DNA of 64,000 nt from Pyruvatibacter sp. HU-CL02332 (GTDB taxonomy: Bacteria; Pseudomonadota; Alphaproteobacteria; CGMCC-115125), in the NCBI RefSeq assembly GCF_040362765.1, contig NZ_BAABWK010000001.1, positions 1,031,501 to 1,095,500 on the forward strand. The letters run 5' to 3'. Shown here piece after piece: positions 1 through 64,000 of this stretch. Made by a program: the position numbers and the translations under genes. Below the pieces are notes generated by a model, which was given only the letters and a program-made list of their open reading frames with translations, was not told the DNA's origin and did no database searches. Positions within the stretch are counted from its first letter, which is position 1. Each line of letters opens with the position of its first letter.

Positions 1-741
1 GGCATCTGCCGTGCCCGCAGGCAGCGACATGGTTGCCAGAAGGAAGCCGAGGCCACCGAGCATCAGCACGGCGAACACAAAGACGATACGAGTGAAGGTC
101 TTCTGCCCGGTCGGCCCAAGCGACGCATACACCAGATGCGCCGCAATGGCGGCAAACAGAACCTGCAGCGATTTGAACCCAACCGAGTCAGCCAGCGTGC
201 CCGGCAACTCCAAAAACTCATTGGCCAACGCCCGCGTCCAGAACTCGGACACGATTGTGTAGTCCACAAACAGAGCCCCGGCGAACACCAGCAGACCAGC
301 CAGGATGGCCATCAGATGCAGCGGTGTCTGCCGCGCGTTCTGGGCGCTTGCCTGAAGGTAGTGGTCAATACGTGTACGGACAGACTGAGGCACAAGTCCG
401 GACGTCGCTTCCACGCTCTCGCCATCATTGTCCAGCGTGCGGGAGGACTTGCGGCCAAACAGACCAGACGACTTGTCCCCGGCATATTCATCAGCGCCCG
501 CAAAAGGCGGCTGCGACAAACGACGCGCGGCGCTCTCAATCTGCGGCTTCAGGGCTTCCACCTTGGAGCTGTCATTGATGTAGCGCTGCGAAAGGTCCTG
601 ATCGAGCTCGGATAGCCGCGACACGAGATGCAGCTTTGAAAGCGCTTCTCCGTTGCGTCCACAATTGCGGGCAGATGGGCTGCCTTCGTGCGGCGCCAGT
701 GCTGATGGGTCAAATGCCCTGCTGTTAAGTCCTGCGGTCAT
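1..741 (-). CDS. Membrane protein of unknown function, 3' end cut by window edge
   Basis: Reading leftward from the ATG at 741, an open frame runs without a stop to base 1, giving the first 247 residues. The first 130 or so residues are hydrophilic and look partly disordered. Three hydrophobic segments follow, at about residues 141-163, 190-208 and 216-238, so this is an integral membrane protein with a long cytosolic N-terminus. An upstream ATG on the same strand is in another frame and soon stops, so 741 is preferred; a purine-rich GAAGGGG lies upstream. I do not recognise the family and assign no function. The C-terminus lies outside the window. Confidence 0.7.
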   Translation of the reverse strand, partial: MTAGLNSRAFDPSALAPHEGSPSARNCGRNGEALSKLHLVSRLSELDQDLSQRYINDSSKVEALKPQIESAARRLSQPPFAGADEYAGDKSSGLFGRKSSRTLDNDGESVEATSGLVPQSVRTRIDHYLQASAQNARQTPLHLMAILAGLLVFAGALFVDYTIVSEFWTRALANEFLELPGTLADSVGFKSLQVLFAAIAAHLVYASLGPTGQKTFTRIVFVFAVLMLGGLGFLLATMSLPAGTADA

Positions 742-1192
742 GTTCTCGGCCCCTTCGCCGTCTTGTTCATGAGGGCTGCGGCAAACTCGCCCGCGCCCAA
801 CCAACTCACATTCCGGTACATCTGCCGCCACTGTGAGGGGGCGGCAATGAACGCTACCTGAACAAATTAACCTGCCTTAACAGGCATTAAGCCTCCGTCC
901 AGGCGGTGCAGAAGAGGTACACAGTACAAAATCCCCACATTTCTGAGCTTTTTCACTCGAAACACCCCAAAAGCACAGCAATGCTGCACCGCACAGAATA
1001 GAGTGAAATGCGGCCAATCAATGACGCAAATTAACCTTGTTTTCCTTTGCCCCGCGAACCGGAGACTTGGCGAGAGACTGGGCTGCCCTGCGGTTTGCCC
1101 CAGATAACAGCGGGAGACACCTCCTCTCGCTTCGCAACGAGCGGGGCTATAGGGTGTCGCCAAATCGCACATTCATGCCGCCGGACACCCCT
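742..1192. promoter_or_regulatory. Divergent intergenic region with phased TTAA motifs
   Basis: This gap separates the leftward membrane-protein gene from the rightward mcd gene. It holds three TTAA tetramers at 867-870, 877-880 and 887-890, exactly 10 bp apart, and a further TTAACC near 1030. CtrA of alphaproteobacteria binds TTAA-N7-TTAA-like sites; the spacing here is N6, so the match is imperfect. No convincing gene was found in the gap. That these motifs are regulatory is inference. Confidence 0.3.
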
Positions 1193-2857
1193 ATGAGCCT
1201 CGCTGAACAGCACACATCATCTGATCCCATCAGCCGCAACGCGCGCACAGCCGCCGATGCGGCAGGCCGCTACCTCGCCGCTGCCACACACGCGGTCAAA
1301 GCTCGGGTCGCCCCTGACGGCAAACCGGATGCCGCTCTCATTGAGCGCGACCAGATGGCAGCCCACGGCCTCGCATGGACCGCCACCTATGTTGAAACCC
1401 TGCGCCAGCTCGCAGGCTATCTCGAACGCATGGAAGCAGCCGGCACCCTCACCGACATGGAACGCGGCCTCGCTGGCCTCGCCATCGGCGAATACATCGC
1501 CGAGCTATCCGGTGGCCTGCCCATGAGCCAGGGCGAAATTCTCCGCCCCCACGACATGGGCGTCCCCAAGACAGCCGTCGATGCCCTTGTGTCCGAGGCA
1601 GGTGAGCTGTTCGCGGAAGCCTCCTCAGCAGACGCCCGCGTCGCTCTGGCCAATCTGATCGAAGCCGATGCCGGCGGGCTCTACGGAAACCCCGGCCTCG
1701 ATGAGACCCTTGATCTTGTCCGCGACCAGTTCCGCCGCTTCAGCGATGAAAAAGTCGCGCCCTTCGCCCATGGCTGGCATCTGGGCGATGAACTCATTCC
1801 CATGGACGTTGTCAACGCCATGTCCGAGCTGGGCGTCTTTGGTCTGACCATCCCGGAAAACGCCGGCGGCCTTGGCATGGGCAAGATCGCCATGTGCGTG
1901 GTGTCCGAAGAATTGAGCCGCGGCTATATCGGCGTGGGGTCTCTTGGCACGCGCTCGGAAATCGCCGCCGAACTCATTCTTGCCGGCGGCACCGACGAAC
2001 AAAAAGCGCGCATTCTGCCAAAGATTGCGTCGGGCGAAATCCTGCCCACCGCCGTCTTTACGGAACCCAACACCGGCTCAGACCTCGCCAGCCTGCGCAC
2101 CCGCGCCACCAGGAACGGCGACAGCTACACCATCACCGGCAACAAGACATGGATCACCCACGCCGCCCGCGCGGACATGATGACCCTCCTTGCACGGAGC
2201 AATCCCGACGCGCCGGGTTACAAGGGCCTGTCGATGTTTCTGGTTGAAAAACCGCGTGGCACCGAGAACAACGCCTTCCCCCTTGAGGGCATGACCGGCG
2301 GCGAGATCGGCGTGCTCGGCTATCGCGGCATGAAGGAATATGAAATCGGCTTTGATGGCGTGGACGTGCCCGCCACAAGTCTGCTGGGGGGCGAAGAGGG
2401 CAAAGGCTTCAAACAGCTGATGGCGACCTTTGAAAGCGCCCGCATCCAGACTGCCGCCCGCGCCGTCGGCGTGGCGCAGGCCGCCCTCGACCTTGGCCTT
2501 GCCTACGCGACAGAGCGCCAGCAATTCGGCAAGCCGCTGATCCGCTTTCCCCGCGTGGCCGGCAAGCTCGCCATGATGGCCGCCGAAATCATGGCCGCCC
2601 GTCAGCTCACTTACTTTGCCGCCCGCGAGAAAGATCAGGGCCGCCGCTGTGACCTGGAAGCAGGCATGGCCAAACTGCTGGGCGCCCGCGTCGCCTGGGC
2701 CGCCGCCGACAATGCCCTGCAAATCCACGGCGGCAACGGCTTTGCCCTTGAGTACCCGGTCAGCCGAGTCCTCTGCGACGCCCGCATCCTCAACATCTTT
2801 GAAGGTGCCGCAGAAATTCAGGCACAGGTCATCGCAAGGCGACTGCTCGAGAGCTAA
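1193..2857 (+). CDS. mcd: (2S)-methylsuccinyl-CoA dehydrogenase-like acyl-CoA dehydrogenase
   Basis: This 554-residue flavoprotein has an N-terminal extension of about 165 residues ahead of a normal acyl-CoA dehydrogenase core. Such an extension is a hallmark of Mcd, which oxidises (2S)-methylsuccinyl-CoA to mesaconyl-CoA in the ethylmalonyl-CoA pathway. The FAD/substrate signature FTEPNTGSD is at residues 289-297, and the catalytic glutamate lies in NIFEGAAEIQ near residue 537. The stretch SRGYIGVGSLGTRSEIA is what I associate with Mcd rather than with fatty-acyl enzymes. Starts at 1037 and 1175 are possible; 1193 is chosen by protein length, since no clear ribosome site decides it. Electrons would pass to ETF, encoded at 9-10.7 kb. 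A general acyl-CoA dehydrogenase is the alternative. Confidence 0.75.
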   Translation: MSLAEQHTSSDPISRNARTAADAAGRYLAAATHAVKARVAPDGKPDAALIERDQMAAHGLAWTATYVETLRQLAGYLERMEAAGTLTDMERGLAGLAIGEYIAELSGGLPMSQGEILRPHDMGVPKTAVDALVSEAGELFAEASSADARVALANLIEADAGGLYGNPGLDETLDLVRDQFRRFSDEKVAPFAHGWHLGDELIPMDVVNAMSELGVFGLTIPENAGGLGMGKIAMCVVSEELSRGYIGVGSLGTRSEIAAELILAGGTDEQKARILPKIASGEILPTAVFTEPNTGSDLASLRTRATRNGDSYTITGNKTWITHAARADMMTLLARSNPDAPGYKGLSMFLVEKPRGTENNAFPLEGMTGGEIGVLGYRGMKEYEIGFDGVDVPATSLLGGEEGKGFKQLMATFESARIQTAARAVGVAQAALDLGLAYATERQQFGKPLIRFPRVAGKLAMMAAEIMAARQLTYFAAREKDQGRRCDLEAGMAKLLGARVAWAAADNALQIHGGNGFALEYPVSRVLCDARILNIFEGAAEIQAQVIARRLLES

Positions 2858-2934
2858 GCAACAAGCGGCTGGATCCCCTGGTCAAGCCGTGGGATGGCGG
2901 CAGAGGCTGTTTCCGCTCTCCGCGCAAAAACGCC

Positions 2935-2957
2935 ATTGTCCGGCTTAACCGGACAAT
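2935..2957. terminator. Inverted repeat between convergent genes
   Basis: A perfect 9-bp inverted repeat, ATTGTCCGG and CCGGACAAT, has a 5-base loop. It sits between the ends of mcd and the convergent secreted-protein gene. There is no run of T on either side, so it could act as a bidirectional hairpin terminator or mRNA-stabilising structure rather than a classic intrinsic terminator. Confidence 0.5.
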
Positions 2958-2988
2958 CCATGCAGCCTGTCAATGCCGTGATAGAGAC

Positions 2989-3426
2989 CTAGCCTGGACA
3001 CTTCTTGTAGGTCTTGGAAACAAAGCCCGGTTCGTTCCACGCTTCCTTGGCGACCATCTCCACATACTCATTCTGGGACTGCACCCGCAGCTCTCCGTTG
3101 GAATGGATGATGCTCAGATGGTCAGGCCGCGTAATGCCGCTGTCATCGCCGCAGGAAACTAGCACCACATATTCGTTGGTTTCTTGGCCCGGTCCCCAGC
3201 TCACAGGTGTGTAGGTGAGGAAGGCGCAGCCAAACTCTGTGCCGGAAATGGCGCCGTCTGAAATCTGCAACCCCTCGCGTTCGCCATATTGGTCCGCAGC
3301 GCAGGCTTCAGGCCGTTCCGCATAGGTGTGTTTCAGAAAATCAGGCGCCTTTGACGTTGTCTCCGCCACCGCCCCTAAGGACCCCAACAGCGAAACCGCC
3401 ACTACCGTTACCAGACCAACCCGCAT
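2989..3426 (-). CDS. Small secreted protein of unknown function
   Basis: The 145-residue product begins with a clear Sec signal peptide: a positive second residue, a hydrophobic core and a likely cleavage after AVA at residue 21. The mature part of about 124 residues contains four cysteines, which could form disulfides in the periplasm. No catalytic motif is visible and I do not recognise the family. It is transcribed toward mcd and divergently from the membrane-anchored hydrolase that starts at 3540, sharing a gap of about 110 bases with it. Confidence 0.6.
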   Translation of the reverse strand: MRVGLVTVVAVSLLGSLGAVAETTSKAPDFLKHTYAERPEACAADQYGEREGLQISDGAISGTEFGCAFLTYTPVSWGPGQETNEYVVLVSCGDDSGITRPDHLSIIHSNGELRVQSQNEYVEMVAKEAWNEPGFVSKTYKKCPG

Positions 3427-3539
3427 TTATCGCGCCCCCGATTTGCATAATGTGTGAATTGCCACACAGGCACGACCCTGAAATGATTTGCCTCGCGATG
3501 CAATCGCATACGCACAACTCAGGTCCCAAAGGACACACC

Positions 3540-4586
3540 ATGGGCAGCTCAACACTCTGGAAACGCATTGGCATTGGCGCTGGTATCGCCATTCCGGTTC
3601 TGGTGCTCATCGGCATCATCGGGTTCCTTCCCCCGCTCCTGACAGCCGCCCAGCGTCAGGAAATTGCCGGCACACCAGCTGATCATGGGATTGCCTATGA
3701 GGAAGTGACCCTCACCACATCAGACGGCGTCAACATTCGCGGCTGGTGGATGCCGGACGCAACACCACCTGGCATTGATGACTTCACCGGTGAAGTCATC
3801 GATACCCAGGGCGTCATTGTTTTTGTGCATGGTGCCAATTCCAACCGGGCCGCCTCCTTCGTAAACGGATACCCGCTCTTCAAGACGCTTACCAACATGC
3901 GTCACCACGTGCTGACCATCGACCTGCGCAATGCTGGCCTGTCTGACGCCTGGGGCTCGGAGAAGCTGGACTGGGGCGAAGCAGAAGCCCTCGATGTGCT
4001 TGCTGCGGTCGACTATGCCTATGAGCGCGGCAAGGGCGAGCCGATCATTCCCTTTGGTGTCTCCATGGGCGGCGCTGCAGTCATCAACGCAGCCGTACAG
4101 GACAAACGCATTCGCGGTCTCGTCCTGCTCGACCCGATGCTCGACACCTACGACACAATGGTTCACGGCACGGTCGCGGGCACCGGCTTTCCAAAGGCCC
4201 TTGCCCACGTAACCACGACCGCTGCGGGCCTCCTCCACGGCGCCCCGGCCTTTTCAGAAACAGCGCTTGATCGCGCCAAGCCCTATGACCGGCCAACGCT
4301 CCTCCTGCAGGACGAAAAAGACCCGGTGAACCGCACCATCCACGCGCAGGCGCTTGCCGAGGCCAACCGCAACATCGATCTATGGATCGCGCCGCACCCT
4401 GCCGAAGATCACCCCCGCCTCGCCTCAGCGGGCCTTTGGGGCACACACGTCGCCGCCTTTGAGCTGTACCCGGACGAAGTAACAGCCCTGCTGCAAGCCT
4501 ACCTCACCATGGTGCACGCCATTTGCGATGCAGAAGACGCAGAAGCCGAACTCGCGGCGTCAGCAAACGCTGCAACAGCAAACTAG
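3540..4586 (+). CDS. Membrane-anchored alpha/beta hydrolase
   Basis: The 348-residue protein has one N-terminal membrane anchor (about residues 10-33), then an alpha/beta hydrolase domain likely facing the periplasm. Visible motifs are the oxyanion-hole HG at 97-98 and the nucleophile elbow GVSMGG with Ser175. A DEKDP segment can supply the acid, and a histidine lies in the HPAEDHP region. The start at 3540 is chosen because AAAGGA lies just upstream and the residues before it are proline-rich and non-conserved; the open frame itself extends upstream to 3351. Substrate is unknown. Two small genes follow in the same direction. Confidence 0.75.
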   Translation: MGSSTLWKRIGIGAGIAIPVLVLIGIIGFLPPLLTAAQRQEIAGTPADHGIAYEEVTLTTSDGVNIRGWWMPDATPPGIDDFTGEVIDTQGVIVFVHGANSNRAASFVNGYPLFKTLTNMRHHVLTIDLRNAGLSDAWGSEKLDWGEAEALDVLAAVDYAYERGKGEPIIPFGVSMGGAAVINAAVQDKRIRGLVLLDPMLDTYDTMVHGTVAGTGFPKALAHVTTTAAGLLHGAPAFSETALDRAKPYDRPTLLLQDEKDPVNRTIHAQALAEANRNIDLWIAPHPAEDHPRLASAGLWGTHVAAFELYPDEVTALLQAYLTMVHAICDAEDAEAELAASANAATAN

Positions 4587-4595
4587 AGGTCCGTC

Positions 4596-5099
4596 ATGAC
4601 CATAAGTGAGACCGGTCTGCCGTCTTCAAGTGCCCTCAACGCCCTGCGCGTGCGCGGTGACTTTCTTGACTGCTTCTTCGGCCCCCACGGACCAACCCAG
4701 GTCACCACCATGGAAGCCGCGCACATTGCGATGTCGCAAATGCCCAAATGGGCCACCACCCTCATGGCCGCGCGCAACGCCATCGTCGGCCCCCTTGGCC
4801 TCAAGACAGGGTCATCTGCCCCACCACCGCCGCCCCCTGCACAGACCGGCGTCGGCGACAGCATTGGCATTTTCAAGATCATGAGTGCGTCGGACACGGA
4901 AGTCGTGGTGGGCGAAGACGACCGACACCTCAACTTCAGGGCGTCCATCTTCAAGGATGAGGCCGGGTTCTATCTGGCCACGTGGGTCAAGCCACACAAT
5001 CTGGCCGGCCATGCCTACCTCGCCACCATCATGGTGTTCCACAAACTGATCGTGAGGGACGCCGTCAGGCGAATTGTGATGCCGCATCCTGCGACATAA
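4596..5099 (+). CDS. DUF2867-family protein
   Basis: This 167-residue protein matches my memory of DUF2867 proteins: an early D-F-x-D-x-F element, a middle GDSIGIFKI segment and a late stretch resembling LATWVKPHN. The family is usually found alone or fused to SDR domains, and its biochemical role is not established. The gene starts 9 bases after the hydrolase stop with AGAGG as a good ribosome site, so the two are probably co-transcribed. A proline run near residues 76-82 looks like a flexible linker. The family call is from recognition of pattern only. Confidence 0.6.
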   Translation: MTISETGLPSSSALNALRVRGDFLDCFFGPHGPTQVTTMEAAHIAMSQMPKWATTLMAARNAIVGPLGLKTGSSAPPPPPPAQTGVGDSIGIFKIMSASDTEVVVGEDDRHLNFRASIFKDEAGFYLATWVKPHNLAGHAYLATIMVFHKLIVRDAVRRIVMPHPAT

Positions 5100-5141
5100 C
5101 TTCCCCTTGCTCCCCCACCCAAGCGGACTAGAATTTCTCCC

Positions 5142-5345
5142 ATGGCAATTTTTGATTATCTCATTCCCATCGCCCTGGCAGCCGTCGCCCTTGTGCTGGT
5201 AGCGGGCCTCTTGAACATGTGGCGTGCAGGCAGTGCAGAGCAGGCCTCGCGCTCGCAGATGTTGATGCGCTGGCGCGTCATTCTGCAGTTTGTGGCGATC
5301 CTCATCATCATTGCGGCGTTCTGGTTCCAGGGTTTCCGCCCTTAA
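5142..5345 (+). CDS. Twin-transmembrane protein, HIG1-like
   Basis: This 67-residue protein consists of two membrane helices (about residues 7-27 and 45-63) joined by a short loop. The loop and start of helix two read MLMRWRVILQF, the pattern of the hypoxia-induced gene 1 (HIG1) family, whose mitochondrial members associate with cytochrome c oxidase and supercomplexes. In many alphaproteobacteria a similar twin-transmembrane gene stands just upstream of a cobalamin adenosyltransferase and etfBA. Here etfBA lies about 4 kb downstream with other genes in between. A respiratory-complex role is inferred from the family. Confidence 0.65.
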   Translation: MAIFDYLIPIALAAVALVLVAGLLNMWRAGSAEQASRSQMLMRWRVILQFVAILIIIAAFWFQGFRP

Positions 5346-5442
5346 CCCTGCGCTCCAGAAGGCCTTTTCATTTGGCCCCCGCGTTCCGATATGATCCTGC
5401 ATGCCTAATTGGGCACGCGCCACGCAGGACGGGACACAACCC

Positions 5443-5967
5443 ATGCCAGACTCCAATGAGCACGATCCTCAGCAACAGAGCGGGCCCCAGACCGGCCCCC
5501 ATACCGACCTCGTCCACGACCCTGTAAGCAGCCGCCGCGAAGATCGCTGGGCGCTGTTCTGGGATGTGATGGTTTTCCAGCTGAAACTCGGCCTTGATGC
5601 CCTGCGCGACCTCGTCTTGAGCCCCCTGTCCTTCGGCGCCCTGCTGCTCGGCGTCATCGCAGGCGGCGACAAGCCCTACCAGTATTTTGAACGCCTGCTG
5701 CGCTTTGGCCGCCAGACCGAGCGGATCATCAATCTGTTTGGCACAGCCCGCGTGCCCTACGACCCCTATGAAGGCACGTCAGACAATCTCGCCGTCGACC
5801 GGCTGTTCTCCAATGTCGAAGACATGCTCAGACGCAATGTGGACGGCAGCGAAAAGGCATCGTCCGCCAAGACCAAAGTGGACGAGACAATCGATGAGCT
5901 TGAAGCCCGCCTTGAAAAGCTGAGGGCAAAGGCAAAACAACGGTTTGAGAGCGGCCCCACGGTCTGA
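5443..5967 (+). CDS. Conserved hypothetical protein with hydrophobic segment and coiled coil
   Basis: The 174-residue product has a polar, glutamine-rich N-terminus and a hydrophobic stretch around LSPLSFGALLLGVIAGG. It ends in a charged helix rich in K, E, A and L that is likely a coiled coil. A start at 5401 is possible; 5443 is preferred because AGGACGGGA lies just upstream. I do not recognise a named family. It lies about 100 bases after the HIG1-like gene in the same direction and converges on the esterase gene that ends at 5995. Confidence 0.55.
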   Translation: MPDSNEHDPQQQSGPQTGPHTDLVHDPVSSRREDRWALFWDVMVFQLKLGLDALRDLVLSPLSFGALLLGVIAGGDKPYQYFERLLRFGRQTERIINLFGTARVPYDPYEGTSDNLAVDRLFSNVEDMLRRNVDGSEKASSAKTKVDETIDELEARLEKLRAKAKQRFESGPTV

Positions 5968-5994
5968 CGGCCTGACGGTCGCAGCGGACAGGCA

Positions 5995-7005
5995 TCACAC
6001 CTGTTTCTGTTCGGTATGCGTCTTGATAGCGGCGACGATGTTCTCCAAAGCCTCCGCCGATGACGCCTTGAGACCGTCATAGGCTTGAAAGACATGCGGC
6101 ATGTCCGCCCAGACATCGATGGAGATGTCCGCCCCCTTCTCCTTTTGCACCTGTGCAAACTCCACAATCATGTCCCGCAGAACTTCACGCCCGCCTGCCT
6201 GCAGATAGATCGGCGCCAGCCCGCTGTAATCCTGATAGATGGGTGATAGCGCTTCGCGTCCAAAGGCACCTTCGGGGTCAAGCCACTCCCCGAATTTGAG
6301 GGCCATCCATCCCTGCACCAGATCGTACCGGTCATTGTCTCGCAGGCTGGCGCCACGGTCGCCAATGTCCGTCCACGGACATAATCCAATGCACAGCGCC
6401 GGCTGCTCCAACCCCTGAGCCTTCAGGGCTTGCAACAGCATCAGGGACATGTGCCCACCGGCACTGTCGCCGATCACCACAATGTCCTTGGGCGCAACGG
6501 TCTGGGTCACATAGGTCCAGGCCGCAAACGCGTCTTCCGCCTGAGCCGGGTGGGGATGTTCAGGCGTCAGGCGGTAGTCCGGCGCAAAGACAGAGGCCCC
6601 CGTATGGTGCGCCAGCATGGCCGCAAAGCGCGCGCTGACGCCGCCGTGAAACGTGTAGCCACCGCCATGGAGATACAGAAGCGTCACGCCCGAGCTTTCC
6701 GCCTTTGGCCGATACCAGCACCCATTGGAGTCGGCAGTGAGCTCTTTGCTGACGTCATACACATCATCCGTTTCCGGTTGGACGCTGTCGAACAGCAGCC
6801 GACCGCGCGCGATGTCTCCCCCCGTCATGGCGGCGGTAAACTGGTGACGCACAAAGCGGATACCGATTTCCAGATTGGCGTCCCAGTCCGGCGCCAGACG
6901 ACGCCCAACCGCGTGCCGCAGATAGGTTGAGATTGCTATCCGGTTAAGGGTCGCAAAACTCTTCAGACGCAACATCAAGGGACCGGAGAAGTGCAATTTC
7001 GTCAT
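5995..7005 (-). CDS. Hormone-sensitive-lipase family (family IV) esterase
   Basis: The 336-residue enzyme shows the two defining motifs of bacterial family IV carboxylesterases: HGGG at residues 113-116 for the oxyanion hole, and GDSAGG at 179-184 with nucleophile Ser181. The segment DYRLTPEHPHPA is also typical. The remaining triad members are expected in GGREVLRD (Asp) and MPHVFQAY (His). It would hydrolyse short-chain or bulky esters in the cytoplasm. A longer frame reaches 7224 but would overlap the divergent regulator, and the MTKLHF start fits the family. The adjacent AraC-type gene, starting 84 bases away on the other strand, is the likely regulator. Confidence 0.8.
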   Translation of the reverse strand: MTKLHFSGPLMLRLKSFATLNRIAISTYLRHAVGRRLAPDWDANLEIGIRFVRHQFTAAMTGGDIARGRLLFDSVQPETDDVYDVSKELTADSNGCWYRPKAESSGVTLLYLHGGGYTFHGGVSARFAAMLAHHTGASVFAPDYRLTPEHPHPAQAEDAFAAWTYVTQTVAPKDIVVIGDSAGGHMSLMLLQALKAQGLEQPALCIGLCPWTDIGDRGASLRDNDRYDLVQGWMALKFGEWLDPEGAFGREALSPIYQDYSGLAPIYLQAGGREVLRDMIVEFAQVQKEKGADISIDVWADMPHVFQAYDGLKASSAEALENIVAAIKTHTEQKQV

Positions 7006-7088
7006 GGCGGATACCTCGCATAAAGACTGCCCCTTTATTGTCCGCACACGCCGTCGCTTATAGAATGATTGCGTCAGTTTGGAGTGTG

Positions 7089-7913
7089 ATGATGAAGCCC
7101 GTGTCAAAGCTGCAATTGCCGCCATCGCCGCTGTCCGGCTGCGTGTTTGCCGCAATTTGTCGCGACACACGCGGGGCTGCACTGTCTGACGAGGACAGGG
7201 TTTCCTATTTCCCAGCGTCACCACTCGTGACGCTCACCCTGGTGCGCACCGGCAAGCTCTACATGCTTCCCCCAGGACGGGACTGGCACGACGTCAGTGA
7301 CCTGTCCCCGCTGCCACGACTGTCCGCGACCCCGCCCACAGATGTCCCGATTTCAAGTTGGGCACCCGACGACATCGAAGCCATATCGTTCGGGATTTAC
7401 CCTGATGCATGGGTGCAGCTGGGAGGCGACACCGGGTTTTCACACATACCCCCGGGCCTCCAGGCAGCCGTCGACGCCTTTGATGCTCATGACGACGTGG
7501 ACGCAGGCTGGTCTGCATTCAGCACCTCTCTTGAAAAGGTCTGGGCCGCCGAGAGGCGGTCATGGCCCGCAGTCACGAGCATATCTGACTGGGTTAGAGG
7601 GTTGATGGTCCGCACACTGACCACCGGGCGCGGAAAAAGCCTGCGGTCGCTGGAGCGCCGCCTCAAAAGGTTCAGCGGACAATCCAAACGCGCGCTGGAT
7701 TTCCATGCATCATTCGACAATCTGCACCGCGTTTTCTACCAGCACCCCAAAAGCCCGCTCGCTGAGATTGCCGTCGAAGCGGGATATTCAGACCAGTCCC
7801 ATATGGGCCGCGCCGTGCGACGGGCCACAGGCTTTTCGCCCGCCCATCTCAACCGCAGGATCGACACGGATGAGGCCTTCTGGTGCTACCGGGTGCTCGG
7901 CGAGCGATTCTGA
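7089..7913 (+). CDS. AraC-family transcriptional regulator
   Basis: The 274-residue protein ends in a helix-turn-helix unit of the AraC/XylS type. The element SPLAEIAVEAGYSDQSHMGR is followed by ATGFSPAHLNRR, matching the second HTH and its terminal helix. The N-terminal 170 or so residues would be the effector or dimerisation domain and have no motif I can name. GGAG at 7081-7084 supports starting at 7089 or the adjacent ATG at 7092. Its divergent position next to the esterase gene suggests it controls that gene; the inducer is unknown. Confidence 0.75.
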   Translation: MMKPVSKLQLPPSPLSGCVFAAICRDTRGAALSDEDRVSYFPASPLVTLTLVRTGKLYMLPPGRDWHDVSDLSPLPRLSATPPTDVPISSWAPDDIEAISFGIYPDAWVQLGGDTGFSHIPPGLQAAVDAFDAHDDVDAGWSAFSTSLEKVWAAERRSWPAVTSISDWVRGLMVRTLTTGRGKSLRSLERRLKRFSGQSKRALDFHASFDNLHRVFYQHPKSPLAEIAVEAGYSDQSHMGRAVRRATGFSPAHLNRRIDTDEAFWCYRVLGERF

Positions 7914-8054
7914 CAGCCTCTCACAGCCAAAAAGTGGCTCAAAAGCCTCAAGAAAACCCAAGACACTTGGGCTATGGCTTTTCCACGCGTTGTCCTAGAC
8001 TCGCTTCATCGCAGCACGTTTGTTGCGGCACCCGTCGGCCAGGACCCAACGCCC

Positions 8055-8747
8055 ATGTTCATCCCGATCCATGATGACAATCCCCTCAAGGTGATCTCGT
8101 TTCAGCGCGTCACCGTCGCGCTGATTGTCACAAATGTGCTCGTGTTCCTGTGGCAGACATCCCTTGCCCCCGGCGAGATCATTGCCGCTGACCAGGCCTT
8201 TGGTGTCGTGCCCGCAGCCCTGCTCGGCGGATTGCCGGACTTCGGCGCCTTCCCCGAAGAGTTGGCCCTCATCACCTATATGTTCCTGCACGCCGACGTC
8301 TGGCATCTGGGCGGCAACATGCTGTTCCTGTGGGTGCTTGGCGACAATGTGGAAGATGACCTGGGGCACATGCGCTATCTGGTCTTCTATCTGCTGTGTG
8401 GCATCGCCGGAGCGCTCCTGTTTGCGGCTCTCAAGGTTGATTCGACGATTCCGCTGATTGGCGCCAGTGCCGCCACATCAGGGCTGGTAGCCGCCTATTT
8501 GATGCTTCATCCGCGCGTAAAAATGTGGGCCGTGCTGGTTTTGCGTGTGCCGCTCTACATCCCCGCCTGGGCCGTTCTGGGCGGCTGGATGGCCTTTCAG
8601 GTGGTCATGGTCGTAGCGGATCCCGGCAGCCCCACCGCCTGGTGGGGCCATATTGGCGGTTTTCTGGCGGGTGTGGTGCTCACACCCTTCATGAAACGCG
8701 CTGGAGTGCCCCTGTTTGGCGGTTCCAACGAGAGTGCAGCCAAGTGA
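8055..8747 (+). CDS. Rhomboid-family intramembrane serine protease, GASA variant
   Basis: The 230-residue protein has about six hydrophobic segments and the rhomboid landmarks HADVWHLGGN (residues 79-88) and WGHIGG (catalytic-type His199). The nucleophile region reads GASA (Ser138) instead of the usual GxSG. The serine and histidine of the dyad are present, so it may be active, but the altered fourth residue is worth noting. Rhomboids cleave transmembrane segments of substrates inside the lipid bilayer. The start at 8055 is chosen because AGGA stands upstream and the MFIPIHDDNP N-terminus is family-like. It is followed after about 260 bases by etfB. Confidence 0.75.
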   Translation: MFIPIHDDNPLKVISFQRVTVALIVTNVLVFLWQTSLAPGEIIAADQAFGVVPAALLGGLPDFGAFPEELALITYMFLHADVWHLGGNMLFLWVLGDNVEDDLGHMRYLVFYLLCGIAGALLFAALKVDSTIPLIGASAATSGLVAAYLMLHPRVKMWAVLVLRVPLYIPAWAVLGGWMAFQVVMVVADPGSPTAWWGHIGGFLAGVVLTPFMKRAGVPLFGGSNESAAK

Positions 8748-9010
8748 CGCGGGCCTAGGCGCCCCAAACACCCTCGTTTTGGCCAATCCGCGCAATAAAT
8801 GCTCTTCAAACAGGGTCGGGTCTTCGCGTTGACTCGCCTTTAGGGGACAAGTACGTTCCCGCACCGCAACAATACTCGGTGAGCAATCATCGGGTTTGCT
8901 TGGTTTTCCGCTCGCGCCCAAGGCGATTGGCTCCAAAAGCTGACCGGCCAAAGCGCGGCATCCAGAAACGAAGCTCCCTAACAAGTTTCGCAATCTCGGA
9001 GACTGCCTCC
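8748..9010 (+). promoter_or_regulatory. Gap upstream of etfB with possible promoter
   Basis: No gene is seen in these 263 bases. A TTGACT at 8829-8834 and TACGTT at 8852-8857 are separated by 17 bases, a plausible sigma-70 promoter for etfB-etfA. The -10 match is poor, so this is a weak call. Confidence 0.3.
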
Positions 9011-9757
9011 ATGAAAGTGCTCGTGCCCATCAAGCGCGTGGTCGATTACAACGTGAAGGTCCGCGTAAAAGCAGACCAGTCCGGCGTTGAACTGGCCAAC
9101 GTGAAAATGTCGATGAACCCATTCGACGAAATCGCTGTTGAAGAGGCCATCCGCCTCAAGGAAGCCGGAACGGCCGACGAAGTCATCGTCGTCTCCATCG
9201 GCCCACAGCAGTGCCAGGAAACAATCCGTACTGCCCTCGCCATGGGCGCCGATCGCGGCATTCTGGTGAAGACAGACGACAAGGTTGAGCCGCTCAACGT
9301 TGCCAAGATCCTCAAAGGCGTCGTCGAGGCTGAAAGCCCAGAACTCGTCATCCTTGGCAAGCAGGCCATTGATGATGACGCTAACCAGACCGGCCAGATG
9401 CTCGCAGCACTGCTCGGCTGGGGCCAGGGCACATTCGCTGCCAGCATCGAAAAGGCTGACAGCAAGCTCACCGTAGTGCGCGAAATTGACGGCGGCACAC
9501 AGACCGTGTCCCTCAACCTGCCGGCCATCGTGACCGCAGACCTGCGCCTCAACGAGCCGCGCTATGCATCCCTGCCCAACATCATGAAGGCGAAGAAGAA
9601 GCCGATTGATGAAAAGGCACCGGCAGACTTCGGTGGTGACACCGCAGCCCGCCTGAACGTCCTCAAAGTGACCGAGCCGCCGGAACGTGAAGCTGGCATC
9701 AAGGTCGAGACCGTTGCTGATCTTGTCGGCAAGCTCAAAGAAGAAGGGGTTATCTAA
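9011..9757 (+). CDS. etfB: Electron transfer flavoprotein beta subunit
   Basis: The 248-residue protein starts [14 protein letters not shown], the standard EtfB N-terminus, and carries the AMP/nucleotide-binding fold typical of ETF beta. With EtfA it forms the FAD/AMP heterodimer that collects electrons from acyl-CoA dehydrogenases and passes them to ETF:ubiquinone oxidoreductase. Its length is normal for the family. Its stop codon TAA shares one base with the etfA start, so the pair is translationally coupled. The nearby mcd product is a plausible electron donor. Confidence 0.95.
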
Positions 9758-10695
9758 TGACAACGCTCCTTATTGCAGAACACTCAAACGACGCCCTCAA
9801 TGATGCCACTGCCAAGGCCCTGACGGCCGCAGCGCAGATCGGCAGCGACGTGCACATTCTCGTCGCCGGTGAAGGCTGTGGTGCAGCGGCTGAAGCTGCG
9901 TCCAAGCTTGAAGGTGCCGCCAAGGTGCTGGTTGCGGATGACGCCCAGTACGCAAAGCAGGTTGCCGAGCCCATGGCCGCTCTCATCGTCAGCCTCGCTG
10001 GCGATTACGATGCGATCCTGTCTGCGGCAACAACAAATGGCAAAAACTACATGCCACGCGTTGCTGCTCTTCTGGACGTGGCACAGATCTCGGAAATCAT
10101 GTCAGTGGAAGCCGCTGACACGTTCACCCGCCCGATCTATGCCGGTAACGCCATCGAGCACGTGCAGTCCACAGACGCCAAGAAGGTCATCACGGTGCGT
10201 ACCGCGTCCTTCGCTGCGGCTGGTGACGGCGGTTCGGCTGCTGTTGAAAATGTTGCGGCTGCTGACAACCCCGGCCTGTCTGAATTCGTCGGCGAAGAGC
10301 TGACCAAGTCCGACCGTCCGGAACTGACAGCTGCCAAGGTCATCATCTCTGGTGGTCGCGGCATGCAGAACGGCGAAAACTTCGCCATGCTGGACAGCGT
10401 CGCTGACAAGCTGGGTGCTGCTGTGGGTGCTTCGCGCGCCGCAGTGGACGCAGGCTTCGTTCCCAACGATTACCAGGTCGGCCAGACCGGCAAGATCGTT
10501 GCTCCTGAGCTCTACATCGCGGTTGGCATCTCTGGTGCCATTCAGCACCTTGCCGGCATGAAGGATTCCAAGGTCATCGTTGCCATCAACAAGGATGAAG
10601 AAGCCCCGATCTTCCAGGTTGCCGATTACGGCCTGGTTGCGGACCTCTTCAACGCCGTGCCCGAACTCGACGAAGAGCTCGGCAAAGTTCTCTAA
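9757..10695 (+). CDS. etfA: Electron transfer flavoprotein alpha subunit
   Basis: The 312-residue protein has an N-terminal ETF domain and a C-terminal FAD-binding domain. The latter contains GGRGMQNGENF and the run VGQTGKIVAPELYIAVG followed by SGAIQH, which is the FAD-binding signature. It partners with EtfB. The gene overlaps etfB by one base and is closed by a strong intrinsic terminator at 10741. That terminator separates it from the hbd gene that usually follows in alphaproteobacteria. Confidence 0.95.
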   Translation: MTTLLIAEHSNDALNDATAKALTAAAQIGSDVHILVAGEGCGAAAEAASKLEGAAKVLVADDAQYAKQVAEPMAALIVSLAGDYDAILSAATTNGKNYMPRVAALLDVAQISEIMSVEAADTFTRPIYAGNAIEHVQSTDAKKVITVRTASFAAAGDGGSAAVENVAAADNPGLSEFVGEELTKSDRPELTAAKVIISGGRGMQNGENFAMLDSVADKLGAAVGASRAAVDAGFVPNDYQVGQTGKIVAPELYIAVGISGAIQHLAGMKDSKVIVAINKDEEAPIFQVADYGLVADLFNAVPELDEELGKVL

Positions 10696-10740
10696 GCACC
10701 ATCTCCCTTCAGGAGATAGGACTTAAACACGCTACGCTTG

Positions 10741-10791
10741 CCCGGAACCTTGGTGCATACTGTGCCCACAAGGTTCCGGGCAGCTTTTTTT
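10741..10791 (+). terminator. Strong intrinsic terminator after etfA
   Basis: A 12-bp perfect stem (10741-10752 with 10769-10780, beginning CCCGGAACC) has a 16-base loop and is followed within four bases by a run of seven T. It is a textbook rho-independent terminator lying between etfA and hbd, implying that hbd has its own promoter or depends on read-through. Confidence 0.9.
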
Positions 10792-10876
10792 GAAGGCCGG
10801 TCTGCTGCCGGCAACCAGTACATGCGTGACGCTGATAGCGGGCCCTTATCAGCGGACCAGAAGCAGGACAAACCTT

Positions 10877-11752
10877 ATGAAAATCGGAACCGTTGGTGTG
10901 ATTGGCGCAGGCCAGATGGGCAATGGCATTGCCCATGTGTGCGCCCTGTCAGGTCTTGATGTCATTCTCCACGATGTGGACGAAGGCGCGGTTGAGCGCG
11001 GCCTTGCCACCATCAACGGCAACCTTGCCCGCCAGGTCGCCAAGGGCACCATTGACGACGCCGCCCGCGATGCCGCCATGTCCCGCATCCGCGCGTCCGG
11101 TGGCCTTGAAGCCCTGTCCGCCTGCGACCTCGCCATTGAAAGCGCCACCGAAGAAGAACAGGTGAAGCGCAAGATTTTTGCAGATGTCTGCCCGGTCCTG
11201 TCCGAGCACGCCATCCTCGCAACCAACACCTCGTCCATTTCCATCACGCGCCTTGCGGCCTCAACCGATCGCCCGGAACGCTTCATGGGCATTCATTTCA
11301 TGAATCCCGTGCCTCGCATGGAACTGGTGGAACTCGTCCGCGGCATCGCAACGGATGAAGACACGTTCAAGGAATGCAAAAGCTTCGTCGATCACATCGG
11401 CAAGAAGGCGACTGTTGCGGAAGACTTCCCGGCCTTCATCGTCAACCGCATCCTGCTGCCCATGATCAACGAAGCGATCTACACCCTCTATGAAGGCGTC
11501 GGCAGCGTTGAAGCCATCGACACTGCCATGAAGCTGGGCGCCAACCACCCGATGGGCCCGCTGGAACTGGCAGATTTCATCGGCCTCGATACCTGCCTGT
11601 CCATCATGCAGGTGCTGTATGAGGGTCTGGCGGATTCCAAATACCGCCCCTGCCCCCTGCTTGTGAAATATGTCGAAGCAGGCTGGCTTGGTCGTAAAGC
11701 AAACCGCGGCTTTTATGACTATCGCGGTGAGACCCCGGTCCCGACTCGCTAA
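10877..11752 (+). CDS. hbd: 3-hydroxybutyryl-CoA dehydrogenase
   Basis: The 291-residue enzyme has an N-terminal NAD-binding Rossmann motif, GVIGAGQMGNGIAH, and the family signature GIHFMNPVPRMELVE containing the catalytic histidine. It has a C-terminal helical dimerisation domain and normal length. It interconverts acetoacetyl-CoA and 3-hydroxybutyryl-CoA, feeding butyrate-type oxidation, polyhydroxybutyrate turnover or the ethylmalonyl-CoA pathway. A longer upstream frame exists, but MKIGTVGVIG is the standard start. It follows etfBA, the usual alphaproteobacterial order. Confidence 0.9.
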   Translation: MKIGTVGVIGAGQMGNGIAHVCALSGLDVILHDVDEGAVERGLATINGNLARQVAKGTIDDAARDAAMSRIRASGGLEALSACDLAIESATEEEQVKRKIFADVCPVLSEHAILATNTSSISITRLAASTDRPERFMGIHFMNPVPRMELVELVRGIATDEDTFKECKSFVDHIGKKATVAEDFPAFIVNRILLPMINEAIYTLYEGVGSVEAIDTAMKLGANHPMGPLELADFIGLDTCLSIMQVLYEGLADSKYRPCPLLVKYVEAGWLGRKANRGFYDYRGETPVPTR

Positions 11753-11949
11753 TGTCCATGGCGGCGCTTGCCGGTAAGATTTACAACTATTAATTGAACA
11801 TCAAATCAACCTGTGGTTTCAAAGAAATCAAAGGGTTAGCGACTCGCGTTAACCATAATGCGGATGGGTTTTCACCAACGCTGTTAACCTCTGACAATTT
11901 GTCGTTACATACGCCTGTATTAACAACCATTCATATTCAGTGTGTGTTC
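11753..11949 (+). promoter_or_regulatory. AT-rich leader with CtrA-like half sites
   Basis: This gap is visibly more AT-rich than its surroundings. TTAACCAT at 11849-11856 matches the extended CtrA half-site, TTAACC occurs again at 11884-11889, and a further TTAAC lies near 11918. They stand upstream of a PAS-domain gene. CtrA control is inferred. The frame of the downstream gene is open through this whole region, so part of it could be coding. Confidence 0.35.
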
Positions 11950-12456
11950 GTGAGTAACGATCCTTCAGCGCCTTATGGCGATATCGACATTACTTTTCTT
12001 TCGGAACCCGAGCACCCAGGTGCAATAAAGCTTTGGAAGTACTGGCAGAGCAAATGCGCGAACCGGCTAATCCCGGATCGTGCAGACATGAATTTTGCCG
12101 ATGTGCCGGAAATCGCCCCCAATCTGCTCATAGCCGAGCGGGTCGAGGGGACAGAAGATTTTCGCATGCGCCTGTTCGGCTCGGCGCTGACGCAGATCAC
12201 CGGCGAGGAACGAACCGGAAAGCTGCTGCAGGAATTTGGCGTCCCTGAAACCAAGACGCGGGCGCGCTGGCAGGCAGTCATGGAAGAGGTCGCAAGAACA
12301 AAGCACCCGGTTTTCATCAAGGCCGGCGGCTCCCGCGACGAGACGTCTCACCTGATTTTTCACGGGATCGCCCTGCCGCTCACCAATGGCGGCAGCGGCA
12401 TCGAACAGTTCTTGGGCGCGCTGTTTACAAATTACTCCAGCGACGAGCAGGACTAG
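11950..12456 (+). CDS. PAS_5-type PAS domain protein
   Basis: The 168-residue product resembles the alphaproteobacterial single-domain PAS_5 family. It has an early LWKYWQSK segment, a central PEIAPNLLIAERVEG strand-turn and FRMRLFGSALTQITGEERTG, then a late predicted beta strand. Such proteins are thought to be sensory, but most have no known ligand or partner. No output domain is attached. The GTG at 11950 is chosen as a start close to the conserved part; an ATG at 11794 in the same frame would add a non-conserved AT-rich extension. It ends 3 bases from the convergent tlpA-like gene. Confidence 0.6.
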   Translation: MSNDPSAPYGDIDITFLSEPEHPGAIKLWKYWQSKCANRLIPDRADMNFADVPEIAPNLLIAERVEGTEDFRMRLFGSALTQITGEERTGKLLQEFGVPETKTRARWQAVMEEVARTKHPVFIKAGGSRDETSHLIFHGIALPLTNGGSGIEQFLGALFTNYSSDEQD

Positions 12457-12492
12457 GCATCAGCCACCTGCCGTGGCGGCACCTGCCTCGTC
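12442..12492. other. Nested inverted repeats across convergent gene ends
   Basis: GACGAGCAGG at 12442-12451 pairs, with one bulge, with CCTGCCTCGTC at 12482-12492. An inner GCCAC/GTGGC stem lies at 12463-12477. The structure spans the stop codons of both convergent genes and has no T tract. It could serve as a shared terminator or stabiliser. Confidence 0.35.
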
Positions 12493-13146
12493 AGCCTGAC
12501 CGGCAGCAATGGCAGCCCGAACAAGCGCCACTGCGTCCGGGTCATCCCAGTGGGCCGGCCCCACAAGGCGCCCAAGGCTTTTCCCGTCACGCCCGATCAG
12601 CAACGTCGTTGGAAGGCCAAAGGCGCCCAATCGGGTGCCCATGCGGCCGGTCTTGTCGTGATAGAGCGCCAGATGCTTGATCTCGATTTCCTCAAGAAAG
12701 TCCTTCGGCTTTTCAATGCCGCCTCGGTCAAGGCTCAACGCCAGCACCAGAAAGTCATCGCTGCCGGCTTCAGCCTGAAGCGCGTCCAGTGCGGGCATCT
12801 CTTCGCGGCACGGTGCGCACCATGTGGCCCACAGGTTGAGCAGCACAACACGGCCGGTGAAATCAGCCAATGTCAGCGGATTACCATCCCCATCAACAAA
12901 CTCAATGGCCTCAAGCGGCAACGGCTCGCGGGCGGCCACAAAGTTCTGAACCGCCCCCACCGCATAGGGCTTTAAAGCCCCGGCAATTGCCGCAGGCGTC
13001 CCTGGCTCTTCAGAGGTGCCATCACCCAATTTGCCACCGAATGGCATGCCGTATAGAACCGCCGCAATACCCGCTGCCAGTATGAAGGCAGCCAATTGAA
13101 ACCTGAGCTTGGGTGAGACTTTCTGCGGGCGTTTCTCGCGGGCCAT
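12460..13146 (-). CDS. TlpA-like membrane-anchored thiol-disulfide oxidoreductase
   Basis: The 228-residue protein has one N-terminal membrane anchor (about residues 15-33) and a periplasmic thioredoxin-like domain. The active site WCAPC lies at residues 109-113 in ATWCAPCREEMPAL, typical of TlpA/ResA reductases that keep cytochrome or oxidase cysteines reduced. A cis-proline region, GLPTTLLIG, is present. AAGGA upstream supports the ATG at 13146; an ATG at 13167 is an alternative. The gene is divergent from argH with only about 48 bases between the starts, an arrangement common in alphaproteobacteria. Confidence 0.8.
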   Translation of the reverse strand: MAREKRPQKVSPKLRFQLAAFILAAGIAAVLYGMPFGGKLGDGTSEEPGTPAAIAGALKPYAVGAVQNFVAAREPLPLEAIEFVDGDGNPLTLADFTGRVVLLNLWATWCAPCREEMPALDALQAEAGSDDFLVLALSLDRGGIEKPKDFLEEIEIKHLALYHDKTGRMGTRLGAFGLPTTLLIGRDGKSLGRLVGPAHWDDPDAVALVRAAIAAGQADEAGAATAGG

Positions 13147-13194
13147 CGAAGCAGGTTTCCTTGACATGAAGTTACAAGACAAAGCGTGAAAACA

Positions 13195-14574
13195 ATGGGC
13201 AACAAAATGTGGGGCGGCCGGTTCGCTGACGGACCAGACGCCATCATGGAGGCAATCAACGTCTCCATCGACTTCGACCAGCGGCTGGCGATGCAGGACC
13301 TCGCCGGCAGCCGCGCGCATGCACAAATGTTGTCCGATTGCGGCATTATCTCAAGCGCCGACGTGGCAGAAATCCTTAAAGGACTGGATCAGGTCGAACA
13401 AGAGATCGTGAACGGCACCTTCCCGTTCCGGCGCGACCTTGAAGACATCCACATGAATGTCGAAGCCCGCCTGACCGAAATCGTCGGCCCGGCGGCAGGT
13501 CGTCTGCATACGGCCCGCTCGCGCAACGATCAGGTGGCAACCGACTTCAAGCTGCATGTGCGCGAACGCCTTGAGGCTTTTGACGAAGGTCTGAAGCAGT
13601 TGCAGATCGCCCTGGTCAACCAGGCAGACGCCAACGCAGACACGGTCATGCCGGGCTTTACACATCTGCAGACAGCGCAACCGGTCACCTTTGGCCATCA
13701 CTGCCTGGCCTATGTGGAAATGCTGGCGCGCGACCGCAGCCGGTTCATGGACGCGCACGCCCGCGCAGGCCAAAGCCCGCTGGGCTCAGCAGCCCTCGCT
13801 GGCACGTCCTTCCCCATCAACCGGGAACAGACGGCCAAGGCCCTTGGCTTCGACGGCCCCACCCGCAACTCGCTTGACGCCGTTGCGGATCGCGACTTCG
13901 TGCTTGAAACCCTGTCGGCTGCCAGCATCTGCTCCATCCACCTGTCACGGCTGGCCGAAGAAATCGTCATCTGGACGTCGGCCCAGTTCAACTTCGTGCG
14001 CCTGCCAGACAAGTTTTCCACCGGCTCATCCATCATGCCGCAGAAGCGCAACCCGGATGCCGCTGAACTCGTGCGCGCCAAGCCCGGCCGCATCATCGGT
14101 GCCCTGACAAGCCTGCTGGTCATGCTCAAGGGTCTGCCCATGACCTATTCAAAGGACATGCAGGAAGACAAAGAGCCCGCCTTCGACGGCATGGACGCCC
14201 TCGACCTCGCCATTGCCGCAATGACCGGCATGATGGCCGATCTCACGGTCAACAAACCCGCCATGCGTGAAAGCGCCGGCAAGGGATTTTCAACTGCAAC
14301 AGACCTTGCGGACTGGCTGGTGCGTGCCCTCGACATGCCCTTCCGTGATGCCCATCACGTGACCGGACGCCTTGTGGCGGCTGCCGAAGCAAAAGGCTGC
14401 GACCTTGATGGCCTGACCCTGGAAGAGATGCGCGAAGCCGAGCCAAAGATCACCACAGAAGTTTTTGACGTGCTGGGCCTCGACAACTCGGTCAAAAGCC
14501 GCACAAGCTTTGGCGGAACGTCGCCCGATAATGTCCGGGCACAGGTCGCATTCTGGCGGGAACAGCTTTCATGA
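13195..14574 (+). CDS. argH: Argininosuccinate lyase
   Basis: The 459-residue enzyme of the fumarase/aspartase superfamily splits argininosuccinate into arginine and fumarate, the last step of arginine synthesis. It begins [10 protein letters not shown], the usual ArgH N-terminus, and carries the superfamily signature [11 protein letters not shown]. It also has the segments [11 protein letters not shown] and [12 protein letters not shown] that form the active site. A GTG nine bases upstream is a possible alternative start. Its stop overlaps the start of the small lipoprotein gene (ATGA), so argH, the lipoprotein gene and lysA probably form one operon. Confidence 0.95.
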
Positions 14575-14753
14575 GCGCTATATTGAGCAAGACAGCCCAT
14601 CTGACCCTTGCGGTTGCGCTGGCGGCCGCAGTGTCGGCGTGCGGCGTGCGCGGCAGCCTTGTGCCGCCAGAAGGCAGCAAGGTCCTGATTGAAAAGTCGG
14701 ACGGCGACCGCTTCCCAGCCCCCGCGCCTGCCGAAGAAACCGAAGAAAACTAA
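14571..14753 (+). CDS. lptM: Small lipoprotein, LptM-like
   Basis: The 60-residue product has a signal peptide ending in a lipobox, VSAC, with the lipidated cysteine at residue 24. A short mature tail rich in proline and glutamate follows. Position and form match LptM (YifL), which in enterobacteria assists disulfide maturation of the LPS transporter LptD. In many proteobacteria a gene of this kind stands between argH and lysA, as here. It overlaps argH by four bases and ends 8 bases before lysA. The family call rests on size, lipobox and context. Confidence 0.7.
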
Positions 14754-14761
14754 GTAACCAG

Positions 14762-16045
14762 ATGCACCATTTCGCCTACAAGAACGGCGCACTCCACGCT
14801 GAAGACGTCGCCCTGTCCGCCATCGCGGACGAGGTGGGCACGCCCTTTTATTGCTATTCCACAGCAACATTGGAGCGCCACTACCGCGTGTTCTCCGAGG
14901 CCTTCAAGCAGGGCACCGGCGGCAACCCGGCGCTCGTGTGCTTCTCGGTCAAATCAAACTCGAACCTCGCCGTCGTCTCGACACTCGCGCGCATGGGTGC
15001 CGGGGCCGACGTTGTATCGCAGGGCGAAATCCGCATTGCGCGTGCGGCAGGCATCCCGGCAGACAAGATCGTTTTCTCCGGTGTCGGCAAGAAGCGCGAC
15101 GAGATGGCCTACGCGCTGGACGCCGGCATCCTCATGTTCAATGTGGAAAGCGAACCTGAGCTTGAAGCCCTCAATGAGGTCGCGCTCGCCAAGAACACGC
15201 GCGCGCCAATCTCCCTGCGCGTCAACCCGGACGTGGATGCCAATACCCACGTGAAAATCACCACGGGCAAAGCGGAAAACAAGTTCGGCATTGCCTGGGA
15301 GCGCGCTCATGCTGTCTACGCACGCGCTGCTGAACTGCCGGGCATCGAGATTGTCGGCGTTGATGTGCACATAGGCAGCCAGATCACATCCCTTGATCCG
15401 TTCCGCGCAGCCTTCGCCAAGGTGGCAGAGCTTGTCCGTGAACTGAAAGATCAGGGCCATGACGTGCGCAACGTCGATCTCGGCGGCGGTCTTGGCATCC
15501 CCTACATGCAGGGTAATGAGCCACCACCCCACCCGGACGAATATGGCCGCATCGCCTGTGATGCGTTCGCCGACCTTGACGTGCGCCTGCTGTTCGAGCC
15601 CGGCCGCATCATCGCAGGCAATGCCGGCGTGCTGGTGACGGAAGTGACATACGTAAAGAACGGTGAGGCGAAAGACTTTCTGATTCTCGACGCCGGCATG
15701 AACGACCTGATCCGCCCAACACTCTATGACGCCTGGCACGACATGCTTCCCCTCAAGGAAGCTGATGCAGATGCCCCTCGTCTCAAGGCTGATATCGTCG
15801 GCCCGGTCTGTGAAAGTGGCGATACCTTCGCAAAGGATCGTGAACTTCCAGCGCTTGCTCAGGGCGACCGTCTCGCTATCCTCTCTGCTGGAGCATATGG
15901 CGCGGTTCAGGCTTCCACCTACAACGCGCGCCCCCTTGTGGCTGAGGTAATGGTCAACGGGGATCAGTGGTCCGTGGTTCGCGAGCGCCAAACTTATGAC
16001 GCTTTGCTGGCCGACAACCGCATGCCGGGCTGGCTGGACACATAA
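14762..16045 (+). CDS. lysA: Diaminopimelate decarboxylase
   Basis: The 427-residue PLP enzyme decarboxylates meso-diaminopimelate to L-lysine. The alanine-racemase-type barrel comes first, with the PLP lysine in CFSVKSNSN (Lys64). DVHIGSQIT, the PLP-phosphate loop region, and PGRIIAGNAG follow. The second active-site half, CESGDTFAKDREL, contributes the conserved cysteine and glutamate. Length is normal. It is the last gene of the argH-lptM-lysA group; the next gene starts 69 bases later. Confidence 0.95.
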   Translation: MHHFAYKNGALHAEDVALSAIADEVGTPFYCYSTATLERHYRVFSEAFKQGTGGNPALVCFSVKSNSNLAVVSTLARMGAGADVVSQGEIRIARAAGIPADKIVFSGVGKKRDEMAYALDAGILMFNVESEPELEALNEVALAKNTRAPISLRVNPDVDANTHVKITTGKAENKFGIAWERAHAVYARAAELPGIEIVGVDVHIGSQITSLDPFRAAFAKVAELVRELKDQGHDVRNVDLGGGLGIPYMQGNEPPPHPDEYGRIACDAFADLDVRLLFEPGRIIAGNAGVLVTEVTYVKNGEAKDFLILDAGMNDLIRPTLYDAWHDMLPLKEADADAPRLKADIVGPVCESGDTFAKDRELPALAQGDRLAILSAGAYGAVQASTYNARPLVAEVMVNGDQWSVVRERQTYDALLADNRMPGWLDT

Positions 16046-16114
16046 CGTCCACGATTCTGCGCCCGTCAGGTGGAAACCTGAGATTGCCCCGAAAGGGCTC
16101 AAGGAGCGCGCATT

Positions 16115-18736
16115 TTGGCCGATAAGGCAGACAAAACAGGCATCAAGACGGGCTGGTCCAGCAGCCCTGAAGATGCCCTGCCCAAGGGTCTGGGCCCCAA
16201 GGTCGCCATTACCCGCGCCAGCCTGGTCTGGGAGGCCCTGTGGCCCGCCCTGCTCGGCCCCGCCTGCCTTGCGGGCCTCTACGCCTCCGTGTCGCTGATC
16301 GACGGCTGGAGCCTCCTGCCGGGCATCGTCCAGTGGCTTGCCTTCCTCGGCGTCATTGCTGGCAGCGGGTGGTTTCTCTACGCCAACCTAAAAAATGTTT
16401 CATGGCCCGGTAAGGCAAACGCCCTGCGGCGCATCGAGACACGGTCCGGCCTCAAGCACCGTCCGCTGTCCTCACTCGAAGACGCCCGCGCTGACTTCAT
16501 CGGCAATCGCGCAGATGGTGCTGCCCTTTGGGAGCAGCACCTCGCACAGATGGAAGCCGCCGCGCAAAGTGCGCAGGCCGTGACGCCAAAATCAAAAGCC
16601 CCACAGCTCGACCAATACGCCTTGCGGGCTGCCACCCTGCTGCTGCTCGCAAGCGCTCTGGTGTATGCGGGTCGCGACGCCCCCGCCCGCCTTGCTGAAA
16701 ACCTGTTGCCCGGTGGCGCACTGGGAGGCGCTTCAAGCACCATCGCCTTTGACGCATGGATCACACCTCCGGCCTACACGGCCGTACCGCCCCTCTTCCT
16801 CAACACAGTGCAGCAGACCGGCGGCGACACGCCCAACACAGTCACCGTGCCTGAGGGAAGTGTTCTCACCGCACGGGTCTACGGCGCCTCCTCGGCAGAA
16901 GCACGCCTTGCCGACACAGGCACGGATTTTGAACCGGATGTATCAGGCGCCCATGAGATTGCCCTGGTGCTTGATCAAAGCGGCCCCCTCCAGATCATCG
17001 CCAACGGGCGGACACTGGATGAGTTCGGCATTGCGCTGAAGCCCGACACCAACCCGCAAATTCTGTTCACCGAAGGCGACGCCCTTTCTGTCACCGCACA
17101 GCTCTCGCTCGCCATCGGCTATGACCTGCTGGACGATTACGGCATCACCCGTGCAGAGATGCGCATCACCCTGCCCCAGCCTGAAGACGTCAGCACCACA
17201 GAAGATGCAACCGCCGGTGACGGCACCGCGCAGACGGATATCGGCGCCCTTGCAGCTGTTGAACCGCCCGTCCTCAAATTACCGCTGCCATCTGCACGCG
17301 TCGTCGATGCGGAAGGCGAATTCGCCTACAAGGATCTCACCAGCCATCCCTGGGCAGGTCTTCAGGTGGCGATCACCCTTGCAGCCTTTGACGAAGCAGA
17401 GCAGGAAGGCACCAGCCAGACGCGCATCATGCGCCTGCCCCAGCGCCGCTTCACAGACCCCGTTGCCCGCGCGGTCATTGAACAGCGCCAGCGCCTTGCC
17501 CGCACTCCGGATGAAGCCCCGCAGGTGGCCGTGGCCCTGAATGCCCTGACGCTTCACGCCGACAGATATTACGAGACCGCAAACGACTATCTGCCTCTGC
17601 GCGCCGCCCACTGGCGCCTGCGCGGAGCCAGCAATCCCGGCGATCTCGACGGCATCTACGATCTGCTCTGGGACATTGCCCTGCACTTTGAAGACGGCGA
17701 TCTCTCCTTGGCAGAGTCTGCCCTGCGCGACGCGCAGGACGCCCTGATGGACGCTCTGGCCAATGGCGCACCCGACTCAGAGATCGAGCGCTTGATGGAA
17801 GAATTGCGCGACGCCATGGACCAGTTCCTTCAGGCTCTGGCCCAGCAGCAGATGCAGGCCGCCCAGAACGGCGACATGGCGCCCATGGATCCCAACATGC
17901 AGTCACTGGAACTCGGTGACCTTGAAAGCATGCTGGACGCCCTCCAGGACCTCGCCCAGTCCGGCTCCCGCGAAGCTGCCCGCCAGCTTTTGTCGGAGCT
18001 GCGCCAGATGATGGAAAATCTGGCCACCGGTGCCCCGGGCCAGATGAGCATGACGCCGCCGCAATCAGCCATGAACGACGCCATTGGTCAGATGGGTGAA
18101 ATCATTGATCAGCAGCGCGCCCTGCAGGATGAAACCGTGCAGGAGGGCAATGCGGGTCAGGAAGGCCAGCAGGGCATGCCCCTTGGCGAAGACGGCACGC
18201 AGCAGGGCGGTGAGCAGGGTGGCCAGCAGCAAGGCCGCAATGAAGGTACAGGCTCTGGCGGCACGCTGCAGCAGCGCCAGGAGGATGTGCGCAACAGCCT
18301 CAGCCAGCTACGCGAAGGCCTGGACGGCACAGGCGTCGACACCCCGTCTGCCCTTGGCCGCGCTGACCGCGCCATGCGGGAGGCGCAGGAAGCCCTTGAA
18401 AGCGGTGACCTTGGCCGCGCGGCTCGCAAACAGGGTGAGGCGATTGAAAATCTGCGCGACGGCGCACAGGCACTGGCAGAAAGCCTGCTCAACGAGTTGG
18501 CCATGTCCGGCGAGCAGCAGGGCCAGGATCGTGGCCAGGGAGGCGAAGGTCGCGACCCGTTGGGCCGACCCCAGCGCACCACCGGTCCACAGCAGGGTGA
18601 CGGTGTGGATGTGCCCGATGAGAGCGAAGTTCAGCGCGCCCGCCGCATTCTGGAAGAACTGCAACGCCGCGCAGGCGACCGCGAGCGGCCACCCATCGAG
18701 CTGGACTATCTCAACCGTCTGCTAAAGCGTTTTTAA
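16115..18736 (+). CDS. TIGR02302 family (DUF4175) large membrane protein
   Basis: The 873-residue protein has hydrophobic segments near residues 35-57 and 63-83 and another around 165-185. A long soluble region follows, then a C-terminal third very rich in Q, G, M and E. The layout and its place after lysA match the alphaproteobacterial TIGR02302/DUF4175 family, whose function is not known. Translation starts at a TTG: AAGGAG at 16101-16106 stands 8 bases before it, a near-perfect ribosome site. The low-complexity tail suggests a flexible or assembly-prone region, probably periplasmic. It converges with the zinc-ribbon gene. Confidence 0.75.
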   Translation: MADKADKTGIKTGWSSSPEDALPKGLGPKVAITRASLVWEALWPALLGPACLAGLYASVSLIDGWSLLPGIVQWLAFLGVIAGSGWFLYANLKNVSWPGKANALRRIETRSGLKHRPLSSLEDARADFIGNRADGAALWEQHLAQMEAAAQSAQAVTPKSKAPQLDQYALRAATLLLLASALVYAGRDAPARLAENLLPGGALGGASSTIAFDAWITPPAYTAVPPLFLNTVQQTGGDTPNTVTVPEGSVLTARVYGASSAEARLADTGTDFEPDVSGAHEIALVLDQSGPLQIIANGRTLDEFGIALKPDTNPQILFTEGDALSVTAQLSLAIGYDLLDDYGITRAEMRITLPQPEDVSTTEDATAGDGTAQTDIGALAAVEPPVLKLPLPSARVVDAEGEFAYKDLTSHPWAGLQVAITLAAFDEAEQEGTSQTRIMRLPQRRFTDPVARAVIEQRQRLARTPDEAPQVAVALNALTLHADRYYETANDYLPLRAAHWRLRGASNPGDLDGIYDLLWDIALHFEDGDLSLAESALRDAQDALMDALANGAPDSEIERLMEELRDAMDQFLQALAQQQMQAAQNGDMAPMDPNMQSLELGDLESMLDALQDLAQSGSREAARQLLSELRQMMENLATGAPGQMSMTPPQSAMNDAIGQMGEIIDQQRALQDETVQEGNAGQEGQQGMPLGEDGTQQGGEQGGQQQGRNEGTGSGGTLQQRQEDVRNSLSQLREGLDGTGVDTPSALGRADRAMREAQEALESGDLGRAARKQGEAIENLRDGAQALAESLLNELAMSGEQQGQDRGQGGEGRDPLGRPQRTTGPQQGDGVDVPDESEVQRARRILEELQRRAGDRERPPIELDYLNRLLKRF

Positions 18737-18742
18737 AAGGTC

Positions 18743-19624
18743 TTAGGTTTCGTCCGACGGAACCGGCGTTTCGTTGCCGGTGTATTCGCCGGGTTCAACA
18801 AACCGCAAAACAAGATCACGCGCCGCCGCCGGTGGGCTGGACAGGCGGGTGACAAACTCTGCCGTCGCACCGGCGTCAAGCTCGGCTTCGGGAATGGCAA
18901 AGAAGTAGTGATAGAGCTCCTGGCCTTCTGCATCGCGCAGTGCCACGCGCACACGCGGCACGGACCCACGCTCTTCAGCCACATTCACAATCTCACCACG
19001 GATGGAAAGAACCGTGAGGCCGTTCTCGACGGCACTCTCATAAACAACCTGCCGGAATTCCATGCCCTGTTCCGCAACAGGTGTTCCAATCAGTTCGTAG
19101 AGTGAAGCTGTCGATGGCCAGTAGCGTGCGATGTCACCCCGGAATGCCCAGGCTGACCCGAAAAACGCAACCACAAACAAAACCAGTGCCGCCCAGCCTA
19201 CAAGCTCGCCACGCGACCGTTTGGGCGCGGCGGTCGGTTTGAATTTCGCTGGCTTCGAAGCAGCAACATCATCATTCAGATCACCATCGGATGCAGAAAA
19301 TTCCTCTTCAGGAATGGCTGTTTCTTCAACCGCTGCAGGCCGCTTGATGACCGGCTTGGCGACAGCCGGAGCTTCTTGCGGAGTTTCGTCTGTAGCCTCT
19401 TCGGCAGCAGGCGCTGCGGCGGCAGTCTCTGGGGCCGGTTCCGGCTCAGGGGCAGGTGCCGCTTCAACGGGCTCTTCAAGCTCTACGGGCTTGGGTGCAT
19501 CTTCCGGAGGTGCCTGGAACCACTCATTGTTGCAGCTCGCACAACGCACTTTACGGCCCGGCGCCTTGAAGGCGGCAGCCTTGACCGTGTATCGCGTTTC
19601 ACATTCCGGGCAGGTGATAATCAT
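18743..19624 (-). CDS. MJ0042-type zinc-ribbon, DUF3426 membrane protein
   Basis: The 293-residue protein starts with a zinc ribbon: CPECETRYTV, then CASCNNEW, giving two CxxC pairs. A long acidic, alanine- and proline-rich linker follows, then one membrane helix around LVGWAALVLFVVAFF. The C-terminal domain of about 120 residues is of the DUF3426 type. The family is widespread in proteobacteria and often adjacent to ftsEX, as here, but its role is unknown. A link to division or envelope control is inferred from position only. Confidence 0.8.
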   Translation of the reverse strand: MIITCPECETRYTVKAAAFKAPGRKVRCASCNNEWFQAPPEDAPKPVELEEPVEAAPAPEPEPAPETAAAAPAAEEATDETPQEAPAVAKPVIKRPAAVEETAIPEEEFSASDGDLNDDVAASKPAKFKPTAAPKRSRGELVGWAALVLFVVAFFGSAWAFRGDIARYWPSTASLYELIGTPVAEQGMEFRQVVYESAVENGLTVLSIRGEIVNVAEERGSVPRVRVALRDAEGQELYHYFFAIPEAELDAGATAEFVTRLSSPPAAARDLVLRFVEPGEYTGNETPVPSDET

Positions 19625-19717
19625 GGGCAGGCGGGTAATCTCTCAGTCTCTTAGCCAGCGCTACAGCCAAAGCATGTATGCCGGATTTCGATGTTGCGTG
19701 TTTTGCATGTCCCCGAT

Positions 19718-19757
19718 GAACTAGGCAAGTCGAACTAGGCAAGTCGAACTAGGCAAG
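19718..19757. repeat. 14-bp tandem direct repeat, about 2.9 copies
   Basis: The unit GAACTAGGCAAGTC occurs at 19718-19731 and 19732-19745, with a partial third copy, GAACTAGGCAAG, at 19746-19757. It lies in the 340-base gap between the divergent zinc-ribbon and ftsE genes. Apart from this repeat I see no gene or clear promoter in the gap. Confidence 0.9.
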
Positions 19758-19966
19758 CAGGCAGGTCCTGAGCAGACAACGCAGCCCCTTCCATAGCAGG
19801 TCCTATGGTGCTTGCCTTATCAATGCGCCAAAGTCCGTTAAAACTTGGCTAACCATGCCGCGATTCGCTGCAAATCCGCGTGTTTTGGTGCCAAATAACC
19901 CCTTTATGCCCCGCGATCAGACCCGCGCGGCCTTTCTTGATCCCTCCAGCCAGGGCGTGCGTTCCG

Positions 19967-20620
19967 GTGATCCGCTTCGAAAATGTCGGCCTTCGCTACG
20001 GACTGGGTCCTGAAGTCCTGCGCGACATCAGCTTTCATCTGGAACCCGGTGGATTTCATTTCCTCACCGGACCGTCCGGTGCCGGCAAGACATCCCTCCT
20101 CAAACTGATGTTCCTGGCGCTGCGCCCGTCCCGCGGCCTCATCACCATGTTTGGCAATGATCTGGCCACCACAAGTCGCCAGCAGCTACCTGCTCTTCGC
20201 CGCCGCATCGGTGTGGTCTTTCAGGAGTTCCGCCTGCTCGATCACCTCACGACCTTCGACAATGTGGCGCTTCCCCTGCGCATCGCAGGTCACGACATGG
20301 CAGACTACAAGGACGACGTGATCGAACTGCTGCAATGGGTCGGCCTTGGCGAACGCATGCACGCAACACCGGCAACCCTGTCCGGCGGCGAAAAGCAGCG
20401 CGCTGCCATCGCCCGCGCCGTCGTTGCCCGCCCGGATGTTCTGTTGGCGGATGAACCAACCGGCAATGTGGACCCTGAAATGGGCATGCGCCTGCTGCGC
20501 CTGTTTGAAGAACTCAATCGCTTCGGCACCACCATTCTCATCGCCACCCATGACCACGCTTTGGTGGAACGCTCCGGCGCACCTGTCCTGCATCTGGCAA
20601 AGGGTGAGTTGACCCAATGA
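19967..20620 (+). CDS. ftsE: Cell-division ATP-binding protein FtsE
   Basis: The 217-residue ABC ATPase has Walker A GPSGAGKTS at residues 35-43, a Q-loop in VFQEFRLL, the signature LSGGEKQRAAIARA and Walker B VLLADEPTGNVD. With FtsX it couples the divisome to activation of peptidoglycan hydrolases at the septum. The GTG at 19967 gives VIRFENVGLRYG, matching the family's usual start and length. The frame is open further upstream to 19880 but there reads as non-conserved sequence. Its stop overlaps the ftsX start by four bases. Confidence 0.92.
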   Translation: MIRFENVGLRYGLGPEVLRDISFHLEPGGFHFLTGPSGAGKTSLLKLMFLALRPSRGLITMFGNDLATTSRQQLPALRRRIGVVFQEFRLLDHLTTFDNVALPLRIAGHDMADYKDDVIELLQWVGLGERMHATPATLSGGEKQRAAIARAVVARPDVLLADEPTGNVDPEMGMRLLRLFEELNRFGTTILIATHDHALVERSGAPVLHLAKGELTQ

Positions 20621-21609
20621 CCGGCGCTGCAAAGAACAAAATGACTGCCCGCACCATGGCCTTCGCCGTGACCCAGCGGGTCGGACAGCGCTTTGGCCTG
20701 ACAGGTCCAAACAGCCCGGACATGGAAGGTCTGGAACCTGCCAGTGATCTCATGCCCCGTGGGCGCGGCGGCGCGGCCCTGGGCGTGGTCATCGCGGGCA
20801 TGTGCTACCTCGCCTGCCTTGCTCTGGGCGGTGCCCTCCTGACGTCTGACGCAAGCCGTGCATGGACACAGGATCTCGACAGGGCCCTCACCATTCAGGT
20901 TGTCCCCCGCGCCGGCGTGGACGTTGACGCCGAAGCGCAGGCCGTCATTGGCCTGCTTGAGGCCGAACCAAAAATCGCCTCCGTCGAAGCCTTGCCGGAA
21001 TCTGCGTCCGCCGCCTTGATAGAGCCGTGGCTTGGTGATTCCGATGCCCTGTCAGGCCTGCCCATTCCCCTACTCATCCACGCGGACATGGCGCCGGGCG
21101 CCACAATCAACCTCGACATATTGCGGGCACGCCTCAAGGCCGCCGCTCCCAACGCCACTCTCGACACCCACGCCCGCTGGCGCGACGAGCTGGCAGGTGC
21201 TGCAACGGTGATTGAACTCGTCGGCATGGGCATCCTTGCCCTCGTCGCCATCACCACCGCAGCCATCGTGGTGTTCGCCACACGCTCTGCTCTTGCCGCA
21301 AACCGCGACACCGTTGAAGTGCTGCATCTCATCGGCGCACGCGATACGTTCATAGCCGGTGAAGTACAAAAGCGCTTCCTCACAACCGGTCTCAAGGCCG
21401 GTCTTGCAGGCTGGGGTGCTGCAACAATCACCTTCCTGCTGTTTGGCCTGTCCGCCAGTGACGGCGCAGGCATCGTGTCACTGCTGCCGCAATTGCAAAT
21501 GCCCTGGACGCATTATCTTGTCCTGCTGGCCGTTCCGGTTGCAGCAACAGCACTGACTGCAATTGCCGCGCGCATGACCGTGGTCCGCGCCATGGCGCCC
21601 ACGCTTTAG
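20617..21609 (+). CDS. ftsX: Cell-division protein FtsX
   Basis: The 330-residue membrane protein has one N-terminal helix (near residues 50-72), a periplasmic domain of about 120 residues, and three C-terminal helices, the FtsX layout. The motif around NRDTVEVLHLIGARDTFIA precedes the last helices and is typical. The N-terminal cytosolic part of about 48 residues is longer than in E. coli, as often seen in alphaproteobacteria. It overlaps ftsE by four bases, and two hairpins follow its stop. Confidence 0.9.
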   Translation: MTGAAKNKMTARTMAFAVTQRVGQRFGLTGPNSPDMEGLEPASDLMPRGRGGAALGVVIAGMCYLACLALGGALLTSDASRAWTQDLDRALTIQVVPRAGVDVDAEAQAVIGLLEAEPKIASVEALPESASAALIEPWLGDSDALSGLPIPLLIHADMAPGATINLDILRARLKAAAPNATLDTHARWRDELAGAATVIELVGMGILALVAITTAAIVVFATRSALAANRDTVEVLHLIGARDTFIAGEVQKRFLTTGLKAGLAGWGAATITFLLFGLSASDGAGIVSLLPQLQMPWTHYLVLLAVPVAATALTAIAARMTVVRAMAPTL

Positions 21610-21614
21610 CCATA

Positions 21615-21642
21615 TTTTTCAGCCTTTATTTGCCCTGAAAAA
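21615..21642 (+). terminator. Hairpin after ftsX
   Basis: TTTTTCAG and CTGAAAAA form a perfect 8-bp stem with a 12-base loop, starting 5 bases after the ftsX stop. A second stem, GCCCAC/GTGGGC, follows directly at 21644-21664. Together they look like the end of the ftsEX transcript. The 3' side lacks a long T run, so the efficiency of termination is uncertain. Confidence 0.55.
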
Positions 21643-21664
21643 TGCCCACGTGTTTTCAGTGGGC

Positions 21665-21866
21665 TGCAGACCTGCGACCATGGCCCTGTGTCCTTCACCA
21701 GACGATGCAGAGCAGCCCGGCCAACATGAATGGCACGATATTCGCTGTTAACTGGGGGTCTATGTGGCGGCACGTAAAAACGTGACGGCTATGGGACACC
21801 TTGTGAATATCAAACACAGTCTTTCTGCCGATTTTTGAATGTATTGATGCGTAACCGGACGAGAAA
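21665..21866 (+). other. Gap before the YdcF-like gene
   Basis: These 202 bases carry no gene I can support. The stretch from about 21800 to 21850 is AT-rich and would be the natural place for the promoter of the ydcF-plsC pair, but I see no convincing -35/-10 pair. Confidence 0.3.
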
Positions 21867-22511
21867 TTGAACGACCCGATTCCCATTTTCGGACAGTCCA
21901 ACGGCGAAGAGCGCAGGCGCTTCCGGCCCGTTCGGCTGCTTGTCGTGCTTTTTGCAACGCTTTTTCTCGTCGCTGTCGGCGGCTTCGTCCAGTTCGTCCT
22001 GGAAGTCCCCGAACCCGCAGAACAGTCCGCCACAGCGCCCGCCCTTGATGTGGACGCCATCGTGGTCCTCACCGGCGGCCGTGACCGCATCCTTACCGCC
22101 ATGCAGCTTCTTGAAAGCGGCACGGGATCACGGCTTCTCATTTCCGGCGTCAACACCGATATCACCCGCGAAGATCTTGCAGCCCAGTTCGGCGGTCCCA
22201 ACACACGCTTTGACTGCTGTGTTGATCTTGGCTTCCGGGCCCGCACCACAATGGGCAATGCAGACGAGACCAAGCGCTGGGCCGACGAGAAAAACTATGC
22301 CTCGATTGCGGTCGTCACCAGCGACTATCACATGCCCCGCAGCCTGCTTTTGCTGCGCAGCGAAATGCCTGATGTCACGCTGATCCCGGTTGTCGTGGCA
22401 AGCAACAGCGCGAATTCAGACCAACTCTTTGGCAATGTCAGGGTTGCGCGTCTTCTCGTCTCGGAGTACGCGAAATATGTCATTACCCTGCTGCGCACCC
22501 GGTTTGGCTAA
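21867..22511 (+). CDS. YdcF/SanA/ElyC-family membrane protein (DUF218)
   Basis: The 214-residue protein has one N-terminal membrane helix (about residues 20-42) and a DUF218 domain. The domain starts at DAIVVLTGGRDRI and includes LLISGVN and AVVTSDYHMPRSLLLL, both characteristic. ElyC and SanA of this family affect envelope integrity and vancomycin permeability in enterobacteria; the enzymatic activity is not established. The start is a TTG at 21867. It is followed 54 bases later by plsC, the usual neighbour in alphaproteobacteria. Confidence 0.8.
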   Translation: MNDPIPIFGQSNGEERRRFRPVRLLVVLFATLFLVAVGGFVQFVLEVPEPAEQSATAPALDVDAIVVLTGGRDRILTAMQLLESGTGSRLLISGVNTDITREDLAAQFGGPNTRFDCCVDLGFRARTTMGNADETKRWADEKNYASIAVVTSDYHMPRSLLLLRSEMPDVTLIPVVVASNSANSDQLFGNVRVARLLVSEYAKYVITLLRTRFG

Positions 22512-22565
22512 ATCACCTAGAGCTGCATCCGCGACCTGCGCACTGAAAACGAGAAACCACATCCC

Positions 22566-23294
22566 GTGATCGCGCTCCGCTCGCTGCTTTTTCAGATTTT
22601 TCTCTACACCACCAGTGCCGTCATGACGCTCGGCTGCCTGCCGCTGCTGGTCCTGCCCAGACGCTACACGGCGTCTGCAATCAATCTTTGGTCAAAGCTG
22701 CAATTGTGGGGAGCTGCCGCCATCACGGGCATCACCTACGAAATTCGCGGCGCTGAAAATCTGCCGGACGGCCCTTGCCTCATCGCGTCCAAACACCAAA
22801 GCATGTGGGACACCATCTTCTGGGCCGTCGGCGCAAAGGACCCGGCCATCGTCCTCAAGAAGGAACTGACCTATGTGCCGCTATATGGCTGGTACGCCAT
22901 GAAAGCCGCGATGATCTCCATTGACCGCGGGTCAGGCTCCAGCGCCATCCGCAAGCTTGTGCGCCAGGGCAAACGGGCCATCGCCAATGGTCGTCCGATC
23001 ATGATTTTTCCGGAAGGCAGCCGCATGGCGCCCGACGCAGACCCGCAATACAAACCAGGTGTCGCAGCGCTTTACGGCCAGCTCGATATCCCGTGCATTC
23101 CCGTCGCCCTGAACTCAGGCATGTTCTGGGCACGGCGCGCACTCAAGCGTCAGTCTGGCACCATTGTTGTGGACATCCTTCCCCCCATTCCGCCCGGCCT
23201 CAAACGCCGGGAATTCATGACGCAGCTTGAAGCAGCCATTGAGCCAGCCACGGACAAACTGGTTGCCGACGCCAGAACGCAGATCGGTATCTAG
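22566..23294 (+). CDS. plsC: 1-acyl-sn-glycerol-3-phosphate acyltransferase
   Basis: The 242-residue membrane enzyme acylates lysophosphatidic acid to phosphatidic acid in phospholipid synthesis. The catalytic block HQSMWD matches the HX4D motif, and FPEGSR is the substrate-binding block. One N-terminal membrane segment is evident. Translation begins at a GTG at 22566. The stop codon overlaps that of the convergent gamma-glutamylcyclotransferase gene within the palindrome CTAG. Confidence 0.9.
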   Translation: MIALRSLLFQIFLYTTSAVMTLGCLPLLVLPRRYTASAINLWSKLQLWGAAAITGITYEIRGAENLPDGPCLIASKHQSMWDTIFWAVGAKDPAIVLKKELTYVPLYGWYAMKAAMISIDRGSGSSAIRKLVRQGKRAIANGRPIMIFPEGSRMAPDADPQYKPGVAALYGQLDIPCIPVALNSGMFWARRALKRQSGTIVVDILPPIPPGLKRREFMTQLEAAIEPATDKLVADARTQIGI

Positions 23295-23842
23295 TCAGCA
23301 GCGAGTTTGGCTTCCACGTCGAGCAACAGAGCCTCAAGCCCACTGTCGCGAATACCCATCTCACGCAGGTGCTCAACCATACTGGCGAGATATTCCGGGT
23401 TGCGGCCGGACTTGCCCTCGCCATACGCGATCAGCTGAGCCTGGGTGGGGGCATCAAGCCGTCCGGCATATTGCTCATGTCCTGGCTCAGCCACATAGGT
23501 GAGCACGTTGCTGTGCCGGGACTTGTCGTCCAGCTTCACCGCATTGACCCGCACTTCACGATAGACCGCCGTCACCTGTTCGCGCTCACGCAGATAGGCA
23601 ACTGTGTCATCCGCATTGGCCGCAGCAACCCGGTAGAGCATGCCCCGGCACGCGCCACCGCGGGTCAGACCCAGCACAAGCCCCGGCTTCTCCGGCGTGC
23701 CGCGATGATGGTGGCTGTAGACGCAGAACGCCCGGTGATACCCGGCGATCCGGGCCTGATGGCGCTCCAGATACTCAAAGCCCGGCCGCCACATGAGCGA
23801 GCCGTAACCAAAGACCCACAGGTCCTGAAAATTATCATCCAC
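23291..23842 (-). CDS. ChaC-like gamma-glutamylcyclotransferase
   Basis: The 183-residue protein begins with FGYGSLMWRP, the YGSL motif (residues 13-16) that binds the gamma-glutamyl group. RAFCVYSHHHRGTPEKPGL-type and LGLTRGGACRGM-type segments of the ChaC family follow. ChaC enzymes release 5-oxoproline and Cys-Gly from glutathione in the cytoplasm. The GTG at 23842 gives the normal family start; residues encoded further upstream are non-conserved. Its last bases overlap plsC. A gamma-glutamyltransferase gene elsewhere in the window (38254-39840) also acts on glutathione. Confidence 0.8.
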   Translation of the reverse strand: MDDNFQDLWVFGYGSLMWRPGFEYLERHQARIAGYHRAFCVYSHHHRGTPEKPGLVLGLTRGGACRGMLYRVAAANADDTVAYLREREQVTAVYREVRVNAVKLDDKSRHSNVLTYVAEPGHEQYAGRLDAPTQAQLIAYGEGKSGRNPEYLASMVEHLREMGIRDSGLEALLLDVEAKLAAD

Positions 23843-23935
23843 GGCTGCGCCAGACCTTCGTAAATGCACTATCGTTGGCAGGTGGTGCAGCCGACGACCG
23901 TCTGCACACCCCCGCAATATCGCAAGTCTGGCCTC

Positions 23936-24949
23936 ATGCTCAACCGCATCCCCAAAATCTCATACCCGCTTCTTGGCCTGCTCCTGCTCATGGGCCTTTA
24001 CTGGATCTACTGGAGCACGCTGGCAGACCGCATGAAGGTCGAAGTGGAAAACTGGGCCGCCGCACAATCGCGCAACGGCATCACCGTCACTTGGGACGAC
24101 ATGCGCGCCAGAGGCTGGCCCCTGCGGCTGCGCCTCGAACTCGACAATCTGCGCTACGACGCCGCCAATGCGGACGTGCCGTGGAGCTGGACCACACCCG
24201 AGTTTCACGCACACGCGTTGCCCTATCGGCTCAATCACATCATTGCGTCCGCCAAAAGTCCCATGCAGGTGACCTATGGCACAGCCGAGGCACAACAAGA
24301 CTGGGAAGTGACGGCTGACGGCACGGACGCAAGCTACGTCATGGAGAGCGGTGCCCCGGCGCGGCTCGCCATTGATCTGCAATCTGTCGTGGCAACCCGC
24401 CTGGATTTGCCGGCGACTGTCGGAGCCGAGCGTCTCCAGCTTCACGCCCGCAAGGCGGATGATGTGCCCGGGGCAGTCGACATCGCCCTGCGTGGCGCCG
24501 ACATCGCCATGGGAAAGACCCTGGCTCCCGGCATCACCGATATTCTCGGCCCACTCATCAACCACGTAGGCATTCAGTCACGTGTGACCGCAAATGCCGG
24601 TGACAATGTGTTTCAGGATATCGCGCTGCTGCAGCTTGAAGGCAGCGAAATTCAGGTCTCGCAGGGCACGGTCACCTGGGGTGACACCGGCGCAACCGGA
24701 ACCGGCAAACTTGAAATCGCCCCCGACGGCACAAGCAATGGCCGTTTCGACACAACCCTCAAAGGCCATGACACCATCGTGGATGGCCTGATTGCCCAGG
24801 AGCTTGTTGCACGCAACCTGGAAGGCACGCTGAAATCAGCCCTCGCCATCCTGTCTTTGACATCAGGCGCTGACCCCGGACATATCCGTCTGCCGGTTAT
24901 CATCCGCGACAGCGAGGTTTTTTTGGGCCCGGTGCCGCTCAGAATGTGA
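23936..24949 (+). CDS. DUF2125 family protein
   Basis: The 337-residue protein has one N-terminal membrane anchor (about residues 9-30). A largely beta-strand periplasmic region follows, with the pattern of DUF2125: an early VEVENWAAAQSRNG segment, then RGWPLRLRLEL and a final strand. It is conserved in alphaproteobacteria near plsC and tyrA, and its role is unknown. The region resembles AsmA-like lipid-handling folds in its strand periodicity, but that is only an impression. ATG 23936 begins directly before the membrane anchor. Confidence 0.65.
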   Translation: MLNRIPKISYPLLGLLLLMGLYWIYWSTLADRMKVEVENWAAAQSRNGITVTWDDMRARGWPLRLRLELDNLRYDAANADVPWSWTTPEFHAHALPYRLNHIIASAKSPMQVTYGTAEAQQDWEVTADGTDASYVMESGAPARLAIDLQSVVATRLDLPATVGAERLQLHARKADDVPGAVDIALRGADIAMGKTLAPGITDILGPLINHVGIQSRVTANAGDNVFQDIALLQLEGSEIQVSQGTVTWGDTGATGTGKLEIAPDGTSNGRFDTTLKGHDTIVDGLIAQELVARNLEGTLKSALAILSLTSGADPGHIRLPVIIRDSEVFLGPVPLRM

Positions 24950-24971
24950 GCAGGCCCCAACGCCCGCGAGC

Positions 24972-25931
24972 CTACTGCTCGTCGTCGCCGGGCTTCGCGT
25001 GGCGTCCAAAATCCGGCACCGCTGAATCCTGACCAGCATCAATGATGCCGCGTCGAATGTCCCGCGTCCGGGTAAACAGAGTGAACAGCGCATCGCCGTC
25101 TCCCCAGCGGATTGCTCGCTGTAGGGCCGACAGGTCTTCCGCAAAGCGTCCAAGCATCTCCAGCACGGCTTCGCGGTTGTTCAAAAAGATGTCCCGCCAC
25201 ATGGTCGGGTCGGACGCAGCAATACGCGTGAAGTCACGAAAACCACCAGCGGAATACTTGATGACATCAGACTGGGTCACCGTCTCAAGGTCTGCGGCTG
25301 TGCCCACAATGTTGTAGGCGATCAGATGCGGAAGGTGGCTTGTGATGGCCAGCACCAGATCATGATGGTGCGGGTCCATGAAATCCACGTCGCTGCCACA
25401 GCCACGCCAGAACTGCGCCAGCTTTTCAACCTCTGCGCGGTCCGCCACATGGGCCACATCATCCTCTGCCGCCCCAATGGGCGTCAGAATGCACCAGCGC
25501 CCATCAAACAGTTCCGCAAAGCCCGCGTCCGGCCCGGACTGCTCAGTCCCCGCAATCGGATGGCCCGGCACAAAGTGAACCCCATCAGGAATATGCGGAC
25601 TGACATCCCGCACCACCGCCGACTTGACCGACCCAACATCGGTTACGATGGCGCCTTGTGCCAGCACCGGCGCAATCGTTTCAGCAAGAGCAGCAAACGC
25701 CCCGACGGGGGCGGCCAGCACAATCAGGTCCGCACGCTTGGCTGCGTCTTCAGCGGTCTCGCAAACCTCGTCGCAGAACCCAAGTTCGCGGGCCCGCGCG
25801 CGGGTTTCAGGTGACCGCGCAAAGCCTGCGATATTTTTTGCAAGCCCACCGCGACGCACCGCATGGGCAAGAGATGCCCCAAGCAGCCCAAGCCCTAGAA
25901 TGGCCACACGCTCAAACAGCGGTTCACTCAT
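24972..25931 (-). CDS. tyrA: Prephenate (or arogenate) dehydrogenase
   Basis: The 319-residue enzyme has an N-terminal NAD(P)-binding motif, [15 protein letters not shown], and the catalytic-region segments [10 protein letters not shown] and [15 protein letters not shown] helical C-terminal domain follows. It oxidatively decarboxylates prephenate or arogenate in tyrosine synthesis. It overlaps hisC by four bases (ATGA), and chorismate mutase lies upstream of both, making a co-directional aromatic/histidine group. Whether prephenate or arogenate is preferred cannot be read from the sequence. Confidence 0.88.
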
Positions 25932-27031
25932 GAAGATGCACTCCCTGCCATAAAGTCAGTGAGCGCAGCCACAACCAGCTCGTTCTGCTCCGCCAGACCA
26001 ATGGTCATGCGCAGGCAGTCGGGCAGCTTGTAAGAGGCCGTACCGCGCAGGATCAGACCGCGCTCGCGCAGGAACGCATCTGCCGCCTCAGCTGTCTTTC
26101 CATCTTCGCCGGAAAACCGCAGCAACAGAAAATTCGCCACCGCCGGCACAACTTCAATGCCAATGGCCGTGAACTGGCCGGTCAGCTTCTCAAGCCACTC
26201 CTGATTGTGCGCAACCGACTTGGCCACGTGCCCCGTGTCCTCGATCGCAGCCATGGCGGCCGCCTGCGCAGGTGCGCTCACATTGAACGGTCCGCGCACA
26301 CGGTTCATGGCATCCACAACCGTTTCAGGCCCGTAGAGCCACCCCACGCGCAAGGCCGCCAGCCCGTGTACCTTTGAGAACGTGCGCGTCATCACCACGT
26401 TGGGCGATGTCGCCACAAGTTCGAGGCCCGCCTCATAGTCATTGCGCTGCACATATTCCGCATACGCCGCATCCATGATCAGCAACACATTGCCGGGCAG
26501 CCCAGCCTGCAGCCGCTTTACTTCGTCGATGGGAATGTATGTCCCCGTTGGATTGTTCGGGTTGGCCACAAAGACCATGCGCGTGCGATCCGTCACGGCA
26601 GCCAGAATGGCATCCACGTCTGTGGTCAGTCCGCTTTCGGTCACTTCCACGGGCACGCCACCGGCGGCTTGAGTTGCAATGCGATAGACCGCAAAGCCGT
26701 GCTCCGTGTGAATGGCTTCATCGCCCTTGCCCAAAAAGGCCTGCGCCAACAGGTGAAACAGCTCGTCTGATCCATTGCCACACACAATGCGTGACGCATC
26801 CAGCCCATAGCGCTTGGCAATGGCACCCCGAAGGCCGCCATACCCACCGTCGGGATAAATCTCCATGGACTGCGCTGCCTCAAGATAGGCCTTGCGTGCT
26901 TCAGGGCTTGGCCCCAGCGGTGTTTCGTTTGCAGAAAGTTTGATCGCGGTATCACGCCCGGCGATTTTTGCTTCGCCTGCCTTGTAAGGGGTGATCCCCT
27001 CAATACCGTCGCGCGGTGTAATCTCACCCAT
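25928..27031 (-). CDS. hisC: Histidinol-phosphate aminotransferase
   Basis: The 367-residue fold-type I PLP enzyme has [15 protein letters not shown] and the PLP lysine in [17 protein letters not shown], with a C-terminal VANFLLLRF segment. In alphaproteobacteria, HisC paralogues next to tyrA often act on aromatic amino acids as well as histidinol phosphate. That dual role is likely here, sitting between chorismate mutase and tyrA. The ATG at 27031 is preferred because AAGGA lies 7-8 bases before it; a frame start at 27076 lacks this. Confidence 0.88.
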
Positions 27032-27120
27032 CGCGTTATTCCTTGAAAAAATGTCTTGTCGTCTGCCCGGCTTCAACGTGTCGCCCGCCCGAAGTGCCGT
27101 CCCCTTTTCACCAGTCTGGC

Positions 27121-28089
27121 TCAGAGGCCGATTGGCACCGGATAACCGCCAACCGGATAGGTCTCTCCGAACGGGCCGCCATGGCGTGTATCCATCAGGC
27201 TGAGCCGCTCATCGTCACCTTCAATGTGACCATCAATCGCGATCAGATGAAGTTGAGGCGCACCGGCGCCCTTGTCCGTTTCAGGACCCGCATGGGGGTC
27301 ATCAGCAAAAGCAAGACGCCACGCGGACAGCCCGGCTTTTTCAAAAGCGGCGCCGCAAATATCAGGGCTGACAAAGCCCGAAGATGTGGAAACAACCAAA
27401 GTGATGTCATCGCCGGACGGGTTGCGCGGCGCTTTCGCCACCACAACTGCGCGCGGACCATCGCCGGCGAGATACCGCCGACGTACCGGCGCATCGCCTT
27501 CAGCTGCCACAACAAAAGGCAGCGCTGCCACAATGCTTGGTGACCCCTCGGCCCGGTTGAGCAAGGTCCACCAGGGTGCATCCCCGGGCTTTGCCCCGCG
27601 CTGACCATTTTCAGGTGCTGGCAGCACCGCCACCCCTGCTGAGCCGTCCGCGACCTGGCGCACCGCATTGCGGGCATCCTCAGCCACTGTCACTGGAATG
27701 CTGGACCCAAATTGCTGCCTGGCGAGGTCAAACCGCTGCACCGCACCGTCACCGCCGGCAATCGTCGCCGCAAAAGGCGCCTGAATGGCCGTCATGGCCG
27801 CAATCAGCTCGTGCCAGAGGTCAGCCACCGACATGAATGGCAAAGGACCTTTGTGGCGGGCCACAAGACGCCGCAGCATCTGGGCCTCACGCTCGATGCG
27901 GATGGGGCTGGCAGATAGAAGTGCAGGCCCCTTGGCCGCAGCCACCTGGCCCACAACTTCAGCCCGCGCCATCAGCAAATCGTGGATTTCGTCGTCAATC
28001 CGGTCAATTTCCACGCGCGCAGCAGCAAGGTCCGTGACTTTATCAGTCTCGACCGTTTCAGCAGGCGGGGTTTTTGTCGACGCGGACAT
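27121..28089 (-). CDS. Chorismate mutase with C-terminal extra domain
   Basis: The first 90 or so residues form an AroQ-type chorismate mutase helix bundle: [20 protein letters not shown], then VAAAKG and a later [10 protein letters not shown] with the expected arginines. The remaining 220 residues are an additional domain seen in alphaproteobacterial versions. It looks prephenate-dehydratase-like in length but I see no clear TRF catalytic motif. The enzyme turns chorismate into prephenate for phenylalanine and tyrosine. The order of this gene, hisC and tyrA fits an aromatic operon. The role of the C-terminal domain is uncertain. Confidence 0.75.
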
Positions 28090-28326
28090 CGGGTGATTTC
28101 AACTCTTGGCCAGGGCGGGAAGCGCGTATCAATAGGGCGTGCGGGGTCGAAAATCAAAAAAAACCGCCCTTCATCCTGCCTGTCTGTGAATTAATCTGTT
28201 TACCGCCCGTATCTCCCGCCCATTGACAGACCCCGCCCGGCTTTCCTAGCTACCTGCCCGCATTTTGTGATGCAGCCCGGCTTTGCACACCCAAGGGGTG
28301 CTGAAACGGCTGCTTGCCGCTATTAC
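28090..28326 (+). promoter_or_regulatory. metX leader with nested stem-loops
   Basis: This divergent gap contains a structured segment just before metX. GCAGCC (about 28272) can pair with GGCTGC (about 28309). Inside it an imperfect GCACACCC/GGGGTGC hairpin can form, and CGGC/GCCG beyond. Methionine genes are often riboswitch-controlled, but I find no match to the SAM-I or SAM-II cores. A leader regulatory RNA is possible but unproven; the same bases are also open in the metX frame. Confidence 0.3.
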
Positions 28327-29523
28327 ATGGCGACCATGACGAACGCTGAGACCAGTTTTGACGCTGAAGGGGCCGCATCCGGCGCCCAAAGCCATGTCCA
28401 CGTCTTTGGACCCGACCAGCCGCTCAGGCTGGACGGTGGCGTGGACCTGACGCCGTTTGAAATCGCCTACCAGACCTATGGCGAGCTGAACGCGGACAAA
28501 TCGAACGCTGTTCTCATCACCCACGCGCTTACCGGCGACCAGCACGCCGCCAATGCCCACCCCTCCACGGGCAAGGCCGGCTGGTGGAACCATATGGTGG
28601 GGCCGGGCCGTCCGATTGATACGGACAAGTACTTTGTCATCTGCCAGAACGTGGTCGGCGGCTGTCTGGGCACAACCGGCCCGACCGCCATCAATCCGGC
28701 CACCAATGAGCCCTATGGACTCAACTTCCCGGTCATCACCATCGGCGACATGGTGCGGGCGCAGGCCATGCTTGTTGAAGCACTGGGCATTGAACAGCTG
28801 TTCTGTGTTGCGGGCGGCTCCATGGGCGGCATGCAGGTGCTCGAGTGGTGCGCCTCGTTCCCTGAGCGCGTCTTCAGTGCCATCCCCATTGCCACCGCCG
28901 CGCGGCATTCTGCTCAGAACATCGCGTTCCATGAAGTGGGACGTCAGGCCATCATGGCTGACCCCAACTGGCAAAGCGGCAACTACAATGCACACGACAG
29001 CTACCCCTCCAAGGGTTTGGCTGTTGCGCGCATGGCTGCACACATCACCTATCTGTCGGAAGCAGCCCTGCACAGAAAGTTCGGCCGCAACCTGCAGGAC
29101 CGCGAAAGCGTCACCTATGGCTTCGAGGCGGACTTCCAGATCGAGAGCTATCTACGCCACCAGGGGTTCACCTTCGTGGATCGCTTTGACGCGAACGCCT
29201 ATCTCTTCATTACGCGCGCCATGGATTACTTCGACCTCGCCGCCGACCATGCCCGCCGCAACGGGCTTGAAAGCGGCACGCTGGCCGATGCCTTCCGCGG
29301 GACAACAACGCGGTTCTGTGTGGCATCGTTTACCAGCGACTGGCTGTATCCAACGTCAGAGAGCCGCCAGATCGTCCACGCGCTCAACGCTGTGGCAGCC
29401 AATGTGAGCTTTGTCGAAATCGAAAGCGACAAGGGCCACGATGCCTTCCTGCTGGATGAGCCGGAGCTCTTTGCCACCATTTCCGGCTTCATCGGCGCGT
29501 CTGCACGCGCACGCGGTTTATAG
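28327..29523 (+). CDS. metX: Homoserine O-acetyltransferase (MetX type)
   Basis: The 398-residue alpha/beta hydrolase-fold acyltransferase has nucleophile Ser165 in [13 protein letters not shown]. It also has the early motifs [12 protein letters not shown] and [10 protein letters not shown], and a C-terminal [11 protein letters not shown] with the histidine. It activates homoserine by acylation, the first committed step to methionine. Family members can use acetyl- or succinyl-CoA, and the donor cannot be settled here. ATGs at 28327 and 28336 are equally plausible. metW follows 14 bases after the stop, the standard MetX-MetW pairing. Confidence 0.9.
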
Positions 29524-29537
29524 GGGAGGACGCACAC

Positions 29538-30185
29538 ATGGCTGCCGCAATGCCCGCCCCGCCCCGCGCTACCCGCGCCGACCTTGCCCGCATCGCCGAG
29601 CTTGTGAGCCACGGTGCCCGTGTGCTCGACATCGGCTGTGGCGACGGACAATTGCTGGAGATCATGCGCGATGAACGCGGCGTTGATGGTCGCGGCATAG
29701 AATTGTCACAGACCGGCGTGAATGCCTGTGTGTCCCGTGGTCTGTCAGTCATTCAGGGTGACGCCGACACTGACCTTGCGGACTATCCCGACCGCGCATT
29801 TGATTTCGTGATCCTGTCGCAGACCATTCAGGCCACGCAGAACCCGCGCGAGGTAATGACGCAGATGATGCGCATTGGCCGGCGGGTCATCGTGTCATTC
29901 CCCAATTTCGGTCACTGGAAAGTCCGGACCCATGTCGCCCTGCGCGGCCGCATGCCGGTCACGTCGTCGCTGGGGTATGAGTGGTGGGAAACGCCCAACA
30001 TTCATCTGTGTACCCTCACAGATTTTACAGCCTTGTGTGATCTGCTGGGCGCGGACGTTGAGCGCACCATCACCCTGGGCAGCATGTTCGGCGGCTCAGC
30101 TGCCGTCCGGACACAAAAAGGCCCGCCCGGCTGGTGGGCAAACCTCACCGCCGAACAGGCCATTTTCGTGCTGGACTGCCAGTAA
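29538..30185 (+). CDS. metW: Methionine biosynthesis protein MetW
   Basis: The 215-residue protein has a class I SAM-methyltransferase-like fold with motif I VLDIGCGDGQLLE and the MetW landmarks SFPNFGHWKVR and YEWWETPNIHLCT. In organisms with this gene pair MetW forms a complex with MetX and supports methionine synthesis. GGGGAGGA just upstream is a strong ribosome site. A short stem, ACTGC/GCAGT, followed by five T at 30175-30199 may end the metX-metW transcript. Confidence 0.9.
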   Translation: MAAAMPAPPRATRADLARIAELVSHGARVLDIGCGDGQLLEIMRDERGVDGRGIELSQTGVNACVSRGLSVIQGDADTDLADYPDRAFDFVILSQTIQATQNPREVMTQMMRIGRRVIVSFPNFGHWKVRTHVALRGRMPVTSSLGYEWWETPNIHLCTLTDFTALCDLLGADVERTITLGSMFGGSAAVRTQKGPPGWWANLTAEQAIFVLDCQ

Positions 30186-30202
30186 AAAGCAGTTTTTGGG
30201 GT

Positions 30203-30547
30203 TTAGCCTGCGATGGCTTCCGCGCCGGTTTCACCGGTACGAATACGCATGGCTGCCTGAAGATCGCTGATGAAAATCTTGCCGTCACCAATCTTGCCCG
30301 TCTTGGCGGCACCGGCAATGGCCTCCGCCACCTTGTCTGCCATCGCGTCATCGCACGCCACATCGACGCGCACCTTCGGCACAAGCTGCACCACATATTC
30401 AGCGCCACGGTAAATCTCGGTCTGGCCTTTCTGGCGGCCATAGCCCTTTACTTCGGTGACGGTCAGCCCCTGAATGCCAATGCCGGACATGGCCGTCAGA
30501 ACTTCGTCGATCCGTGATGGTTTGATGATTGCTGTGACCATACGCAT
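30203..30547 (-). CDS. Nitrogen regulatory protein P-II
   Basis: The 114-residue signalling protein has the PII T-loop GRQKGQTEIYRGAEY, with uridylylation-site Tyr51 in place. The C-terminal GKIGDGKIFIS loop contacts ATP and 2-oxoglutarate. It reports carbon/nitrogen status to targets such as glutamine synthetase adenylyltransferase, NtrB or AmtB. Neither glnA nor amtB is next to it, so GlnB and GlnK cannot be told apart by context. MRMVTAIIKP at 30547 is the standard start; the frame reaches 30589. It converges on metW. Confidence 0.9.
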   Translation of the reverse strand: MRMVTAIIKPSRIDEVLTAMSGIGIQGLTVTEVKGYGRQKGQTEIYRGAEYVVQLVPKVRVDVACDDAMADKVAEAIAGAAKTGKIGDGKIFISDLQAAMRIRTGETGAEAIAG

Positions 30548-30664
30548 GGCTGTGTGCTCCCCAAGAGGCTGTTTCCTGACCGGGTCCATGTTCGCTGTGA
30601 CATGCCCGGCGTTCTTTTTCAGATATTAGCCTAAGCGCGGGCATGAAACGGGGCAAGCACCCGA

Positions 30665-31426
30665 TCACTCGTCAACAGCAGCATCCATCCATACGTCGCG
30701 GGCAGGTGCAGGTGCTCTCACCGGCGCCACCAAAGGCAAGCGACGTCGGGCCCGCTCGCGATGGCCGGTCGGTGCATAAATCTGCTTGGTGGCTTCCACC
30801 AAAATCACACCGGAGAAACGAGGCCACAGCGTCGCCCCCAATCGCTCCCACGCAATGGCTGACCGCAGAAACATTCGCCAGCCAACGGGTGGCATATAGA
30901 GCGCAGACGACCATTCAACCGGCGTGAACATGGCATTGCGCAACAGCGACACGAGCTGCCCCCGCGAGAATGGCTGGCCGCTTCCAAAGGGTGACCCTTC
31001 CCCGCGGGCCCACATGCCCCGCCGGTTCGGTGCGACAATCAAGATCCGTCCACCGGGAGCAAGCACGCGCCATGCTTCGCGCAAGGCAGGCCGCAGCTGG
31101 TCCGCCCCTTCCAGGTGATGCACCAGCAGCAACCGGTCAACGGAGGAATCGGAAAGCGGCAGACAGACTTCATCCACAAGGCCGGTCAGGAACTTGCCGT
31201 CCCTTGGCCAGTGCAAGACACCCTGCTGAGCGGGCATCAAAGCCGCAACGCGCGTCGCTTCATCTCGAAACATGCCCAGATACGGTGTCGCGTACCCCAG
31301 ACCGACAACGCTCATGCCAGACACATTGGGCCAGCACGCCCGCACGGCCCGGCCCACAAGCCGCCGCGCAACACGCCCAAGCGGTCGCCCATAAAAGTCT
31401 CGCAGATCAACGACATCCAGATGCAT
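30665..31426 (-). CDS. Class I SAM-dependent methyltransferase
   Basis: The 253-residue protein has a SAM-binding-like N-terminus around SGMSVVGLGYATPYLG. LLLVHHLEGADQLRPALREA and VLAPGGRILIVAPNRRGMW are the post-motif II/III pattern of Methyltransf_11-type enzymes. The C-terminal tail is basic. In alphaproteobacteria such a gene is commonly beside the glyoxalase II gene, as here in divergent orientation. The substrate is unknown. Confidence 0.7.
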   Translation of the reverse strand: MHLDVVDLRDFYGRPLGRVARRLVGRAVRACWPNVSGMSVVGLGYATPYLGMFRDEATRVAALMPAQQGVLHWPRDGKFLTGLVDEVCLPLSDSSVDRLLLVHHLEGADQLRPALREAWRVLAPGGRILIVAPNRRGMWARGEGSPFGSGQPFSRGQLVSLLRNAMFTPVEWSSALYMPPVGWRMFLRSAIAWERLGATLWPRFSGVILVEATKQIYAPTGHRERARRRLPLVAPVRAPAPARDVWMDAAVDE

Positions 31427-31554
31427 AAGTCCATGCTAGCAGCAAGATGTTACGGGGTCTTTGATGATCCGCCGGTCTACGCAACCAATCCTGCAAAAAG
31501 TGTGTGGCAATATGCCGGGTCGCCGCCAGGCCTCACCTGTTGGACGCTATCTGG

Positions 31555-31989
31555 ATGATGATTGCATACACGCTCATGTCGCTGCTCATCCTGATTGCCC
31601 TCATCCACGCCTATTGGGGACTTGGCGGCCGGTGGCCGGGCACCGATGACACCAGCTTTGTGGAACACGTGGTCGGGCGCACCAAAGACATGCAGCCGCC
31701 CCCACCCTTGGCCTGCTTTGGGGTGTCAGCAGCCCTTGTCATGGCCACCAGCCTGGTCGCAACGAAAGCCGGACTTGTCTCCATTGCGCCAGTGCCGCTG
31801 CTTGCCATTGATGTTGCCTTCTGGGGAGCCGCCTGTGTCTTCGCCCTGCGCGGCATCGGCGGATACATTCCCGCCGCCATGGCCTATGCTCGCGACACAC
31901 CCTTCCATCGCCTCAATCGGCTCTATTACTCACCCCTGTGCCTGATTATTGCAGCGGGATTTGTGCAGATCGGCCGCGCTGCCAATTGA
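31555..31989 (+). CDS. DUF3995 membrane protein
   Basis: The 144-residue protein has four hydrophobic segments. HAYWGLGGRWPG near the N-terminus and HRLNRLYYSPLCL near the C-terminus are the pattern I associate with DUF3995. Function is unknown. The tandem ATGs at 31555 and 31558 begin just before the first helix. It precedes gloB by 86 bases in the same direction. Confidence 0.65.
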   Translation: MMIAYTLMSLLILIALIHAYWGLGGRWPGTDDTSFVEHVVGRTKDMQPPPPLACFGVSAALVMATSLVATKAGLVSIAPVPLLAIDVAFWGAACVFALRGIGGYIPAAMAYARDTPFHRLNRLYYSPLCLIIAAGFVQIGRAAN

Positions 31990-32075
31990 ACCGTGTGACT
32001 GTGCGTCCTACTGTGCGGATCAAATCCCAATCGCCTGAAGCCGGCCCCCGGTCCCAGCATACGACGGAGCGTCAG

Positions 32076-32846
32076 ATGTCCGATCTCATCGTCCACCAGA
32101 TCCCCTGCCTCAGTGACAATTACGGCTATCTGCTGCACTCACAGAAAACCGGTGAAACAGCCACCATCGACACGCCGGAAGTGGAACCCATTCTCAAGGC
32201 GCTGGACGAAAAAGGCTGGCGGCTGACCCACATCCTCAACACTCACCATCACTTCGACCACGCTGGCGGCAACCGGGACATCAAAACCCGCACTGGCTGC
32301 ACGGTCATTGGGCCAAAAGACGAAGCCGACAAAATCCCCGGCATTGATCGCGCGGTCGGCGATGGCGACACGATCGAATTCGGCGGCGGTGTGGCTCAGG
32401 TGCTGGGCGTGCCGGGGCACACGGCTGGCCACATTGCCTTCAGTTTTCCCGACGAGAAGATTGCCTTTGTCGGCGATACGCTCTTCGCCCTTGGCTGCGG
32501 TCGCCTGTTTGAAGGCACGCCGCAGCAAATGTGGACCAGCCTGCAAAAGCTGATCGCCCTGCCTGACGAAACCATCGTCTATTGCGCACACGAGTACACA
32601 CAGGCCAATGCAAAGTTCGCGCTCTCCGTCGAGCCGGATAATGCAGACCTGCAGGCCCGCTCCCGCGAGATTGATGAACTGCGCCGCAAAGGAACACCAA
32701 CCGTTCCCACGACCATCGGCCTGGAAAAAGCCACCAACCCGTTCCTGCGTCCAGCCAGCGACGACCTGCAACGCACCATCGGTCTGGAAGGCGCAAACCT
32801 TGTGGATGTCTTTGCCAAGACCCGTGAACTAAAAGACAATTTCTAA
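32076..32846 (+). CDS. gloB: Hydroxyacylglutathione hydrolase (glyoxalase II)
   Basis: The 256-residue metallo-beta-lactamase-fold enzyme hydrolyses S-lactoylglutathione to lactate and glutathione, completing methylglyoxal detoxification. The metal motif THHHFDHAGG fits HxHxDH. GHTAGHIAF and FVGDTLFALGCGRLFEG supply further ligands, and YCAHEYTQAN is family-specific. GGAG before the ATG at 32076 fixes the start; the open frame begins earlier at 31938 without support. A cupin gene follows after 17 bases. Confidence 0.92.
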   Translation: MSDLIVHQIPCLSDNYGYLLHSQKTGETATIDTPEVEPILKALDEKGWRLTHILNTHHHFDHAGGNRDIKTRTGCTVIGPKDEADKIPGIDRAVGDGDTIEFGGGVAQVLGVPGHTAGHIAFSFPDEKIAFVGDTLFALGCGRLFEGTPQQMWTSLQKLIALPDETIVYCAHEYTQANAKFALSVEPDNADLQARSREIDELRRKGTPTVPTTIGLEKATNPFLRPASDDLQRTIGLEGANLVDVFAKTRELKDNF

Positions 32847-32863
32847 AGGCGTCGCGCACATCC

Positions 32864-33301
32864 ATGGACGCCAAAAGCATCATTGCCACCCTCGACCTGC
32901 AGCCCCACCCGGAAGGCGGCTACTTCAGGGAAACCTTCCGCGATCCCGCAGGTGGAGACCGGGGGCACTCGACCGCCATCTACTACCTGCTGGAAGCAGG
33001 CGACCTGTCACACTGGCATCGCGTGCTCGATGCGGTCGAAGTCTGGCACTGGTACGCCGGCGGCCCTCTGGCCTTGACCCTGTCACCGGACGGTCACGAC
33101 GCAGAAGCATTTCGCCTGGGGCCGGAACTTACGGCCGGCCAGCGCCCGCAGGTCATCGTCCCCGCCGGCCACTGGCAAACCGCTGAAAGCCTCGGCGAAT
33201 GGACCCTGTGCGGCTGCACGGTCGCACCGGGCTTTGAGTTTGCGACCTTCGAGATGGCCCCCGCCGACTGGCGCCCGGTCCCACGCACCCACGGCAGCTG
33301 A
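32864..33301 (+). CDS. Cupin, DUF985 family
   Basis: The 145-residue single-domain cupin begins with LQPHPEGGYFRETFRD. It continues STAIYYLLEAGDLSHWHRV and EVWHWYAGGPL, the DUF985 pattern with the metal-type histidines. A WTLCGCTVAPGFEF segment closes the barrel. Related plant and yeast proteins are linked to carbohydrate metabolism but the reaction is not established. It is likely co-transcribed with gloB. Confidence 0.8.
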   Translation: MDAKSIIATLDLQPHPEGGYFRETFRDPAGGDRGHSTAIYYLLEAGDLSHWHRVLDAVEVWHWYAGGPLALTLSPDGHDAEAFRLGPELTAGQRPQVIVPAGHWQTAESLGEWTLCGCTVAPGFEFATFEMAPADWRPVPRTHGS

Positions 33302-33392
33302 CAAAACCGTCATCTCCCCGGTTAACCCTGCCGACTCACACCTTCAGTCCTGATGCGCTATAGTCCACGTGGGGATTTGGGGGCGCTTACTC

Positions 33393-34382
33393 ATGTTGCA
33401 CAGACATCTGCTGCGCGCTGCACTTGTTGCAGCACCACTTGCAGCATCTTTGGCTGCGGCTTTCTTGCCAACGCTGGCGATCAGTGCGCCACTGCAAAAG
33501 CCCACAGGCATCAACTGCCCCCACAACCCCAATGCCATGGGCAGCGCCCGCACCATCGAGGTGGATACGCGCGGCGGCCCCGACCTTGGCACCATGCAAT
33601 ATGCCCGCACAGTCCCCGTCGGTCCCAAGGAATTGGTGCTGACCTTCGACGATGGTCCGAACCCGGATCACACACCGAAGATACTGGATGCCCTCGACAG
33701 GCACTGCATCAAGGCAACCTTCTTCATGGTCGGGCGCTACGCCAAGCTGCATCCCGAGATCGTGAAAGACGTGTGGCGGCGCGGCCATACCGTCGCCAGT
33801 CACACCTGGTCACACCCCATCCTCTCCAGGATGTCCTACTACAACAGCGTCCGGCAGATTGATCGCGGAACGGATGCGATTGAAGCAGCTCTGGTCGGCG
33901 CAACCGACGCCAACGGCATCAAGGCGGAAGTCGCACCGTTTTTCCGTTTCCCCGGGCTCAATCACACCAAGCGCCTGCGCAACTATCTCAGCAAAAAGAA
34001 CGTGGCGATCTTCTCCTGCGACATCGGCACCGATGACTGGCGCCGCATATCGCCGCGCACCCTCTACAAGCGCGCTCTTCGGATGATTGCGTCGAAGGGC
34101 TCCGGGGTGGTGATCTTTCACGACACCCACTACCGCACGTCCTACATGCTGCCACAGATCCTCGATGAACTGGCCCGACGCGGATACACAACCGTCCACA
34201 TGGTGCCCAAGGGAGATGCAAGGCACATGGCCGCCCAGGCTCGTGCAGCCGAGGTTCATGCAGAACTTGCTATTGAACCCACAATGCCAATGCCGCCTGC
34301 ACAGGCGTTCCCAGGCACCTCAACTACGCCAGAAAGTGTCGCCGAAGCATCACACTCCCTGCGGCCCACTGTGGCAAACTAA
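33393..34382 (+). CDS. Secreted polysaccharide deacetylase (NodB homology domain)
   Basis: The 329-residue protein has a signal peptide (about residues 1-33) and a carbohydrate esterase family 4 domain. Motif 1, TFDDGPNPDHT, supplies the catalytic Asp and metal Asp. Motif 2, SHTWSHP, supplies the metal histidines, and FRFPG is motif 3. Such enzymes remove N- or O-acetyl groups from peptidoglycan, chitin-like or capsule glycans in the periplasm. The C-terminal 50 residues are alanine- and proline-rich. The ATG at 33393 is preferred to a GTG at 33369 because it directly begins the basic signal start. Confidence 0.8.
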   Translation: MLHRHLLRAALVAAPLAASLAAAFLPTLAISAPLQKPTGINCPHNPNAMGSARTIEVDTRGGPDLGTMQYARTVPVGPKELVLTFDDGPNPDHTPKILDALDRHCIKATFFMVGRYAKLHPEIVKDVWRRGHTVASHTWSHPILSRMSYYNSVRQIDRGTDAIEAALVGATDANGIKAEVAPFFRFPGLNHTKRLRNYLSKKNVAIFSCDIGTDDWRRISPRTLYKRALRMIASKGSGVVIFHDTHYRTSYMLPQILDELARRGYTTVHMVPKGDARHMAAQARAAEVHAELAIEPTMPMPPAQAFPGTSTTPESVAEASHSLRPTVAN

Positions 34383-34411
34383 CCTCCGGACACCTCCTGA
34401 AGAGCAACACC

Positions 34412-35077
34412 ATGACCACTCGGCGTACCTTCCTGAAATCATCCGCAGCCGCGGCCGTCGCCACAACCAGCCTTGTGGCAGCGCCGGCCATCCTGCGCGC
34501 TGAAGCGCCCTACAAGCGCACCCTGCGCATGCAGAGCCTCAACTCCGGTGAAAAGCTGACCACCACCTACTGGGCCGATGGTGAATATCAAAAAGGTGCC
34601 TTCCAGCGCATTTCCTGGTTCATGCGCGATCTGCGCACCAACACCACAACGCAGATGTCACCGGCCTTGATGGATCTCTTGTGGGATATTGATCAGCTGA
34701 CGTCATCCTCCAAGCCCATCTACACAATGTCGGCCTTCCGCTCCGAGCGCACCAATGCGTGGCTTGCTGCCCGCTCTACGTCCGTGGATCCGGGCTCCTT
34801 CCACAGGCTTGGGATGGCCATCGACATTACCCAGGAATTCGGCGACCCCCACGCGGTCTATCGCGCGGCCCGCAAACTCAACCGAGGTGGCGCTGGCTAC
34901 TACCCCACACGCACCCCCTATGTGCATGTGGATGTTGGCCCCGTGGACAGCTGGGTACATCCGGCAATCGGCCGCCGTGATCGCGACGCTGAGTACGAAG
35001 CGCAACTTGCTGCGGAAAAAGCAGCGGATGCACCTGCCGAAACGCCACCAGAAACGCCAGACAGTTCCAATTCGTGA
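34412..35077 (+). CDS. DUF882 (YcbK-like, peptidase M15-type) protein with Tat signal
   Basis: The 221-residue protein begins TTRRTFLKSSAAAA, a twin-arginine signal followed by a hydrophobic stretch. The mature domain contains SAFRSERTN, SFHRLGMAIDI and YVHVDVG, matching the zinc ligands of M15-type LD-carboxypeptidase folds. Proteins of this group act on peptidoglycan stem peptides in the periplasm, though many are uncharacterised. It follows the deacetylase gene by 29 bases, and the two may be a cell-wall-modifying pair. Confidence 0.8.
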   Translation: MTTRRTFLKSSAAAAVATTSLVAAPAILRAEAPYKRTLRMQSLNSGEKLTTTYWADGEYQKGAFQRISWFMRDLRTNTTTQMSPALMDLLWDIDQLTSSSKPIYTMSAFRSERTNAWLAARSTSVDPGSFHRLGMAIDITQEFGDPHAVYRAARKLNRGGAGYYPTRTPYVHVDVGPVDSWVHPAIGRRDRDAEYEAQLAAEKAADAPAETPPETPDSSNS

Positions 35078-35329
35078 TTTGGCGGCTGGCACCTGCCCGT
35101 TCGACAGAAAACGGCAGATTTCCCGGGGTTTTTGGATATATCGCCCACGCCAGATGCAAACCCTTCTCGCAAACGCAGCAAATTTGCTCAGCGTTCCTCG
35201 CAACTGCACTTGCGCATTGCAGCATGGCTACGCGAGAATGTGCCTTCCGGTTAGGCAGATCACGAGTCGACAGACCGTCGCCCCGCTGCCAGCCCACCTC
35301 GTTCACCAAACCGACGGAAGCGTGACAAC
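35078..35329 (+). promoter_or_regulatory. phaR upstream region with TGC-rich palindromes
   Basis: The gap contains a perfect 12-bp palindrome, AGCAAATTTGCT, at 35177-35188, and CTGCA/TGCAG inverted repeats at 35204-35222 separated by 9 bases. PhaR repressors are known to bind TGC-rich sequences and to repress their own gene, so these are good candidate operators. No other gene is visible here. Confidence 0.45.
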
Positions 35330-35929
35330 GTGGCTAAGAAGCGGTCTTCCGGCAATGAGCCGATCACGATCAAGAAATACGCCAATCGCCGGCTCTACAA
35401 CACGGCGACATCGAGCTATGTGACGCTTGATCACCTGGCGGACATGGTGAAACAAAATCAGGACTTCGTCGTTATCGACGCCAAGACCAGCGACGACATC
35501 ACCCGGTCCGTCCTCACACAGATCATTTTTGAAGAAGAAGCCAAGGGTGGCCAGAATCTGCTTCCCATCCGCTTCATGCGTCAGCTGATCAAATATTATG
35601 GCGACAGCCTGCAGGGCGTGGTTCCTGGCTTCCTGGAAATGAGCCTTGAGAATTTTGCCAAGGAACAGGAACGGGTGCGCAGCCGCATCGCCAGCGCCGT
35701 TGGCGAGGATCGCGTGACCGCCATCGAAGAGCAGGTGCGTGAGAATGTGGCCGCTCTTGAAAGCGCTGTGCGCAGCCTGAACCCTTTTGCTTCAGCGACG
35801 GAAGAAGAAAAGCCTGCAGCGCCCGCCAAGGATGATGCAGCTCCTGAGCAGAACGTGGCTGAAATGCAAAAGCAAATGGCCGCGATGCAAAAGCAACTCG
35901 ACGAGCTTGCTGGGTCAAAAAAGAAGTAG
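35330..35929 (+). CDS. phaR: Polyhydroxyalkanoate synthesis regulator PhaR
   Basis: The 199-residue protein has the PhaR DNA-binding N-terminus with ITIKKYANRRLYNTATSSYV, followed by the PHB-accumulation-regulatory domain (FMRQLIKYYGDSLQG and VPGFLEMSLENF). It ends in an alanine/lysine-rich coiled coil. PhaR senses PHA granules and represses phasin genes and its own gene. Translation starts at a GTG at 35330, with GGAAG about 9 bases upstream. phaC and phasin genes are not in the window, but hbd and the ethylmalonyl-CoA enzyme fit the same acetyl-CoA/hydroxybutyryl-CoA metabolism. Confidence 0.92.
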   Translation: MAKKRSSGNEPITIKKYANRRLYNTATSSYVTLDHLADMVKQNQDFVVIDAKTSDDITRSVLTQIIFEEEAKGGQNLLPIRFMRQLIKYYGDSLQGVVPGFLEMSLENFAKEQERVRSRIASAVGEDRVTAIEEQVRENVAALESAVRSLNPFASATEEEKPAAPAKDDAAPEQNVAEMQKQMAAMQKQLDELAGSKKK

Positions 35930-35938
35930 AGCTAGCGC

Positions 35939-37825
35939 TTAGGCTGTTTCTAGGCTCGCCACATCGGTTTCCCATGGCGGCGTCAACACAGGCTCGCCGA
36001 GGAAGAACCCCTGCATGTACTCCACGCCATAGGCGCGCAGGAGTGTGACTTCATCCTCATTGCCAACCCATTCCGCCACCACAGGCAGATTGAAGTTCTT
36101 GGCCAGATGAACAAGCGTCTGCACAAACAGCTGGTCGTCACGGCTGCGCACAAGACCTTTGACGAAGGACCCGTCAATCTTGACCATATCCACGTCCAGC
36201 GCCTTGAGGTTGCGGAACGAGGTGTAGCCCGCGCCGAAATCATCAATCGCAACGCGGCAGCCCAGTTCACGCAGTTCGCGGACAAACTTGGCGGATTCTT
36301 CCAGCTCGTGAAGCGCCACCGTCTCCGTGATCTCCACGATCAGCCGCGTAGCCAGATCACGACGTGATCCGACATAGCCACGAATGCTCTCCAGCCAGGT
36401 ACCATCCATGGCCGTCATACCGGAGACGTTAATTGCGAGTTCCGCCTGCGGATAATCCTCAAGCGTCTTGATCGCCATCTCCAGAACGCGATGATCCACC
36501 AGCCGGACAAGTCCGAGCTTTTCAGCCACAGGAATGAACTCGCCAGCAGACACGACTTCCCCGTCGGGACGCTTCATCCGCAGCAGGCACTCATGCAGAT
36601 CAGCCGCGCCGGTCTTGGAGGACACGATAGGCTGATAGGCAAGGCACAGGCGGTCTTCATTGAGGGCTGCAACAATCTGGTCGGCCAACTCAACATTGCG
36701 GCGGCGGCGGGATTCGCGCTGCTCAGACAACTGATAAATGCCATAGGCACCACGTCGCGTGGTCTTGGCATTGTCGAGAATTTCCTCAGACCGTGACAAA
36801 GCTTCCGCCGCATTGCGGGCGCACCGCGGAATGGACACACAGCCAATCGAGACACTCGCAGATACCGGCCCGGAACCCGTATCAATCACGGTTTCTCTTA
36901 CAGCCTGCATCAGACGCTCAGCCGTGTAGGCCATTTCAGCCTCACCGCAATTGGTCAAGATGATGCCAAACTTGTTCCCCGCAACACGTCCTAGCGTGTC
37001 GCTCTGGCGCAGCTGCGATGTCAGCCTCTGCGAAACCGCCACAATGACCTGGTCCGCCACATCGAATCCGTAGGCGTCGTTGATGAGCGCCAGATTATCA
37101 ATGCCAGCCATCATGAAAGCCGCATCGCGATCAAAGCGTTCGCTATAGGCAATGGTCTGAGACAGGAGTTCGCGCAGGCGTGCGCGGTTTACGTTGCCGG
37201 TCAGTTCGTCATATCGGGCGAGATAACCCAGACGTCGTTCCTGATTTTTCCGCGCTGAAATATTGCGGACAGTGCCAACCACCCGGCCGGGACGTCCATT
37301 GTCGCCCACAAACCAGGAACCACCATCTTCAATCCAGACGGGTTCACTGTGGCCGGGCACATTAATCGCGTATTCGCAGTCAAAGGGGACACCGTCGCCG
37401 CGGTCGGACTTGTCGCTGGTCATAACCGCGTCATAGCGCGAGACACCTGCATCAGGGTCCACCAACCGCGCGTAAGAGCGGCCTGTAGACACATGGTCAG
37501 ACGTCAGCAATTCGCGGCCGTCAGATGACCAGACAGCACTGACACCTTCGCTCCACACAATGGTGTCCGTGGCGATATCCCATTCATAGATGGCAATACC
37601 TGCAGCACTCAGTGCTGTGGCCTGAAGATCATTGGAAAGACTCGCAGTGTCACGTGCATCCCGCACCGAACCTTCGGTGGCAGATGTATTGACCGTCGCA
37701 CTTCTTGCCTGATCAAACCCGTCGTTACGCATCGTCACGTGTACAGCCCCTGTCAAAGCAGGCCCGACACTCGGAGAACCATTCTGGTCCCTCAATCTTC
37801 GGGCAACATTTCGGAAAAGTGACAT
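35939..37825 (-). CDS. PAS-GGDEF-EAL protein, degenerate GGDEF
   Basis: The 628-residue protein has a PAS domain, a GGDEF domain and a C-terminal EAL domain. The GGDEF signature reads AGNKF, so cyclase activity is unlikely. In the EAL domain the first motif is ECLLR, with ExTE (EITET), DDFGAGYTS and VKIDGSF intact. The usual EGVE motif is EWVGN, lacking the second glutamate. It may be a c-di-GMP phosphodiesterase activated through GTP binding to the GGDEF part, or simply a c-di-GMP sensor. The start at 37825 begins MSLFRNVARRL; the frame runs up to 37873. Confidence 0.85.
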   Translation of the reverse strand: MSLFRNVARRLRDQNGSPSVGPALTGAVHVTMRNDGFDQARSATVNTSATEGSVRDARDTASLSNDLQATALSAAGIAIYEWDIATDTIVWSEGVSAVWSSDGRELLTSDHVSTGRSYARLVDPDAGVSRYDAVMTSDKSDRGDGVPFDCEYAINVPGHSEPVWIEDGGSWFVGDNGRPGRVVGTVRNISARKNQERRLGYLARYDELTGNVNRARLRELLSQTIAYSERFDRDAAFMMAGIDNLALINDAYGFDVADQVIVAVSQRLTSQLRQSDTLGRVAGNKFGIILTNCGEAEMAYTAERLMQAVRETVIDTGSGPVSASVSIGCVSIPRCARNAAEALSRSEEILDNAKTTRRGAYGIYQLSEQRESRRRRNVELADQIVAALNEDRLCLAYQPIVSSKTGAADLHECLLRMKRPDGEVVSAGEFIPVAEKLGLVRLVDHRVLEMAIKTLEDYPQAELAINVSGMTAMDGTWLESIRGYVGSRRDLATRLIVEITETVALHELEESAKFVRELRELGCRVAIDDFGAGYTSFRNLKALDVDMVKIDGSFVKGLVRSRDDQLFVQTLVHLAKNFNLPVVAEWVGNEDEVTLLRAYGVEYMQGFFLGEPVLTPPWETDVASLETA

Positions 37826-37925
37826 GCAGCCATTAAAAAAGACGAAACATCCCGTTCTTTGACAATTTGTCATGGCGGTTTTGGGCTAACAGTGCGCTGG
37901 CATCGTCCTTGCTCCTTAACGAGGT

Positions 37926-38231
37926 ATGAGGATTGGCCGCACCAGATTTGTTCACTTGCCCCACCGCGTCAGCGCGGTCGCACATGCCCATGGCGTGAAC
38001 ACAAATCCGCAGAAAACAGCGATTTCCAAGCGTGCCGAAACCGAAGCTCAACCCAAGGCGCCCGCAGCACGTGTTCACAATGCACGTGTCCTATGGCGGG
38101 AAGTCCCGGATTGGCACACTCTTCCGGGAAATCCGGGTGCCGAAATGAACAAGAGCGCACAGGCCTATGCGCGTGCGATTGATTTGCACGCAAAGCCCGT
38201 TTCCGGTCGCCTTGCGAACCAGGTCGCCTGA
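37926..38231 (+). CDS. Small hypothetical protein
   Basis: A 101-residue frame lies in the gap between two leftward genes. It begins at ATG 37926 after GAGG and a TTAACG. The product is basic, alanine-rich and has no membrane segment or motif. Its C-terminal NKSAQAYARAIDLHAKPV looks helical and protein-like. Without a comparison I cannot say whether it is a real gene; the absence of any competing feature in the gap is the main support. Confidence 0.4.
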   Translation: MRIGRTRFVHLPHRVSAVAHAHGVNTNPQKTAISKRAETEAQPKAPAARVHNARVLWREVPDWHTLPGNPGAEMNKSAQAYARAIDLHAKPVSGRLANQVA

Positions 38232-38253
38232 TCCAAGGCCCATCTCACCTGCA

Positions 38254-39840
38254 TCAATAGCCGATTGCTGCACCGTCTTTGCGGGGGTCTGAGCCGCCCG
38301 TAAGCGTGCCCTGCTCCCAGTTGATGGCAATGCCCTGCCCGCCACCAAATGGCGGCACGGCTTCCGCCACACGGTGACCACGCGCCGTCAAACCCTCAAG
38401 AGTAGCGGCGGGAAGTCCGCGTTCGATCGCAAGCGTGCCGTCCTCAGTCAGGAAGCGGGGAAAATCAATCGCCTCCTGAATGTCCATACCGTAGGCCAGC
38501 ATGTTGAGCACCACCTGCACATGCCCCATGGGCTGGTAATGCCCGCCCATGACGCCAAACGGCATGACGGCTTTTTCATCTTTCACCAGCATGGCTGGAA
38601 TAATCGTATGCATGGGCCGCTTGTTGGGCGCGATGCAGTTGGGGTGGCCGTCTTCAAGCACAAACCCCGCGGCGCGGTTCTGAAACACCACACCTGTCTG
38701 CTCATCCGCAATGGTCGAGCCAAAGCCTTGGAACAAAGAGTTGATGAAGGAAACCGCATTGCGGTCCTTGTCGACGACCGTGAGATAGGTCGTGTCCTTG
38801 TGCGGGTTGTCCTGCGCCTGCGGCAGGTCAGCCGCCCGGTCTGGATCAATCTCCGCTGCAATCGCATCCGCAAAGGCATCTGACAACAGATGGTCCACCG
38901 GCACCTGCGCCTGGTCCATGTCGGCCACATACATGTCGCGGGCTGCATAGGCACGACGGGCGGCTTCCACCTGCAGATGCACCCGCTCGGGTCCACGTGG
39001 GTCCAGCCCGTCCACATTCAGACGATCAAGAATGTTAAGCGCAATCAACGCTGTGATGCCCTGGCCGTTCGGAGGGATCTCAAGCAGCCTGTGGCCACGT
39101 GTGTCCGTCGAGATCGGCGCCACATAGTCAGCAGACGTATTGGCAAAGTCCTCAAGCGTATGCAGCCCGCCTTTGGCCTGCAGCGTCTGCACCATGCGTT
39201 CCGCGATTTCACCTTCGTAAAACCCAGCCCTGCCGCGCTCACCAATGGCGCGCAGGGTGCGTCCAAGTGCCGGGCTCTTCCAGATGCTGCCAATGACCGG
39301 GGCATCCCCGGAGGGCAGGTAGAGCGAGCGGATGTCTGGATCATTCTTCAATTGCGGAACAAGAAACATCCAGTCAATGGCGATACGCGGCGACAGGGCA
39401 AAGCCCTCTTCCGCGAACGCAATAGCCGGTGCCAGCACCTCATCCATACCCATGGTGCCGTGATCCGCCAGCAACTTTGCCCAGGCATCAATGGCACCGG
39501 GAATGCTGATGGAATGAACGGAGGTCTCACCAATCCTGTCGAGCCCCTGCTCAACAAAGTAGTCCCTTGTCGCCCCAGCTGGCGCACGCCCTGACCCATT
39601 GAGGCCGATCACATCAGACGACCCTTTGGGCGCAAACAGCACAAAACAGTCCCCGCCAATGCCCGTCATCATGGGTTCAACGACACACAGAACCGCGCTG
39701 GCAGCCACTGCAGCATCCACAGCGTTGCCGCCGCGCTTCATGATATCGACGGCGGTCAGCGACGCCTGCGGATGAGACGAGGCGCACATGCCATTGAGGC
39801 TATGAACCGTTGACCGTCCGGGACGTTGAAAGTCACGCAC
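38254..39840 (-). CDS. Gamma-glutamyltransferase family protein
   Basis: The 528-residue N-terminal-nucleophile enzyme has the early GGNAVDAAVAAS and GIGGDCFVL blocks. The autoprocessing threonine region is DTTYLTVVD, which would divide it into large and small subunits; SFINSLFQGFGS and MPFGVMGGHYQP follow. Such enzymes act on glutathione or related gamma-glutamyl amides. No signal peptide is visible, so this form is probably cytoplasmic or acts on another substrate. GTG 39840 follows a GGGAGG ribosome site and overlaps the end of the preceding gene by 8 bases. Confidence 0.85.
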   Translation of the reverse strand: MRDFQRPGRSTVHSLNGMCASSHPQASLTAVDIMKRGGNAVDAAVAASAVLCVVEPMMTGIGGDCFVLFAPKGSSDVIGLNGSGRAPAGATRDYFVEQGLDRIGETSVHSISIPGAIDAWAKLLADHGTMGMDEVLAPAIAFAEEGFALSPRIAIDWMFLVPQLKNDPDIRSLYLPSGDAPVIGSIWKSPALGRTLRAIGERGRAGFYEGEIAERMVQTLQAKGGLHTLEDFANTSADYVAPISTDTRGHRLLEIPPNGQGITALIALNILDRLNVDGLDPRGPERVHLQVEAARRAYAARDMYVADMDQAQVPVDHLLSDAFADAIAAEIDPDRAADLPQAQDNPHKDTTYLTVVDKDRNAVSFINSLFQGFGSTIADEQTGVVFQNRAAGFVLEDGHPNCIAPNKRPMHTIIPAMLVKDEKAVMPFGVMGGHYQPMGHVQVVLNMLAYGMDIQEAIDFPRFLTEDGTLAIERGLPAATLEGLTARGHRVAEAVPPFGGGQGIAINWEQGTLTGGSDPRKDGAAIGY

Positions 39841-40441
39841 TAGCGCCTCCCGCGCCAATACCCCGCGCCTTGGCAGCCTGCACCAGCGATAACAACCCTA
39901 TGGCCATGGCCAGATGCCCTACGTCCATCTGGCTGAGCCCAAGGCCCGGCGCTATCCGCATGAGCAATGGCGTCAGCAGCGCAAATGACAGCGCAGCCGC
40001 AATCACCCAGATCGAGGCACGGGGAAAATCTTCAAACTTCCAGGCTGCAACGCCCGTCATGCCGATCAACACGACAATCTGAACAAGTGCTGCGAAGTGA
40101 ATCTGATCTGTGAGCACCGCTACCACATAGACAACAACCGGAATGGCCAGACCAATCGTCGTCCAGCGTTCAGGCATAGGCCGCACGAGATGCGACACAA
40201 TGCCTATCAGGATCGCGCCAAGGCCAACTGAAATGCAGAACAGCAGGACGGTCACATAGACAGGTTCCACGCTGGGCACAAACAGTCGCAGCGCCGCGAA
40301 CAGCCCGCCAACCGCAAAGCTCATCAGCCCCACCAGCCAGAAAATCTGTCCGCCCACGGAGGAGGCACGGACCTGGAGCACCGCAAAAATGCCAGCGCCA
40401 AGAAACAAACCAGCAAACAATGCCGGTGCTACGTTACCCAT
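39833..40441 (-). CDS. Multi-pass membrane protein of unknown function
   Basis: The 202-residue protein is almost entirely hydrophobic, with about six membrane helices. I see no motif that identifies a family. It is packed between the HTH gene (adjacent, no gap) and the gamma-glutamyltransferase gene (8-base overlap), so all three are one transcript. A transport or sensory membrane role would be guesswork. Confidence 0.65.
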   Translation of the reverse strand: MGNVAPALFAGLFLGAGIFAVLQVRASSVGGQIFWLVGLMSFAVGGLFAALRLFVPSVEPVYVTVLLFCISVGLGAILIGIVSHLVRPMPERWTTIGLAIPVVVYVVAVLTDQIHFAALVQIVVLIGMTGVAAWKFEDFPRASIWVIAAALSFALLTPLLMRIAPGLGLSQMDVGHLAMAIGLLSLVQAAKARGIGAGGASA

Positions 40442-40828
40442 CTAGTTGTCCTTCTCATCCCCATTCAGCCGCGTATCCAGCAGCAATGCCTTGATGTCGC
40501 CAACAGCCCGCTCAAGTCTGTCGAGCCGATGCGCCATCTCATCCAGTCGTTCTAGCACAGGCGCAAGGTCACTGCCCGCAACGCCTGCTTCACCCGGTTC
40601 ACTTGGTATCGGCGTAGATACGCCAGCGCGCGACGCCACCTCTTCGGCAGGTGCCTTGAGGAACTGCGCCATCCCGCGCACCTCATCAACCGATAACTCC
40701 CGCTGATCCTTCCAGACCGCTGCCAGCTCAATCAGCGGCATGCCAATGGCCTCAGCCAGATCATTCGGCGACCGGCCCATATCGTTGAGCCGGTCCGTGA
40801 ACCACTTCTGATCAAAAAACAGCGCCAT
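40442..40828 (-). CDS. XRE-like helix-turn-helix protein with coiled coil
   Basis: The 128-residue protein begins with a compact helical region, WFTDRLNDMGRSPNDLAEAI, that fits a Cro/XRE HTH fold. It ends in a leucine-periodic coiled coil (LERLDEMAHRLDRLERAV). The linker is proline- and alanine-rich. It may regulate the operon it begins, which includes a membrane protein and the gamma-glutamyltransferase. DNA binding is inferred; the HTH match is moderate. Confidence 0.55.
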   Translation of the reverse strand: MALFFDQKWFTDRLNDMGRSPNDLAEAIGMPLIELAAVWKDQRELSVDEVRGMAQFLKAPAEEVASRAGVSTPIPSEPGEAGVAGSDLAPVLERLDEMAHRLDRLERAVGDIKALLLDTRLNGDEKDN

Positions 40829-40836
40829 CTATCCGC

Positions 40837-41646
40837 CTAGCGCCCTTTGAATTGCGGCGGCCGCTTCTCAAGAAAGCTCGCGACGCCCTCTGAGTGGTCT
40901 TCGGTCTGAAACAGTTTCCCCAACGTCCCCGAAACCCAACCACCGAGCGCCTGATAGTCCTGACCAGCCGATATCCGCAGACCTTCTTTCATGTAGCGCA
41001 GGGCAAGTGGAGCATTCTCCGCAATGCGTCCCGCCAGGCTGCGGGCCTCATCCATCAGCGTGTCATGGGCGACCACCCGGCTGAGAATGCCGATGCGCTC
41101 CGCCTCATGGGCATCCACCACATCGCCGGTAAACAGCAACTCAGCGGCCTTTGACGCCCCCACAAGGGATGGCAGGCGACCAAGACCGCCAATGTCGGAG
41201 ATAAGCCCGCGCTTGATGAATATCTCGCCCATCTGCGCGCGTTCCGACCCTATGCGAATGTCTGCAAACAGGGCCAACTCCATGCCCCAGCCCACCGCAG
41301 GGCCGTTGACGGCGGCAATGACCGGTCTGTCACACTCAAGTACTGCCATGGCGGCAGGTGTCGGTTTGGGTCGCACGGAGGTGAGCTTCGCAACGCTCGC
41401 GTTTTTCTGCTCCCCGGTCATCATTTCCTTGACGTCTTCTCCGGCACAAAAGGCCGGGTCGGCACCGGTAACGATCACGCAGCGCACGTCGCTATCTGCT
41501 TGCGCCGCCCGAAATGCCTTTTCCAGCTCGTCATAGGCCTGCCGGTTCAGCGCATTGCGCCGCTGCGGCCTGTTCAGCATCACCGTCGCAACGTGATTTG
41601 CAACCGTGTACTGAACGGTCTCAAAGCGTGAAGGGTCAATCGCCAT
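40837..41646 (-). CDS. Enoyl-CoA hydratase/isomerase
   Basis: The 269-residue crotonase-fold protein has the CoA/oxyanion regions DPAFCAGEDVKEM and AVNGPAVGWGMELALFADIR, followed by the usual C-terminal trimerisation helices. At the second catalytic position GLISDIGGLGRLP shows Asp rather than Glu. It may therefore act as an isomerase or on an unusual acyl-CoA rather than as a classic hydratase. MAIDPSRFETV at 41646 is the natural start. It lies 20 bases after the DECR-like reductase gene, forming a fatty-acid operon. Confidence 0.85.
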   Translation of the reverse strand: MAIDPSRFETVQYTVANHVATVMLNRPQRRNALNRQAYDELEKAFRAAQADSDVRCVIVTGADPAFCAGEDVKEMMTGEQKNASVAKLTSVRPKPTPAAMAVLECDRPVIAAVNGPAVGWGMELALFADIRIGSERAQMGEIFIKRGLISDIGGLGRLPSLVGASKAAELLFTGDVVDAHEAERIGILSRVVAHDTLMDEARSLAGRIAENAPLALRYMKEGLRISAGQDYQALGGWVSGTLGKLFQTEDHSEGVASFLEKRPPQFKGR

Positions 41647-41666
41647 GATACGTGCCTGACCCCTGC

Positions 41667-42497
41667 CTATCGGGCTGTGAAGTCTGGAATCTGGTCGCCC
41701 AGCTCTCCGATGGCGTCGCCCTTGGCAGATCCAAGCGTCGTCCCGCCATCGCAATCAATGATGGTGCCGGTGACATACCGCGACGCTTCGCTGCTCAGCC
41801 ACATGCAGGTTTCAGCAATGTCAGTCTTGGTGCCGTATTCCCGCAGCGCGATGGAGCTGATGATGGCTTCCTCAGCTTCTGGCGTTGGCGCAAGACGGCG
41901 CATCCCTTCCGTATCCGCAATCGGACCCGGCGAGACCGCATTGACGCGCACACCACCGGGACCCCACTCAAGCCCAAGACATTTCACCAGCATGTTGATG
42001 CCCGCCTTGGCCGCACACACATGCGCCTGGAACATCGCAGGCTGCACCGCCTGCGGTGCCGTTATGGCCACCAGGGATGCACCGGGACGCTTGAGATAGG
42101 GGAACGATGCCCGCAGCACATTGAACGTGCCGATCAGATCGATATCGATCACCACCTTGAAGCCGTTCGATGACATACCAAGAGCCGGCGCAACAAAGTT
42201 GCCTGCCGCACCGGACAGCACAAAATCAATCTCGCCGTATTCTTCCTTGGCCTTCTTGAGGGCCCCATCCACGCTCTCAAAGTCGCGGACGTCACACGCC
42301 ATACCAAAAGCCGTGCCGCCTTCATCGGTGATGCTTTTGACCGCGTCCTGAATCTTGTCGTGGCTGCGCGAGATCAGGACGACCTTCGCCCCCTCCCGAG
42401 CAAAGCGCTGGGCAACACCCAGATTGATGCCTGAAGACGCCCCTGCAAAGAATGCGACTTTGTCCTTCAGCAAGTTCTCGCGAAATACATCACTCAT
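41667..42497 (-). CDS. 2,4-dienoyl-CoA reductase-like SDR
   Basis: The 276-residue protein is a short-chain dehydrogenase with the DECR layout: cofactor loop FAGASSGINLGVA, SGAAGNFVAPALGMS, and a C-terminal CDGGTTLGS. The classic YxxxK is AHVCAAK here: Lys164 is present but Val160 replaces tyrosine, as in peroxisomal-type dienoyl-CoA reductases, which also lack it. The enzyme would reduce 2,4-dienoyl-CoA esters during breakdown of unsaturated fatty acids with NADPH. GGGAG supports the ATG at 42497. The downstream enoyl-CoA hydratase fits the same pathway. Confidence 0.8.
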   Translation of the reverse strand: MSDVFRENLLKDKVAFFAGASSGINLGVAQRFAREGAKVVLISRSHDKIQDAVKSITDEGGTAFGMACDVRDFESVDGALKKAKEEYGEIDFVLSGAAGNFVAPALGMSSNGFKVVIDIDLIGTFNVLRASFPYLKRPGASLVAITAPQAVQPAMFQAHVCAAKAGINMLVKCLGLEWGPGGVRVNAVSPGPIADTEGMRRLAPTPEAEEAIISSIALREYGTKTDIAETCMWLSSEASRYVTGTIIDCDGGTTLGSAKGDAIGELGDQIPDFTAR

Positions 42498-42775
42498 GTC
42501 TTGTTCTCCCTCAGGCCCTCTCAGGGCACAAATCCCGTTGTCGTTCATCCGCGCAAGAAGCGTCAAAAACCATGCATGGCTGGTCCTCAATGGACATGCG
42601 CCGCATGCCCCTTAAATGCGGTATTGTTACCCATCAGCAAAGCAACTGCATGCGCCCAGCGCAAGGTTGAACCCGCGCAATTGCCCGCTTCAGGCCAAAT
42701 CAACGGACACCTCACCTGTCGTCAGCCCTACCAGACCAAACGCCCCACCTCCCGGCATCCGCCATATGGGAAAGG

Positions 42776-44128
42776 GTGACACTGCCCACCGGCATCCGCC
42801 CGGCAGATATCTTTGCGCCGGTAGCTGACAGACCCTTCGCGCAGTTGCTCGATTGGCAGGGGTCTGACGATGTCGCGTACATCCTGCTGGACCCTGCGGA
42901 AACACTGACCATCACCCTGGGTGAACTGGATCCAGCGACCCGCGGCGGTGCCTTACGGCGTCTCGATGCAGCTCTTCAGGCATGGAAGCAGGTGCATTCA
43001 TATGAGCGCGGCGAAACACCCGTCCCCTTTGCCGGTGGCGCTGCCGGGTTCTTTGCCTATGAGCTTGCCCATGATCTTGAGCGCCTGCCGCATCCCAAAG
43101 GAATGGATCAGGACACCCCGGTACTAACGGTAGGCTTCTATGACGCCGTTCTCGCCTGCCCAAATGGCGCGGATCACGCATTTGTTCTGTCCCCATGGGA
43201 TAGCCCTGTCACACAGGAGCGCAGGTCAGCGCTGAAGGCCTTGGTTGAACAGGCCTCAAAGGCGCGCCCACCAGCAACCAGCCCCTGCGGCGATCCACAG
43301 CCAACCATAGGCCCCGATGCCTATCGCGCCAGCGTCGCACAGGTCATTGAGCTCATTCACGCCGGCGACATCTTTCAGGCCAATCTGGCGCAGCGCTTTG
43401 ATTCCAGTTTGCCAACAGGCATCACGCCATTCGATATTTACCAGCGGCTGGCTGGTGATGCGCCCGCCCCGTTTGCAGCACATCTTACGCTGCCCGACCG
43501 CACGCTGGTTTCATCGTCACCGGAACGCTTCCTGAAGATCACACCGGACGGCCATGTCCGCACAGAACCCATCAAAGGCACCCGCCCGCGCGGCGAGACG
43601 GACGCACGCGACAAGGCATTGGCAGACGAGTTGATGAACAGCGCCAAAGACCGCGCTGAGAACATCATGATCGTCGACCTCCAGCGCAATGACCTGTCGC
43701 GCACCTGCGCGGACCATTCCGTGAAGGTGGACGCCCTGTGCGAGCTGCATTCGTTTGAGAACGTGCATCACCTGATTTCAACCGTCACCGGCACGCTGCG
43801 GCCCGACGCATCATCGCTGGACTGCATGGCTGCCTGTTTCCCCGGCGGGTCCATCACCGGTGCGCCAAAAGTGCGCGCCATGGAAATCATCGCTGAAGAA
43901 GAGCCCCATAGCCGTGGTGCCTATTGCGGCTCTATCGGGTTCATCGGTCTGGACGGCGCAATCGATACATCCATTGCCATCCGAACACTGACAATCACCG
44001 ACAGAAAAATCACCTATCACGCTGGCGGCGGCATTGTTGCCGACAGTGACCCCCACGACGAATATGACGAGACCATCACCAAGGCCAGCGCCATGAAGGC
44101 TGCTTTGATGGGCGGCACATCCTCATGA
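42776..44128 (+). CDS. pabB: Aminodeoxychorismate synthase component I
   Basis: The 450-residue chorismate-binding enzyme makes 4-amino-4-deoxychorismate with PabA, the first step of p-aminobenzoate and folate synthesis. It has FFAYELAHDLERLP early. The core is IHAGDIFQANLAQRF, EPIKGTRPRGE, MIVDLQRNDLSR and FPGGSITGAPKVRAMEII. The motif with PIKGT (not PIAGT) fits PabB rather than TrpE. Translation begins at a GTG at 42776. It overlaps the pabA start by four bases. Confidence 0.9.
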   Translation: MTLPTGIRPADIFAPVADRPFAQLLDWQGSDDVAYILLDPAETLTITLGELDPATRGGALRRLDAALQAWKQVHSYERGETPVPFAGGAAGFFAYELAHDLERLPHPKGMDQDTPVLTVGFYDAVLACPNGADHAFVLSPWDSPVTQERRSALKALVEQASKARPPATSPCGDPQPTIGPDAYRASVAQVIELIHAGDIFQANLAQRFDSSLPTGITPFDIYQRLAGDAPAPFAAHLTLPDRTLVSSSPERFLKITPDGHVRTEPIKGTRPRGETDARDKALADELMNSAKDRAENIMIVDLQRNDLSRTCADHSVKVDALCELHSFENVHHLISTVTGTLRPDASSLDCMAACFPGGSITGAPKVRAMEIIAEEEPHSRGAYCGSIGFIGLDGAIDTSIAIRTLTITDRKITYHAGGGIVADSDPHDEYDETITKASAMKAALMGGTSS

Positions 44129-44736
44129 TTCTTGTGATCGACAATTACGACAGCTTCGTTTTCAACCTCGCCCGCTATGTGCGCGAGCTTGGCGATGCTG
44201 TTGAGGTCATCAGAAACGACGCCATCACCGTCGATGAGGCCCTGGCCATGAAGCCCGCAGGCATCATCATTTCGCCGGGACCCTGCGGACCGGATGAAGC
44301 CGGCATCTCGACACCACTCTCCCGCACAGCCATTACCAACAGCATTCCCCTGCTCGGCGTATGCCTGGGCCACCAGTGCCTTGTGGCGGCCTGCGGCGGC
44401 ACCATCATTCGGGCAGACCGCCCCATACACGGTCAGGCATCCGCGATCACCCATCACGGTAAAGACGTCTTTGCAAGTTTGCCGTCCCCCATGCAGGTGG
44501 GTCGTTATCATTCACTGATTGCCGATACCGCCCTGCTGGAAGACCTGTCGGTAACGGCCCGGCTGGAAGACGACCCATCCACGATCATGGCCGTAGCTCA
44601 CAAGACGGCACCGGCATTCGGCGTGCAGTTTCACCCCGAAAGCGTGCTGACGGATCACGGCCACGCGCTGATGAACAATTTCCTGGGATATACATCCCGG
44701 CGCACCGCTGAGCGGTTTGCGCAAACGGCCGAATAG
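44125..44736 (+). CDS. pabA: Aminodeoxychorismate synthase component II (glutamine amidotransferase)
   Basis: The 203-residue class I amidotransferase supplies ammonia to PabB. It contains DNYDSFVFNLARYV, ISPGPCGPDEAG, the nucleophile cysteine in LGVCLGHQC, and the histidine/glutamate pair in FGVQFHPESVLT. It overlaps pabB by four bases and is followed 9 bases later by the class IV aminotransferase, giving a compact pabB-pabA-pabC operon. The same subunit may serve anthranilate synthase, but the context is folate. Confidence 0.9.
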   Translation: MILVIDNYDSFVFNLARYVRELGDAVEVIRNDAITVDEALAMKPAGIIISPGPCGPDEAGISTPLSRTAITNSIPLLGVCLGHQCLVAACGGTIIRADRPIHGQASAITHHGKDVFASLPSPMQVGRYHSLIADTALLEDLSVTARLEDDPSTIMAVAHKTAPAFGVQFHPESVLTDHGHALMNNFLGYTSRRTAERFAQTAE

Positions 44737-44745
44737 GACGCACCC

Positions 44746-45597
44746 ATGTCGATGCCCCGTATCTGGCTGAACGGAGCCCTCGTCCCGGCAGACGAAGCTG
44801 CCATTGCGCCATCTGATCGCGGCCTGCTTCTGGCTGACGGCCTGTTTGAAACCCTGCTCGCCCGGGAAGGCCGCATCATCCGCCTGGACCGACACATCAC
44901 GCGCCTGCTCGAAGGGGCAGCGGTCATGCAGATCAAGCCACCCTTTGAGAGCCGCACGCTGCGCGCAGCTGCCCGCGAAACCCTCGAGGCAAACGGCCTT
45001 GCCAACAATGATCGCGCAAGCCTGCGCATGACGCTCACCCGCGGCCCCGCTGGGCGAGGGGTAGCGTTGCCGCAAGACCCATCGCCGACCCTGATGATCA
45101 CAGCTGCCGCCGCACCTGCCCCACCCGCAGGTCTGTCAGTCATGGTCAGCAGCGTCAGCAAGCTGGCCACCAGCCCCGCAAGCCCCCTTAAGACACTGAA
45201 CTACACCGACAACGTGATGGCCCGCATGGAAGCGGACGCCGCAGGCGCCGACGAAGCGCTCATGCGATCCGCTGACGGCGGCATCGCCTGCGCCACCATC
45301 GGCAATGTTTTTGTTGTGAAGGAGGGGTCAGTCACAACACCGCCCGACGACGGGTCGATCCGCGCAGGCATCACCCGCAATGACACGCTGGCACTTGCAC
45401 GCGACGCGAACCTGAATGTTGTCGAGGCTGGCATCAGCGTCGAAGCCCTCAAGGCTGCAGACGAGATATTCCTGACCAACAGCCTGTGGGGCATATGCCC
45501 TGTGACCACACTCGAGGGCACCACACTTCCAGCAGGCCCGACCACAAAAAAACTTGCCCAGGCACTCCATGAGGCCTGGGCAAGTGATGTCGTCTAG
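44746..45597 (+). CDS. pabC: Aminodeoxychorismate lyase / class IV aminotransferase
   Basis: The 283-residue fold-type IV PLP enzyme starts with IWLNGALVPADEA and DRGLLLADGLFETL. Its PLP lysine is in SPLKTLNYTDNV, and FLTNSLWGICPV near the C-terminus is typical of PabC and branched-chain/D-amino acid aminotransferases. Next to pabBA, the lyase that releases p-aminobenzoate and pyruvate is the best call. The last 45 bases contain a terminator for the convergent gene. Confidence 0.85.
   Translation: MSMPRIWLNGALVPADEAAIAPSDRGLLLADGLFETLLAREGRIIRLDRHITRLLEGAAVMQIKPPFESRTLRAAARETLEANGLANNDRASLRMTLTRGPAGRGVALPQDPSPTLMITAAAAPAPPAGLSVMVSSVSKLATSPASPLKTLNYTDNVMARMEADAAGADEALMRSADGGIACATIGNVFVVKEGSVTTPPDDGSIRAGITRNDTLALARDANLNVVEAGISVEALKAADEIFLTNSLWGICPVTTLEGTTLPAGPTTKKLAQALHEAWASDVV
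45546..45584 (-). terminator. Intrinsic terminator embedded in the pabC coding end
   Basis: Read leftward, CTTGCCCAGGC and GCCTGGGCAAG form a perfect 11-bp stem (45553-45563 with 45574-45584) with a 10-base loop, followed directly by seven U at 45552-45546. This is a strong terminator for the leftward membrane-protein gene ending at 45613. It lies wholly inside the coding sequence of the convergent pabC. Confidence 0.85.
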
Positions 45598-45612
45598 GAA
45601 CGTGCGTGGCGG

Positions 45613-46005
45613 TTATTCGCCGACCGCAAAGTCCCGTCGCGCGGTTGTTATGGTCACCGAGAACCCGGCCACCACATCCAGCAGCGCCAGAGCAGTAATA
45701 AAGAAGAACGTCGATGTTGCTGCTTCAGGTACAATGATGAACTCGATCAGGCACAGCACGAAGACAAGCATCGACAGGCCGTGATTGATGATCGAGGACT
45801 GCGCCGTGCCGGTGGCGCGCACAATCTCAATGAACAACAGCACCAGACCAACAACAAGGAACAGGTCGGAAACGGTGAACGTCCAGACCGCGCCTGAAAC
45901 CATGTCGAGTGAGAAAAGCTGCGTGGCCAGATCAGGCCCGGTGATGAAAACCACCACGTTGTAGGCGATCAGCAAAAGCAGCAGCAGTGGAATAATAGCA
46001 AACAT
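45613..46005 (-). CDS. Small multi-pass membrane protein
   Basis: The 130-residue protein has four hydrophobic helices and very few charged residues apart from the C-terminal tail. A conserved-looking element, NHGLSMLVFVLCLIEF, lies before the third and fourth helices. I do not recognise a named family. It follows rpmF on the same strand, but the strong rpmF terminator means it is probably transcribed from its own promoter in 46006-46190. Confidence 0.6.
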   Translation of the reverse strand: MFAIIPLLLLLLIAYNVVVFITGPDLATQLFSLDMVSGAVWTFTVSDLFLVVGLVLLFIEIVRATGTAQSSIINHGLSMLVFVLCLIEFIIVPEAATSTFFFITALALLDVVAGFSVTITTARRDFAVGE

Positions 46006-46189
46006 GTGGGTCTTCCCCCGGATCCGTTAGATGGGCGCAGCCAAAAGGGTACGTCGCCCGTGTTATAAGTGGCCCCTGGAAATACGTACCATAGGCCACC
46101 TCAATCCCTCGCGTGGTTCAAAGAGGTACAGTTAAAATACGGCACAGCCGTGACGCGTACGCCTCACTTGCGCAACTCAAAAACACGAG
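46006..46189 (-). promoter_or_regulatory. Gap upstream of the small membrane protein
   Basis: No gene is seen. GTGGCC at 46069-46074 pairs with GGCCAC at 46094-46099, with an inner TGG/CCA, forming a hairpin in the 5' leader of the membrane-protein gene. The gap must hold the promoter for that gene, because the rpmF transcript ends at 46190-46224. Confidence 0.35.
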
Positions 46190-46224
46190 AACAAAACAAG
46201 AAAAGGGGCCCCGAGGGACCCCTT
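46190..46224 (-). terminator. rpmF terminator
   Basis: Read leftward, AAGGGGTCCC and GGGGCCCCTT form a 10-bp stem (with one G-U pair and a minimal loop), followed by TTCTTGTTTT. It lies 40 bases after the rpmF stop and is a good intrinsic terminator. Confidence 0.8.
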
Positions 46225-46264
46225 GAACTTGTCATTTTTGGCTGAAAGCCTAAAGAAACGCCGC

Positions 46265-46450
46265 TTATGCGTCGTCTTTTGGTTCCAGAACCTGACGGCC
46301 GCGATACATGCCGCTCTTCAGGTCAATGTGGTGCGGACGGTGAAGTTCACCGGAATCCGGGTTTTCCACATAAGCCGGCTGCCCAAGGGCGTGATGGCTC
46401 CGACGCCAGCCGCGACGAGCCTTTGTTACTCTACTTTTGGGAACCGCCAT
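46265..46450 (-). CDS. rpmF: 50S ribosomal protein L32
   Basis: The 61-residue product [18 protein letters not shown]... is the typical alphaproteobacterial L32, a basic protein near the peptidyl-transferase centre of the large subunit. No zinc-binding cysteines are present, as usual in this lineage. The ATG at 46450 is the standard start; the frame extends to 46570 without support. It is transcribed away from the glycosyltransferase gene at 46586 and has its own terminator. Confidence 0.95.
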
Positions 46451-46585
46451 GGGTATCTGCCTCAGTCTTGTGTTGTCGCGAATGCCCGCCCCCAGTAAAG
46501 GTAAGGCCGCGCGCCAGTTCTTAGAAAAAGTGCGAGGCCCGAGCCGCTTTTCAGCGCCGGGCCAGTTCAAGTTGCGAGGGTATAC

Positions 46586-47785
46586 ATGAAGACGCGGGTC
46601 AGTGCAAAGGGGGATTCAGCGCATTTGGCCGCTGATATCGCCACCCCTGCCCCGTCCGGCCCCCGCCTGCTGCTCGCGGCAAATCAGCTGGACTCATTCT
46701 TCAACCACCGTCTGCCCATTGCAAAGGCCGCTCAGAGCCAGGGCTGGGACGTGCATGTGGCCATCAACGAGGCCGATCAGGCCCGGGAAATGGACACAAA
46801 CGGCTTCACCTTCCACCCTTGGCCCCTCGCGAGAAGCTTTGCGTCCCCGGCCCGTGAACTGGAAACCCTGGCGAGCCTTAACCGGCTGGTCAGCGCGCTG
46901 AAGCCAGACATTGTTCATGCCTTCACTCTGAAACCGGCCCTCTATGCAGCTCTCGTCTCCCGCTGGCAGCGGCAGGCCACGGTCATGTCCGTGACAGGCG
47001 TGGGCTCTTTCTTTTTGGGCCAAGGCTCCAAAGAACAGGCCATTCGGATTGCGCTGACAACAGCCCTGCGGCTGGCCCTTGGCAGCAAAAGGCAAATGGC
47101 AATCGTCCAGAACCCGGACGATCAGACCCTCGTCACCACCCGCTTTGGTGTTCCGGTAACGCGCACCCGCCTCATTCCCGGCTCCGGTGTGGACCTTGAG
47201 CAGTTTTCACCCACCCAAACGCCTGCACCGCCACCCGTGCAGATTGTACTGGCCGCTCGCATGCTGGCCGACAAGGGCGTGCGCGAGTTTGTGGACGCCG
47301 CCCGGCAACTCACGGGCGAAGGGCTAAATGCACGATTCGTGCTGGCAGGGGGGCTTGATCCGGCCAACCGGTCCGCCATCTCGGAGACTGAGCTGAAAAG
47401 CTGGCAGGCAGAGGGGTCAGTGTCCTGGCTGGGTCAGGTGCCGGATATGGCCGCGCTCTACCGCGACAGCCACGTTGCCTGTTTGCCATCCTATCGCGAA
47501 GGCCTGCCTAAGGCGTTGCTGGAAGCGGCTGCCTGCGGCCTGCCCTGTGTCACCACCGACGTGCCCGGCTGCCGGGACGCCATCATCGCCGAAGAAACCG
47601 GTCTGCTGGCTCCCGTGCGCGATGCAACGGGGCTGGCGGACGCCCTAAGACGCCTCATCACCGATGCAGCCTTGCGTCAGAAAATGGGTGCCGCTGGTCG
47701 CAGCTTCATATCCAAAGGGCATTCCAACGAGGCCATCGCCGCCGCTGTTCTGGAGACATATGCTCTGCTTGGCGCGCGCGCCTAA
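46586..47785 (+). CDS. Family 4 glycosyltransferase
   Basis: The 399-residue GT-B enzyme has an N-terminal acceptor half ([20 protein letters not shown], later [12 protein letters not shown]) and a donor half. The donor half holds [23 protein letters not shown], and the GT4 signature around [20 protein letters not shown]. The shape resembles undecaprenyl-linked amino-sugar transferases such as PglA/WbpT-type enzymes. It opens the polysaccharide locus. GAGG precedes the ATG at 46586. Its stop overlaps the stop of the convergent aminotransferase gene. Confidence 0.85.
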
Positions 47786-48909
47786 CCGGCAATCGCCGAC
47801 CGCACACCCTCGATGATCCGGTCCTGCGTCGCCTCATCCAGATAGGGATGCATGGGCAGGCTCAGAACGTCCGCTGCCAGCGCATCACATACGGGCAATC
47901 CACCCGGGCCTGTCGGGTAGTGCTTGTAAGCCGTCTGCCTGTGCAGCGGGATCGGGTAATAGACCTGGGTGGGAATGCCCGCGTCCTGGCATCGCGCCCG
48001 CACCGCATCACGGTCCGCAACCCGAAGCGTATACTGCGCCCAGGCAGACTTCGCCGCATTGCCCACAAAGGGGACCGTGGCGACGCCTTCGAGCGCTGCA
48101 TTGTACCTCTCGGCAATCCGTTGCCGTGATACAAGCTCTTCTTCAAAGATCACCAGTTTCTCAATCAGGATCGCCGCCTGGATCGTATCAAGGCGGCCAT
48201 TCATGCCGATGCGCACATTGTCGTAGCGGTCGGCGCCGGCCCCATGGTTGCGCAGCGACCGAATGTGATCCGCCATGTCGGCATCATCCGTAAAGATCGC
48301 GCCGCCATCGCCATAGCAGCCAAGCGGCTTGGCCGGGAAGAAGCTGGTCGTCGCCGCATCCCCCAAAGACCCGACCCGGTTGTCGGCCAGCGCACCGCCA
48401 TAGCTCTGAGCCGCATCCGCCAGCAGGAAAAGGCCTTCTGCGTCACAGATGTCCTTCAGGGCCGGGTAGTCTGCAGGCTGACCAAACAGATCCACCGCAA
48501 TCACGCAGGCAGGCTTCAAGCCCTGTTCCTTGGCCGAGGCGATGGAAGCCTCAAGATGGCGCGGGTCCATATTGAAGGTCCTGGGGTCCACATCCACAAA
48601 CACCGGCGTTGCACCCAGCCAGGCCACAGCTTCACCTGTCGCGATAAAGGTAAAGGCTGGCACAAAGACGGCGTCTCCCGGCCGCAGCCCCCGCGCCATC
48701 AGCACCAGTCCCAGAGCATCCGTGCCGCTGGCACAGCCAATCACATGCTCTGACCCGCTGAATGTGCCCAGCTGCGCCTCAAGTTCGAGGATTTCCGGCC
48801 CGTTGATGTACATCCCATGGTCCAGAACCTTCGCAATCGCGACATCTACCTTGTCGCGGATACGGGCCTGCTGGGCGGCAAGATCAATAAAGGCTATCGG
48901 ATCGCTCAT
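47782..48909 (-). CDS. DegT/DnrJ/EryC1-family sugar aminotransferase, WbpE-like
   Basis: The 375-residue PLP enzyme begins FIDLAAQQARIRDKVD, closely following WbpE of Pseudomonas. WbpE aminates UDP-3-keto-GlcNAcA at C3 on the way to UDP-2,3-diacetamido uronic acids. The PLP lysine is in SFFPAKPLGCYGDGGA, and YPIPLHRQTAY and LSLPMHPYL are family-typical. Partners WbpB (oxidase) and WbpD (acetyltransferase) are not in the window. Its start region is divergent from the dehydrogenase gene, about 200 bases away. Exact substrate is inferred from similarity. Confidence 0.82.
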   Translation of the reverse strand: MSDPIAFIDLAAQQARIRDKVDVAIAKVLDHGMYINGPEILELEAQLGTFSGSEHVIGCASGTDALGLVLMARGLRPGDAVFVPAFTFIATGEAVAWLGATPVFVDVDPRTFNMDPRHLEASIASAKEQGLKPACVIAVDLFGQPADYPALKDICDAEGLFLLADAAQSYGGALADNRVGSLGDAATTSFFPAKPLGCYGDGGAIFTDDADMADHIRSLRNHGAGADRYDNVRIGMNGRLDTIQAAILIEKLVIFEEELVSRQRIAERYNAALEGVATVPFVGNAAKSAWAQYTLRVADRDAVRARCQDAGIPTQVYYPIPLHRQTAYKHYPTGPGGLPVCDALAADVLSLPMHPYLDEATQDRIIEGVRSAIAG

Positions 48910-49107
48910 TTGGGATGCTCACAATTGGGTCCATGCAATACACAAGGCCAGCACTTAGCGGTCCCAAGCCTCGCCCGCAACCTGTGCGATGGCCAGGGCT
49001 CAAATTCACCATCAATCCCGCTGTGGACTTGCTTTTTTCCGGCGGCCCTTGCAAAGACAGCGGATAGATACTCCCGCAAACGGGACCAATTCCAGAAGGA
49101 CGCCGAG

Positions 49108-50406
49108 ATGGCGAAACCAGCCGAGCTTCCCGCAGATATCTCAGGCCTTCGCCCTGCCGTCATCGGCATAGGCTATGTCGGCCTGCCGGTCGCGGTCGCC
49201 TTTGGCCATGCTCGCCCGACGATCGCCTTCGACGTCAATCCAAAACGTGTCGCCGACCTGACCGCAGGCCATGACGAGACCCGCGAAGTCGAGCCTGAAG
49301 AATTGGCCGCAGCATCCCAGCTGACTTTTGCCTCCAACCCGGATGATCTGGCGACCGCAAACTTCTTCATTGTCACCGTGCCGACGCCCATCGACGCCTT
49401 CAAGCGCCCGGACCTGTCCTACCTTGAACGGGCCAGCGAGACTGTCGGCAAGGTTCTCAAGCGCGGCGACATCGTTGTTTATGAATCAACAGTTTTTCCT
49501 GGCGCCACGGAAGAGCACTGCGTGCCCGTGCTCGAGAAAGTGTCCGGCCTCAAATTCAACGAAGACTTCTATTGCGGCTACAGTCCCGAGCGCATCAATC
49601 CCGGCGACAAGAAACATCGGCTGGCCGATATTCAAAAAGTCACGTCCGGCTCGACGCCGCAGGCAGCTGATCTGATTGACGCGCTCTACAGCAGCATCAT
49701 CACGGCAGGCACGTTCAAGGCCTCGTCCATTCGCGTGGCAGAAGCCGCCAAGGTGATTGAAAACACCCAGCGCGACGTCAACATTGCCCTCGTCAACGAA
49801 CTCGCTGTTCTGTTCTCCCGCCTTGGCATCGACACCGAAGAAGTGCTCAAGGCTGCGGGAACGAAATGGAACTTCCTGCCGTTCCGTCCCGGACTTGTCG
49901 GCGGCCACTGTATTGGCGTTGACCCTTACTACCTGACCCACAAGGCACAGGAAGTGGGCCATCACTCCGAAATGATTCTGGCTGGCCGCCGTATCAATGA
50001 TGGCATGGGTGACCATGCAGGCCAGCTGGTGCTCGACGCGATGATTTCCAAAGGCACGGCCCCTGCCAGTTCACGGGTGCTGATGCTGGGCGTGACCTTC
50101 AAGGAAAATTGCCCGGACATTCGCAACACCCTTGTGGCCCGCACCATTTCCTACCTGCAGGCCCGCGGCGTAACCGTGGATGTGCATGATCCCTGGGTCG
50201 ACGCTGAAGAGGCCCGCAAGGAACTGGGCCTTGATCTGGTTGAGACCCCTGAAAAAGGCGCCTATGACGCTGCCGTTCTTGCGGTCGCCCACGATGCTTT
50301 TGAAAAGATGGGGGCCAAGGGTGTGAAAGAGTTCCTCAAGCCCACAGGCATTCTCGCTGATCTTAAATGGGCCTTTGACGCAACCGACACCGATACCCGG
50401 CTTTAA
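49108..50406 (+). CDS. UDP-N-acetyl-hexosamine 6-dehydrogenase (TviB/WbpO-like)
   Basis: The 432-residue enzyme oxidises the C6 hydroxyl of a UDP-HexNAc to the uronic acid using two NAD+. IGIGYVGLPVAVAFGH is the NAD motif, YESTVFPGATEEHCVP and GYSPERINPGDKKH the middle region, and LVGGHCIGVDPYYLTH holds the catalytic cysteine. The pattern follows TviB (Vi antigen) and WbpO closely to the C-terminus. The start at 49108 is chosen by GAAGGA upstream and the family N-terminus; the frame itself is open from 48817. The uronate 4-epimerase-like gene follows after 30 bases. Confidence 0.87.
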   Translation: MAKPAELPADISGLRPAVIGIGYVGLPVAVAFGHARPTIAFDVNPKRVADLTAGHDETREVEPEELAAASQLTFASNPDDLATANFFIVTVPTPIDAFKRPDLSYLERASETVGKVLKRGDIVVYESTVFPGATEEHCVPVLEKVSGLKFNEDFYCGYSPERINPGDKKHRLADIQKVTSGSTPQAADLIDALYSSIITAGTFKASSIRVAEAAKVIENTQRDVNIALVNELAVLFSRLGIDTEEVLKAAGTKWNFLPFRPGLVGGHCIGVDPYYLTHKAQEVGHHSEMILAGRRINDGMGDHAGQLVLDAMISKGTAPASSRVLMLGVTFKENCPDIRNTLVARTISYLQARGVTVDVHDPWVDAEEARKELGLDLVETPEKGAYDAAVLAVAHDAFEKMGAKGVKEFLKPTGILADLKWAFDATDTDTRL

Positions 50407-50436
50407 ACGCAACGACCACTCCAGACAGGACACATC

Positions 50437-51441
50437 ATGACTTGGCTCGTCACCGGCGCTGCCGGCTTCATCGGTTCTCACGCAGCCCATGTGCTCCTCG
50501 ACCGGGGCGAAACCGTGGTCGGTCTGGATAACCTCAACGACTATTATGACGTGCGCCTGAAAGAAGCCCGGCTGGAACGCCTCACCTCGCGTGACGGCTT
50601 TACGTTCCACAAGGCCTCTTTGGAAGACAAACCGGCCCTCACAAAGATTTTCGAGCAGCACAACATCAAGAAGGTCATCCACCTCGCCGCCCAGGCAGGT
50701 GTGCGCTACTCAATCGAAAATCCGGACGCCTATATTCAGGCCAACATCGTTGGCTTCCAGCACATGATTGACCTGGCCAAGGAAGCAAAGGTCGAACATT
50801 TCGTCTACGCGTCCTCAAGCTCCGTTTACGGATCAAACGAAAAGATGCCGTTCGCAACGGCAGACAGTGTGGATCATCCGGTAAGCCTCTATGCCGCCAC
50901 CAAGAAGGCCAACGAGCTGGTGGCGCACACCTATTCGCACCTCTATGACCTGCCCACGACTGGCCTGCGGTTCTTCACGGTCTATGGCCCCTGGGGACGG
51001 CCGGACATGTCGCTGTTCCTGTTCACCCGCAAGATCATTGCAGGCGAGCCGATTGACGTGTTCAACCACGGCAAGCACCGCCGAGACTTCACCTATATCG
51101 ATGACATTGTGGATGGTGTCATCCGCGTGGCCGACAACACACCGACCGCAAACCCGGACTACGACCCGCTTTCAGGTGATCCAGCCGCCAGCCATGCGCC
51201 CTATCGGGTCTACAATATCGGCAACAACAAGCCTGTTGAGCTGATGACGTTCATCGAAACAATCGAAAAGCATCTGGGTCTTGAAGCCAAAAAGAACTTC
51301 CTGCCCCTCCAGCCCGGCGACGTTCCCGCCACCTATGCAGACATCGAGCCCCTGCGCCGTGACACAGGCTTTGAGCCGCGCACCTCGATTGACGAGGGCA
51401 TTGGCAACTTCATCGACTGGTACCGCACGTTCTACAACTAG
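50437..51441 (+). CDS. UDP-uronate 4-epimerase-like extended SDR
   Basis: The 334-residue SDR has GAAGFIGSHAA for NAD binding. LDNLNDYYDVRLKEARL and HLAAQAGVRYSIENPDAYI follow, then the catalytic serine in YASSSSVYG and YAATKKANE for Tyr/Lys. The RRDFTYIDDIVDGV segment is typical of UDP-glucuronate 4-epimerases. Standing directly after a UDP-HexNAc dehydrogenase, it may convert GlcNAcA to GalNAcA or glucuronate to galacturonate. Substrate is inferred. Confidence 0.85.
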   Translation: MTWLVTGAAGFIGSHAAHVLLDRGETVVGLDNLNDYYDVRLKEARLERLTSRDGFTFHKASLEDKPALTKIFEQHNIKKVIHLAAQAGVRYSIENPDAYIQANIVGFQHMIDLAKEAKVEHFVYASSSSVYGSNEKMPFATADSVDHPVSLYAATKKANELVAHTYSHLYDLPTTGLRFFTVYGPWGRPDMSLFLFTRKIIAGEPIDVFNHGKHRRDFTYIDDIVDGVIRVADNTPTANPDYDPLSGDPAASHAPYRVYNIGNNKPVELMTFIETIEKHLGLEAKKNFLPLQPGDVPATYADIEPLRRDTGFEPRTSIDEGIGNFIDWYRTFYN

Positions 51442-51450
51442 AACAACGGC

Positions 51451-52530
51451 CTAGCGCTCATACAAAGCAGCAAACCGGTCAACGCACACGTCCATCGAAA
51501 ATGATCGCTCAATGTGGTCGCGCGCACGGGCGCCCACGGCCGCGCGCTCGCCCGGTGTCAGCTGCGCCATCGTAGCGATGGCGGCACTCAGAGCCATTGA
51601 GTCTTCCGCAGGTACCACGCGGCCGTACTCATCCACAATCAGCGATACATCACCCACATCCGTGGCAACAGCAGGCAGCCCCGCTGCCATGCCTTCAGCC
51701 ACGGCATTGGGAAATCCTTCGCTCTTGGACCCCAGAACGACCATGTCACAGGCGGACAAAATCTCCGGCACATCGCGGCGCATGCCCAGCACCACATGCT
51801 GCCCCGCATCCAGCTTTTCCGTGTCCGTTCCAACGAACACGCCAGTGACACCACCCGCATGATCCAGCGCCGCAATGGTCCCCGGCAGATCCTTGGCCGG
51901 ATCGTTGCGCGCAATGACAGCGGCGGCAATTGCATGTTCACCCAACCCAAGAGACGCCCGCATTGAGTCGCGCCTGTCAGGCAGGGGACGAAACCGCTGT
52001 GTATCAATTCCGTTCTGAATGACCTGTAGCTTCTCAGGTGAAAAGCCCAGTTTCTGATGAGCCTCACGGCCCGCATCACTGTTGAAGACCACAGCACCCG
52101 GCCTACGGGACAGCCAGGCACCCAGTTTCACCACAAGACGCAGGCTCCAGCCATAATCTGCCGGGTCCATTTCAACAGATCGAATATTCCAGATGAGCTT
52201 TGCACGTGGTGCTGAGACCGCGGCCACAAGCGCCGCCACAAGGTTCGCGTGGTACAGCCAGCCCTGAACCACATCCGGGTTGAACGCTTTCATGCAGCGC
52301 GCCAGCCGCAGCAATCCACGCGGATCAGGTACACCGCGCGACATGCCAAGCTCATGCACCACAAAGCCCGCGTCACGCAGGGTGGTGGCGTGATCGCCCC
52401 CATCCACCATTACGGCAATTTCCTGCTCGATGCCGCGCGCGCGCAGTTTTGGCGCCAGCCCGGCCAGAAACCCTTCCGTGCCGCCACGGTCCAGTGATGT
52501 TATGACGTGCAGGACGCGGCGACTGGACAT
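51451..52530 (-). CDS. Family 4 glycosyltransferase
   Basis: The 359-residue GT-B enzyme starts VLHVITSLDRGGTEGFLAGL, the glycine-rich acceptor loop of capsule/O-antigen GT4 enzymes. The donor half has VIQNGIDTQRF and the signature VLGSKSEGFPNAVAEGMAAG, with EGFPN in the nucleotide-binding position. It resembles the next glycosyltransferase in layout but diverges at sequence level. It is divergent from that gene with about 90 bases between. Confidence 0.85.
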   Translation of the reverse strand: MSSRRVLHVITSLDRGGTEGFLAGLAPKLRARGIEQEIAVMVDGGDHATTLRDAGFVVHELGMSRGVPDPRGLLRLARCMKAFNPDVVQGWLYHANLVAALVAAVSAPRAKLIWNIRSVEMDPADYGWSLRLVVKLGAWLSRRPGAVVFNSDAGREAHQKLGFSPEKLQVIQNGIDTQRFRPLPDRRDSMRASLGLGEHAIAAAVIARNDPAKDLPGTIAALDHAGGVTGVFVGTDTEKLDAGQHVVLGMRRDVPEILSACDMVVLGSKSEGFPNAVAEGMAAGLPAVATDVGDVSLIVDEYGRVVPAEDSMALSAAIATMAQLTPGERAAVGARARDHIERSFSMDVCVDRFAALYER

Positions 52531-52619
52531 GAAATCTCTATCGTTTCCCTTGAGCCTCTAGGTGCTTACCCCTAAGAAATCCTGCGCGCAACGGCGCACC
52601 GCAATCGGACCCTGACGAC

Positions 52620-53753
52620 GTGAGTGCAAACAAGCCCAATTTGATGTTCCTGATCCGCAGCCTGGAAACCGGCGGTGCGGAGCGCCAGCTTGTCGCTCTG
52701 GCAAACGGGCTGGCCGACACTGGCTGGGCCATCAGCGTGGTCACCTACTATCCCGGCGGCGATCTTGAAGGCACCCTTTCCCCCAGGATTGCCCGGCACG
52801 ACTTGGGTAAAACAAGCCGCTGGCACCTCATTGGCCCTCTGCTCACCTACCTTTCACTCATCCGGCGCATCCGCCCGCAGGCCGTTCACAGCTACATGGA
52901 CAGCGCCAATCTTCTGGCCGCAGCGCTTCGGCTTTTTGCGAAGCCTCACAAGCTCATCTGGGGCATTCGCACGTCAGACATGCGCGACGGCCATCAGGAT
53001 GCGTTGCAAAAGCTGCTGTTCCGCCTCGAAACGCGCCTGTCGCGATCAGCGGACCTGATCATTGCCAATTCACAGACCGGCCTGGCATTCGCCCAGAGCC
53101 AGGGTCTGAGCACATCAAATGGCATTGCCATCCGCAATGGCATCAACACCGAAAAATTCAGCCGCAACGAACAGGCCGGCACAGCCTTGCGCAACAGTCT
53201 CGGCATCCCCGCCGTCGCGCCCGTCATCTCAATAGTGGCCCGCCTTGATCCCGTGAAAGGACATGGCGTGCTGCTTGAGGCTTTCTCCATCCTTGAGGAC
53301 AAACACACACACCTGATCATTGCCGGTGGCGGGCCAGACACCCTGCGAACGGGCCTTGAAGAACAGGCCGCATCCCTTGGCATCACAGACCGTGTGCACT
53401 TCCTTGGAAACGTCACGGACACACAAGCCGTCTACAGCGCCAGCGACATTGCTGTTTTGTCTTCGCTCTATGGCGAAGGCACACCCAATGCTCCCGCCGA
53501 AGCCATGGCCTGTGGGACACCCTGCGTCGTTACTGAGCTTGGCGATGGTCCGTTCGTCGTTGGAGACACTGGCGAAACAGCACCGCCCGGTGACGCCCAG
53601 GCGCTTTCCACTGCGATTGGGCATCTGTTGCATCGCGTGAGGTCAGAGCCTGACCTGCGCCATCGCGCCCGCACACGCATAGAAGAGGAACTGTCCGTAT
53701 CCAAACTGATAGCGGACACCGAGGCCGCACTTGAACGCGCTCTCGAAAAGTAG
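52620..53753 (+). CDS. Family 4 glycosyltransferase
   Basis: The 377-residue GT-B enzyme begins LMFLIRSLETGGAERQLVAL. It contains IRNGINTEKFSRN and the donor signature LSSLYGEGTPNAPAEAMACG. It starts at a GTG at 52620. Its N-terminal loop, RSLETGGAE, matches the paired leftward enzyme (TSLDRGGTE), suggesting the two arose from related enzymes. The likely task is adding sugars to a lipid-linked repeat unit at the inner membrane. Confidence 0.85.
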   Translation: MSANKPNLMFLIRSLETGGAERQLVALANGLADTGWAISVVTYYPGGDLEGTLSPRIARHDLGKTSRWHLIGPLLTYLSLIRRIRPQAVHSYMDSANLLAAALRLFAKPHKLIWGIRTSDMRDGHQDALQKLLFRLETRLSRSADLIIANSQTGLAFAQSQGLSTSNGIAIRNGINTEKFSRNEQAGTALRNSLGIPAVAPVISIVARLDPVKGHGVLLEAFSILEDKHTHLIIAGGGPDTLRTGLEEQAASLGITDRVHFLGNVTDTQAVYSASDIAVLSSLYGEGTPNAPAEAMACGTPCVVTELGDGPFVVGDTGETAPPGDAQALSTAIGHLLHRVRSEPDLRHRARTRIEEELSVSKLIADTEAALERALEK

Positions 53754-53756
53754 CTA

Positions 53757-54629
53757 CTACCGGTTCTCTGAAATAAACCTGTCGAGCATGTCGCTCACGC
53801 TCATGGGCGTGTAGCCATACTCGTCCTGTGCCCGCGCACTGTCGATGAGGAACGTCCGCAGCTTTCGGTCGCCGACACTGATCTCAGATGTCGTATCCAG
53901 CCCTTGCGCAAGCCGCGTCACCACATCACGCACAACCATATCGCCCCCGGCACCAACGGCAGTCATATGGGCGCCGGTACGCTCGCCCGACAGCCAGCCA
54001 AAGATCATCTGGGTCAGGTCTTCAATGTGGCAGGCATTGTTGAACCGCACATCGGGGTTCACATAACTCAATGGCAACCCGGCCTTAAGCTTTCGCACAC
54101 ATTCAGAAAGCCAGTTCCGTTTGGAGCCCGGGCCGATAACCGCCGGCAGGCGGATCGACAGGGAAGGAAGTTGATCCTTCACATCTTCCAGGAGCCGCTC
54201 ACCCAGCAGCTTGGTCAACCCATAGGCATCCGGATTGACCGATGGTGTCGCATCGCTGACCACATCATCGGCAACGTCGCCGAAGGCGGAAAAGGATGAG
54301 AAGAAAACGAATGCCTTGGCCTCACAGGCCAGCGCATGCCGGACCAGGGCCTGCGTCGCAGCCACATTGTCGCCGAGCATCTGATCAACGGTGATCCCGT
54401 CCCAGATCGACGTCGCAGCTGCATGCACAACCGCATCTACCGCAGGCAGGTCTTCACCTGCAGCAAGGTCTGCATGCACAACTGAAAAACGGGCTGCCGC
54501 ATCCGCATCATCCGGCGGCGTCACCGGACTGGACCGGGTGAGTGCCACAACCTCCACACCCAGAGCAGCAAGCCGCCGGGCGGCATAGCCGCCGGCAAAC
54601 CCACCTGCTCCGGTGACCAGCACCTTCAT
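53757..54629 (-). CDS. NAD-dependent epimerase/dehydratase or reductase (SDR)
   Basis: The 290-residue extended SDR has GAGGFAGGYAARRLAALG for NAD binding. VDAVVHAAA and FFSSFSAFGD supply the catalytic serine area, and YGLTKLLGE gives the Tyr/Lys pair. The C-terminal part is shortened relative to most sugar epimerases. It is the last gene of a leftward group after the two transketolase subunits. Epimerisation or ketosugar reduction of a nucleotide sugar are both possible. Confidence 0.75.
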   Translation of the reverse strand: MKVLVTGAGGFAGGYAARRLAALGVEVVALTRSSPVTPPDDADAAARFSVVHADLAAGEDLPAVDAVVHAAATSIWDGITVDQMLGDNVAATQALVRHALACEAKAFVFFSSFSAFGDVADDVVSDATPSVNPDAYGLTKLLGERLLEDVKDQLPSLSIRLPAVIGPGSKRNWLSECVRKLKAGLPLSYVNPDVRFNNACHIEDLTQMIFGWLSGERTGAHMTAVGAGGDMVVRDVVTRLAQGLDTTSEISVGDRKLRTFLIDSARAQDEYGYTPMSVSDMLDRFISENR

Positions 54630-54653
54630 GATGCGGCCTTTCGCGAAGGGGCC

Positions 54654-55568
54654 CTAGGCAACCTGCTCAAGAATGAGCGGTACCGAGATGCCGTGCGCGG
54701 CCAGAAGGTCGTCCTGGCTGCCATAGTTGTGAATGAACTCATCCTTGAGCGTGAAGGTGTGCAGCTTGCACTTGGCCTGAACGTCCCAGGCAATCTGCTT
54801 CACACGGGAGGACAGACCCCCCTCCGGCACATGGTCTTCAACCACGATGACCTGATCGTGGCCGTTGAGTGCGGCTTCAATGCCCGGACGGTCCAGCGGC
54901 TTGATCGTGTGTGCGGAAACAACAGACACAGACTTGCCCTTGGCTTCCAGTTCCTTGGCCACTTCCATGGCTTTGGCCATGATCGTGCCATAGGCAAGGA
55001 TGCAGACATCCGTGCCCTTCTGGATGTAGCGGATCTTGCCGAACTCGAACTTGTCCACGGCTGTATCGGTAAAGGTGGGCTCGCCCGCCTTGCCAATACG
55101 CAGATAGACAGGGCCTTCCTTCTGGTAAGCGCAATAGCGTGTCGCTTCCACAAGTTCAGCCGGGTCGCATGGTGCGAGCACACGCATGTTGGGAATGGCA
55201 CTCGCCACCGCAACGTCTTCCATCGTGTGATGCGTGCCGCCAAGCGTTGAATAGATAACGCCTGCGCCCATGCCCACAATCGTCACCGGCAGGTTCTGGT
55301 AGCCCAGATCATCACGCACCATTTCAAACGGGCGATAGAGCGTGAACGTCGCAATGGTGTAGGCAAATGGCTGGCAGCCCTTGAGCGCCAGACCGGCACA
55401 CATGCCGATCATCGTCTGTTCGGCCACGCCTACATTGATGAAGCGGTCTGGATGGTTGGTCTGGAAATCCATCATTGGGCCGGCAGGCGAAATGTCTGCC
55501 ACCACGATGTAGATGTCAGGGTTTTCGCTGGCGCACTCAAAGAGTGTCTGTGAGAACATATTGCGCAT
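54654..55568 (-). CDS. Transketolase C-terminal subunit
   Basis: The 304-residue protein corresponds to the Pyr and C-terminal domains of transketolase: FINVGVAEQTMIGMCAGLAL with the glutamate that activates thiamine diphosphate, TLGGTHHTMEDVAV, and VSVVSAHTIKPLD. Together with the partner subunit it forms a complete two-component transketolase that moves two-carbon units between sugar phosphates. Within a polysaccharide locus it is probably dedicated to making a sugar precursor. It overlaps the N-subunit gene by one base. Confidence 0.85.
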   Translation of the reverse strand: MRNMFSQTLFECASENPDIYIVVADISPAGPMMDFQTNHPDRFINVGVAEQTMIGMCAGLALKGCQPFAYTIATFTLYRPFEMVRDDLGYQNLPVTIVGMGAGVIYSTLGGTHHTMEDVAVASAIPNMRVLAPCDPAELVEATRYCAYQKEGPVYLRIGKAGEPTFTDTAVDKFEFGKIRYIQKGTDVCILAYGTIMAKAMEVAKELEAKGKSVSVVSAHTIKPLDRPGIEAALNGHDQVIVVEDHVPEGGLSSRVKQIAWDVQAKCKLHTFTLKDEFIHNYGSQDDLLAAHGISVPLILEQVA

Positions 55569-56410
55569 TAGTTGGCCTCGTCGATCTCGCGGATCGCCTG
55601 CTTGTATTCTTCAGGATCAGGCGAGCGGTAATGCCACATGGGCACGCTCTCCATGTAGGACACGCCTTTGCCCTTGGTTGTTTTGCAGTTCACCAGCAAC
55701 GGCTTGTCACCTGAGCGGTTCTGCACAGCATTGAAGATCGCTTCGCTGTCATGGCCGTCAACTTCAACAGCTTCCCAGCCAAACGCTTCGTACTTTTCAA
55801 CAACCGGATAGAAGCTTGGATGCGTGTCCGTGGTGAACGTCGCGCTCTGCATGTTGTTGTTGTCGATGAAAGCCACGAGGTTCGACACACCAAGCGACGA
55901 CGCCATCAGCGTTGCCTCCCAGGTGGAACCTTCCTGCACTTCACCGTCAGACATCACCGTGTAGATCGTGCCATTGGTGCCGCGGGTTTTCTCTGCATAC
56001 GCCATTCCCAGCGCCATGCCCATGCCATGGCCCAGCGAGCCGGTTGAGGCTTCGATACCCGGGTTGCCGTAGTCAGGATGCACCCCGAGGATACCGTGCG
56101 GTGTGCAATAGCCCCGCAGATGCTCCTCAGTGAGGATGCCAAGATCAACGAGCAGCATGACCTGAATCATGTAGCCGTGCCCCTTGGACATCAGGAAGGT
56201 GTCCGGAGCCTCATCCCCCACAGGATTGCCGTTGGGGCCTGGCCGCATCAGATTGTAGTAGATGCAATCCACGATCTCGGTAGACGAGAAAGCGCCGCCT
56301 ACATGGAGCGCCGTCACATACTGCGTCATGTCCAGGATGCGTTTGCGGTGACGCTTGCAGCGATCCTTCGCGGCAGCCACATCGAACGCGTTTTGTTCAG
56401 TTGCGGTCAT
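55568..56410 (-). CDS. Transketolase N-terminal subunit
   Basis: The 280-residue protein is the thiamine-diphosphate-binding half: FLMSKGHGYMI, GIEASTGSLGHGMGMALG, and the metal/TPP motif MSDGEVQEGSTWEA with FIDNNNMQ. In the usual GDG start of this motif the first glycine is serine here. It needs the adjacent C-subunit to be active. It overlaps the methyltransferase gene upstream by four bases and the C-subunit gene by one, so the three are tightly coupled. Confidence 0.87.
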   Translation of the reverse strand: MTATEQNAFDVAAAKDRCKRHRKRILDMTQYVTALHVGGAFSSTEIVDCIYYNLMRPGPNGNPVGDEAPDTFLMSKGHGYMIQVMLLVDLGILTEEHLRGYCTPHGILGVHPDYGNPGIEASTGSLGHGMGMALGMAYAEKTRGTNGTIYTVMSDGEVQEGSTWEATLMASSLGVSNLVAFIDNNNMQSATFTTDTHPSFYPVVEKYEAFGWEAVEVDGHDSEAIFNAVQNRSGDKPLLVNCKTTKGKGVSYMESVPMWHYRSPDPEEYKQAIREIDEAN

Positions 56411-57090
56411 TCGGTTTCCGTGTCCTCTCCAAGGATCAGCGTCCAGTAATAGTCGCCCTTGTATCCGGCTTCATCGAAGATGGCTTTCCACTCATCGGGA
56501 TACCCGTAGGTATAAGCGGTGAGAACCCAGTCCTCGAAAATCTCTTTTTCTTCCGGCGTGCGGTAGCTATCCACCTGCACATACGCCTTGTTGTCCCGCG
56601 CCACGCGCTGGATTTCAGACAGGGCGTTGATGAGCTGCGGCCGCTTCAGGTTATGCAGCGTGTTGAGGCAGATCACAGCGTCAAAGCTGTCGTCTGGAAA
56701 CAGCAGCGGGTCATTGAGGTCATGCTGATGCAGACGGCCTACGACTTCCGGTTCGCAATTCATCATCGCGTAACCTGAGATGTCAGAGCCGAAAGCCTGA
56801 ATGCCCGGCTCGGCAATCATGAAATCCTTGACCAGAAACCCCTTGGCACACCCAAGGTCCAGCACCCGGTCGCCCGGCTTCAGGTCCCAGTGCGCAATCA
56901 TGTCCTTGGCAATGGGGACCCAGCGGCCATCATAGCGGTAGCCGCCATAGCCGACTTCACGCGGTCCATCAAAATACTCTTCGCCATATTCACGCGACAG
57001 GGCGATCAGCTCATCCGTCTTTGAGGACGCGCGCTTTTCAATGTTGCGCTTCTTGCGCGGAAAGGCGCTCAGTAGATTGACTTCAGCCAT
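56407..57090 (-). CDS. Class I SAM-dependent methyltransferase
   Basis: The 227-residue enzyme has motif I VLDLGCAKGFLVKDF, acidic motif FGSDISGYAM and FDAVICLNTLHNLKRP. The N-terminal 35 residues are basic and helical. Being coupled to the transketolase genes, it probably methylates the sugar made by this locus, or a glycan end group. Substrate is inferred from context only. Confidence 0.8.
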   Translation of the reverse strand: MAEVNLLSAFPRKKRNIEKRASSKTDELIALSREYGEEYFDGPREVGYGGYRYDGRWVPIAKDMIAHWDLKPGDRVLDLGCAKGFLVKDFMIAEPGIQAFGSDISGYAMMNCEPEVVGRLHQHDLNDPLLFPDDSFDAVICLNTLHNLKRPQLINALSEIQRVARDNKAYVQVDSYRTPEEKEIFEDWVLTAYTYGYPDEWKAIFDEAGYKGDYYWTLILGEDTETE

Positions 57091-57150
57091 GAGGTTTCCG
57101 GTTCCGGTAGTGGGTGTCAGCAGTCAGGTTCGTTCAGCAGGTGCAATATC

Positions 57151-58626
57151 TTATGGCTGCGGGGCATTCAAGTCGGCGTCCTGGGTGAGCCGCACCGCAA
57201 TATGCTTTGCCACCAGTTCATTGCCTGCATTCGACATGTGACCAAAAATGCGGCCTTCGTCATGCATTACGAACAAGCCACGGTAGGCATCCATATCGCG
57301 CAGACCAATATCCTTCTGCGGCTGCCACATATCCAAAGTGTCTATGCCCGCCTCTCGCGCGCAGTCGAGCACGTCAGCGGCGTGCGGCTGACGTTCGACA
57401 ATATCAATGGCTGCACGCCCGCCGAACTGCATGACAAACAGCAAACGCACGTCCGCAGCATCAAGGTCAGTCTGCAGTTTTTCAAGCAGCTTGCAGCTCA
57501 CAGCGACAGGGTCATTGCCCGCCGATACATAGCTGGTCTGCGATCGCGCCCAGTAGCCGCCAAAACCGGTACGCTCTGCAACAAAGGTCACCAGATAGGA
57601 ATAGCCAAGGACGCTTAGTCCCCCCACTTCCTCAGCCTTCCCTGTAAACAGGGGCACGGGATCATAATGGCGAACCAACGCGCCATCCTCGACGGTGAAC
57701 CATGGCTTGTTTGACCCTGCATAGGTCCGATACCCGCTGCGCAGGATGTCATCCTGAAAGAACGACACGACCACAGTGTGCGGCTCAACAACCGGCAACA
57801 GGTCATAGACCCGGCGTACAATCTGATCTGTCGCCCACCCACCGACGCCGCCATTGACCACCGGAACGTCGATCATCTGTTCCAGTCGCGCTGGCCACGT
57901 ATATTTGTTGCCGACTTCAGAGCCGGCAGTAAACGAGTCGCCAGTAGCAAGGATGCCGCCTTTGGGCAGTACCGACTTCATTTCAAAATCGTTCATCCGC
58001 ACGCCGTGAACGCCGGTAGTGACGGAAACGCCCTCCGGGTTGGCGGGATTGCCCGGCATGTTGGGCGCAAGTACCCAGCCCAAATCAGGATGATAGACAT
58101 TCGCCGTCTGAGTCCGCAGCAGGGCCTGACGCTCAGCAGTGATGTTTCTGAGCGGCCAGAAATCGATCCCGTCCATCACCCGCACAACCACTTCGAGGAA
58201 GATGAGCCCAACCAGCACTGACGCGAGTACGACACCAGAATTTCCAAGAAAGACCTTGAAGGTTTTCCAACGGGCCGAGTCGCGGTCCGGCAGTCCGACA
58301 TAGGCCACAACCGCCAGCAATCCGGCAAACAGGATCGCAAAAAGCATCAAAATAACGGTGGCAGTCCGTGACCAGCCAAATGCGAGGTAAAGGTAGAAGG
58401 CCTCTGTCAGCCCTAGCCCCAGCGGCTTTGCCAGAAAGGCCGAAGCCATGAGGAGAAGCGCAATAGCAAAGAGGCCGACTGCCACAAGGGCCAGCGTGGG
58501 CAATTGCCAATCGATTCTCTGCCATTGAGCGGAAATTTGCGATCGCGCTCGTTCAAACGCTTCAGCGATGGCCTTCACCGGCGTCCCCCGACCCCAAATA
58601 GCTGATTTTATTGGCCCGACGGCCAT
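57151..58626 (-). CDS. Membrane-anchored SGNH-hydrolase-like protein
   Basis: The 491-residue protein has three N-terminal membrane helices (within about residues 45-170). A C-terminal domain follows with ILATGDSFTAGSEVG, the GDS block of SGNH/GDSL esterases, and GGVGGWATDQIVRR as the second block. A late H-containing segment near HMSNAGNELVAKHIA is the likely block V. Such proteins can transfer or remove acyl groups on exported glycans. It heads the leftward group and is divergent from the SIS gene with 74 bases between. Confidence 0.75.
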   Translation of the reverse strand: MAVGPIKSAIWGRGTPVKAIAEAFERARSQISAQWQRIDWQLPTLALVAVGLFAIALLLMASAFLAKPLGLGLTEAFYLYLAFGWSRTATVILMLFAILFAGLLAVVAYVGLPDRDSARWKTFKVFLGNSGVVLASVLVGLIFLEVVVRVMDGIDFWPLRNITAERQALLRTQTANVYHPDLGWVLAPNMPGNPANPEGVSVTTGVHGVRMNDFEMKSVLPKGGILATGDSFTAGSEVGNKYTWPARLEQMIDVPVVNGGVGGWATDQIVRRVYDLLPVVEPHTVVVSFFQDDILRSGYRTYAGSNKPWFTVEDGALVRHYDPVPLFTGKAEEVGGLSVLGYSYLVTFVAERTGFGGYWARSQTSYVSAGNDPVAVSCKLLEKLQTDLDAADVRLLFVMQFGGRAAIDIVERQPHAADVLDCAREAGIDTLDMWQPQKDIGLRDMDAYRGLFVMHDEGRIFGHMSNAGNELVAKHIAVRLTQDADLNAPQP

Positions 58627-58700
58627 TGCTGCATTGCATTGCCGCGATGTGCCGGGTACATGAGCGGGTCTTACGAAATGAAGAGCAGAGGCGCAAGCAA

Positions 58701-59285
58701 ATGAGCCACGCAGAGAACTTTTTTAAGCTGGCCGCAGACATCGCCCTAGGCCTCCCCGCAGCTGATGTGGATCGGATGGCCCAGGAGCTTGCAGACCTGC
58801 GTGAACGCGGCGGCCGCCTCTTTATTCTGGGTGTTGGCGGCAGTGCCGGCAATTGCAGTCATGCCGTCAATGACTTCCGCAAGCTCTGCAATGTCGAAGC
58901 CTATGCGCCGGTCGACAATGTGTCCGAGCTTACAGCCCGTGCAAACGACGAAGGCTGGGACACGATCTTCGACGCGTGGATGAAAGTCAGCCGCGCCAAT
59001 GAGAAAGACGCGATTCTTGTATTCTCAGTTGGCGGCGGGAACAAAGAGAAGAACATCAGCCCGAACATCGTCAAAGCTGTCGATCTGGCCAAGGAACTTG
59101 GCATGAAGATCTTCGGTGTGGTGGGCAAGGACACCGGCCACACCGCCAAGCACGGCGACATCGTGGTGGTTGTTCCAAATCCTGATCCTGATCTGGTGAC
59201 CCCGCACTCAGAAGCTTTCCAGGCCGTTGTCTGGCATTGCCTCGTGTCGCACCCAGCTTTGCAGGTAAAATCAACCAAGTGGTAG
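58701..59285 (+). CDS. SIS-domain sugar-phosphate isomerase, GmhA-like
   Basis: The 194-residue protein has a GmhA-like SIS domain with FILGVGGSAGNCSHAVNDFR and FSVGGGNKEKNISPN. VPNPDPDLVTPHSEAFQAVV corresponds to the substrate-binding C-terminal region. GmhA turns sedoheptulose 7-phosphate into heptose 7-phosphate. The motif order supports an aldose-ketose isomerase on a long-chain sugar, but the residues after VGGGN differ from classic GmhA, so the substrate is uncertain. AGAGG precedes the ATG at 58701. It overlaps the phosphatase gene by 7 bases. Confidence 0.82.
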   Translation: MSHAENFFKLAADIALGLPAADVDRMAQELADLRERGGRLFILGVGGSAGNCSHAVNDFRKLCNVEAYAPVDNVSELTARANDEGWDTIFDAWMKVSRANEKDAILVFSVGGGNKEKNISPNIVKAVDLAKELGMKIFGVVGKDTGHTAKHGDIVVVVPNPDPDLVTPHSEAFQAVVWHCLVSHPALQVKSTKW

Positions 59286-59839
59286 CAGGACCGGCCGGTT
59301 CTGACCTCAAGCGGGCCGTTTTCCTTGATCGGGACGGCATTATCAATGAGTCCGTCGTCCGCAACGGCAAGCCCTATCCGCCCGCAACACTTGAGGATGT
59401 TGTCATCCTGCCCGGCGTCAAAGACGCGCTAGAGCGTCTGAAGGCAGCCGGCTATCTTACCATCATCGCCACCAACCAGCCTGATGTGACCACAGGGAAA
59501 CAGTTGCAGTCGGTTGTAGATGCTATTCACGACATGATGCGCGAAACACTGGCACTGGATGATATCCGTGCCTGCTTTTGCGTTGAAGGGCCTGATTGCC
59601 CATGCTACAAGCCAAAACCTGGCCTCCTGACCGAAGCGGCAAAAGACTGGAAAGTCGAATTAAAACAAAGCTTTATGGTCGGAGACAGGTGGCGTGATGT
59701 TGGCGCTGGACAGGCGGCAGGCTGCACCACCTTCTTTGTGGACTATGGCTATCACGAAGACCTCACTTTCACTCCGGACTTTACAGTTTCGGGGCTGAGC
59801 GAGGCGGCAGACATTATTATTTCCGGGCGCGCCGACTGA
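59279..59839 (+). CDS. HAD-IIIA phosphatase, GmhB-like
   Basis: The 186-residue protein has the HAD motif I VFLDRDGIINE, TIIATNQPDV as motif II, and KPKPGLL with GDRWRDVGAGQAAGC for motifs III and IV. GmhB binds zinc through a Cys-x-His...Cys-x-Cys set. Here the loop is CFCVEGPDCPC, with four cysteines and a shorter span. It would dephosphorylate the C7 (or equivalent) position of an aldose bisphosphate. The GTG at 59279 overlaps the SIS gene; the exact start is uncertain. Confidence 0.82.
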   Translation: MVAGPAGSDLKRAVFLDRDGIINESVVRNGKPYPPATLEDVVILPGVKDALERLKAAGYLTIIATNQPDVTTGKQLQSVVDAIHDMMRETLALDDIRACFCVEGPDCPCYKPKPGLLTEAAKDWKVELKQSFMVGDRWRDVGAGQAAGCTTFFVDYGYHEDLTFTPDFTVSGLSEAADIIISGRAD

Positions 59840-59896
59840 TTTTCAGCTATCGCACCGTTGAAACTTGAAATTGTGCTTATTGGGGGGATGTACCAG

Positions 59897-60637
59897 ATGC
59901 GCAAAGTTGAAGACCTGAAGGTCAAGATTTTCGCCGACGGCGCCGATATCGATGCGATGCTCAAGCTCGCAGAAAATCCGCTGGTTAAAGGCTTCACCAC
60001 CAACCCGACGCTGATGCGCAAGGCTGGCGTTGAGGATTATGCGGGCTTTGCCCACAAAGTGATTGCGGCCATCCCGAACCACCCTCTTTCATTTGAAGTC
60101 TTTGCTGACGATGTAGCCGAGATGGAAGCGCAGGCGCTGGAAATTGCTTCCTGGGGCAAGAACGTCAACGTCAAGATCCCCGTGACCAATACCAAGGGTG
60201 AGTCGACGGTTCCTGCCATCCGCGCGATTTCAGCCAAAGGCGTGCAGGCAAATGTGACTGCCGTATTCACTCTGGATCAGGTGCGCGAGATCACAGACGC
60301 GCTGGACGCAGACACACCCGCCATCATTTCAGTCTTCGCTGGTCGCATTGCTGACACGGGCATCGACCCTGTGCCCGTCATGGCCGAAGCTGCCAAGATC
60401 ATGAAGTCAAAGCCAAAGGCTGAACTTCTCTGGGCAAGCCCGCGCGAACTCCTGAACATCTATCACGCTGAAGACAGCGGCAGCCACATCATCACCGTGG
60501 CCCACGATATCCTCGGCAAGCTCGGCCTCATTGGCAAAGACCTGGACCAGTACTCACTGGAAACAGTGGACATGTTCTACAAGGACGCCACTGCGGTCGG
60601 TTACACGATCAACACCAATTCTCAGGCTGCGGAATAA
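59897..60637 (+). CDS. Transaldolase-family enzyme (short form)
   Basis: The 246-residue barrel enzyme has KGFTTNPTLMRKAG at the start of the barrel and the Schiff-base lysine Lys93 in VNVKIPVTNTKG. LLWASPRELLN lies late in the chain. It belongs to the short TalC/fructose-6-phosphate aldolase-like group rather than full-length TalB. It can move or release a three-carbon dihydroxyacetone unit. Its place between the HAD phosphatase and epimerase genes suggests it supplies a ketose phosphate such as sedoheptulose 7-phosphate. GGGGGG sits about 9 bases before ATG 59897. Confidence 0.85.
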   Translation: MRKVEDLKVKIFADGADIDAMLKLAENPLVKGFTTNPTLMRKAGVEDYAGFAHKVIAAIPNHPLSFEVFADDVAEMEAQALEIASWGKNVNVKIPVTNTKGESTVPAIRAISAKGVQANVTAVFTLDQVREITDALDADTPAIISVFAGRIADTGIDPVPVMAEAAKIMKSKPKAELLWASPRELLNIYHAEDSGSHIITVAHDILGKLGLIGKDLDQYSLETVDMFYKDATAVGYTINTNSQAAE

Positions 60638-60649
60638 CAAGCAGCCAAT

Positions 60650-60684
60650 AGCGTGATCTGCCCTGACCAAGGGCGGGTCACGCT
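60650..60684 (+). terminator. Large hairpin after the transaldolase gene
   Basis: AGCGTGA and TCACGCT pair, and inside them GCCCT pairs with AGGGC, giving a long interrupted stem. No T tract follows, so it may attenuate or stabilise rather than fully terminate, separating the isomerase-phosphatase-transaldolase part from the downstream epimerase genes. Confidence 0.55.
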
Positions 60685-60732
60685 GACTTTCATCCTTATT
60701 GCGAACGATTTGGCGAACGAACGGGGACTATT

Positions 60733-61737
60733 GTGTTCAAGAATGTGCTTGTGACCGGCGGTGCCGGCTATGTGGGAAGCCTGCTGGTACCGCAGCTTCT
60801 GGACGAGGGCTACAACGTGACTGTCTTTGACATCATGTTTTTTGGCGATGACTTCCTGCCCAAGGACAACCCCAACCTGAAGATCATCAAGGGCGACATT
60901 CGCGAAACCGCGAAACTGGCCGAAGCCTTCAAGGGCATTGATGCAGTCATCAGCCTCGCCTGCATTTCCAACGACGCAAGCTTCGAGCTGGACGCGAACC
61001 TTTCAACCTCCATCAACATGGATGCGTTTGAACCAATGGTCATCGCGGCGAAGGAAGCAGGCGTTAAGCGCTTCGTCTACGCGTCATCATCTTCCGTATA
61101 CGGCATTTCTGACTCACCCAACGTGACTGAAGACCACCCGCTTGTACCGCTCACGCAGTACAACGAGTACAAAGGTCTGTGTGAACCTCTTCTCTTCAAG
61201 CATCAAAGCGATGACTTTGTATGCGTGACCATCCGTCCGGCCACACTGTGCGGCTACGCACCGCGCCAGCGCCTCGACCTGTCGGTCAACATTCTCACCA
61301 ATCACGCTGTGAACAACGGCAAGATCACAGTGTTCGGCGGCACACAGAAGCGCCCGAACCTGCACGTGGCCGACATGTGCGATCTGTATTCGCACCTGTT
61401 GAAGGAAGACTCCGCCAAGATCGCCGGCGAAGTCTTCAATGCAGGCTTCCAGAACATGTCCATCATGGAAATTGCTGAACTGGCCCAGAAGGTCGTTCAG
61501 GAACTCTTCCCTGAAAAGGGCGAGATCGAAATTGTCACGACACCGACGGACGACAACCGCTCCTACCATGTGAACTCCGACAAGATCCGCAAGCAGCTGG
61601 GCTTTGAGCCCAAGCGCAATGTGGAAATCGCGATCCGCGATCTTTGCCAGGCGTTCAAGGAAAACAAGCTGCCAGACAGCATGACCGACGACTTCTACTT
61701 CAATGTGAAGCGTCTGAAAGCCATGGAAGCCGCATGA
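60733..61737 (+). CDS. NAD-dependent nucleotide-sugar epimerase/dehydratase (SDR)
   Basis: The 334-residue extended SDR has VTGGAGYVGSLLVPQLLDEG for NAD binding. It has YASSSSVYGISD for the catalytic serine region and YNEYKGLCE as the YxxxK pair. It starts at a GTG at 60733. It resembles many extended SDRs acting on CDP-, GDP- or UDP-sugars in surface glycan loci. Its stop overlaps the next gene (ATGA). An HldD-type C6 epimerisation of an NDP-heptose is one possibility. Confidence 0.82.
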   Translation: MFKNVLVTGGAGYVGSLLVPQLLDEGYNVTVFDIMFFGDDFLPKDNPNLKIIKGDIRETAKLAEAFKGIDAVISLACISNDASFELDANLSTSINMDAFEPMVIAAKEAGVKRFVYASSSSVYGISDSPNVTEDHPLVPLTQYNEYKGLCEPLLFKHQSDDFVCVTIRPATLCGYAPRQRLDLSVNILTNHAVNNGKITVFGGTQKRPNLHVADMCDLYSHLLKEDSAKIAGEVFNAGFQNMSIMEIAELAQKVVQELFPEKGEIEIVTTPTDDNRSYHVNSDKIRKQLGFEPKRNVEIAIRDLCQAFKENKLPDSMTDDFYFNVKRLKAMEAA

Positions 61738-62750
61738 GTAAGAAGCCTGTCGCTGTTGTAACCGGTGGAGCGGGCTTCATCGGAAGCCATATGGTTGATC
61801 TGCTCGTTGACGAGGGCTTTGAAGTCCGCGTCATCGACAGCCTGATCGGTGGTCGCGAAGCCAATATCGAGCATCACGCCAAAAACGACGTGACTGCCGA
61901 GTGGCGCGACATCCGCTCGCTGCAGCCCGGCGACAAGCTCTTCTCTGAAGTGGACTATGTGTTCCACTTTGCTGGCATCGGCGACATCGTGCCGTCGATC
62001 GAGCAGCCGCTTGAATATATGTCTGCGAACGTTCAGGGCACGGTCCACGTGCTCGAAGCAGCGCGCGCAGCGGGCACACTGAAGAAGCTTGTGTATGCCT
62101 CTTCGTCCTCCTGCTACGGTATGGCGCAGACGCCGACCCGCGAAGACCACCCCATCGAGCCGAAATACCCCTATGCCCTGTCAAAGTATCAGGGCGAACA
62201 GGCGGTGTTCCACTGGCACGAGGTCTATGGCCTTCCCGCCAACGCGGTTCGTATTTTCAATGCCTATGGCACCCGCTCGCGCACTTCTGGTGCCTATGGC
62301 GCGGTATTCGGCGTGTTCCTGCGTCAGAAGTTGGCCAACACCCCCTATACGGTTGTTGGAGACGGCACCCAGAGCCGCGACTTTGTGTACGCCAGTGACG
62401 TCGCCAATGCGTTCTACCTCGCAGGCATCTCAGACACTGTGGGCCAGGCCTACAATATGGGTGCGGGCGACCCTCAGTCCGTGAACAAGCTCGTTGAGCT
62501 GCTCGGCGGCGAAGTCACCTACATTCCCAAGCGTCCCGGCGAGCCCGACTGCACATTTGCAGACATCACAAAAATCACGAAGGAACTTGGGTGGAAACCC
62601 AAAGTATCTTTTGAAGAAGGCGTTCAGCGCATCGTCCAGAACATCGGCTATTGGGCGGAAGCTCCCCTGTGGGACCCGGACTCAATTGCCAAGGCCACGA
62701 AGACATGGTTCGAGATGCTGTCGCCTGAAGAAGAGTCAAAGAAGAGCTAG
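61734..62750 (+). CDS. NAD-dependent nucleotide-sugar epimerase (SDR)
   Basis: The 338-residue extended SDR has VTGGAGFIGSHMVDLLVDEG, FHFAGIGDIVPSIEQPLEYM, the serine region YASSSSCYGMAQ and YALSKYQGEQ. The C-terminal FNAYGTRSRTSGAYGAVFGV is typical of UDP-glucose/GDP-mannose-type epimerases. It overlaps the preceding epimerase gene by four bases. The two may carry out successive inversions of one sugar, as in bacterial GDP-heptose pathways, but that is inference. Confidence 0.85.
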   Translation: MSKKPVAVVTGGAGFIGSHMVDLLVDEGFEVRVIDSLIGGREANIEHHAKNDVTAEWRDIRSLQPGDKLFSEVDYVFHFAGIGDIVPSIEQPLEYMSANVQGTVHVLEAARAAGTLKKLVYASSSSCYGMAQTPTREDHPIEPKYPYALSKYQGEQAVFHWHEVYGLPANAVRIFNAYGTRSRTSGAYGAVFGVFLRQKLANTPYTVVGDGTQSRDFVYASDVANAFYLAGISDTVGQAYNMGAGDPQSVNKLVELLGGEVTYIPKRPGEPDCTFADITKITKELGWKPKVSFEEGVQRIVQNIGYWAEAPLWDPDSIAKATKTWFEMLSPEEESKKS

Positions 62751-62758
62751 ACCAGACA

Positions 62759-64000
62759 TGGTTGAGAATAAATACAAAGCGAAAATCAAGACGGTCGAAG
62801 AGCTGGTTGATGCCATCGGCACCCGTCCCCGGCAGCAAAAGGTCATCATGTGCCACGGCACATTCGACGTTGTGCACCCTGGGCACATCCGCCATCTGAT
62901 GTATGCAGGCGGCAAGGCTGATGTTCTCGTTGCCAGCCTTACTGCAGACGAACACATCAAGAAGGCCAACTTCCGCCCGTATGTCCCAGAAGAGCTGCGC
63001 GCGCTTAACCTCGCTGCCCTCGACATGGTCGACTACGTCATCATCGACAAGAACGAAGCGCCGCTGGAAAACCTCAGCCGCATCCAGCCGGATTACTTTG
63101 CCAAGGGCTATGAGTACGTCTCAAGCGGCCTGCCGCCCAAGACCCAGGCTGAAAAAGACATTCTCGACAGCTATGGCGGGGAGTTCATCTTCACGCCGGG
63201 CGACATTGTCTACTCTTCTTCCCGCATCATTGAGGCAGCTCCACCAAAGATCGGTGCAGACAAACTGCTGTCTTTGATGGAAGCCGAAGGCATCACCTTT
63301 GACGACCTGCGCAACACGCTCTCAAAAATGAAGGGCGTGAAAGCGCATGTGGTAGGCGACACGATCGTCGATACCTACACCTACACAGCCATGATCGGCG
63401 GCCAGACCAAGACACCGACAATCTCTGTTCGGTATGAAGGCCAGGACGATTATGTCGGCGGCGCCGGCATTGTGGCCAAGCACCTCAACGCCGCAGGCGC
63501 GGACGTGACCTTCTCAACGGTGCTGGGCGACGACAAGTGGCGCAGCTTCGTGATTGATGACCTGCGCACCGCAGGCGTGCACATGCGCGAAGTCATCGAT
63601 GAAACACGCCCGACCACCAACAAGAACGCTATCGTCTGTGCGGATTACCGCATGCTGAAAGTCGATACCCTCGACAATCGCACGATCTCGGAAGCCATCG
63701 TCGAAAAGCTGGTGGACGCCATCAAGACAGTTGAAAGCGACTGCGTTGTTTTCTCCGACTTCCGCCACGGCATTTTCAACAAGGCAACAATCCCCACCCT
63801 TAGTGCCGCCATTCCCGAAGGCATGTTCAAGGTCGCGGACAGCCAGGTCGCGAGTCGCTGGGGTGATATCTGTGAATTCCAGGGCTTTGATCTGATCACG
63901 CCCAATGAGCGCGAAGCGCGCTTCTCTCTTTCGGATCAGGACAGCGTCGTCCGCCCGCTTGCTCAGAAGCTCTACGAAGTATCAAAAGCCAAGAACCTGA
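62759..64000 (+). CDS. Nucleotidyltransferase-PfkB kinase fusion (HldE domains in reverse order), cut by window edge
   Basis: From ATG 62759 the frame stays open to base 64000, at least 414 residues. Residues 1-150 form a cytidylyltransferase-like domain with CHGTFDVVHPGHIRHL (HxGH). Residues from about 195 on form a PfkB sugar kinase, with VVGDTIVDTYTYTA and YVGGAGIVAKHLNAAGADV. Later segments include VVFSDFRHGIFN and FDLITPNEREARF. In HldE the kinase comes first and the nucleotidyltransferase last; here the order is inverted. It would phosphorylate a heptose-7-phosphate-like sugar and later activate it to an NDP-sugar. Confidence 0.85.

Follow-up and report, generated by a model that had tools for sequence, protein, structure and literature searches.

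The genes at 53757-64000 of the window, the 64,000-nucleotide stretch of the Pyruvatibacter sp. HU-CL02332 genome that was analysed, belong to a conserved cassette, and it is well supported that this cassette constitutes a dedicated route to an activated long-chain sugar of an unusual kind. The reading that we favour, with a probability of about 0.55, is that the cassette serves to make a nucleotide sugar for a surface glycan: an NDP-heptose or NDP-octose would be formed, oxidised to a ketone and then branched by a two-carbon unit. All enzymes named in an initial annotation of this DNA were found to be present and adjacent, with family matches far above chance in profile searches, and the two divergent, tightly packed operons that it described were recovered as a minus-strand set (53757-58626) and a plus-strand set starting at 58701. 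From SDR1 (53757) through SDR4, three genes past the NTK fusion, the gaps between genes ranged from -8 to 95 bp. The genes are as follows:

53757..54629, minus strand: SDR1, NAD-dependent epimerase/reductase family (Pfam Epimerase, 2.5e-24; Ser-Tyr-Lys kept in 18/18 rows)
54654..55568, minus strand: TKc, C-terminal part of a split transketolase with an altered active site (Transket_pyr, 3.8e-29; Transketolase_C, 2e-26; residue signature)
55568..56410, minus strand: TKn, N-terminal, ThDP-binding part of the split transketolase (Transketolase_N, 2.4e-30)
56407..57090, minus strand: MT1, small SAM methyltransferase (Methyltransf_11, 1.2e-11)
57151..58626, minus strand: SGNH/GDSL-like protein (Lipase_GDSL_2, 3.2e-7, slightly below the cut-off)
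58701..59285, plus strand: GmhA-like SIS sugar-phosphate isomerase, metal site altered (SIS_2, 2.4e-8; gmhA model, 8.4e-15, under its cut-off)
59309..59839, plus strand: GmhB-like HAD phosphatase (TIGR01656 histidinol-phosphatase domain over its cut-off; GmhB models under theirs)
59897..60637, plus strand: TAL, short transaldolase (TIGR02134, 361 bits; cut-off, 282)
60733..61737, plus strand: SDR2, NAD-dependent epimerase family (Pfam Epimerase, 3.8e-36)
61734..62750, plus strand: SDR3, dTDP-glucose-4,6-dehydratase-like (TIGR01181, 5.5e-44, under its cut-off)
62758..64000 (window end), plus strand: NTK, cytidylyltransferase-like domain followed by a PfkB kinase (CTP_transf_like, 1.5e-11; PfkB, 3e-20)
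downstream of NTK, past the window: Gfo/Idh oxidoreductase (GFO), NDP-sugar dehydrogenase (NDPDH) and SDR4, a fourth SDR
also past the window: UDP-galactopyranose-mutase-like flavoprotein, TylF-like methyltransferase and a second methyltransferase

The NTK fusion comprises 515 aa, its ORF ending about 305 bp beyond the window end, and the module continues for about 6 kb beyond that end in the genome. The SGNH/GDSL-like protein (57151-58626), which was absent from the list of the initial annotation, lies outside the conserved core; as a guess, it possibly takes part in glycan O-acylation. In some of the relatives, SDR1 comes after the transketolase. Searches of solved structures with the cassette proteins returned general family members only, as judged by molecule names, and the top-scoring solved chain for TKn was 6yak, from a split transketolase of which it is the N part. 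No aminotransferase was found among the families of the cassette proteins scanned; a DegT aminotransferase is encoded at 47782-48909, outside the cassette.

Conservation was assessed in 97 distinct loci, each located through its NTK (three duplicate loci dropped), from which 34 with short flanks were excluded, leaving 63 full-context loci. The co-occurrence search proposed in the initial annotation proved positive, since at least eight of the ten core genes were present in 55/63 of these relatives, distributed in several phyla, which supports its claim of a pathway for an unusual activated long-chain sugar. GFO and NDPDH were each found in 61 of the 63 loci, MT1 in 58, SDR2 and SDR3 in 57 each, TAL in 55, SDR4 in 53, GmhB in 49 and GmhA in 44; these counts lean to close relatives because the 80 named loci, with at least 59% identity, are the best-scoring part of a larger set. 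Gene order was collinear with that of the window in 44/62 loci, 472 of 494 cassette genes in the same 62-locus set shared the strand of NTK (one relative, at 33%, is inside the 63-locus counts and outside the 62-locus tree and gene-order sets), and SDR3 adjoined the NTK fusion in all 57 loci having both. A chance cluster was ruled out by this conserved co-occurrence, order and strand across relatives.

The NTK fusion was found in 21/289 sampled genomes of the class Alphaproteobacteria, the window genome counted, and a plasmid collection held two distant NTK relatives at E 1e-30. Some hits in the search for NTK relatives spanned the kinase half only. Among 20 more distant reversed fusions, whose best NTK matches had 27 to 60% identity, a TK or E1-type gene was located nearby in 11. 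Several of the other nine came from short stretches, and for L184, L186 and L195 no cassette neighbour was seen at all; therefore, the reversed fusion by itself is no proof of the pathway. Among the literature matches listed, as seen in titles and the starts of abstracts, no published description of the cassette was found, and it is widely shared, yet apparently unstudied.

The first part of the proposed pathway is predicted from enzyme families, with lincosamide octose biosynthesis as the model. A phosphorylated aldose would receive three carbons through TAL, giving a seven- or eight-carbon ketose phosphate, which the GmhA-like protein would convert into an aldose phosphate; C1 would then be phosphorylated by the kinase half of NTK, the GmhB-like phosphatase would remove the terminal phosphate and the nucleotidyltransferase half of NTK would yield the NDP-sugar. 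The Lys, Phe, Arg and Ser positions of TAL were identical in 79/79 rows, including the Schiff-base Lys and a Phe at the TAL/FSA switch position (79/79 each), the latter taken by us to indicate a transaldolase rather than an F6P aldolase; two Arg positions, also kept in 79/79, presumably bind phosphate. With regard to the TAL acceptor, either S7P or an octulose may be involved. In nine cassette-bearing genomes searched, two TAL/FSA genes were found in seven, and the cassette TAL was the sole one in the window genome and in one other (four of eight non-cassette TALs were compared with the cassette TAL). Thus, for the window genome, with no other gene of the TAL/FSA family found, the earlier statement that the locus brings its own transaldolase holds literally.

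The order of steps, in which a sugar phosphate is isomerised, phosphorylated, dephosphorylated and activated, is that of the ADP-heptose pathway (GmhA, HldE, GmhB, HldD). However, the cassette differs from it in scores well under the equivalog cut-offs, in its own TAL, in the isomerase site, with His, Asp, Glu and His at the metal-site positions in 61/61 rows, and in the domain order of NTK, which is reversed relative to HldE (138.9 bits with the HldE model against a cut-off of 521). A separate HldE-type kinase was found elsewhere in 10/10 genomes searched, over the cut-off in nine, so that the cassette is distinct from the ADP-heptose route of the cell itself.

After activation, NDPDH, the Gfo/Idh protein and the SDRs would oxidise and epimerise the NDP-sugar to a ketone. 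Asn occupied the position of the catalytic Cys of NDPDH in 86/86 rows, Cys being present in the reference row only, and the Lys, Asn and Asp were kept. This Cys is the catalytic residue of UDP-glucose dehydrogenase and of four-electron NDP-sugar 6-dehydrogenases, and its replacement would suit ketone formation on a sugar of at least seven carbons; the ketone would most likely lie at C6, because C6 is a secondary alcohol only in such sugars. The split transketolase is then predicted to add a two-carbon hydroxyacetyl unit onto the ketone, leading to a branched sugar of about C9 to C10 with a tertiary alcohol, which MT1 and SDR1 would methylate and reduce. As with the earlier steps, each of these reactions, and the product itself, is put forward as a prediction. 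In the window, the TK and the front-end genes are placed on divergent operons, an arrangement that counts against this explanation.

The residue changes and gene replacements observed for the transketolase bear directly on its role. Ser385, His461, Asp469 and Arg520 (E. coli numbering), which we take to contact sugar phosphates and hydroxyls, were all replaced in 60/60 cluster TKs, none of the four being kept (the Ser385 and His461 columns shift between two alignments and are kept in neither), whereas E. coli TktA and 12/12 housekeeping transketolase rows had all four. Glu411 and His473 were retained in the alignment of the same 60 proteins, and His26, His66, His100, Glu411 and His473 in 20/20 cluster TK rows. 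Ordinary transketolase, which should be capable of making sedoheptulose 7-phosphate, was encoded elsewhere in 10/10 genomes searched, the window genome included.

Moreover, the thiamine enzyme varied among the 63 full-context loci: TK only in 33, E1-type only in 13, YerE/ALS-type only in five, two types in five and none of the three kinds in seven (class representatives checked by Pfam), TK thus missing from 28/63. The E1-type replacement is a two-subunit ketoacid-dehydrogenase-like enzyme, and the other, less clean, is YerE-like; neither class is known to make heptulose. At least 13 class switches, as a raw count, were observed over the 51 labelled rows of the NTK tree, a quick tree with SH-aLRT support only, in which a further 11 rows, having either a mixed thiamine class or none, carried no label. 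TK lay at most 1.5 kb from a core gene in 33/35 loci and on the same strand in 35/35, the nearest core gene being MT1 in 32/35 and never TAL. Of the E1-type pairs, 11/17 had a core gene no farther than 1.5 kb away; for YerE/ALS-type genes this held in 3/9, with 5/9 on the strand of the core gene, and the YerE/ALS-type swap is weak. According to a 2025 review, only three thiamine-enzyme superfamilies are known to use ketones, namely YerE-like decarboxylases, alphaKADH2 and transketolases, the last proposed only (PMC12247030). The enzymes found in place of TK are of the other two of these classes. The seven loci with none of the three kinds suggest that branching may be an optional add-on.

These observations run against the role of heptulose source that the initial annotation gave to the transketolase, given the four lost residues, the ordinary transketolase elsewhere and the swapping of the gene in relatives. 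It is improbable that the TK and TAL of the locus together produce sedoheptulose 7-phosphate, or an octulose, from pool sugars for a plain NDP-heptose made via GmhA, kinase, GmhB and nucleotidyltransferase: both enzymes are indeed in the locus, and the cassette TAL is the sole TAL/FSA gene found in 2/9 genomes, but relatives use E1-type enzymes in place of TK, and the core gene closest to TK is mostly MT1 and never TAL. Equally improbable is a scheme in which both TK and TAL work on a sugar phosphate ahead of its activation, extending it by C2 and C3 units into a long unbranched ketose that GmhA isomerises. Both enzymes lengthen sugars and the two putative phosphate-binding Arg of TAL are kept; however, the phosphate-contact residues are gone from TK, which is absent from 28/63 loci and exchanged for E1-type enzymes, users of 2-oxoacids.

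The divergent operons of the window, together with the 7/63 loci devoid of a thiamine enzyme, would agree with two separate sugars, one being an NDP-heptose or octose from the plus-strand operon and the other a different keto-sugar, such as a hexose, that TK, MT1 and SDR1 branch. This is unlikely, since TK is near MT1 and on the same strand in most TK-bearing relatives (32/35 nearest; 35/35 strand) and a Bradyrhizobium cluster, described below, groups NTK, the GmhA-like protein, SDR2, TK and MT1. The capture of ordinary ADP-heptose or housekeeping pentose-phosphate genes by a glycan locus, to which the family-level likeness to GmhA, GmhB and HldE could point, is hardly credible in view of the reversed fusion and the separate transketolase, and captured ADP-heptose genes were rejected on the sub-cut-off scores and the separate HldE kinase.

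The preferred reading, a ketone formed on an NDP-heptose or octose and then branched, finds parallels in known systems. The lincosamide octose pathway (PMC4351081 and PMC12945683) consists of LmbR, N, P, K, O, M, L, Z and S. By named functions only, the cassette holds counterparts of its transaldolase, isomerase, kinase, phosphatase, nucleotidyltransferase, epimerase, dehydrogenase and oxidoreductase; a dedicated transaldolase and a GmhA-like isomerase are present (55/63 and 44/63 full-context loci), as are, by family, the kinase, phosphatase and nucleotidyltransferase. The aminotransferase LmbS has no counterpart in the cassette, which adds a thiamine enzyme, and LmbO is a separate guanylyltransferase, whereas in the cassette the nucleotidyltransferase belongs to the cytidylyltransferase-like family and forms one protein with the kinase. 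For miharamycin and amipurimycin, a split transketolase was proposed for ketone branching, and the review counts 13 transketolases that putatively accept ketones, every one of them from Streptomycetes and not one assayed in vitro (PMC12247030). By that description, the cassette is similar in having a two-gene transketolase beside NDP-sugar oxidoreductases, and the same three ketone-using thiamine classes alternate in it; unlike the Streptomycete enzymes, its TKs occur in glycan loci of other bacterial phyla with a long-chain-sugar front end. If the favoured reading is right, the cluster TKs would form a candidate family of ketone-accepting transketolases outside Streptomycetes, the pathway would be a common bacterial one with no description among the literature matches listed, and the cassette enzymes could serve as C-C bond-forming catalysts.

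A further relative is the 11-gene cluster of photosynthetic Bradyrhizobium that was linked to bradyrhizose, a C10 bicyclic sugar found in certain plant-nodulating bacteria, by Busset et al. (2016, PMC4743980); the link rests on mutants for which that paper did not exclude polar effects, and bradyrhizose biosynthesis was called unknown there. Its set (NTK, NTP, SDR2, GmhA, gdh, TKn, TKc, ADH, HAD, APH and MT1) was compared by blastp with 13 window cassette proteins, and six of the 11 matched: the reversed NTK (30% identity), SDR2 (43%, 8e-91), the GmhA-like protein (31%), the split TK (36 and 40%), which bears the same residue signature, and MT1 (42%). NTP, ADH, HAD and APH had no match at E 1e-3 among these 13 proteins, and the partial gdh showed general SDR similarity only (24%), the cluster's own extras being an RmlA-like nucleotidyltransferase, a Zn-alcohol dehydrogenase, an APH-like kinase and gdh. 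TAL, GmhB, Gfo/Idh, NDPDH and SDR4 had no match in the fetched stretches of the cluster. On these similarities, the cassette is a cousin of the bradyrhizose-linked cluster and, if the favoured reading is right, a genetic relative that would make bradyrhizose biosynthesis testable gene by gene. A tentative extension, which we hold as a minority view, is that the cassette is a widespread route to ten-carbon branched, possibly carbocyclic sugars with bradyrhizose as a known member, in which TAL would form a C8 octose, the Cys-less dehydrogenase would oxidise C6 and ketone-accepting split transketolases would add C2 across several phyla. Primer matches were obtained in 13 Bradyrhizobium genomes, of which 12 were fetched (G422 left out), and reaction-centre genes were present in 10 of these 12 and absent from two, against 27/265 across the genus.

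All the enzymes that the initial annotation had named at 53757-64000 were found in the window, which belongs to a genome of 3.45 Mb in three contigs. The stop of NTK, a nucleotidyltransferase-kinase fusion whose order is reversed relative to HldE, was located 305 bp beyond the window end, and the next 29.5 kb were also analysed. The genes were arranged as follows.

Window, minus strand: SGNH-like protein, small SAM methyltransferase (MT1), N and C parts of a split transketolase (TKn, TKc), SDR1
Window, plus strand, divergent from the minus-strand set: GmhA-like isomerase, GmhB-like phosphatase, short transaldolase (TAL), SDR2, SDR3, NTK
Successive after NTK, with gaps of at most 48 bp: Gfo/Idh oxidoreductase (GFO), NDP-sugar dehydrogenase (NDPDH), SDR4
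After SDR4: UDP-galactopyranose-mutase-like protein, two methyltransferases

Just upstream of the locus were found glycosyltransferases and a TviB-like UDP-sugar dehydrogenase, with an epimerase-like ORF (recognised by eye) between them, and the setting was therefore taken to be a surface-glycan locus. A chorismate-binding enzyme, a glutamine amidotransferase and a class IV aminotransferase were encoded consecutively at 42776-45597 of the window, a folate- or anthranilate-type set adjoining the glycan locus.

Of 289 sampled genomes of Alphaproteobacteria, 21 encoded NTK (E 1e-60 or better; this genome counted); the best match was 58-100% identical in 20 of the 21, which include this genome and a congener, and 33% in the remaining one. 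Among at least 590 candidate stretches of species genomes, at least 551 encoded an NTK relative of any degree, and the best 80 of these, each at least 59% identical, were used as named loci. The window proteins were mapped onto these 80 and onto 20 loci from the sampled genomes; removal of three duplicates left 97 loci, of which 63 had adequate flank on both sides, with NTK in all by construction. The co-occurrence of the enzyme families was conserved, since at least eight of the ten core genes of this cassette were encoded in 55 of the 63 full-context loci and all ten in 27. Taken singly, the core genes were found in these 63 loci as follows: GFO and NDPDH, 61 each; MT1, 58; SDR2 and SDR3, 57 each; TAL, 55; SDR4, 53; GmhB-like, 49; and GmhA-like, 44. 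With the 33% relative left out, gene order was collinear with the window in 44 of 62 loci, in which 472 of 494 genes shared the strand of NTK. The record titles, which include many metagenome bins and some apparent mislabellings, named Pseudomonadota, Verrucomicrobiota, Acidobacteriota, Nitrospirota, Chlamydiota, Myxococcota, Planctomycetota and others. Five loci (L117, L061, L062, L080 and L091) probably carry wrong titles, including a Frankia sp. RB7 within a Bradyrhizobium clade and metagenome bins recorded under Bordetella parapertussis and Akkermansia muciniphila.

The front end of the cassette was examined at the level of individual residues. TAL was a transaldolase by the family cut-off, its Lys, Phe, Arg and Ser positions were identical in 79/79 rows, and it was 31-32% identical to non-cassette TALs (four of eight compared). 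Two TAL genes were found in seven of nine cassette-bearing genomes searched, and in this genome and G086 the sole TAL/FSA-family gene found was that of the cassette, which might also serve central metabolism there. In the GmhA-like isomerase, Asp and Glu occupied two altered sites in 61/61 rows, the corresponding residues of GmhA being presumably Glu and Gln. A separate HldE-type kinase was found in all ten genomes searched (nine cassette-bearing and one bradyrhizose-type), above the cut-off in nine, and an ordinary transketolase was found in the same ten.

In the relevant parts of two accounts of lincomycin biosynthesis (PMC4351081, PMC12945683), the octose is formed by the transaldolase LmbR, the isomerase LmbN, the predicted kinase LmbP, the phosphatase LmbK and the guanylyltransferase LmbO. 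LmbM, LmbL, CcbZ (homologous to LmbZ) and CcbS (homologous to LmbS) then act on the GDP-octose. By named functions, the cassette has a counterpart for each of these steps except the aminotransferase LmbS, and would thus work like the octose pathway. It was not classed as a member, because the LmbS function is absent, its nucleotidyltransferase is of another kind than LmbO, and functions rather than sequences were compared.

The initial annotation had proposed an unusual activated long-chain sugar, which was right in kind, but the role that it gave to transketolase, the supply of a heptulose, is probably wrong; the enzyme more likely branches the sugar. The cluster transketolases were aligned to E. 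coli TktA and to housekeeping transketolases. His26, His66, His100, Glu411 and His473 were kept in 20/20 of them (the window, 18 loci and the bradyrhizose-linked cluster), and Ser385, His461, Asp469 and Arg520, which we take to be contacts to the sugar phosphate and hydroxyls, were replaced in the same 20. The four-residue replacement extended to 60/60 enzymes of a wider set (39 cassette, 12 bradyrhizose-type, nine distant TKc), and all four residues were retained in 12/12 housekeeping transketolases of the same genomes. This loss is not due to splitting, because the solved split transketolase 6yaj/6yak retains the four residues in a printed alignment. The pattern speaks for an acceptor, and perhaps also a donor, other than the usual sugar phosphate.

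The thiamine enzyme was also exchanged among relatives. Among the 63 full-context loci, 33 carried the split transketolase only, 13 an E1-type (2-oxoacid dehydrogenase-like) pair only, five a YerE/acetolactate-synthase-type enzyme only, five two types and seven none of the three kinds; class labels were checked by Pfam on representatives, including two pairs of the E1 type and two proteins of the YerE/ALS type. The class changed at least 13 times, counted on the observed labels alone, on a quick NTK tree (62 rows, 51 labelled). The transketolase shared the strand of its nearest core gene in 35/35 loci, that gene being MT1 in 32; MT1 was likewise nearest to the E1-type pair in 14/17, and a core gene lay within 1.5 kb in 11/17. 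The YerE/ALS part of the exchange is weaker, because this type was loosely placed (within 1.5 kb of a core gene in 3/9, on its strand in 5/9). As far as the pertinent part of a review of ketone-accepting thiamine enzymes goes, there are three classes only, namely YerE-like enzymes, alphaKADH2 and transketolases; split transketolases were proposed, untested, as ketone-branching in miharamycin and amipurimycin, and 13 putative ketone-acceptor transketolases were counted, all in Streptomycetes (PMC12247030).

A source of such a ketone may be found in NDPDH, which aligned with UDP-glucose dehydrogenases. The position of the catalytic Cys was Asn in 86/86 rows, and the surrounding Lys, Asn and Asp were retained; lacking this Cys, the enzyme would be expected to carry oxidation no further than a ketone or aldehyde. 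Acting at C6 of a sugar of at least seven carbons, it would yield the ketone needed as acceptor by a branching thiamine enzyme, and we infer this role from the residues. The combined model, in which a C7 or C8 NDP-sugar is made by the TAL-led front end, oxidised to a ketone and C2-branched by the split transketolase, was given a probability of about 0.55 as a whole. A length of at least seven carbons is likely, branching by the transketolase is fairly probable, and eight rather than seven carbons is an even choice. In SDR4 (13062-13940 of L002, a stretch of this genome that runs past the window), the catalytic Tyr was replaced by His in 58/72 rows and kept in 13, and the Lys of YxxxK was His in 72/72; the protein may therefore be something other than an ordinary epimerase.

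A related cluster has been linked to bradyrhizose, a bicyclic sugar of ten carbons (PMC9912281, in part). Six photosynthetic Bradyrhizobium strains share a conserved 11-gene cluster that includes gdh, and the bradyrhizose O-antigen is lost when gdh is mutated, as described in the relevant part of Busset et al. 2016 (PMC4743980), whose authors do not exclude polar effects. The published gdh primer matched 13 of 265 Bradyrhizobium genomes at up to three mismatches, one perfectly. In that genome both gdh primers matched without mismatch over a span of 381 bp, with the rfaL primer ~45 kb away (published: product of 300-400 bp, rfaL at ~44 kb; PMC4743980); since matches and distances fit the paper, the genome is taken to be ORS285 or very near. 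Its gene order was as follows.

NTK, RmlA-like, SDR2, GmhA-like, gdh, TKn, TKc, Zn-alcohol dehydrogenase, putative phosphatase (our label; no Pfam match), APH-like kinase, MT1

By count and position, these eleven genes would be those of Busset et al. The order NTK, SDR2, GmhA-like, TKn, TKc, MT1 was common to all 12 genomes compared, out of the 13 primer matches, and reaction-centre genes were present in 10 of the 12 versus 27/265 across Bradyrhizobium. Six proteins matched the window cassette (E below 1e-13), and the transketolases carried the same four-residue replacement. The cluster and the cassette are relatives, not identical.

The bradyrhizose-type NTK, used as query, had matches (E 1e-30) in 49 of 398 genomes of the phylum, some of them confined to the kinase half. 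A transketolase or E1-type gene was near the NTK relative in 11 of 20 neighbourhoods examined, and eight of the 20 showed a third arrangement of HAD, APH, transketolase and SDR3 genes; seven of these eight also had MT1, and six had SDR2. These loci (L189, L191, L194, L196 and L197, from a single genus of Alphaproteobacteria, also L185, L192 and L199) combined the reversed fusion, a split transketolase and an APH-like kinase, mostly with a putative dioxygenase besides SDR2 and MT1.

Further past the window, positions 1-17052 of stretch L003 held several large proteins resembling SGNH/AlgX-type glycan O-acyltransferases (by eye), an asparagine-synthase gene and an FkbM-like gene (by eye). A phytanoyl-CoA-dioxygenase-like protein (by eye; no Pfam match at 1e-5) was encoded at L003:17217-18038, ~27 kb past the window end. 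Its relatives were found in cassette loci L052, L103 and L111 and in L185, and it may be a member of the pathway.

What the first reader, a model, noticed from the sequence alone, without database searches (positions are those of the whole stretch)
62759..64000. HldE-like fusion with inverted domain order
The nucleotidyltransferase (CHGTFDVVHPGHI) precedes the PfkB kinase (VVGDTIVDTYTYTA). In canonical HldE the kinase comes first. This suggests an independent fusion, and possibly a different nucleotide or sugar.
Basis: partly seen in the sequence, partly recalled or inferred. Interest (0 to 1): 0.65.

Follow-up and report, generated by a model that had tools for sequence, protein, structure and literature searches.

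The report
Reversed-order sugar kinase–nucleotidyltransferase fusion
The protein really is an HldE-like enzyme with its two halves in swapped order; it belongs to a widespread, barely studied family found in gene clusters for unusual surface sugars, including the cluster behind the ten-carbon plant-symbiont sugar bradyrhizose, so it probably activates a rare large sugar rather than the standard LPS heptose.

Summary
Observation confirmed. The gene starts at 62758 and runs past the window (515 aa). A cytidylyltransferase-like domain (res. 32-158) precedes a PfkB kinase (198-493). The same genome keeps a normal-order HldE elsewhere. The order is not unique or unreported: it is published for Coxiella CBU0678 ("reversed domain arrangement", function unknown). 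I found 80/80 database homologues in the same order, in records from 14 phyla by name. In trees the kinases of all inverted fusions form one clade apart from HldE; the nucleotidyltransferase halves also lie outside HldE. Catalytic residues are conserved; several positions fixed in HldE are changed.

The gene sits in a strongly conserved operon: SIS isomerase, HAD phosphatase, transaldolase, two SDRs, fusion, Gfo/Idh/MocA, a UDP-Glc-dehydrogenase homologue without its catalytic Cys, SDR, often methyltransferase and split transketolase. In a second cluster type, GHMP kinase plus NTP-transferase occupy the fusion's slot, matching lincosamide octose genes. More distant inverted fusions lie in all eight Bradyrhizobium clusters carrying gdh, the gene whose disruption abolishes bradyrhizose. 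Most likely function: 1-kinase plus NDP-transferase for a higher-carbon (C7-C8+) surface sugar. Nucleotide and sugar remain untested. New variant of a known kind.

The parts
62758..64000 (+). NT-PfkB inverted fusion (cut by window end; continues to window coordinate 64305 = G000:C1:1095805; 515 aa)
62851..63231 (+). N-terminal nucleotidyltransferase domain (PF01467, res. 32-158; HxGH = H40-H43)
63349..64000 (+). PfkB kinase domain (PF00294, res. 198-493; GAGD catalytic Asp456 lies beyond the window end)
58701..59285 (+). SIS-domain ketose/aldose phosphate isomerase, GmhA-like but in a separate clade (ORF 58611-59285; probable ATG 58701)
59237..59839 (+). HAD-IIIA phosphatase, GmhB-like (below the GmhB cut-offs)
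59858..60637 (+). transaldolase, TIGR02134 above cut-off (361 vs 282 bits); the only transaldolase of the genome
60733..61737 (+). SDR1, extended NAD-dependent epimerase/dehydratase
61734..62750 (+). SDR2, extended NAD-dependent epimerase/dehydratase; ends 7 nt before the fusion's ATG
56407..57090 (-). SAM-dependent methyltransferase-like protein, co-conserved with the operon
55568..56410 (-). split transketolase, N-terminal (TPP-binding) subunit
54654..55568 (-). split transketolase, pyrimidine-binding/C-terminal subunit

Best explanation
The protein is a bifunctional enzyme that (i) phosphorylates C1 of an aldose phosphate with its C-terminal PfkB domain and, after an HAD phosphatase removes the other phosphate, (ii) transfers a nucleotide to the sugar 1-phosphate with its N-terminal domain, giving an NDP-sugar. 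Inferred route: transaldolase (perhaps also transketolase) builds a higher ketose phosphate; the SIS enzyme isomerises it to an aldose phosphate; fusion kinase; HAD; fusion NT; then SDR1/SDR2, the Gfo/Idh/MocA enzyme, the Cys-less UDP-Glc-DH homologue and SDR3 remodel the NDP-sugar for a surface polysaccharide. Shown here: domains, order, catalytic motifs, separate phylogeny, conserved operon, coexistence with canonical HldE. Inferred: substrates, step order, product. I think an eight-carbon precursor (octulose 8-P to NDP-octose, as in lincosamide biosynthesis) somewhat more likely than a heptose, because the pathway carries its own transaldolase and an isomerase outside the GmhA clade, and because a second cluster type with the same three front-end enzymes matches the lmb octose genes in kind.
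For: Domains and residues; model pLDDT 82, kinase half best matched by HldA 4e8y/4e84 (TMt about 0.8). Canonical HldE kept in the same genome, so core heptose is already covered. Both domains outside HldE in trees. Operon: SDR2 directly upstream in 69/73 loci, Gfo directly downstream in 68/73; of 44 loci with 8.5 kb on both sides, UGD-like 43, SDR1 42, HAD 32, TAL 31, SIS 28. Replacement: five clusters carry the same SIS (54-61% id), HAD (29-52%) and TAL (58-61%) without the fusion; four of them carry a GHMP kinase, and three of those (L165, L181, L182) also a detected NTP_transferase, beside Gfo, SDR and a Cys-less UGD. This matches lmbR/N/K/P/O/L/Z in kind (PMC4351081, PMC12945683); LmbR makes octulose 8-P (PMC5854111). 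SIS of both cluster types forms one clade apart from GmhA (100/100). Operon carriers G047 and G054 also hold a general transaldolase. More distant fusions sit in all 8 Bradyrhizobium gdh clusters; gdh mutants lack bradyrhizose (PMC4743980).
Against: No activity, product or sugar analysis. No lmb sequence was reachable, so orthology to LmbR/N/L/Z is untested; the parallel is by family and order only. In the window genome the operon transaldolase is the only one, so it may also serve central metabolism, and its family TIGR02134 includes ordinary transaldolases. About 30% of well-flanked loci lack TAL or SIS nearby. The bradyrhizose cluster has no TAL, Gfo or UGD, and holds a separate NTP_transferase, so its fusion may work differently. 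Part of the NT fold (res. 149-161) is modelled poorly.
Confidence: 0.6

Rival explanations
1. A dedicated heptose (C7) route: sedoheptulose 7-phosphate is isomerised, phosphorylated and activated exactly as by HldE, but for an O-antigen or capsule heptose, with a different anomer, epimer or nucleotide. Only fusion order and downstream steps differ.
For: Nearest solved kinase is HldA and nearest NTs are HldC-type; SIS and HAD are GmhA/GmhB-like. Other bacteria use second heptose sets for surface glycans (general knowledge).
Against: Sedoheptulose 7-P is a central metabolite that canonical HldE already draws on in this genome, so an operon-borne transaldolase is hard to explain; the SIS enzyme is not in the GmhA clade; fixed residue changes in both domains.
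Confidence: 0.25
2. A redundant ADP-heptose synthase: same reaction and product as HldE, the inverted order having no functional meaning.
For: Same two domain families, intact catalytic residues.
Against: HldE coexists in the window genome and in most inverted-fusion carriers among relatives; NCBIfam HldE models score far below cut-off (139 vs 521 bits; domains 130 vs 345 and 83 vs 181.5) while the genome's own HldE passes both domain models; conserved attachment to a non-LPS-core operon. In Coxiella the reversed CBU0678 and the normal-order CBU1655 have different LPS phenotypes (PMC5843353).
Confidence: 0.07
3. Only one half works in vivo, for example the kinase, with nucleotide transfer done by another enzyme.
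For: The bradyrhizose cluster encodes a separate NTP_transferase next to the fusion, and its NT C-terminal motif has drifted.
Against: In the window-type family both HxGH and the C-terminal Ser motif, and GAGD, are invariant or nearly so across 84 sequences.
Confidence: 0.08

Closest known systems
CBU0678 of Coxiella burnetii (PMC5843353; phylogeny in PMC5423948)
   Same: Described there as HldE-like with reversed domain order; upstream genes of its operon are annotated phosphoheptose isomerase (CBU0674), UDP-glucose 4-epimerase (CBU0676) and NAD-dependent epimerase/dehydratase (CBU0677), as upstream of the window gene; a normal-order HldE (CBU1655) coexists.
   Different: Sequence not compared here (the genome could not be identified in the collections). 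Published role is LPS phase I O-antigen; biochemical function stated as unknown.
HldE (RfaE), ADP-heptose synthase
   Same: Same two domain families and catalytic motifs.
   Different: Opposite order; separate clades in both domains; below HldE/rfaE model cut-offs; different operon.
Bradyrhizose O-antigen gene cluster (gdh cluster, PMC4743980)
   Same: Contains an inverted NT-PfkB fusion (about 30% id) with SDR1 (43%), SIS (32-34%), split transketolase (36-40%) and methyltransferase (42%) homologues.
   Different: No TAL, Gfo or UGD homologue found; has gdh, a separate NTP_transferase, a zinc-type ADH and an APH-family kinase.
Lincosamide octose genes lmbR/N/K/P/O/M/L/Z (PMC4351081, PMC12945683)
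   Same: Same sequence of enzyme kinds: transaldolase, SIS isomerase, phosphatase, kinase, nucleotidyltransferase, epimerase, dehydrogenase, oxidoreductase.
   Different: lmb kinase and guanylyltransferase are separate proteins; no lmb sequences were available for comparison; no aminotransferase in the window operon.
HENases of Tang et al. (summarised in PMC11461863)
   Same: NDP-heptose nucleotidyltransferases occur alone, fused to a kinase, or fused to isomerase and kinase.
   Different: The passages read do not mention inverted order or this operon.

Membership tests
HldE (bifunctional ADP-heptose synthase) | PfkB kinase domain followed by cytidylyltransferase-like domain | tested here: not met
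   order reversed
HldE (bifunctional ADP-heptose synthase) | passes NCBIfam HldE / rfaE_dom_I / rfaE_dom_II cut-offs | tested here: not met
   139/521, 130/345, 83/181.5 bits; the genome's own HldE passes both domain models though not the whole-protein model (486/521)
HldE (bifunctional ADP-heptose synthase) | domains cluster with HldE domains in trees | tested here: not met
HldE (bifunctional ADP-heptose synthase) | catalytic residues of both domains | tested here: met
   HxGH, K69, R73, R81, GG, NxxE, GAGD conserved
HldE (bifunctional ADP-heptose synthase) | makes ADP-heptose from heptose 7-phosphate | not testable with these tools
   needs enzyme assay
CBU0678-type reversed fusion | NT domain before PfkB domain in one protein | tested here: met
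CBU0678-type reversed fusion | sequence orthology to CBU0678 | not tested
   no named Coxiella sequence reachable; match is by published domain description and operon annotation
Lincosamide-type octose pathway | set of transaldolase, SIS, HAD, kinase, NT, epimerase, dehydrogenase, Gfo oxidoreductase in one cluster | tested here: met
   (TAL and SIS absent nearby in about a third of homologous loci)
Lincosamide-type octose pathway | orthology to LmbR, LmbN, LmbL, LmbZ | not tested
   no lmb sequence in the reachable collections
Lincosamide-type octose pathway | octulose 8-phosphate / octose product | not testable with these tools
   needs assay

The most novel reading that the evidence does not exclude
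The inverted NT-PfkB fusion is the activating enzyme of a widespread, undescribed class of NDP-higher-sugar pathways (C8 octoses, and C10 sugars such as bradyrhizose) used in surface polysaccharides of many phyla; the Cys-less UDP-Glc-dehydrogenase homologue of the window-type operon makes a keto- or dialdo-sugar intermediate instead of a uronic acid.
Probability: 0.33. Interest if true: 0.75.

Novelty: new variant of a known kind. Interest (0 to 1): 0.55.

Why it matters
The reversed fusion has been a footnote (one published gene, function unknown). Treating it as a family gives a candidate biosynthetic logic for an O-antigen sugar operon in records from 14 phyla, a candidate enzyme set for bradyrhizose (whose genes were stated to be unknown beyond an 11-gene cluster), and an unexpected bridge to lincosamide octose chemistry. 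Each step can be tested with purified enzymes from harmless bacteria.

Tried and rejected
Frame from 62759 (wrong by one base). Chance or frameshift fusion: rejected by 80/80 collinear homologues. Circular permutation of HldE within this lineage: disfavoured, since both domains are deep separate clades. STTR5 rule for CTP/UTP use (PMC11461863): the window motif reads ...GDIVYSSSR, which aligns poorly with the (F/L)XXGXSTT consensus; no conclusion. Finding lmb genes: no Streptomyces genome handle could be used as a centre. The sampled 'phylum of G059' was first taken for Actinomycetota from the record name; one member carries lpxA/fabZ-like DNA, so that label was dropped. Virenose as product, as proposed for the Coxiella region: virenose schemes run from GDP-mannose-type hexoses and do not need TAL/SIS/kinase; not adopted. 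Rhizobium CB3090 (L015) turned out to be canonical order, and marine virus AG-345-P14 has the two domains as separate ORFs. gdh primers do not match the window-type loci, only the Bradyrhizobium clusters.

Full report
Observation. The frame is real: ATG at 62758, seven bases after the stop of the preceding SDR gene, and the ORF leaves the window. The window is G000:C1:1031501-1095500 of a 3.45-Mb genome. The full protein has 515 aa. Pfam finds a cytidylyltransferase-like domain at 32-158 and a PfkB kinase at 198-493, both above cut-off. HldE-type NCBIfam models are the best hits but far below their cut-offs. The same genome has a canonical-order HldE (498 aa, kinase first) at C1:1711872-1713368, which passes both rfaE domain models. 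So this is a second, different protein.

How common. In 59 relatives, eight genomes had full-length collinear matches, in two bands of identity (65-100% and 27-31%). A scan of GTDB species contigs gave 97 relatives, 80 kept, 56-75% identical; 80 of 80 have the NT-kinase order. By the names on the records they come from 14 phyla; most are MAGs, and some names are doubtful, so the count is approximate. Annotated plasmids hold two more distant examples, in Solidesulfovibrio and Azospirillum, called only 'PfkB family carbohydrate kinase'.

Already published. Beare et al. [quoted passage not shown] its operon neighbours are annotated phosphoheptose isomerase and two epimerase/dehydratases, and a normal-order HldE homologue serves the inner core. 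PMC5423948 places CBU_0678 nearest to alphaproteobacterial genes. The order as such is therefore not new. I could not compare sequences directly.

Phylogeny and residues. In trees, kinase domains of inverted fusions form one clade (100/100) apart from HldE, also after adding the Bradyrhizobium set. NT domains of window-type fusions are one clade (100/100); the inverted NTs lie outside HldE, with standalone NTs near them, and a single NT origin is not shown once Bradyrhizobium is added (26% of bootstraps). Branches are long, so placement is approximate. HxGH, K69, R73, R81, S153, GG234-235, T286, K289, N383, E386 and GAGD453-456 are kept; fixed changes against HldE include T to C32, N to H33, N to T62, STT to SSS, R to G214, E to K218, N to H242 and K to H337. 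These suggest, but do not prove, changed specificity. The model (pLDDT 82) matches HldA best over the kinase half.

Operon. Across 80 loci the order SIS-HAD-TAL-SDR1-SDR2-fusion-Gfo-UGD-SDR3, often with methyltransferase and split transketolase, recurs. SDR2 is directly upstream in 69/73 and Gfo directly downstream in 68/73; in 44 well-flanked loci: UGD 43, Gfo 43, SDR1 42, SDR3 41, HAD 32, TAL 31, MT 31, SIS 28, TK 18. The window genome has Gfo, UGD-like, SDR3 and a UDP-galactopyranose-mutase-like gene just beyond the window, and MT and the transketolase pair on the opposite strand inside it.

Missing cysteine. All window-type operon UGD homologues whose motif was read have Asn where canonical enzymes have the Cys of GGSCFPKD; in a sample of ordinary UGDs from other genomes the Cys is present. 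The Lys/Asn pair of the active site is retained. Since that Cys carries the aldehyde-to-acid step in known UGDs (general knowledge), this enzyme probably does not make a uronic acid.

Replacement clusters. Four of these five carry a GHMP kinase; three (L165, L181, L182) also an NTP_transferase detected by similarity. All five carry Gfo, short-chain SDR and another Cys-less UGD (Thr in place of Cys). That is the roster of the lincosamide octose genes. The SIS enzymes of both cluster types form one clade apart from GmhA and from the SIS of the distant inverted fusions. TAL trees are not resolved enough to separate the two types from one general enzyme.

Transaldolase. The window genome has only the operon copy; its same-genus relative G001, without the fusion, has only a general one; carriers G047 and G054 have both.

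Bradyrhizose. Genes for bradyrhizose were called unknown; insertions in gdh, in an 11-gene cluster, abolish it, with possible polarity (PMC4743980). I used the published gdh primer as a search pattern: 8 of 272 genomes of that genus matched. The gdh ORF contains both primer peptides 381 bp apart, as expected for the 300-400 bp fragment. All eight loci show fusion-NTP_transferase-SDR1-SIS-gdh-TKn-TKc. Pfam confirms NT before PfkB. Bradyrhizose has ten carbons (PMC9912281). This ties an inverted fusion genetically, though indirectly, to a higher-carbon sugar.

Conclusion. The best reading is a kinase/nucleotidyltransferase that activates a higher-carbon sugar for a surface polysaccharide. Kinase-plus-NT function is well supported by homology; a sugar other than core heptose is likely; C8 over C7 is a preference, not a result; the nucleotide is open.

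Noticed in passing
G000:C1:1096783-1098069 (L010:11283-12569, beyond window end): UDP-Glc/GDP-Man dehydrogenase homologue lacking the catalytic Cys (GGSN; GGN in its operon homologues).
   Followed up: yes
L165, L166, L167, L181, L182: Second cluster type with the same SIS/HAD/TAL but no fusion; GHMP kinase in four of five, NTP_transferase in three, and a Cys-to-Thr UGD homologue.
   Followed up: partly
L213-L220 (Bradyrhizobium-genus genomes): Inverted NT-PfkB fusion upstream of gdh in all eight putative bradyrhizose clusters, next to a separate NTP_transferase.
   Followed up: yes
window 59858-60637: The operon transaldolase is the only transaldolase gene found in the genome; a same-genus relative has a general one instead.
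   Followed up: partly
L010:16329-19621 and L011:10026-13924; window 57151-58626: Several SGNH-hydrolase-like membrane proteins with similar layout cluster around the polysaccharide locus.
   Followed up: no
L016:7998-9150 (Marine virus AG-345-P14): A marine virus carries NT and PfkB-like domains as two adjacent overlapping ORFs in the same NT-then-kinase order.
   Followed up: no
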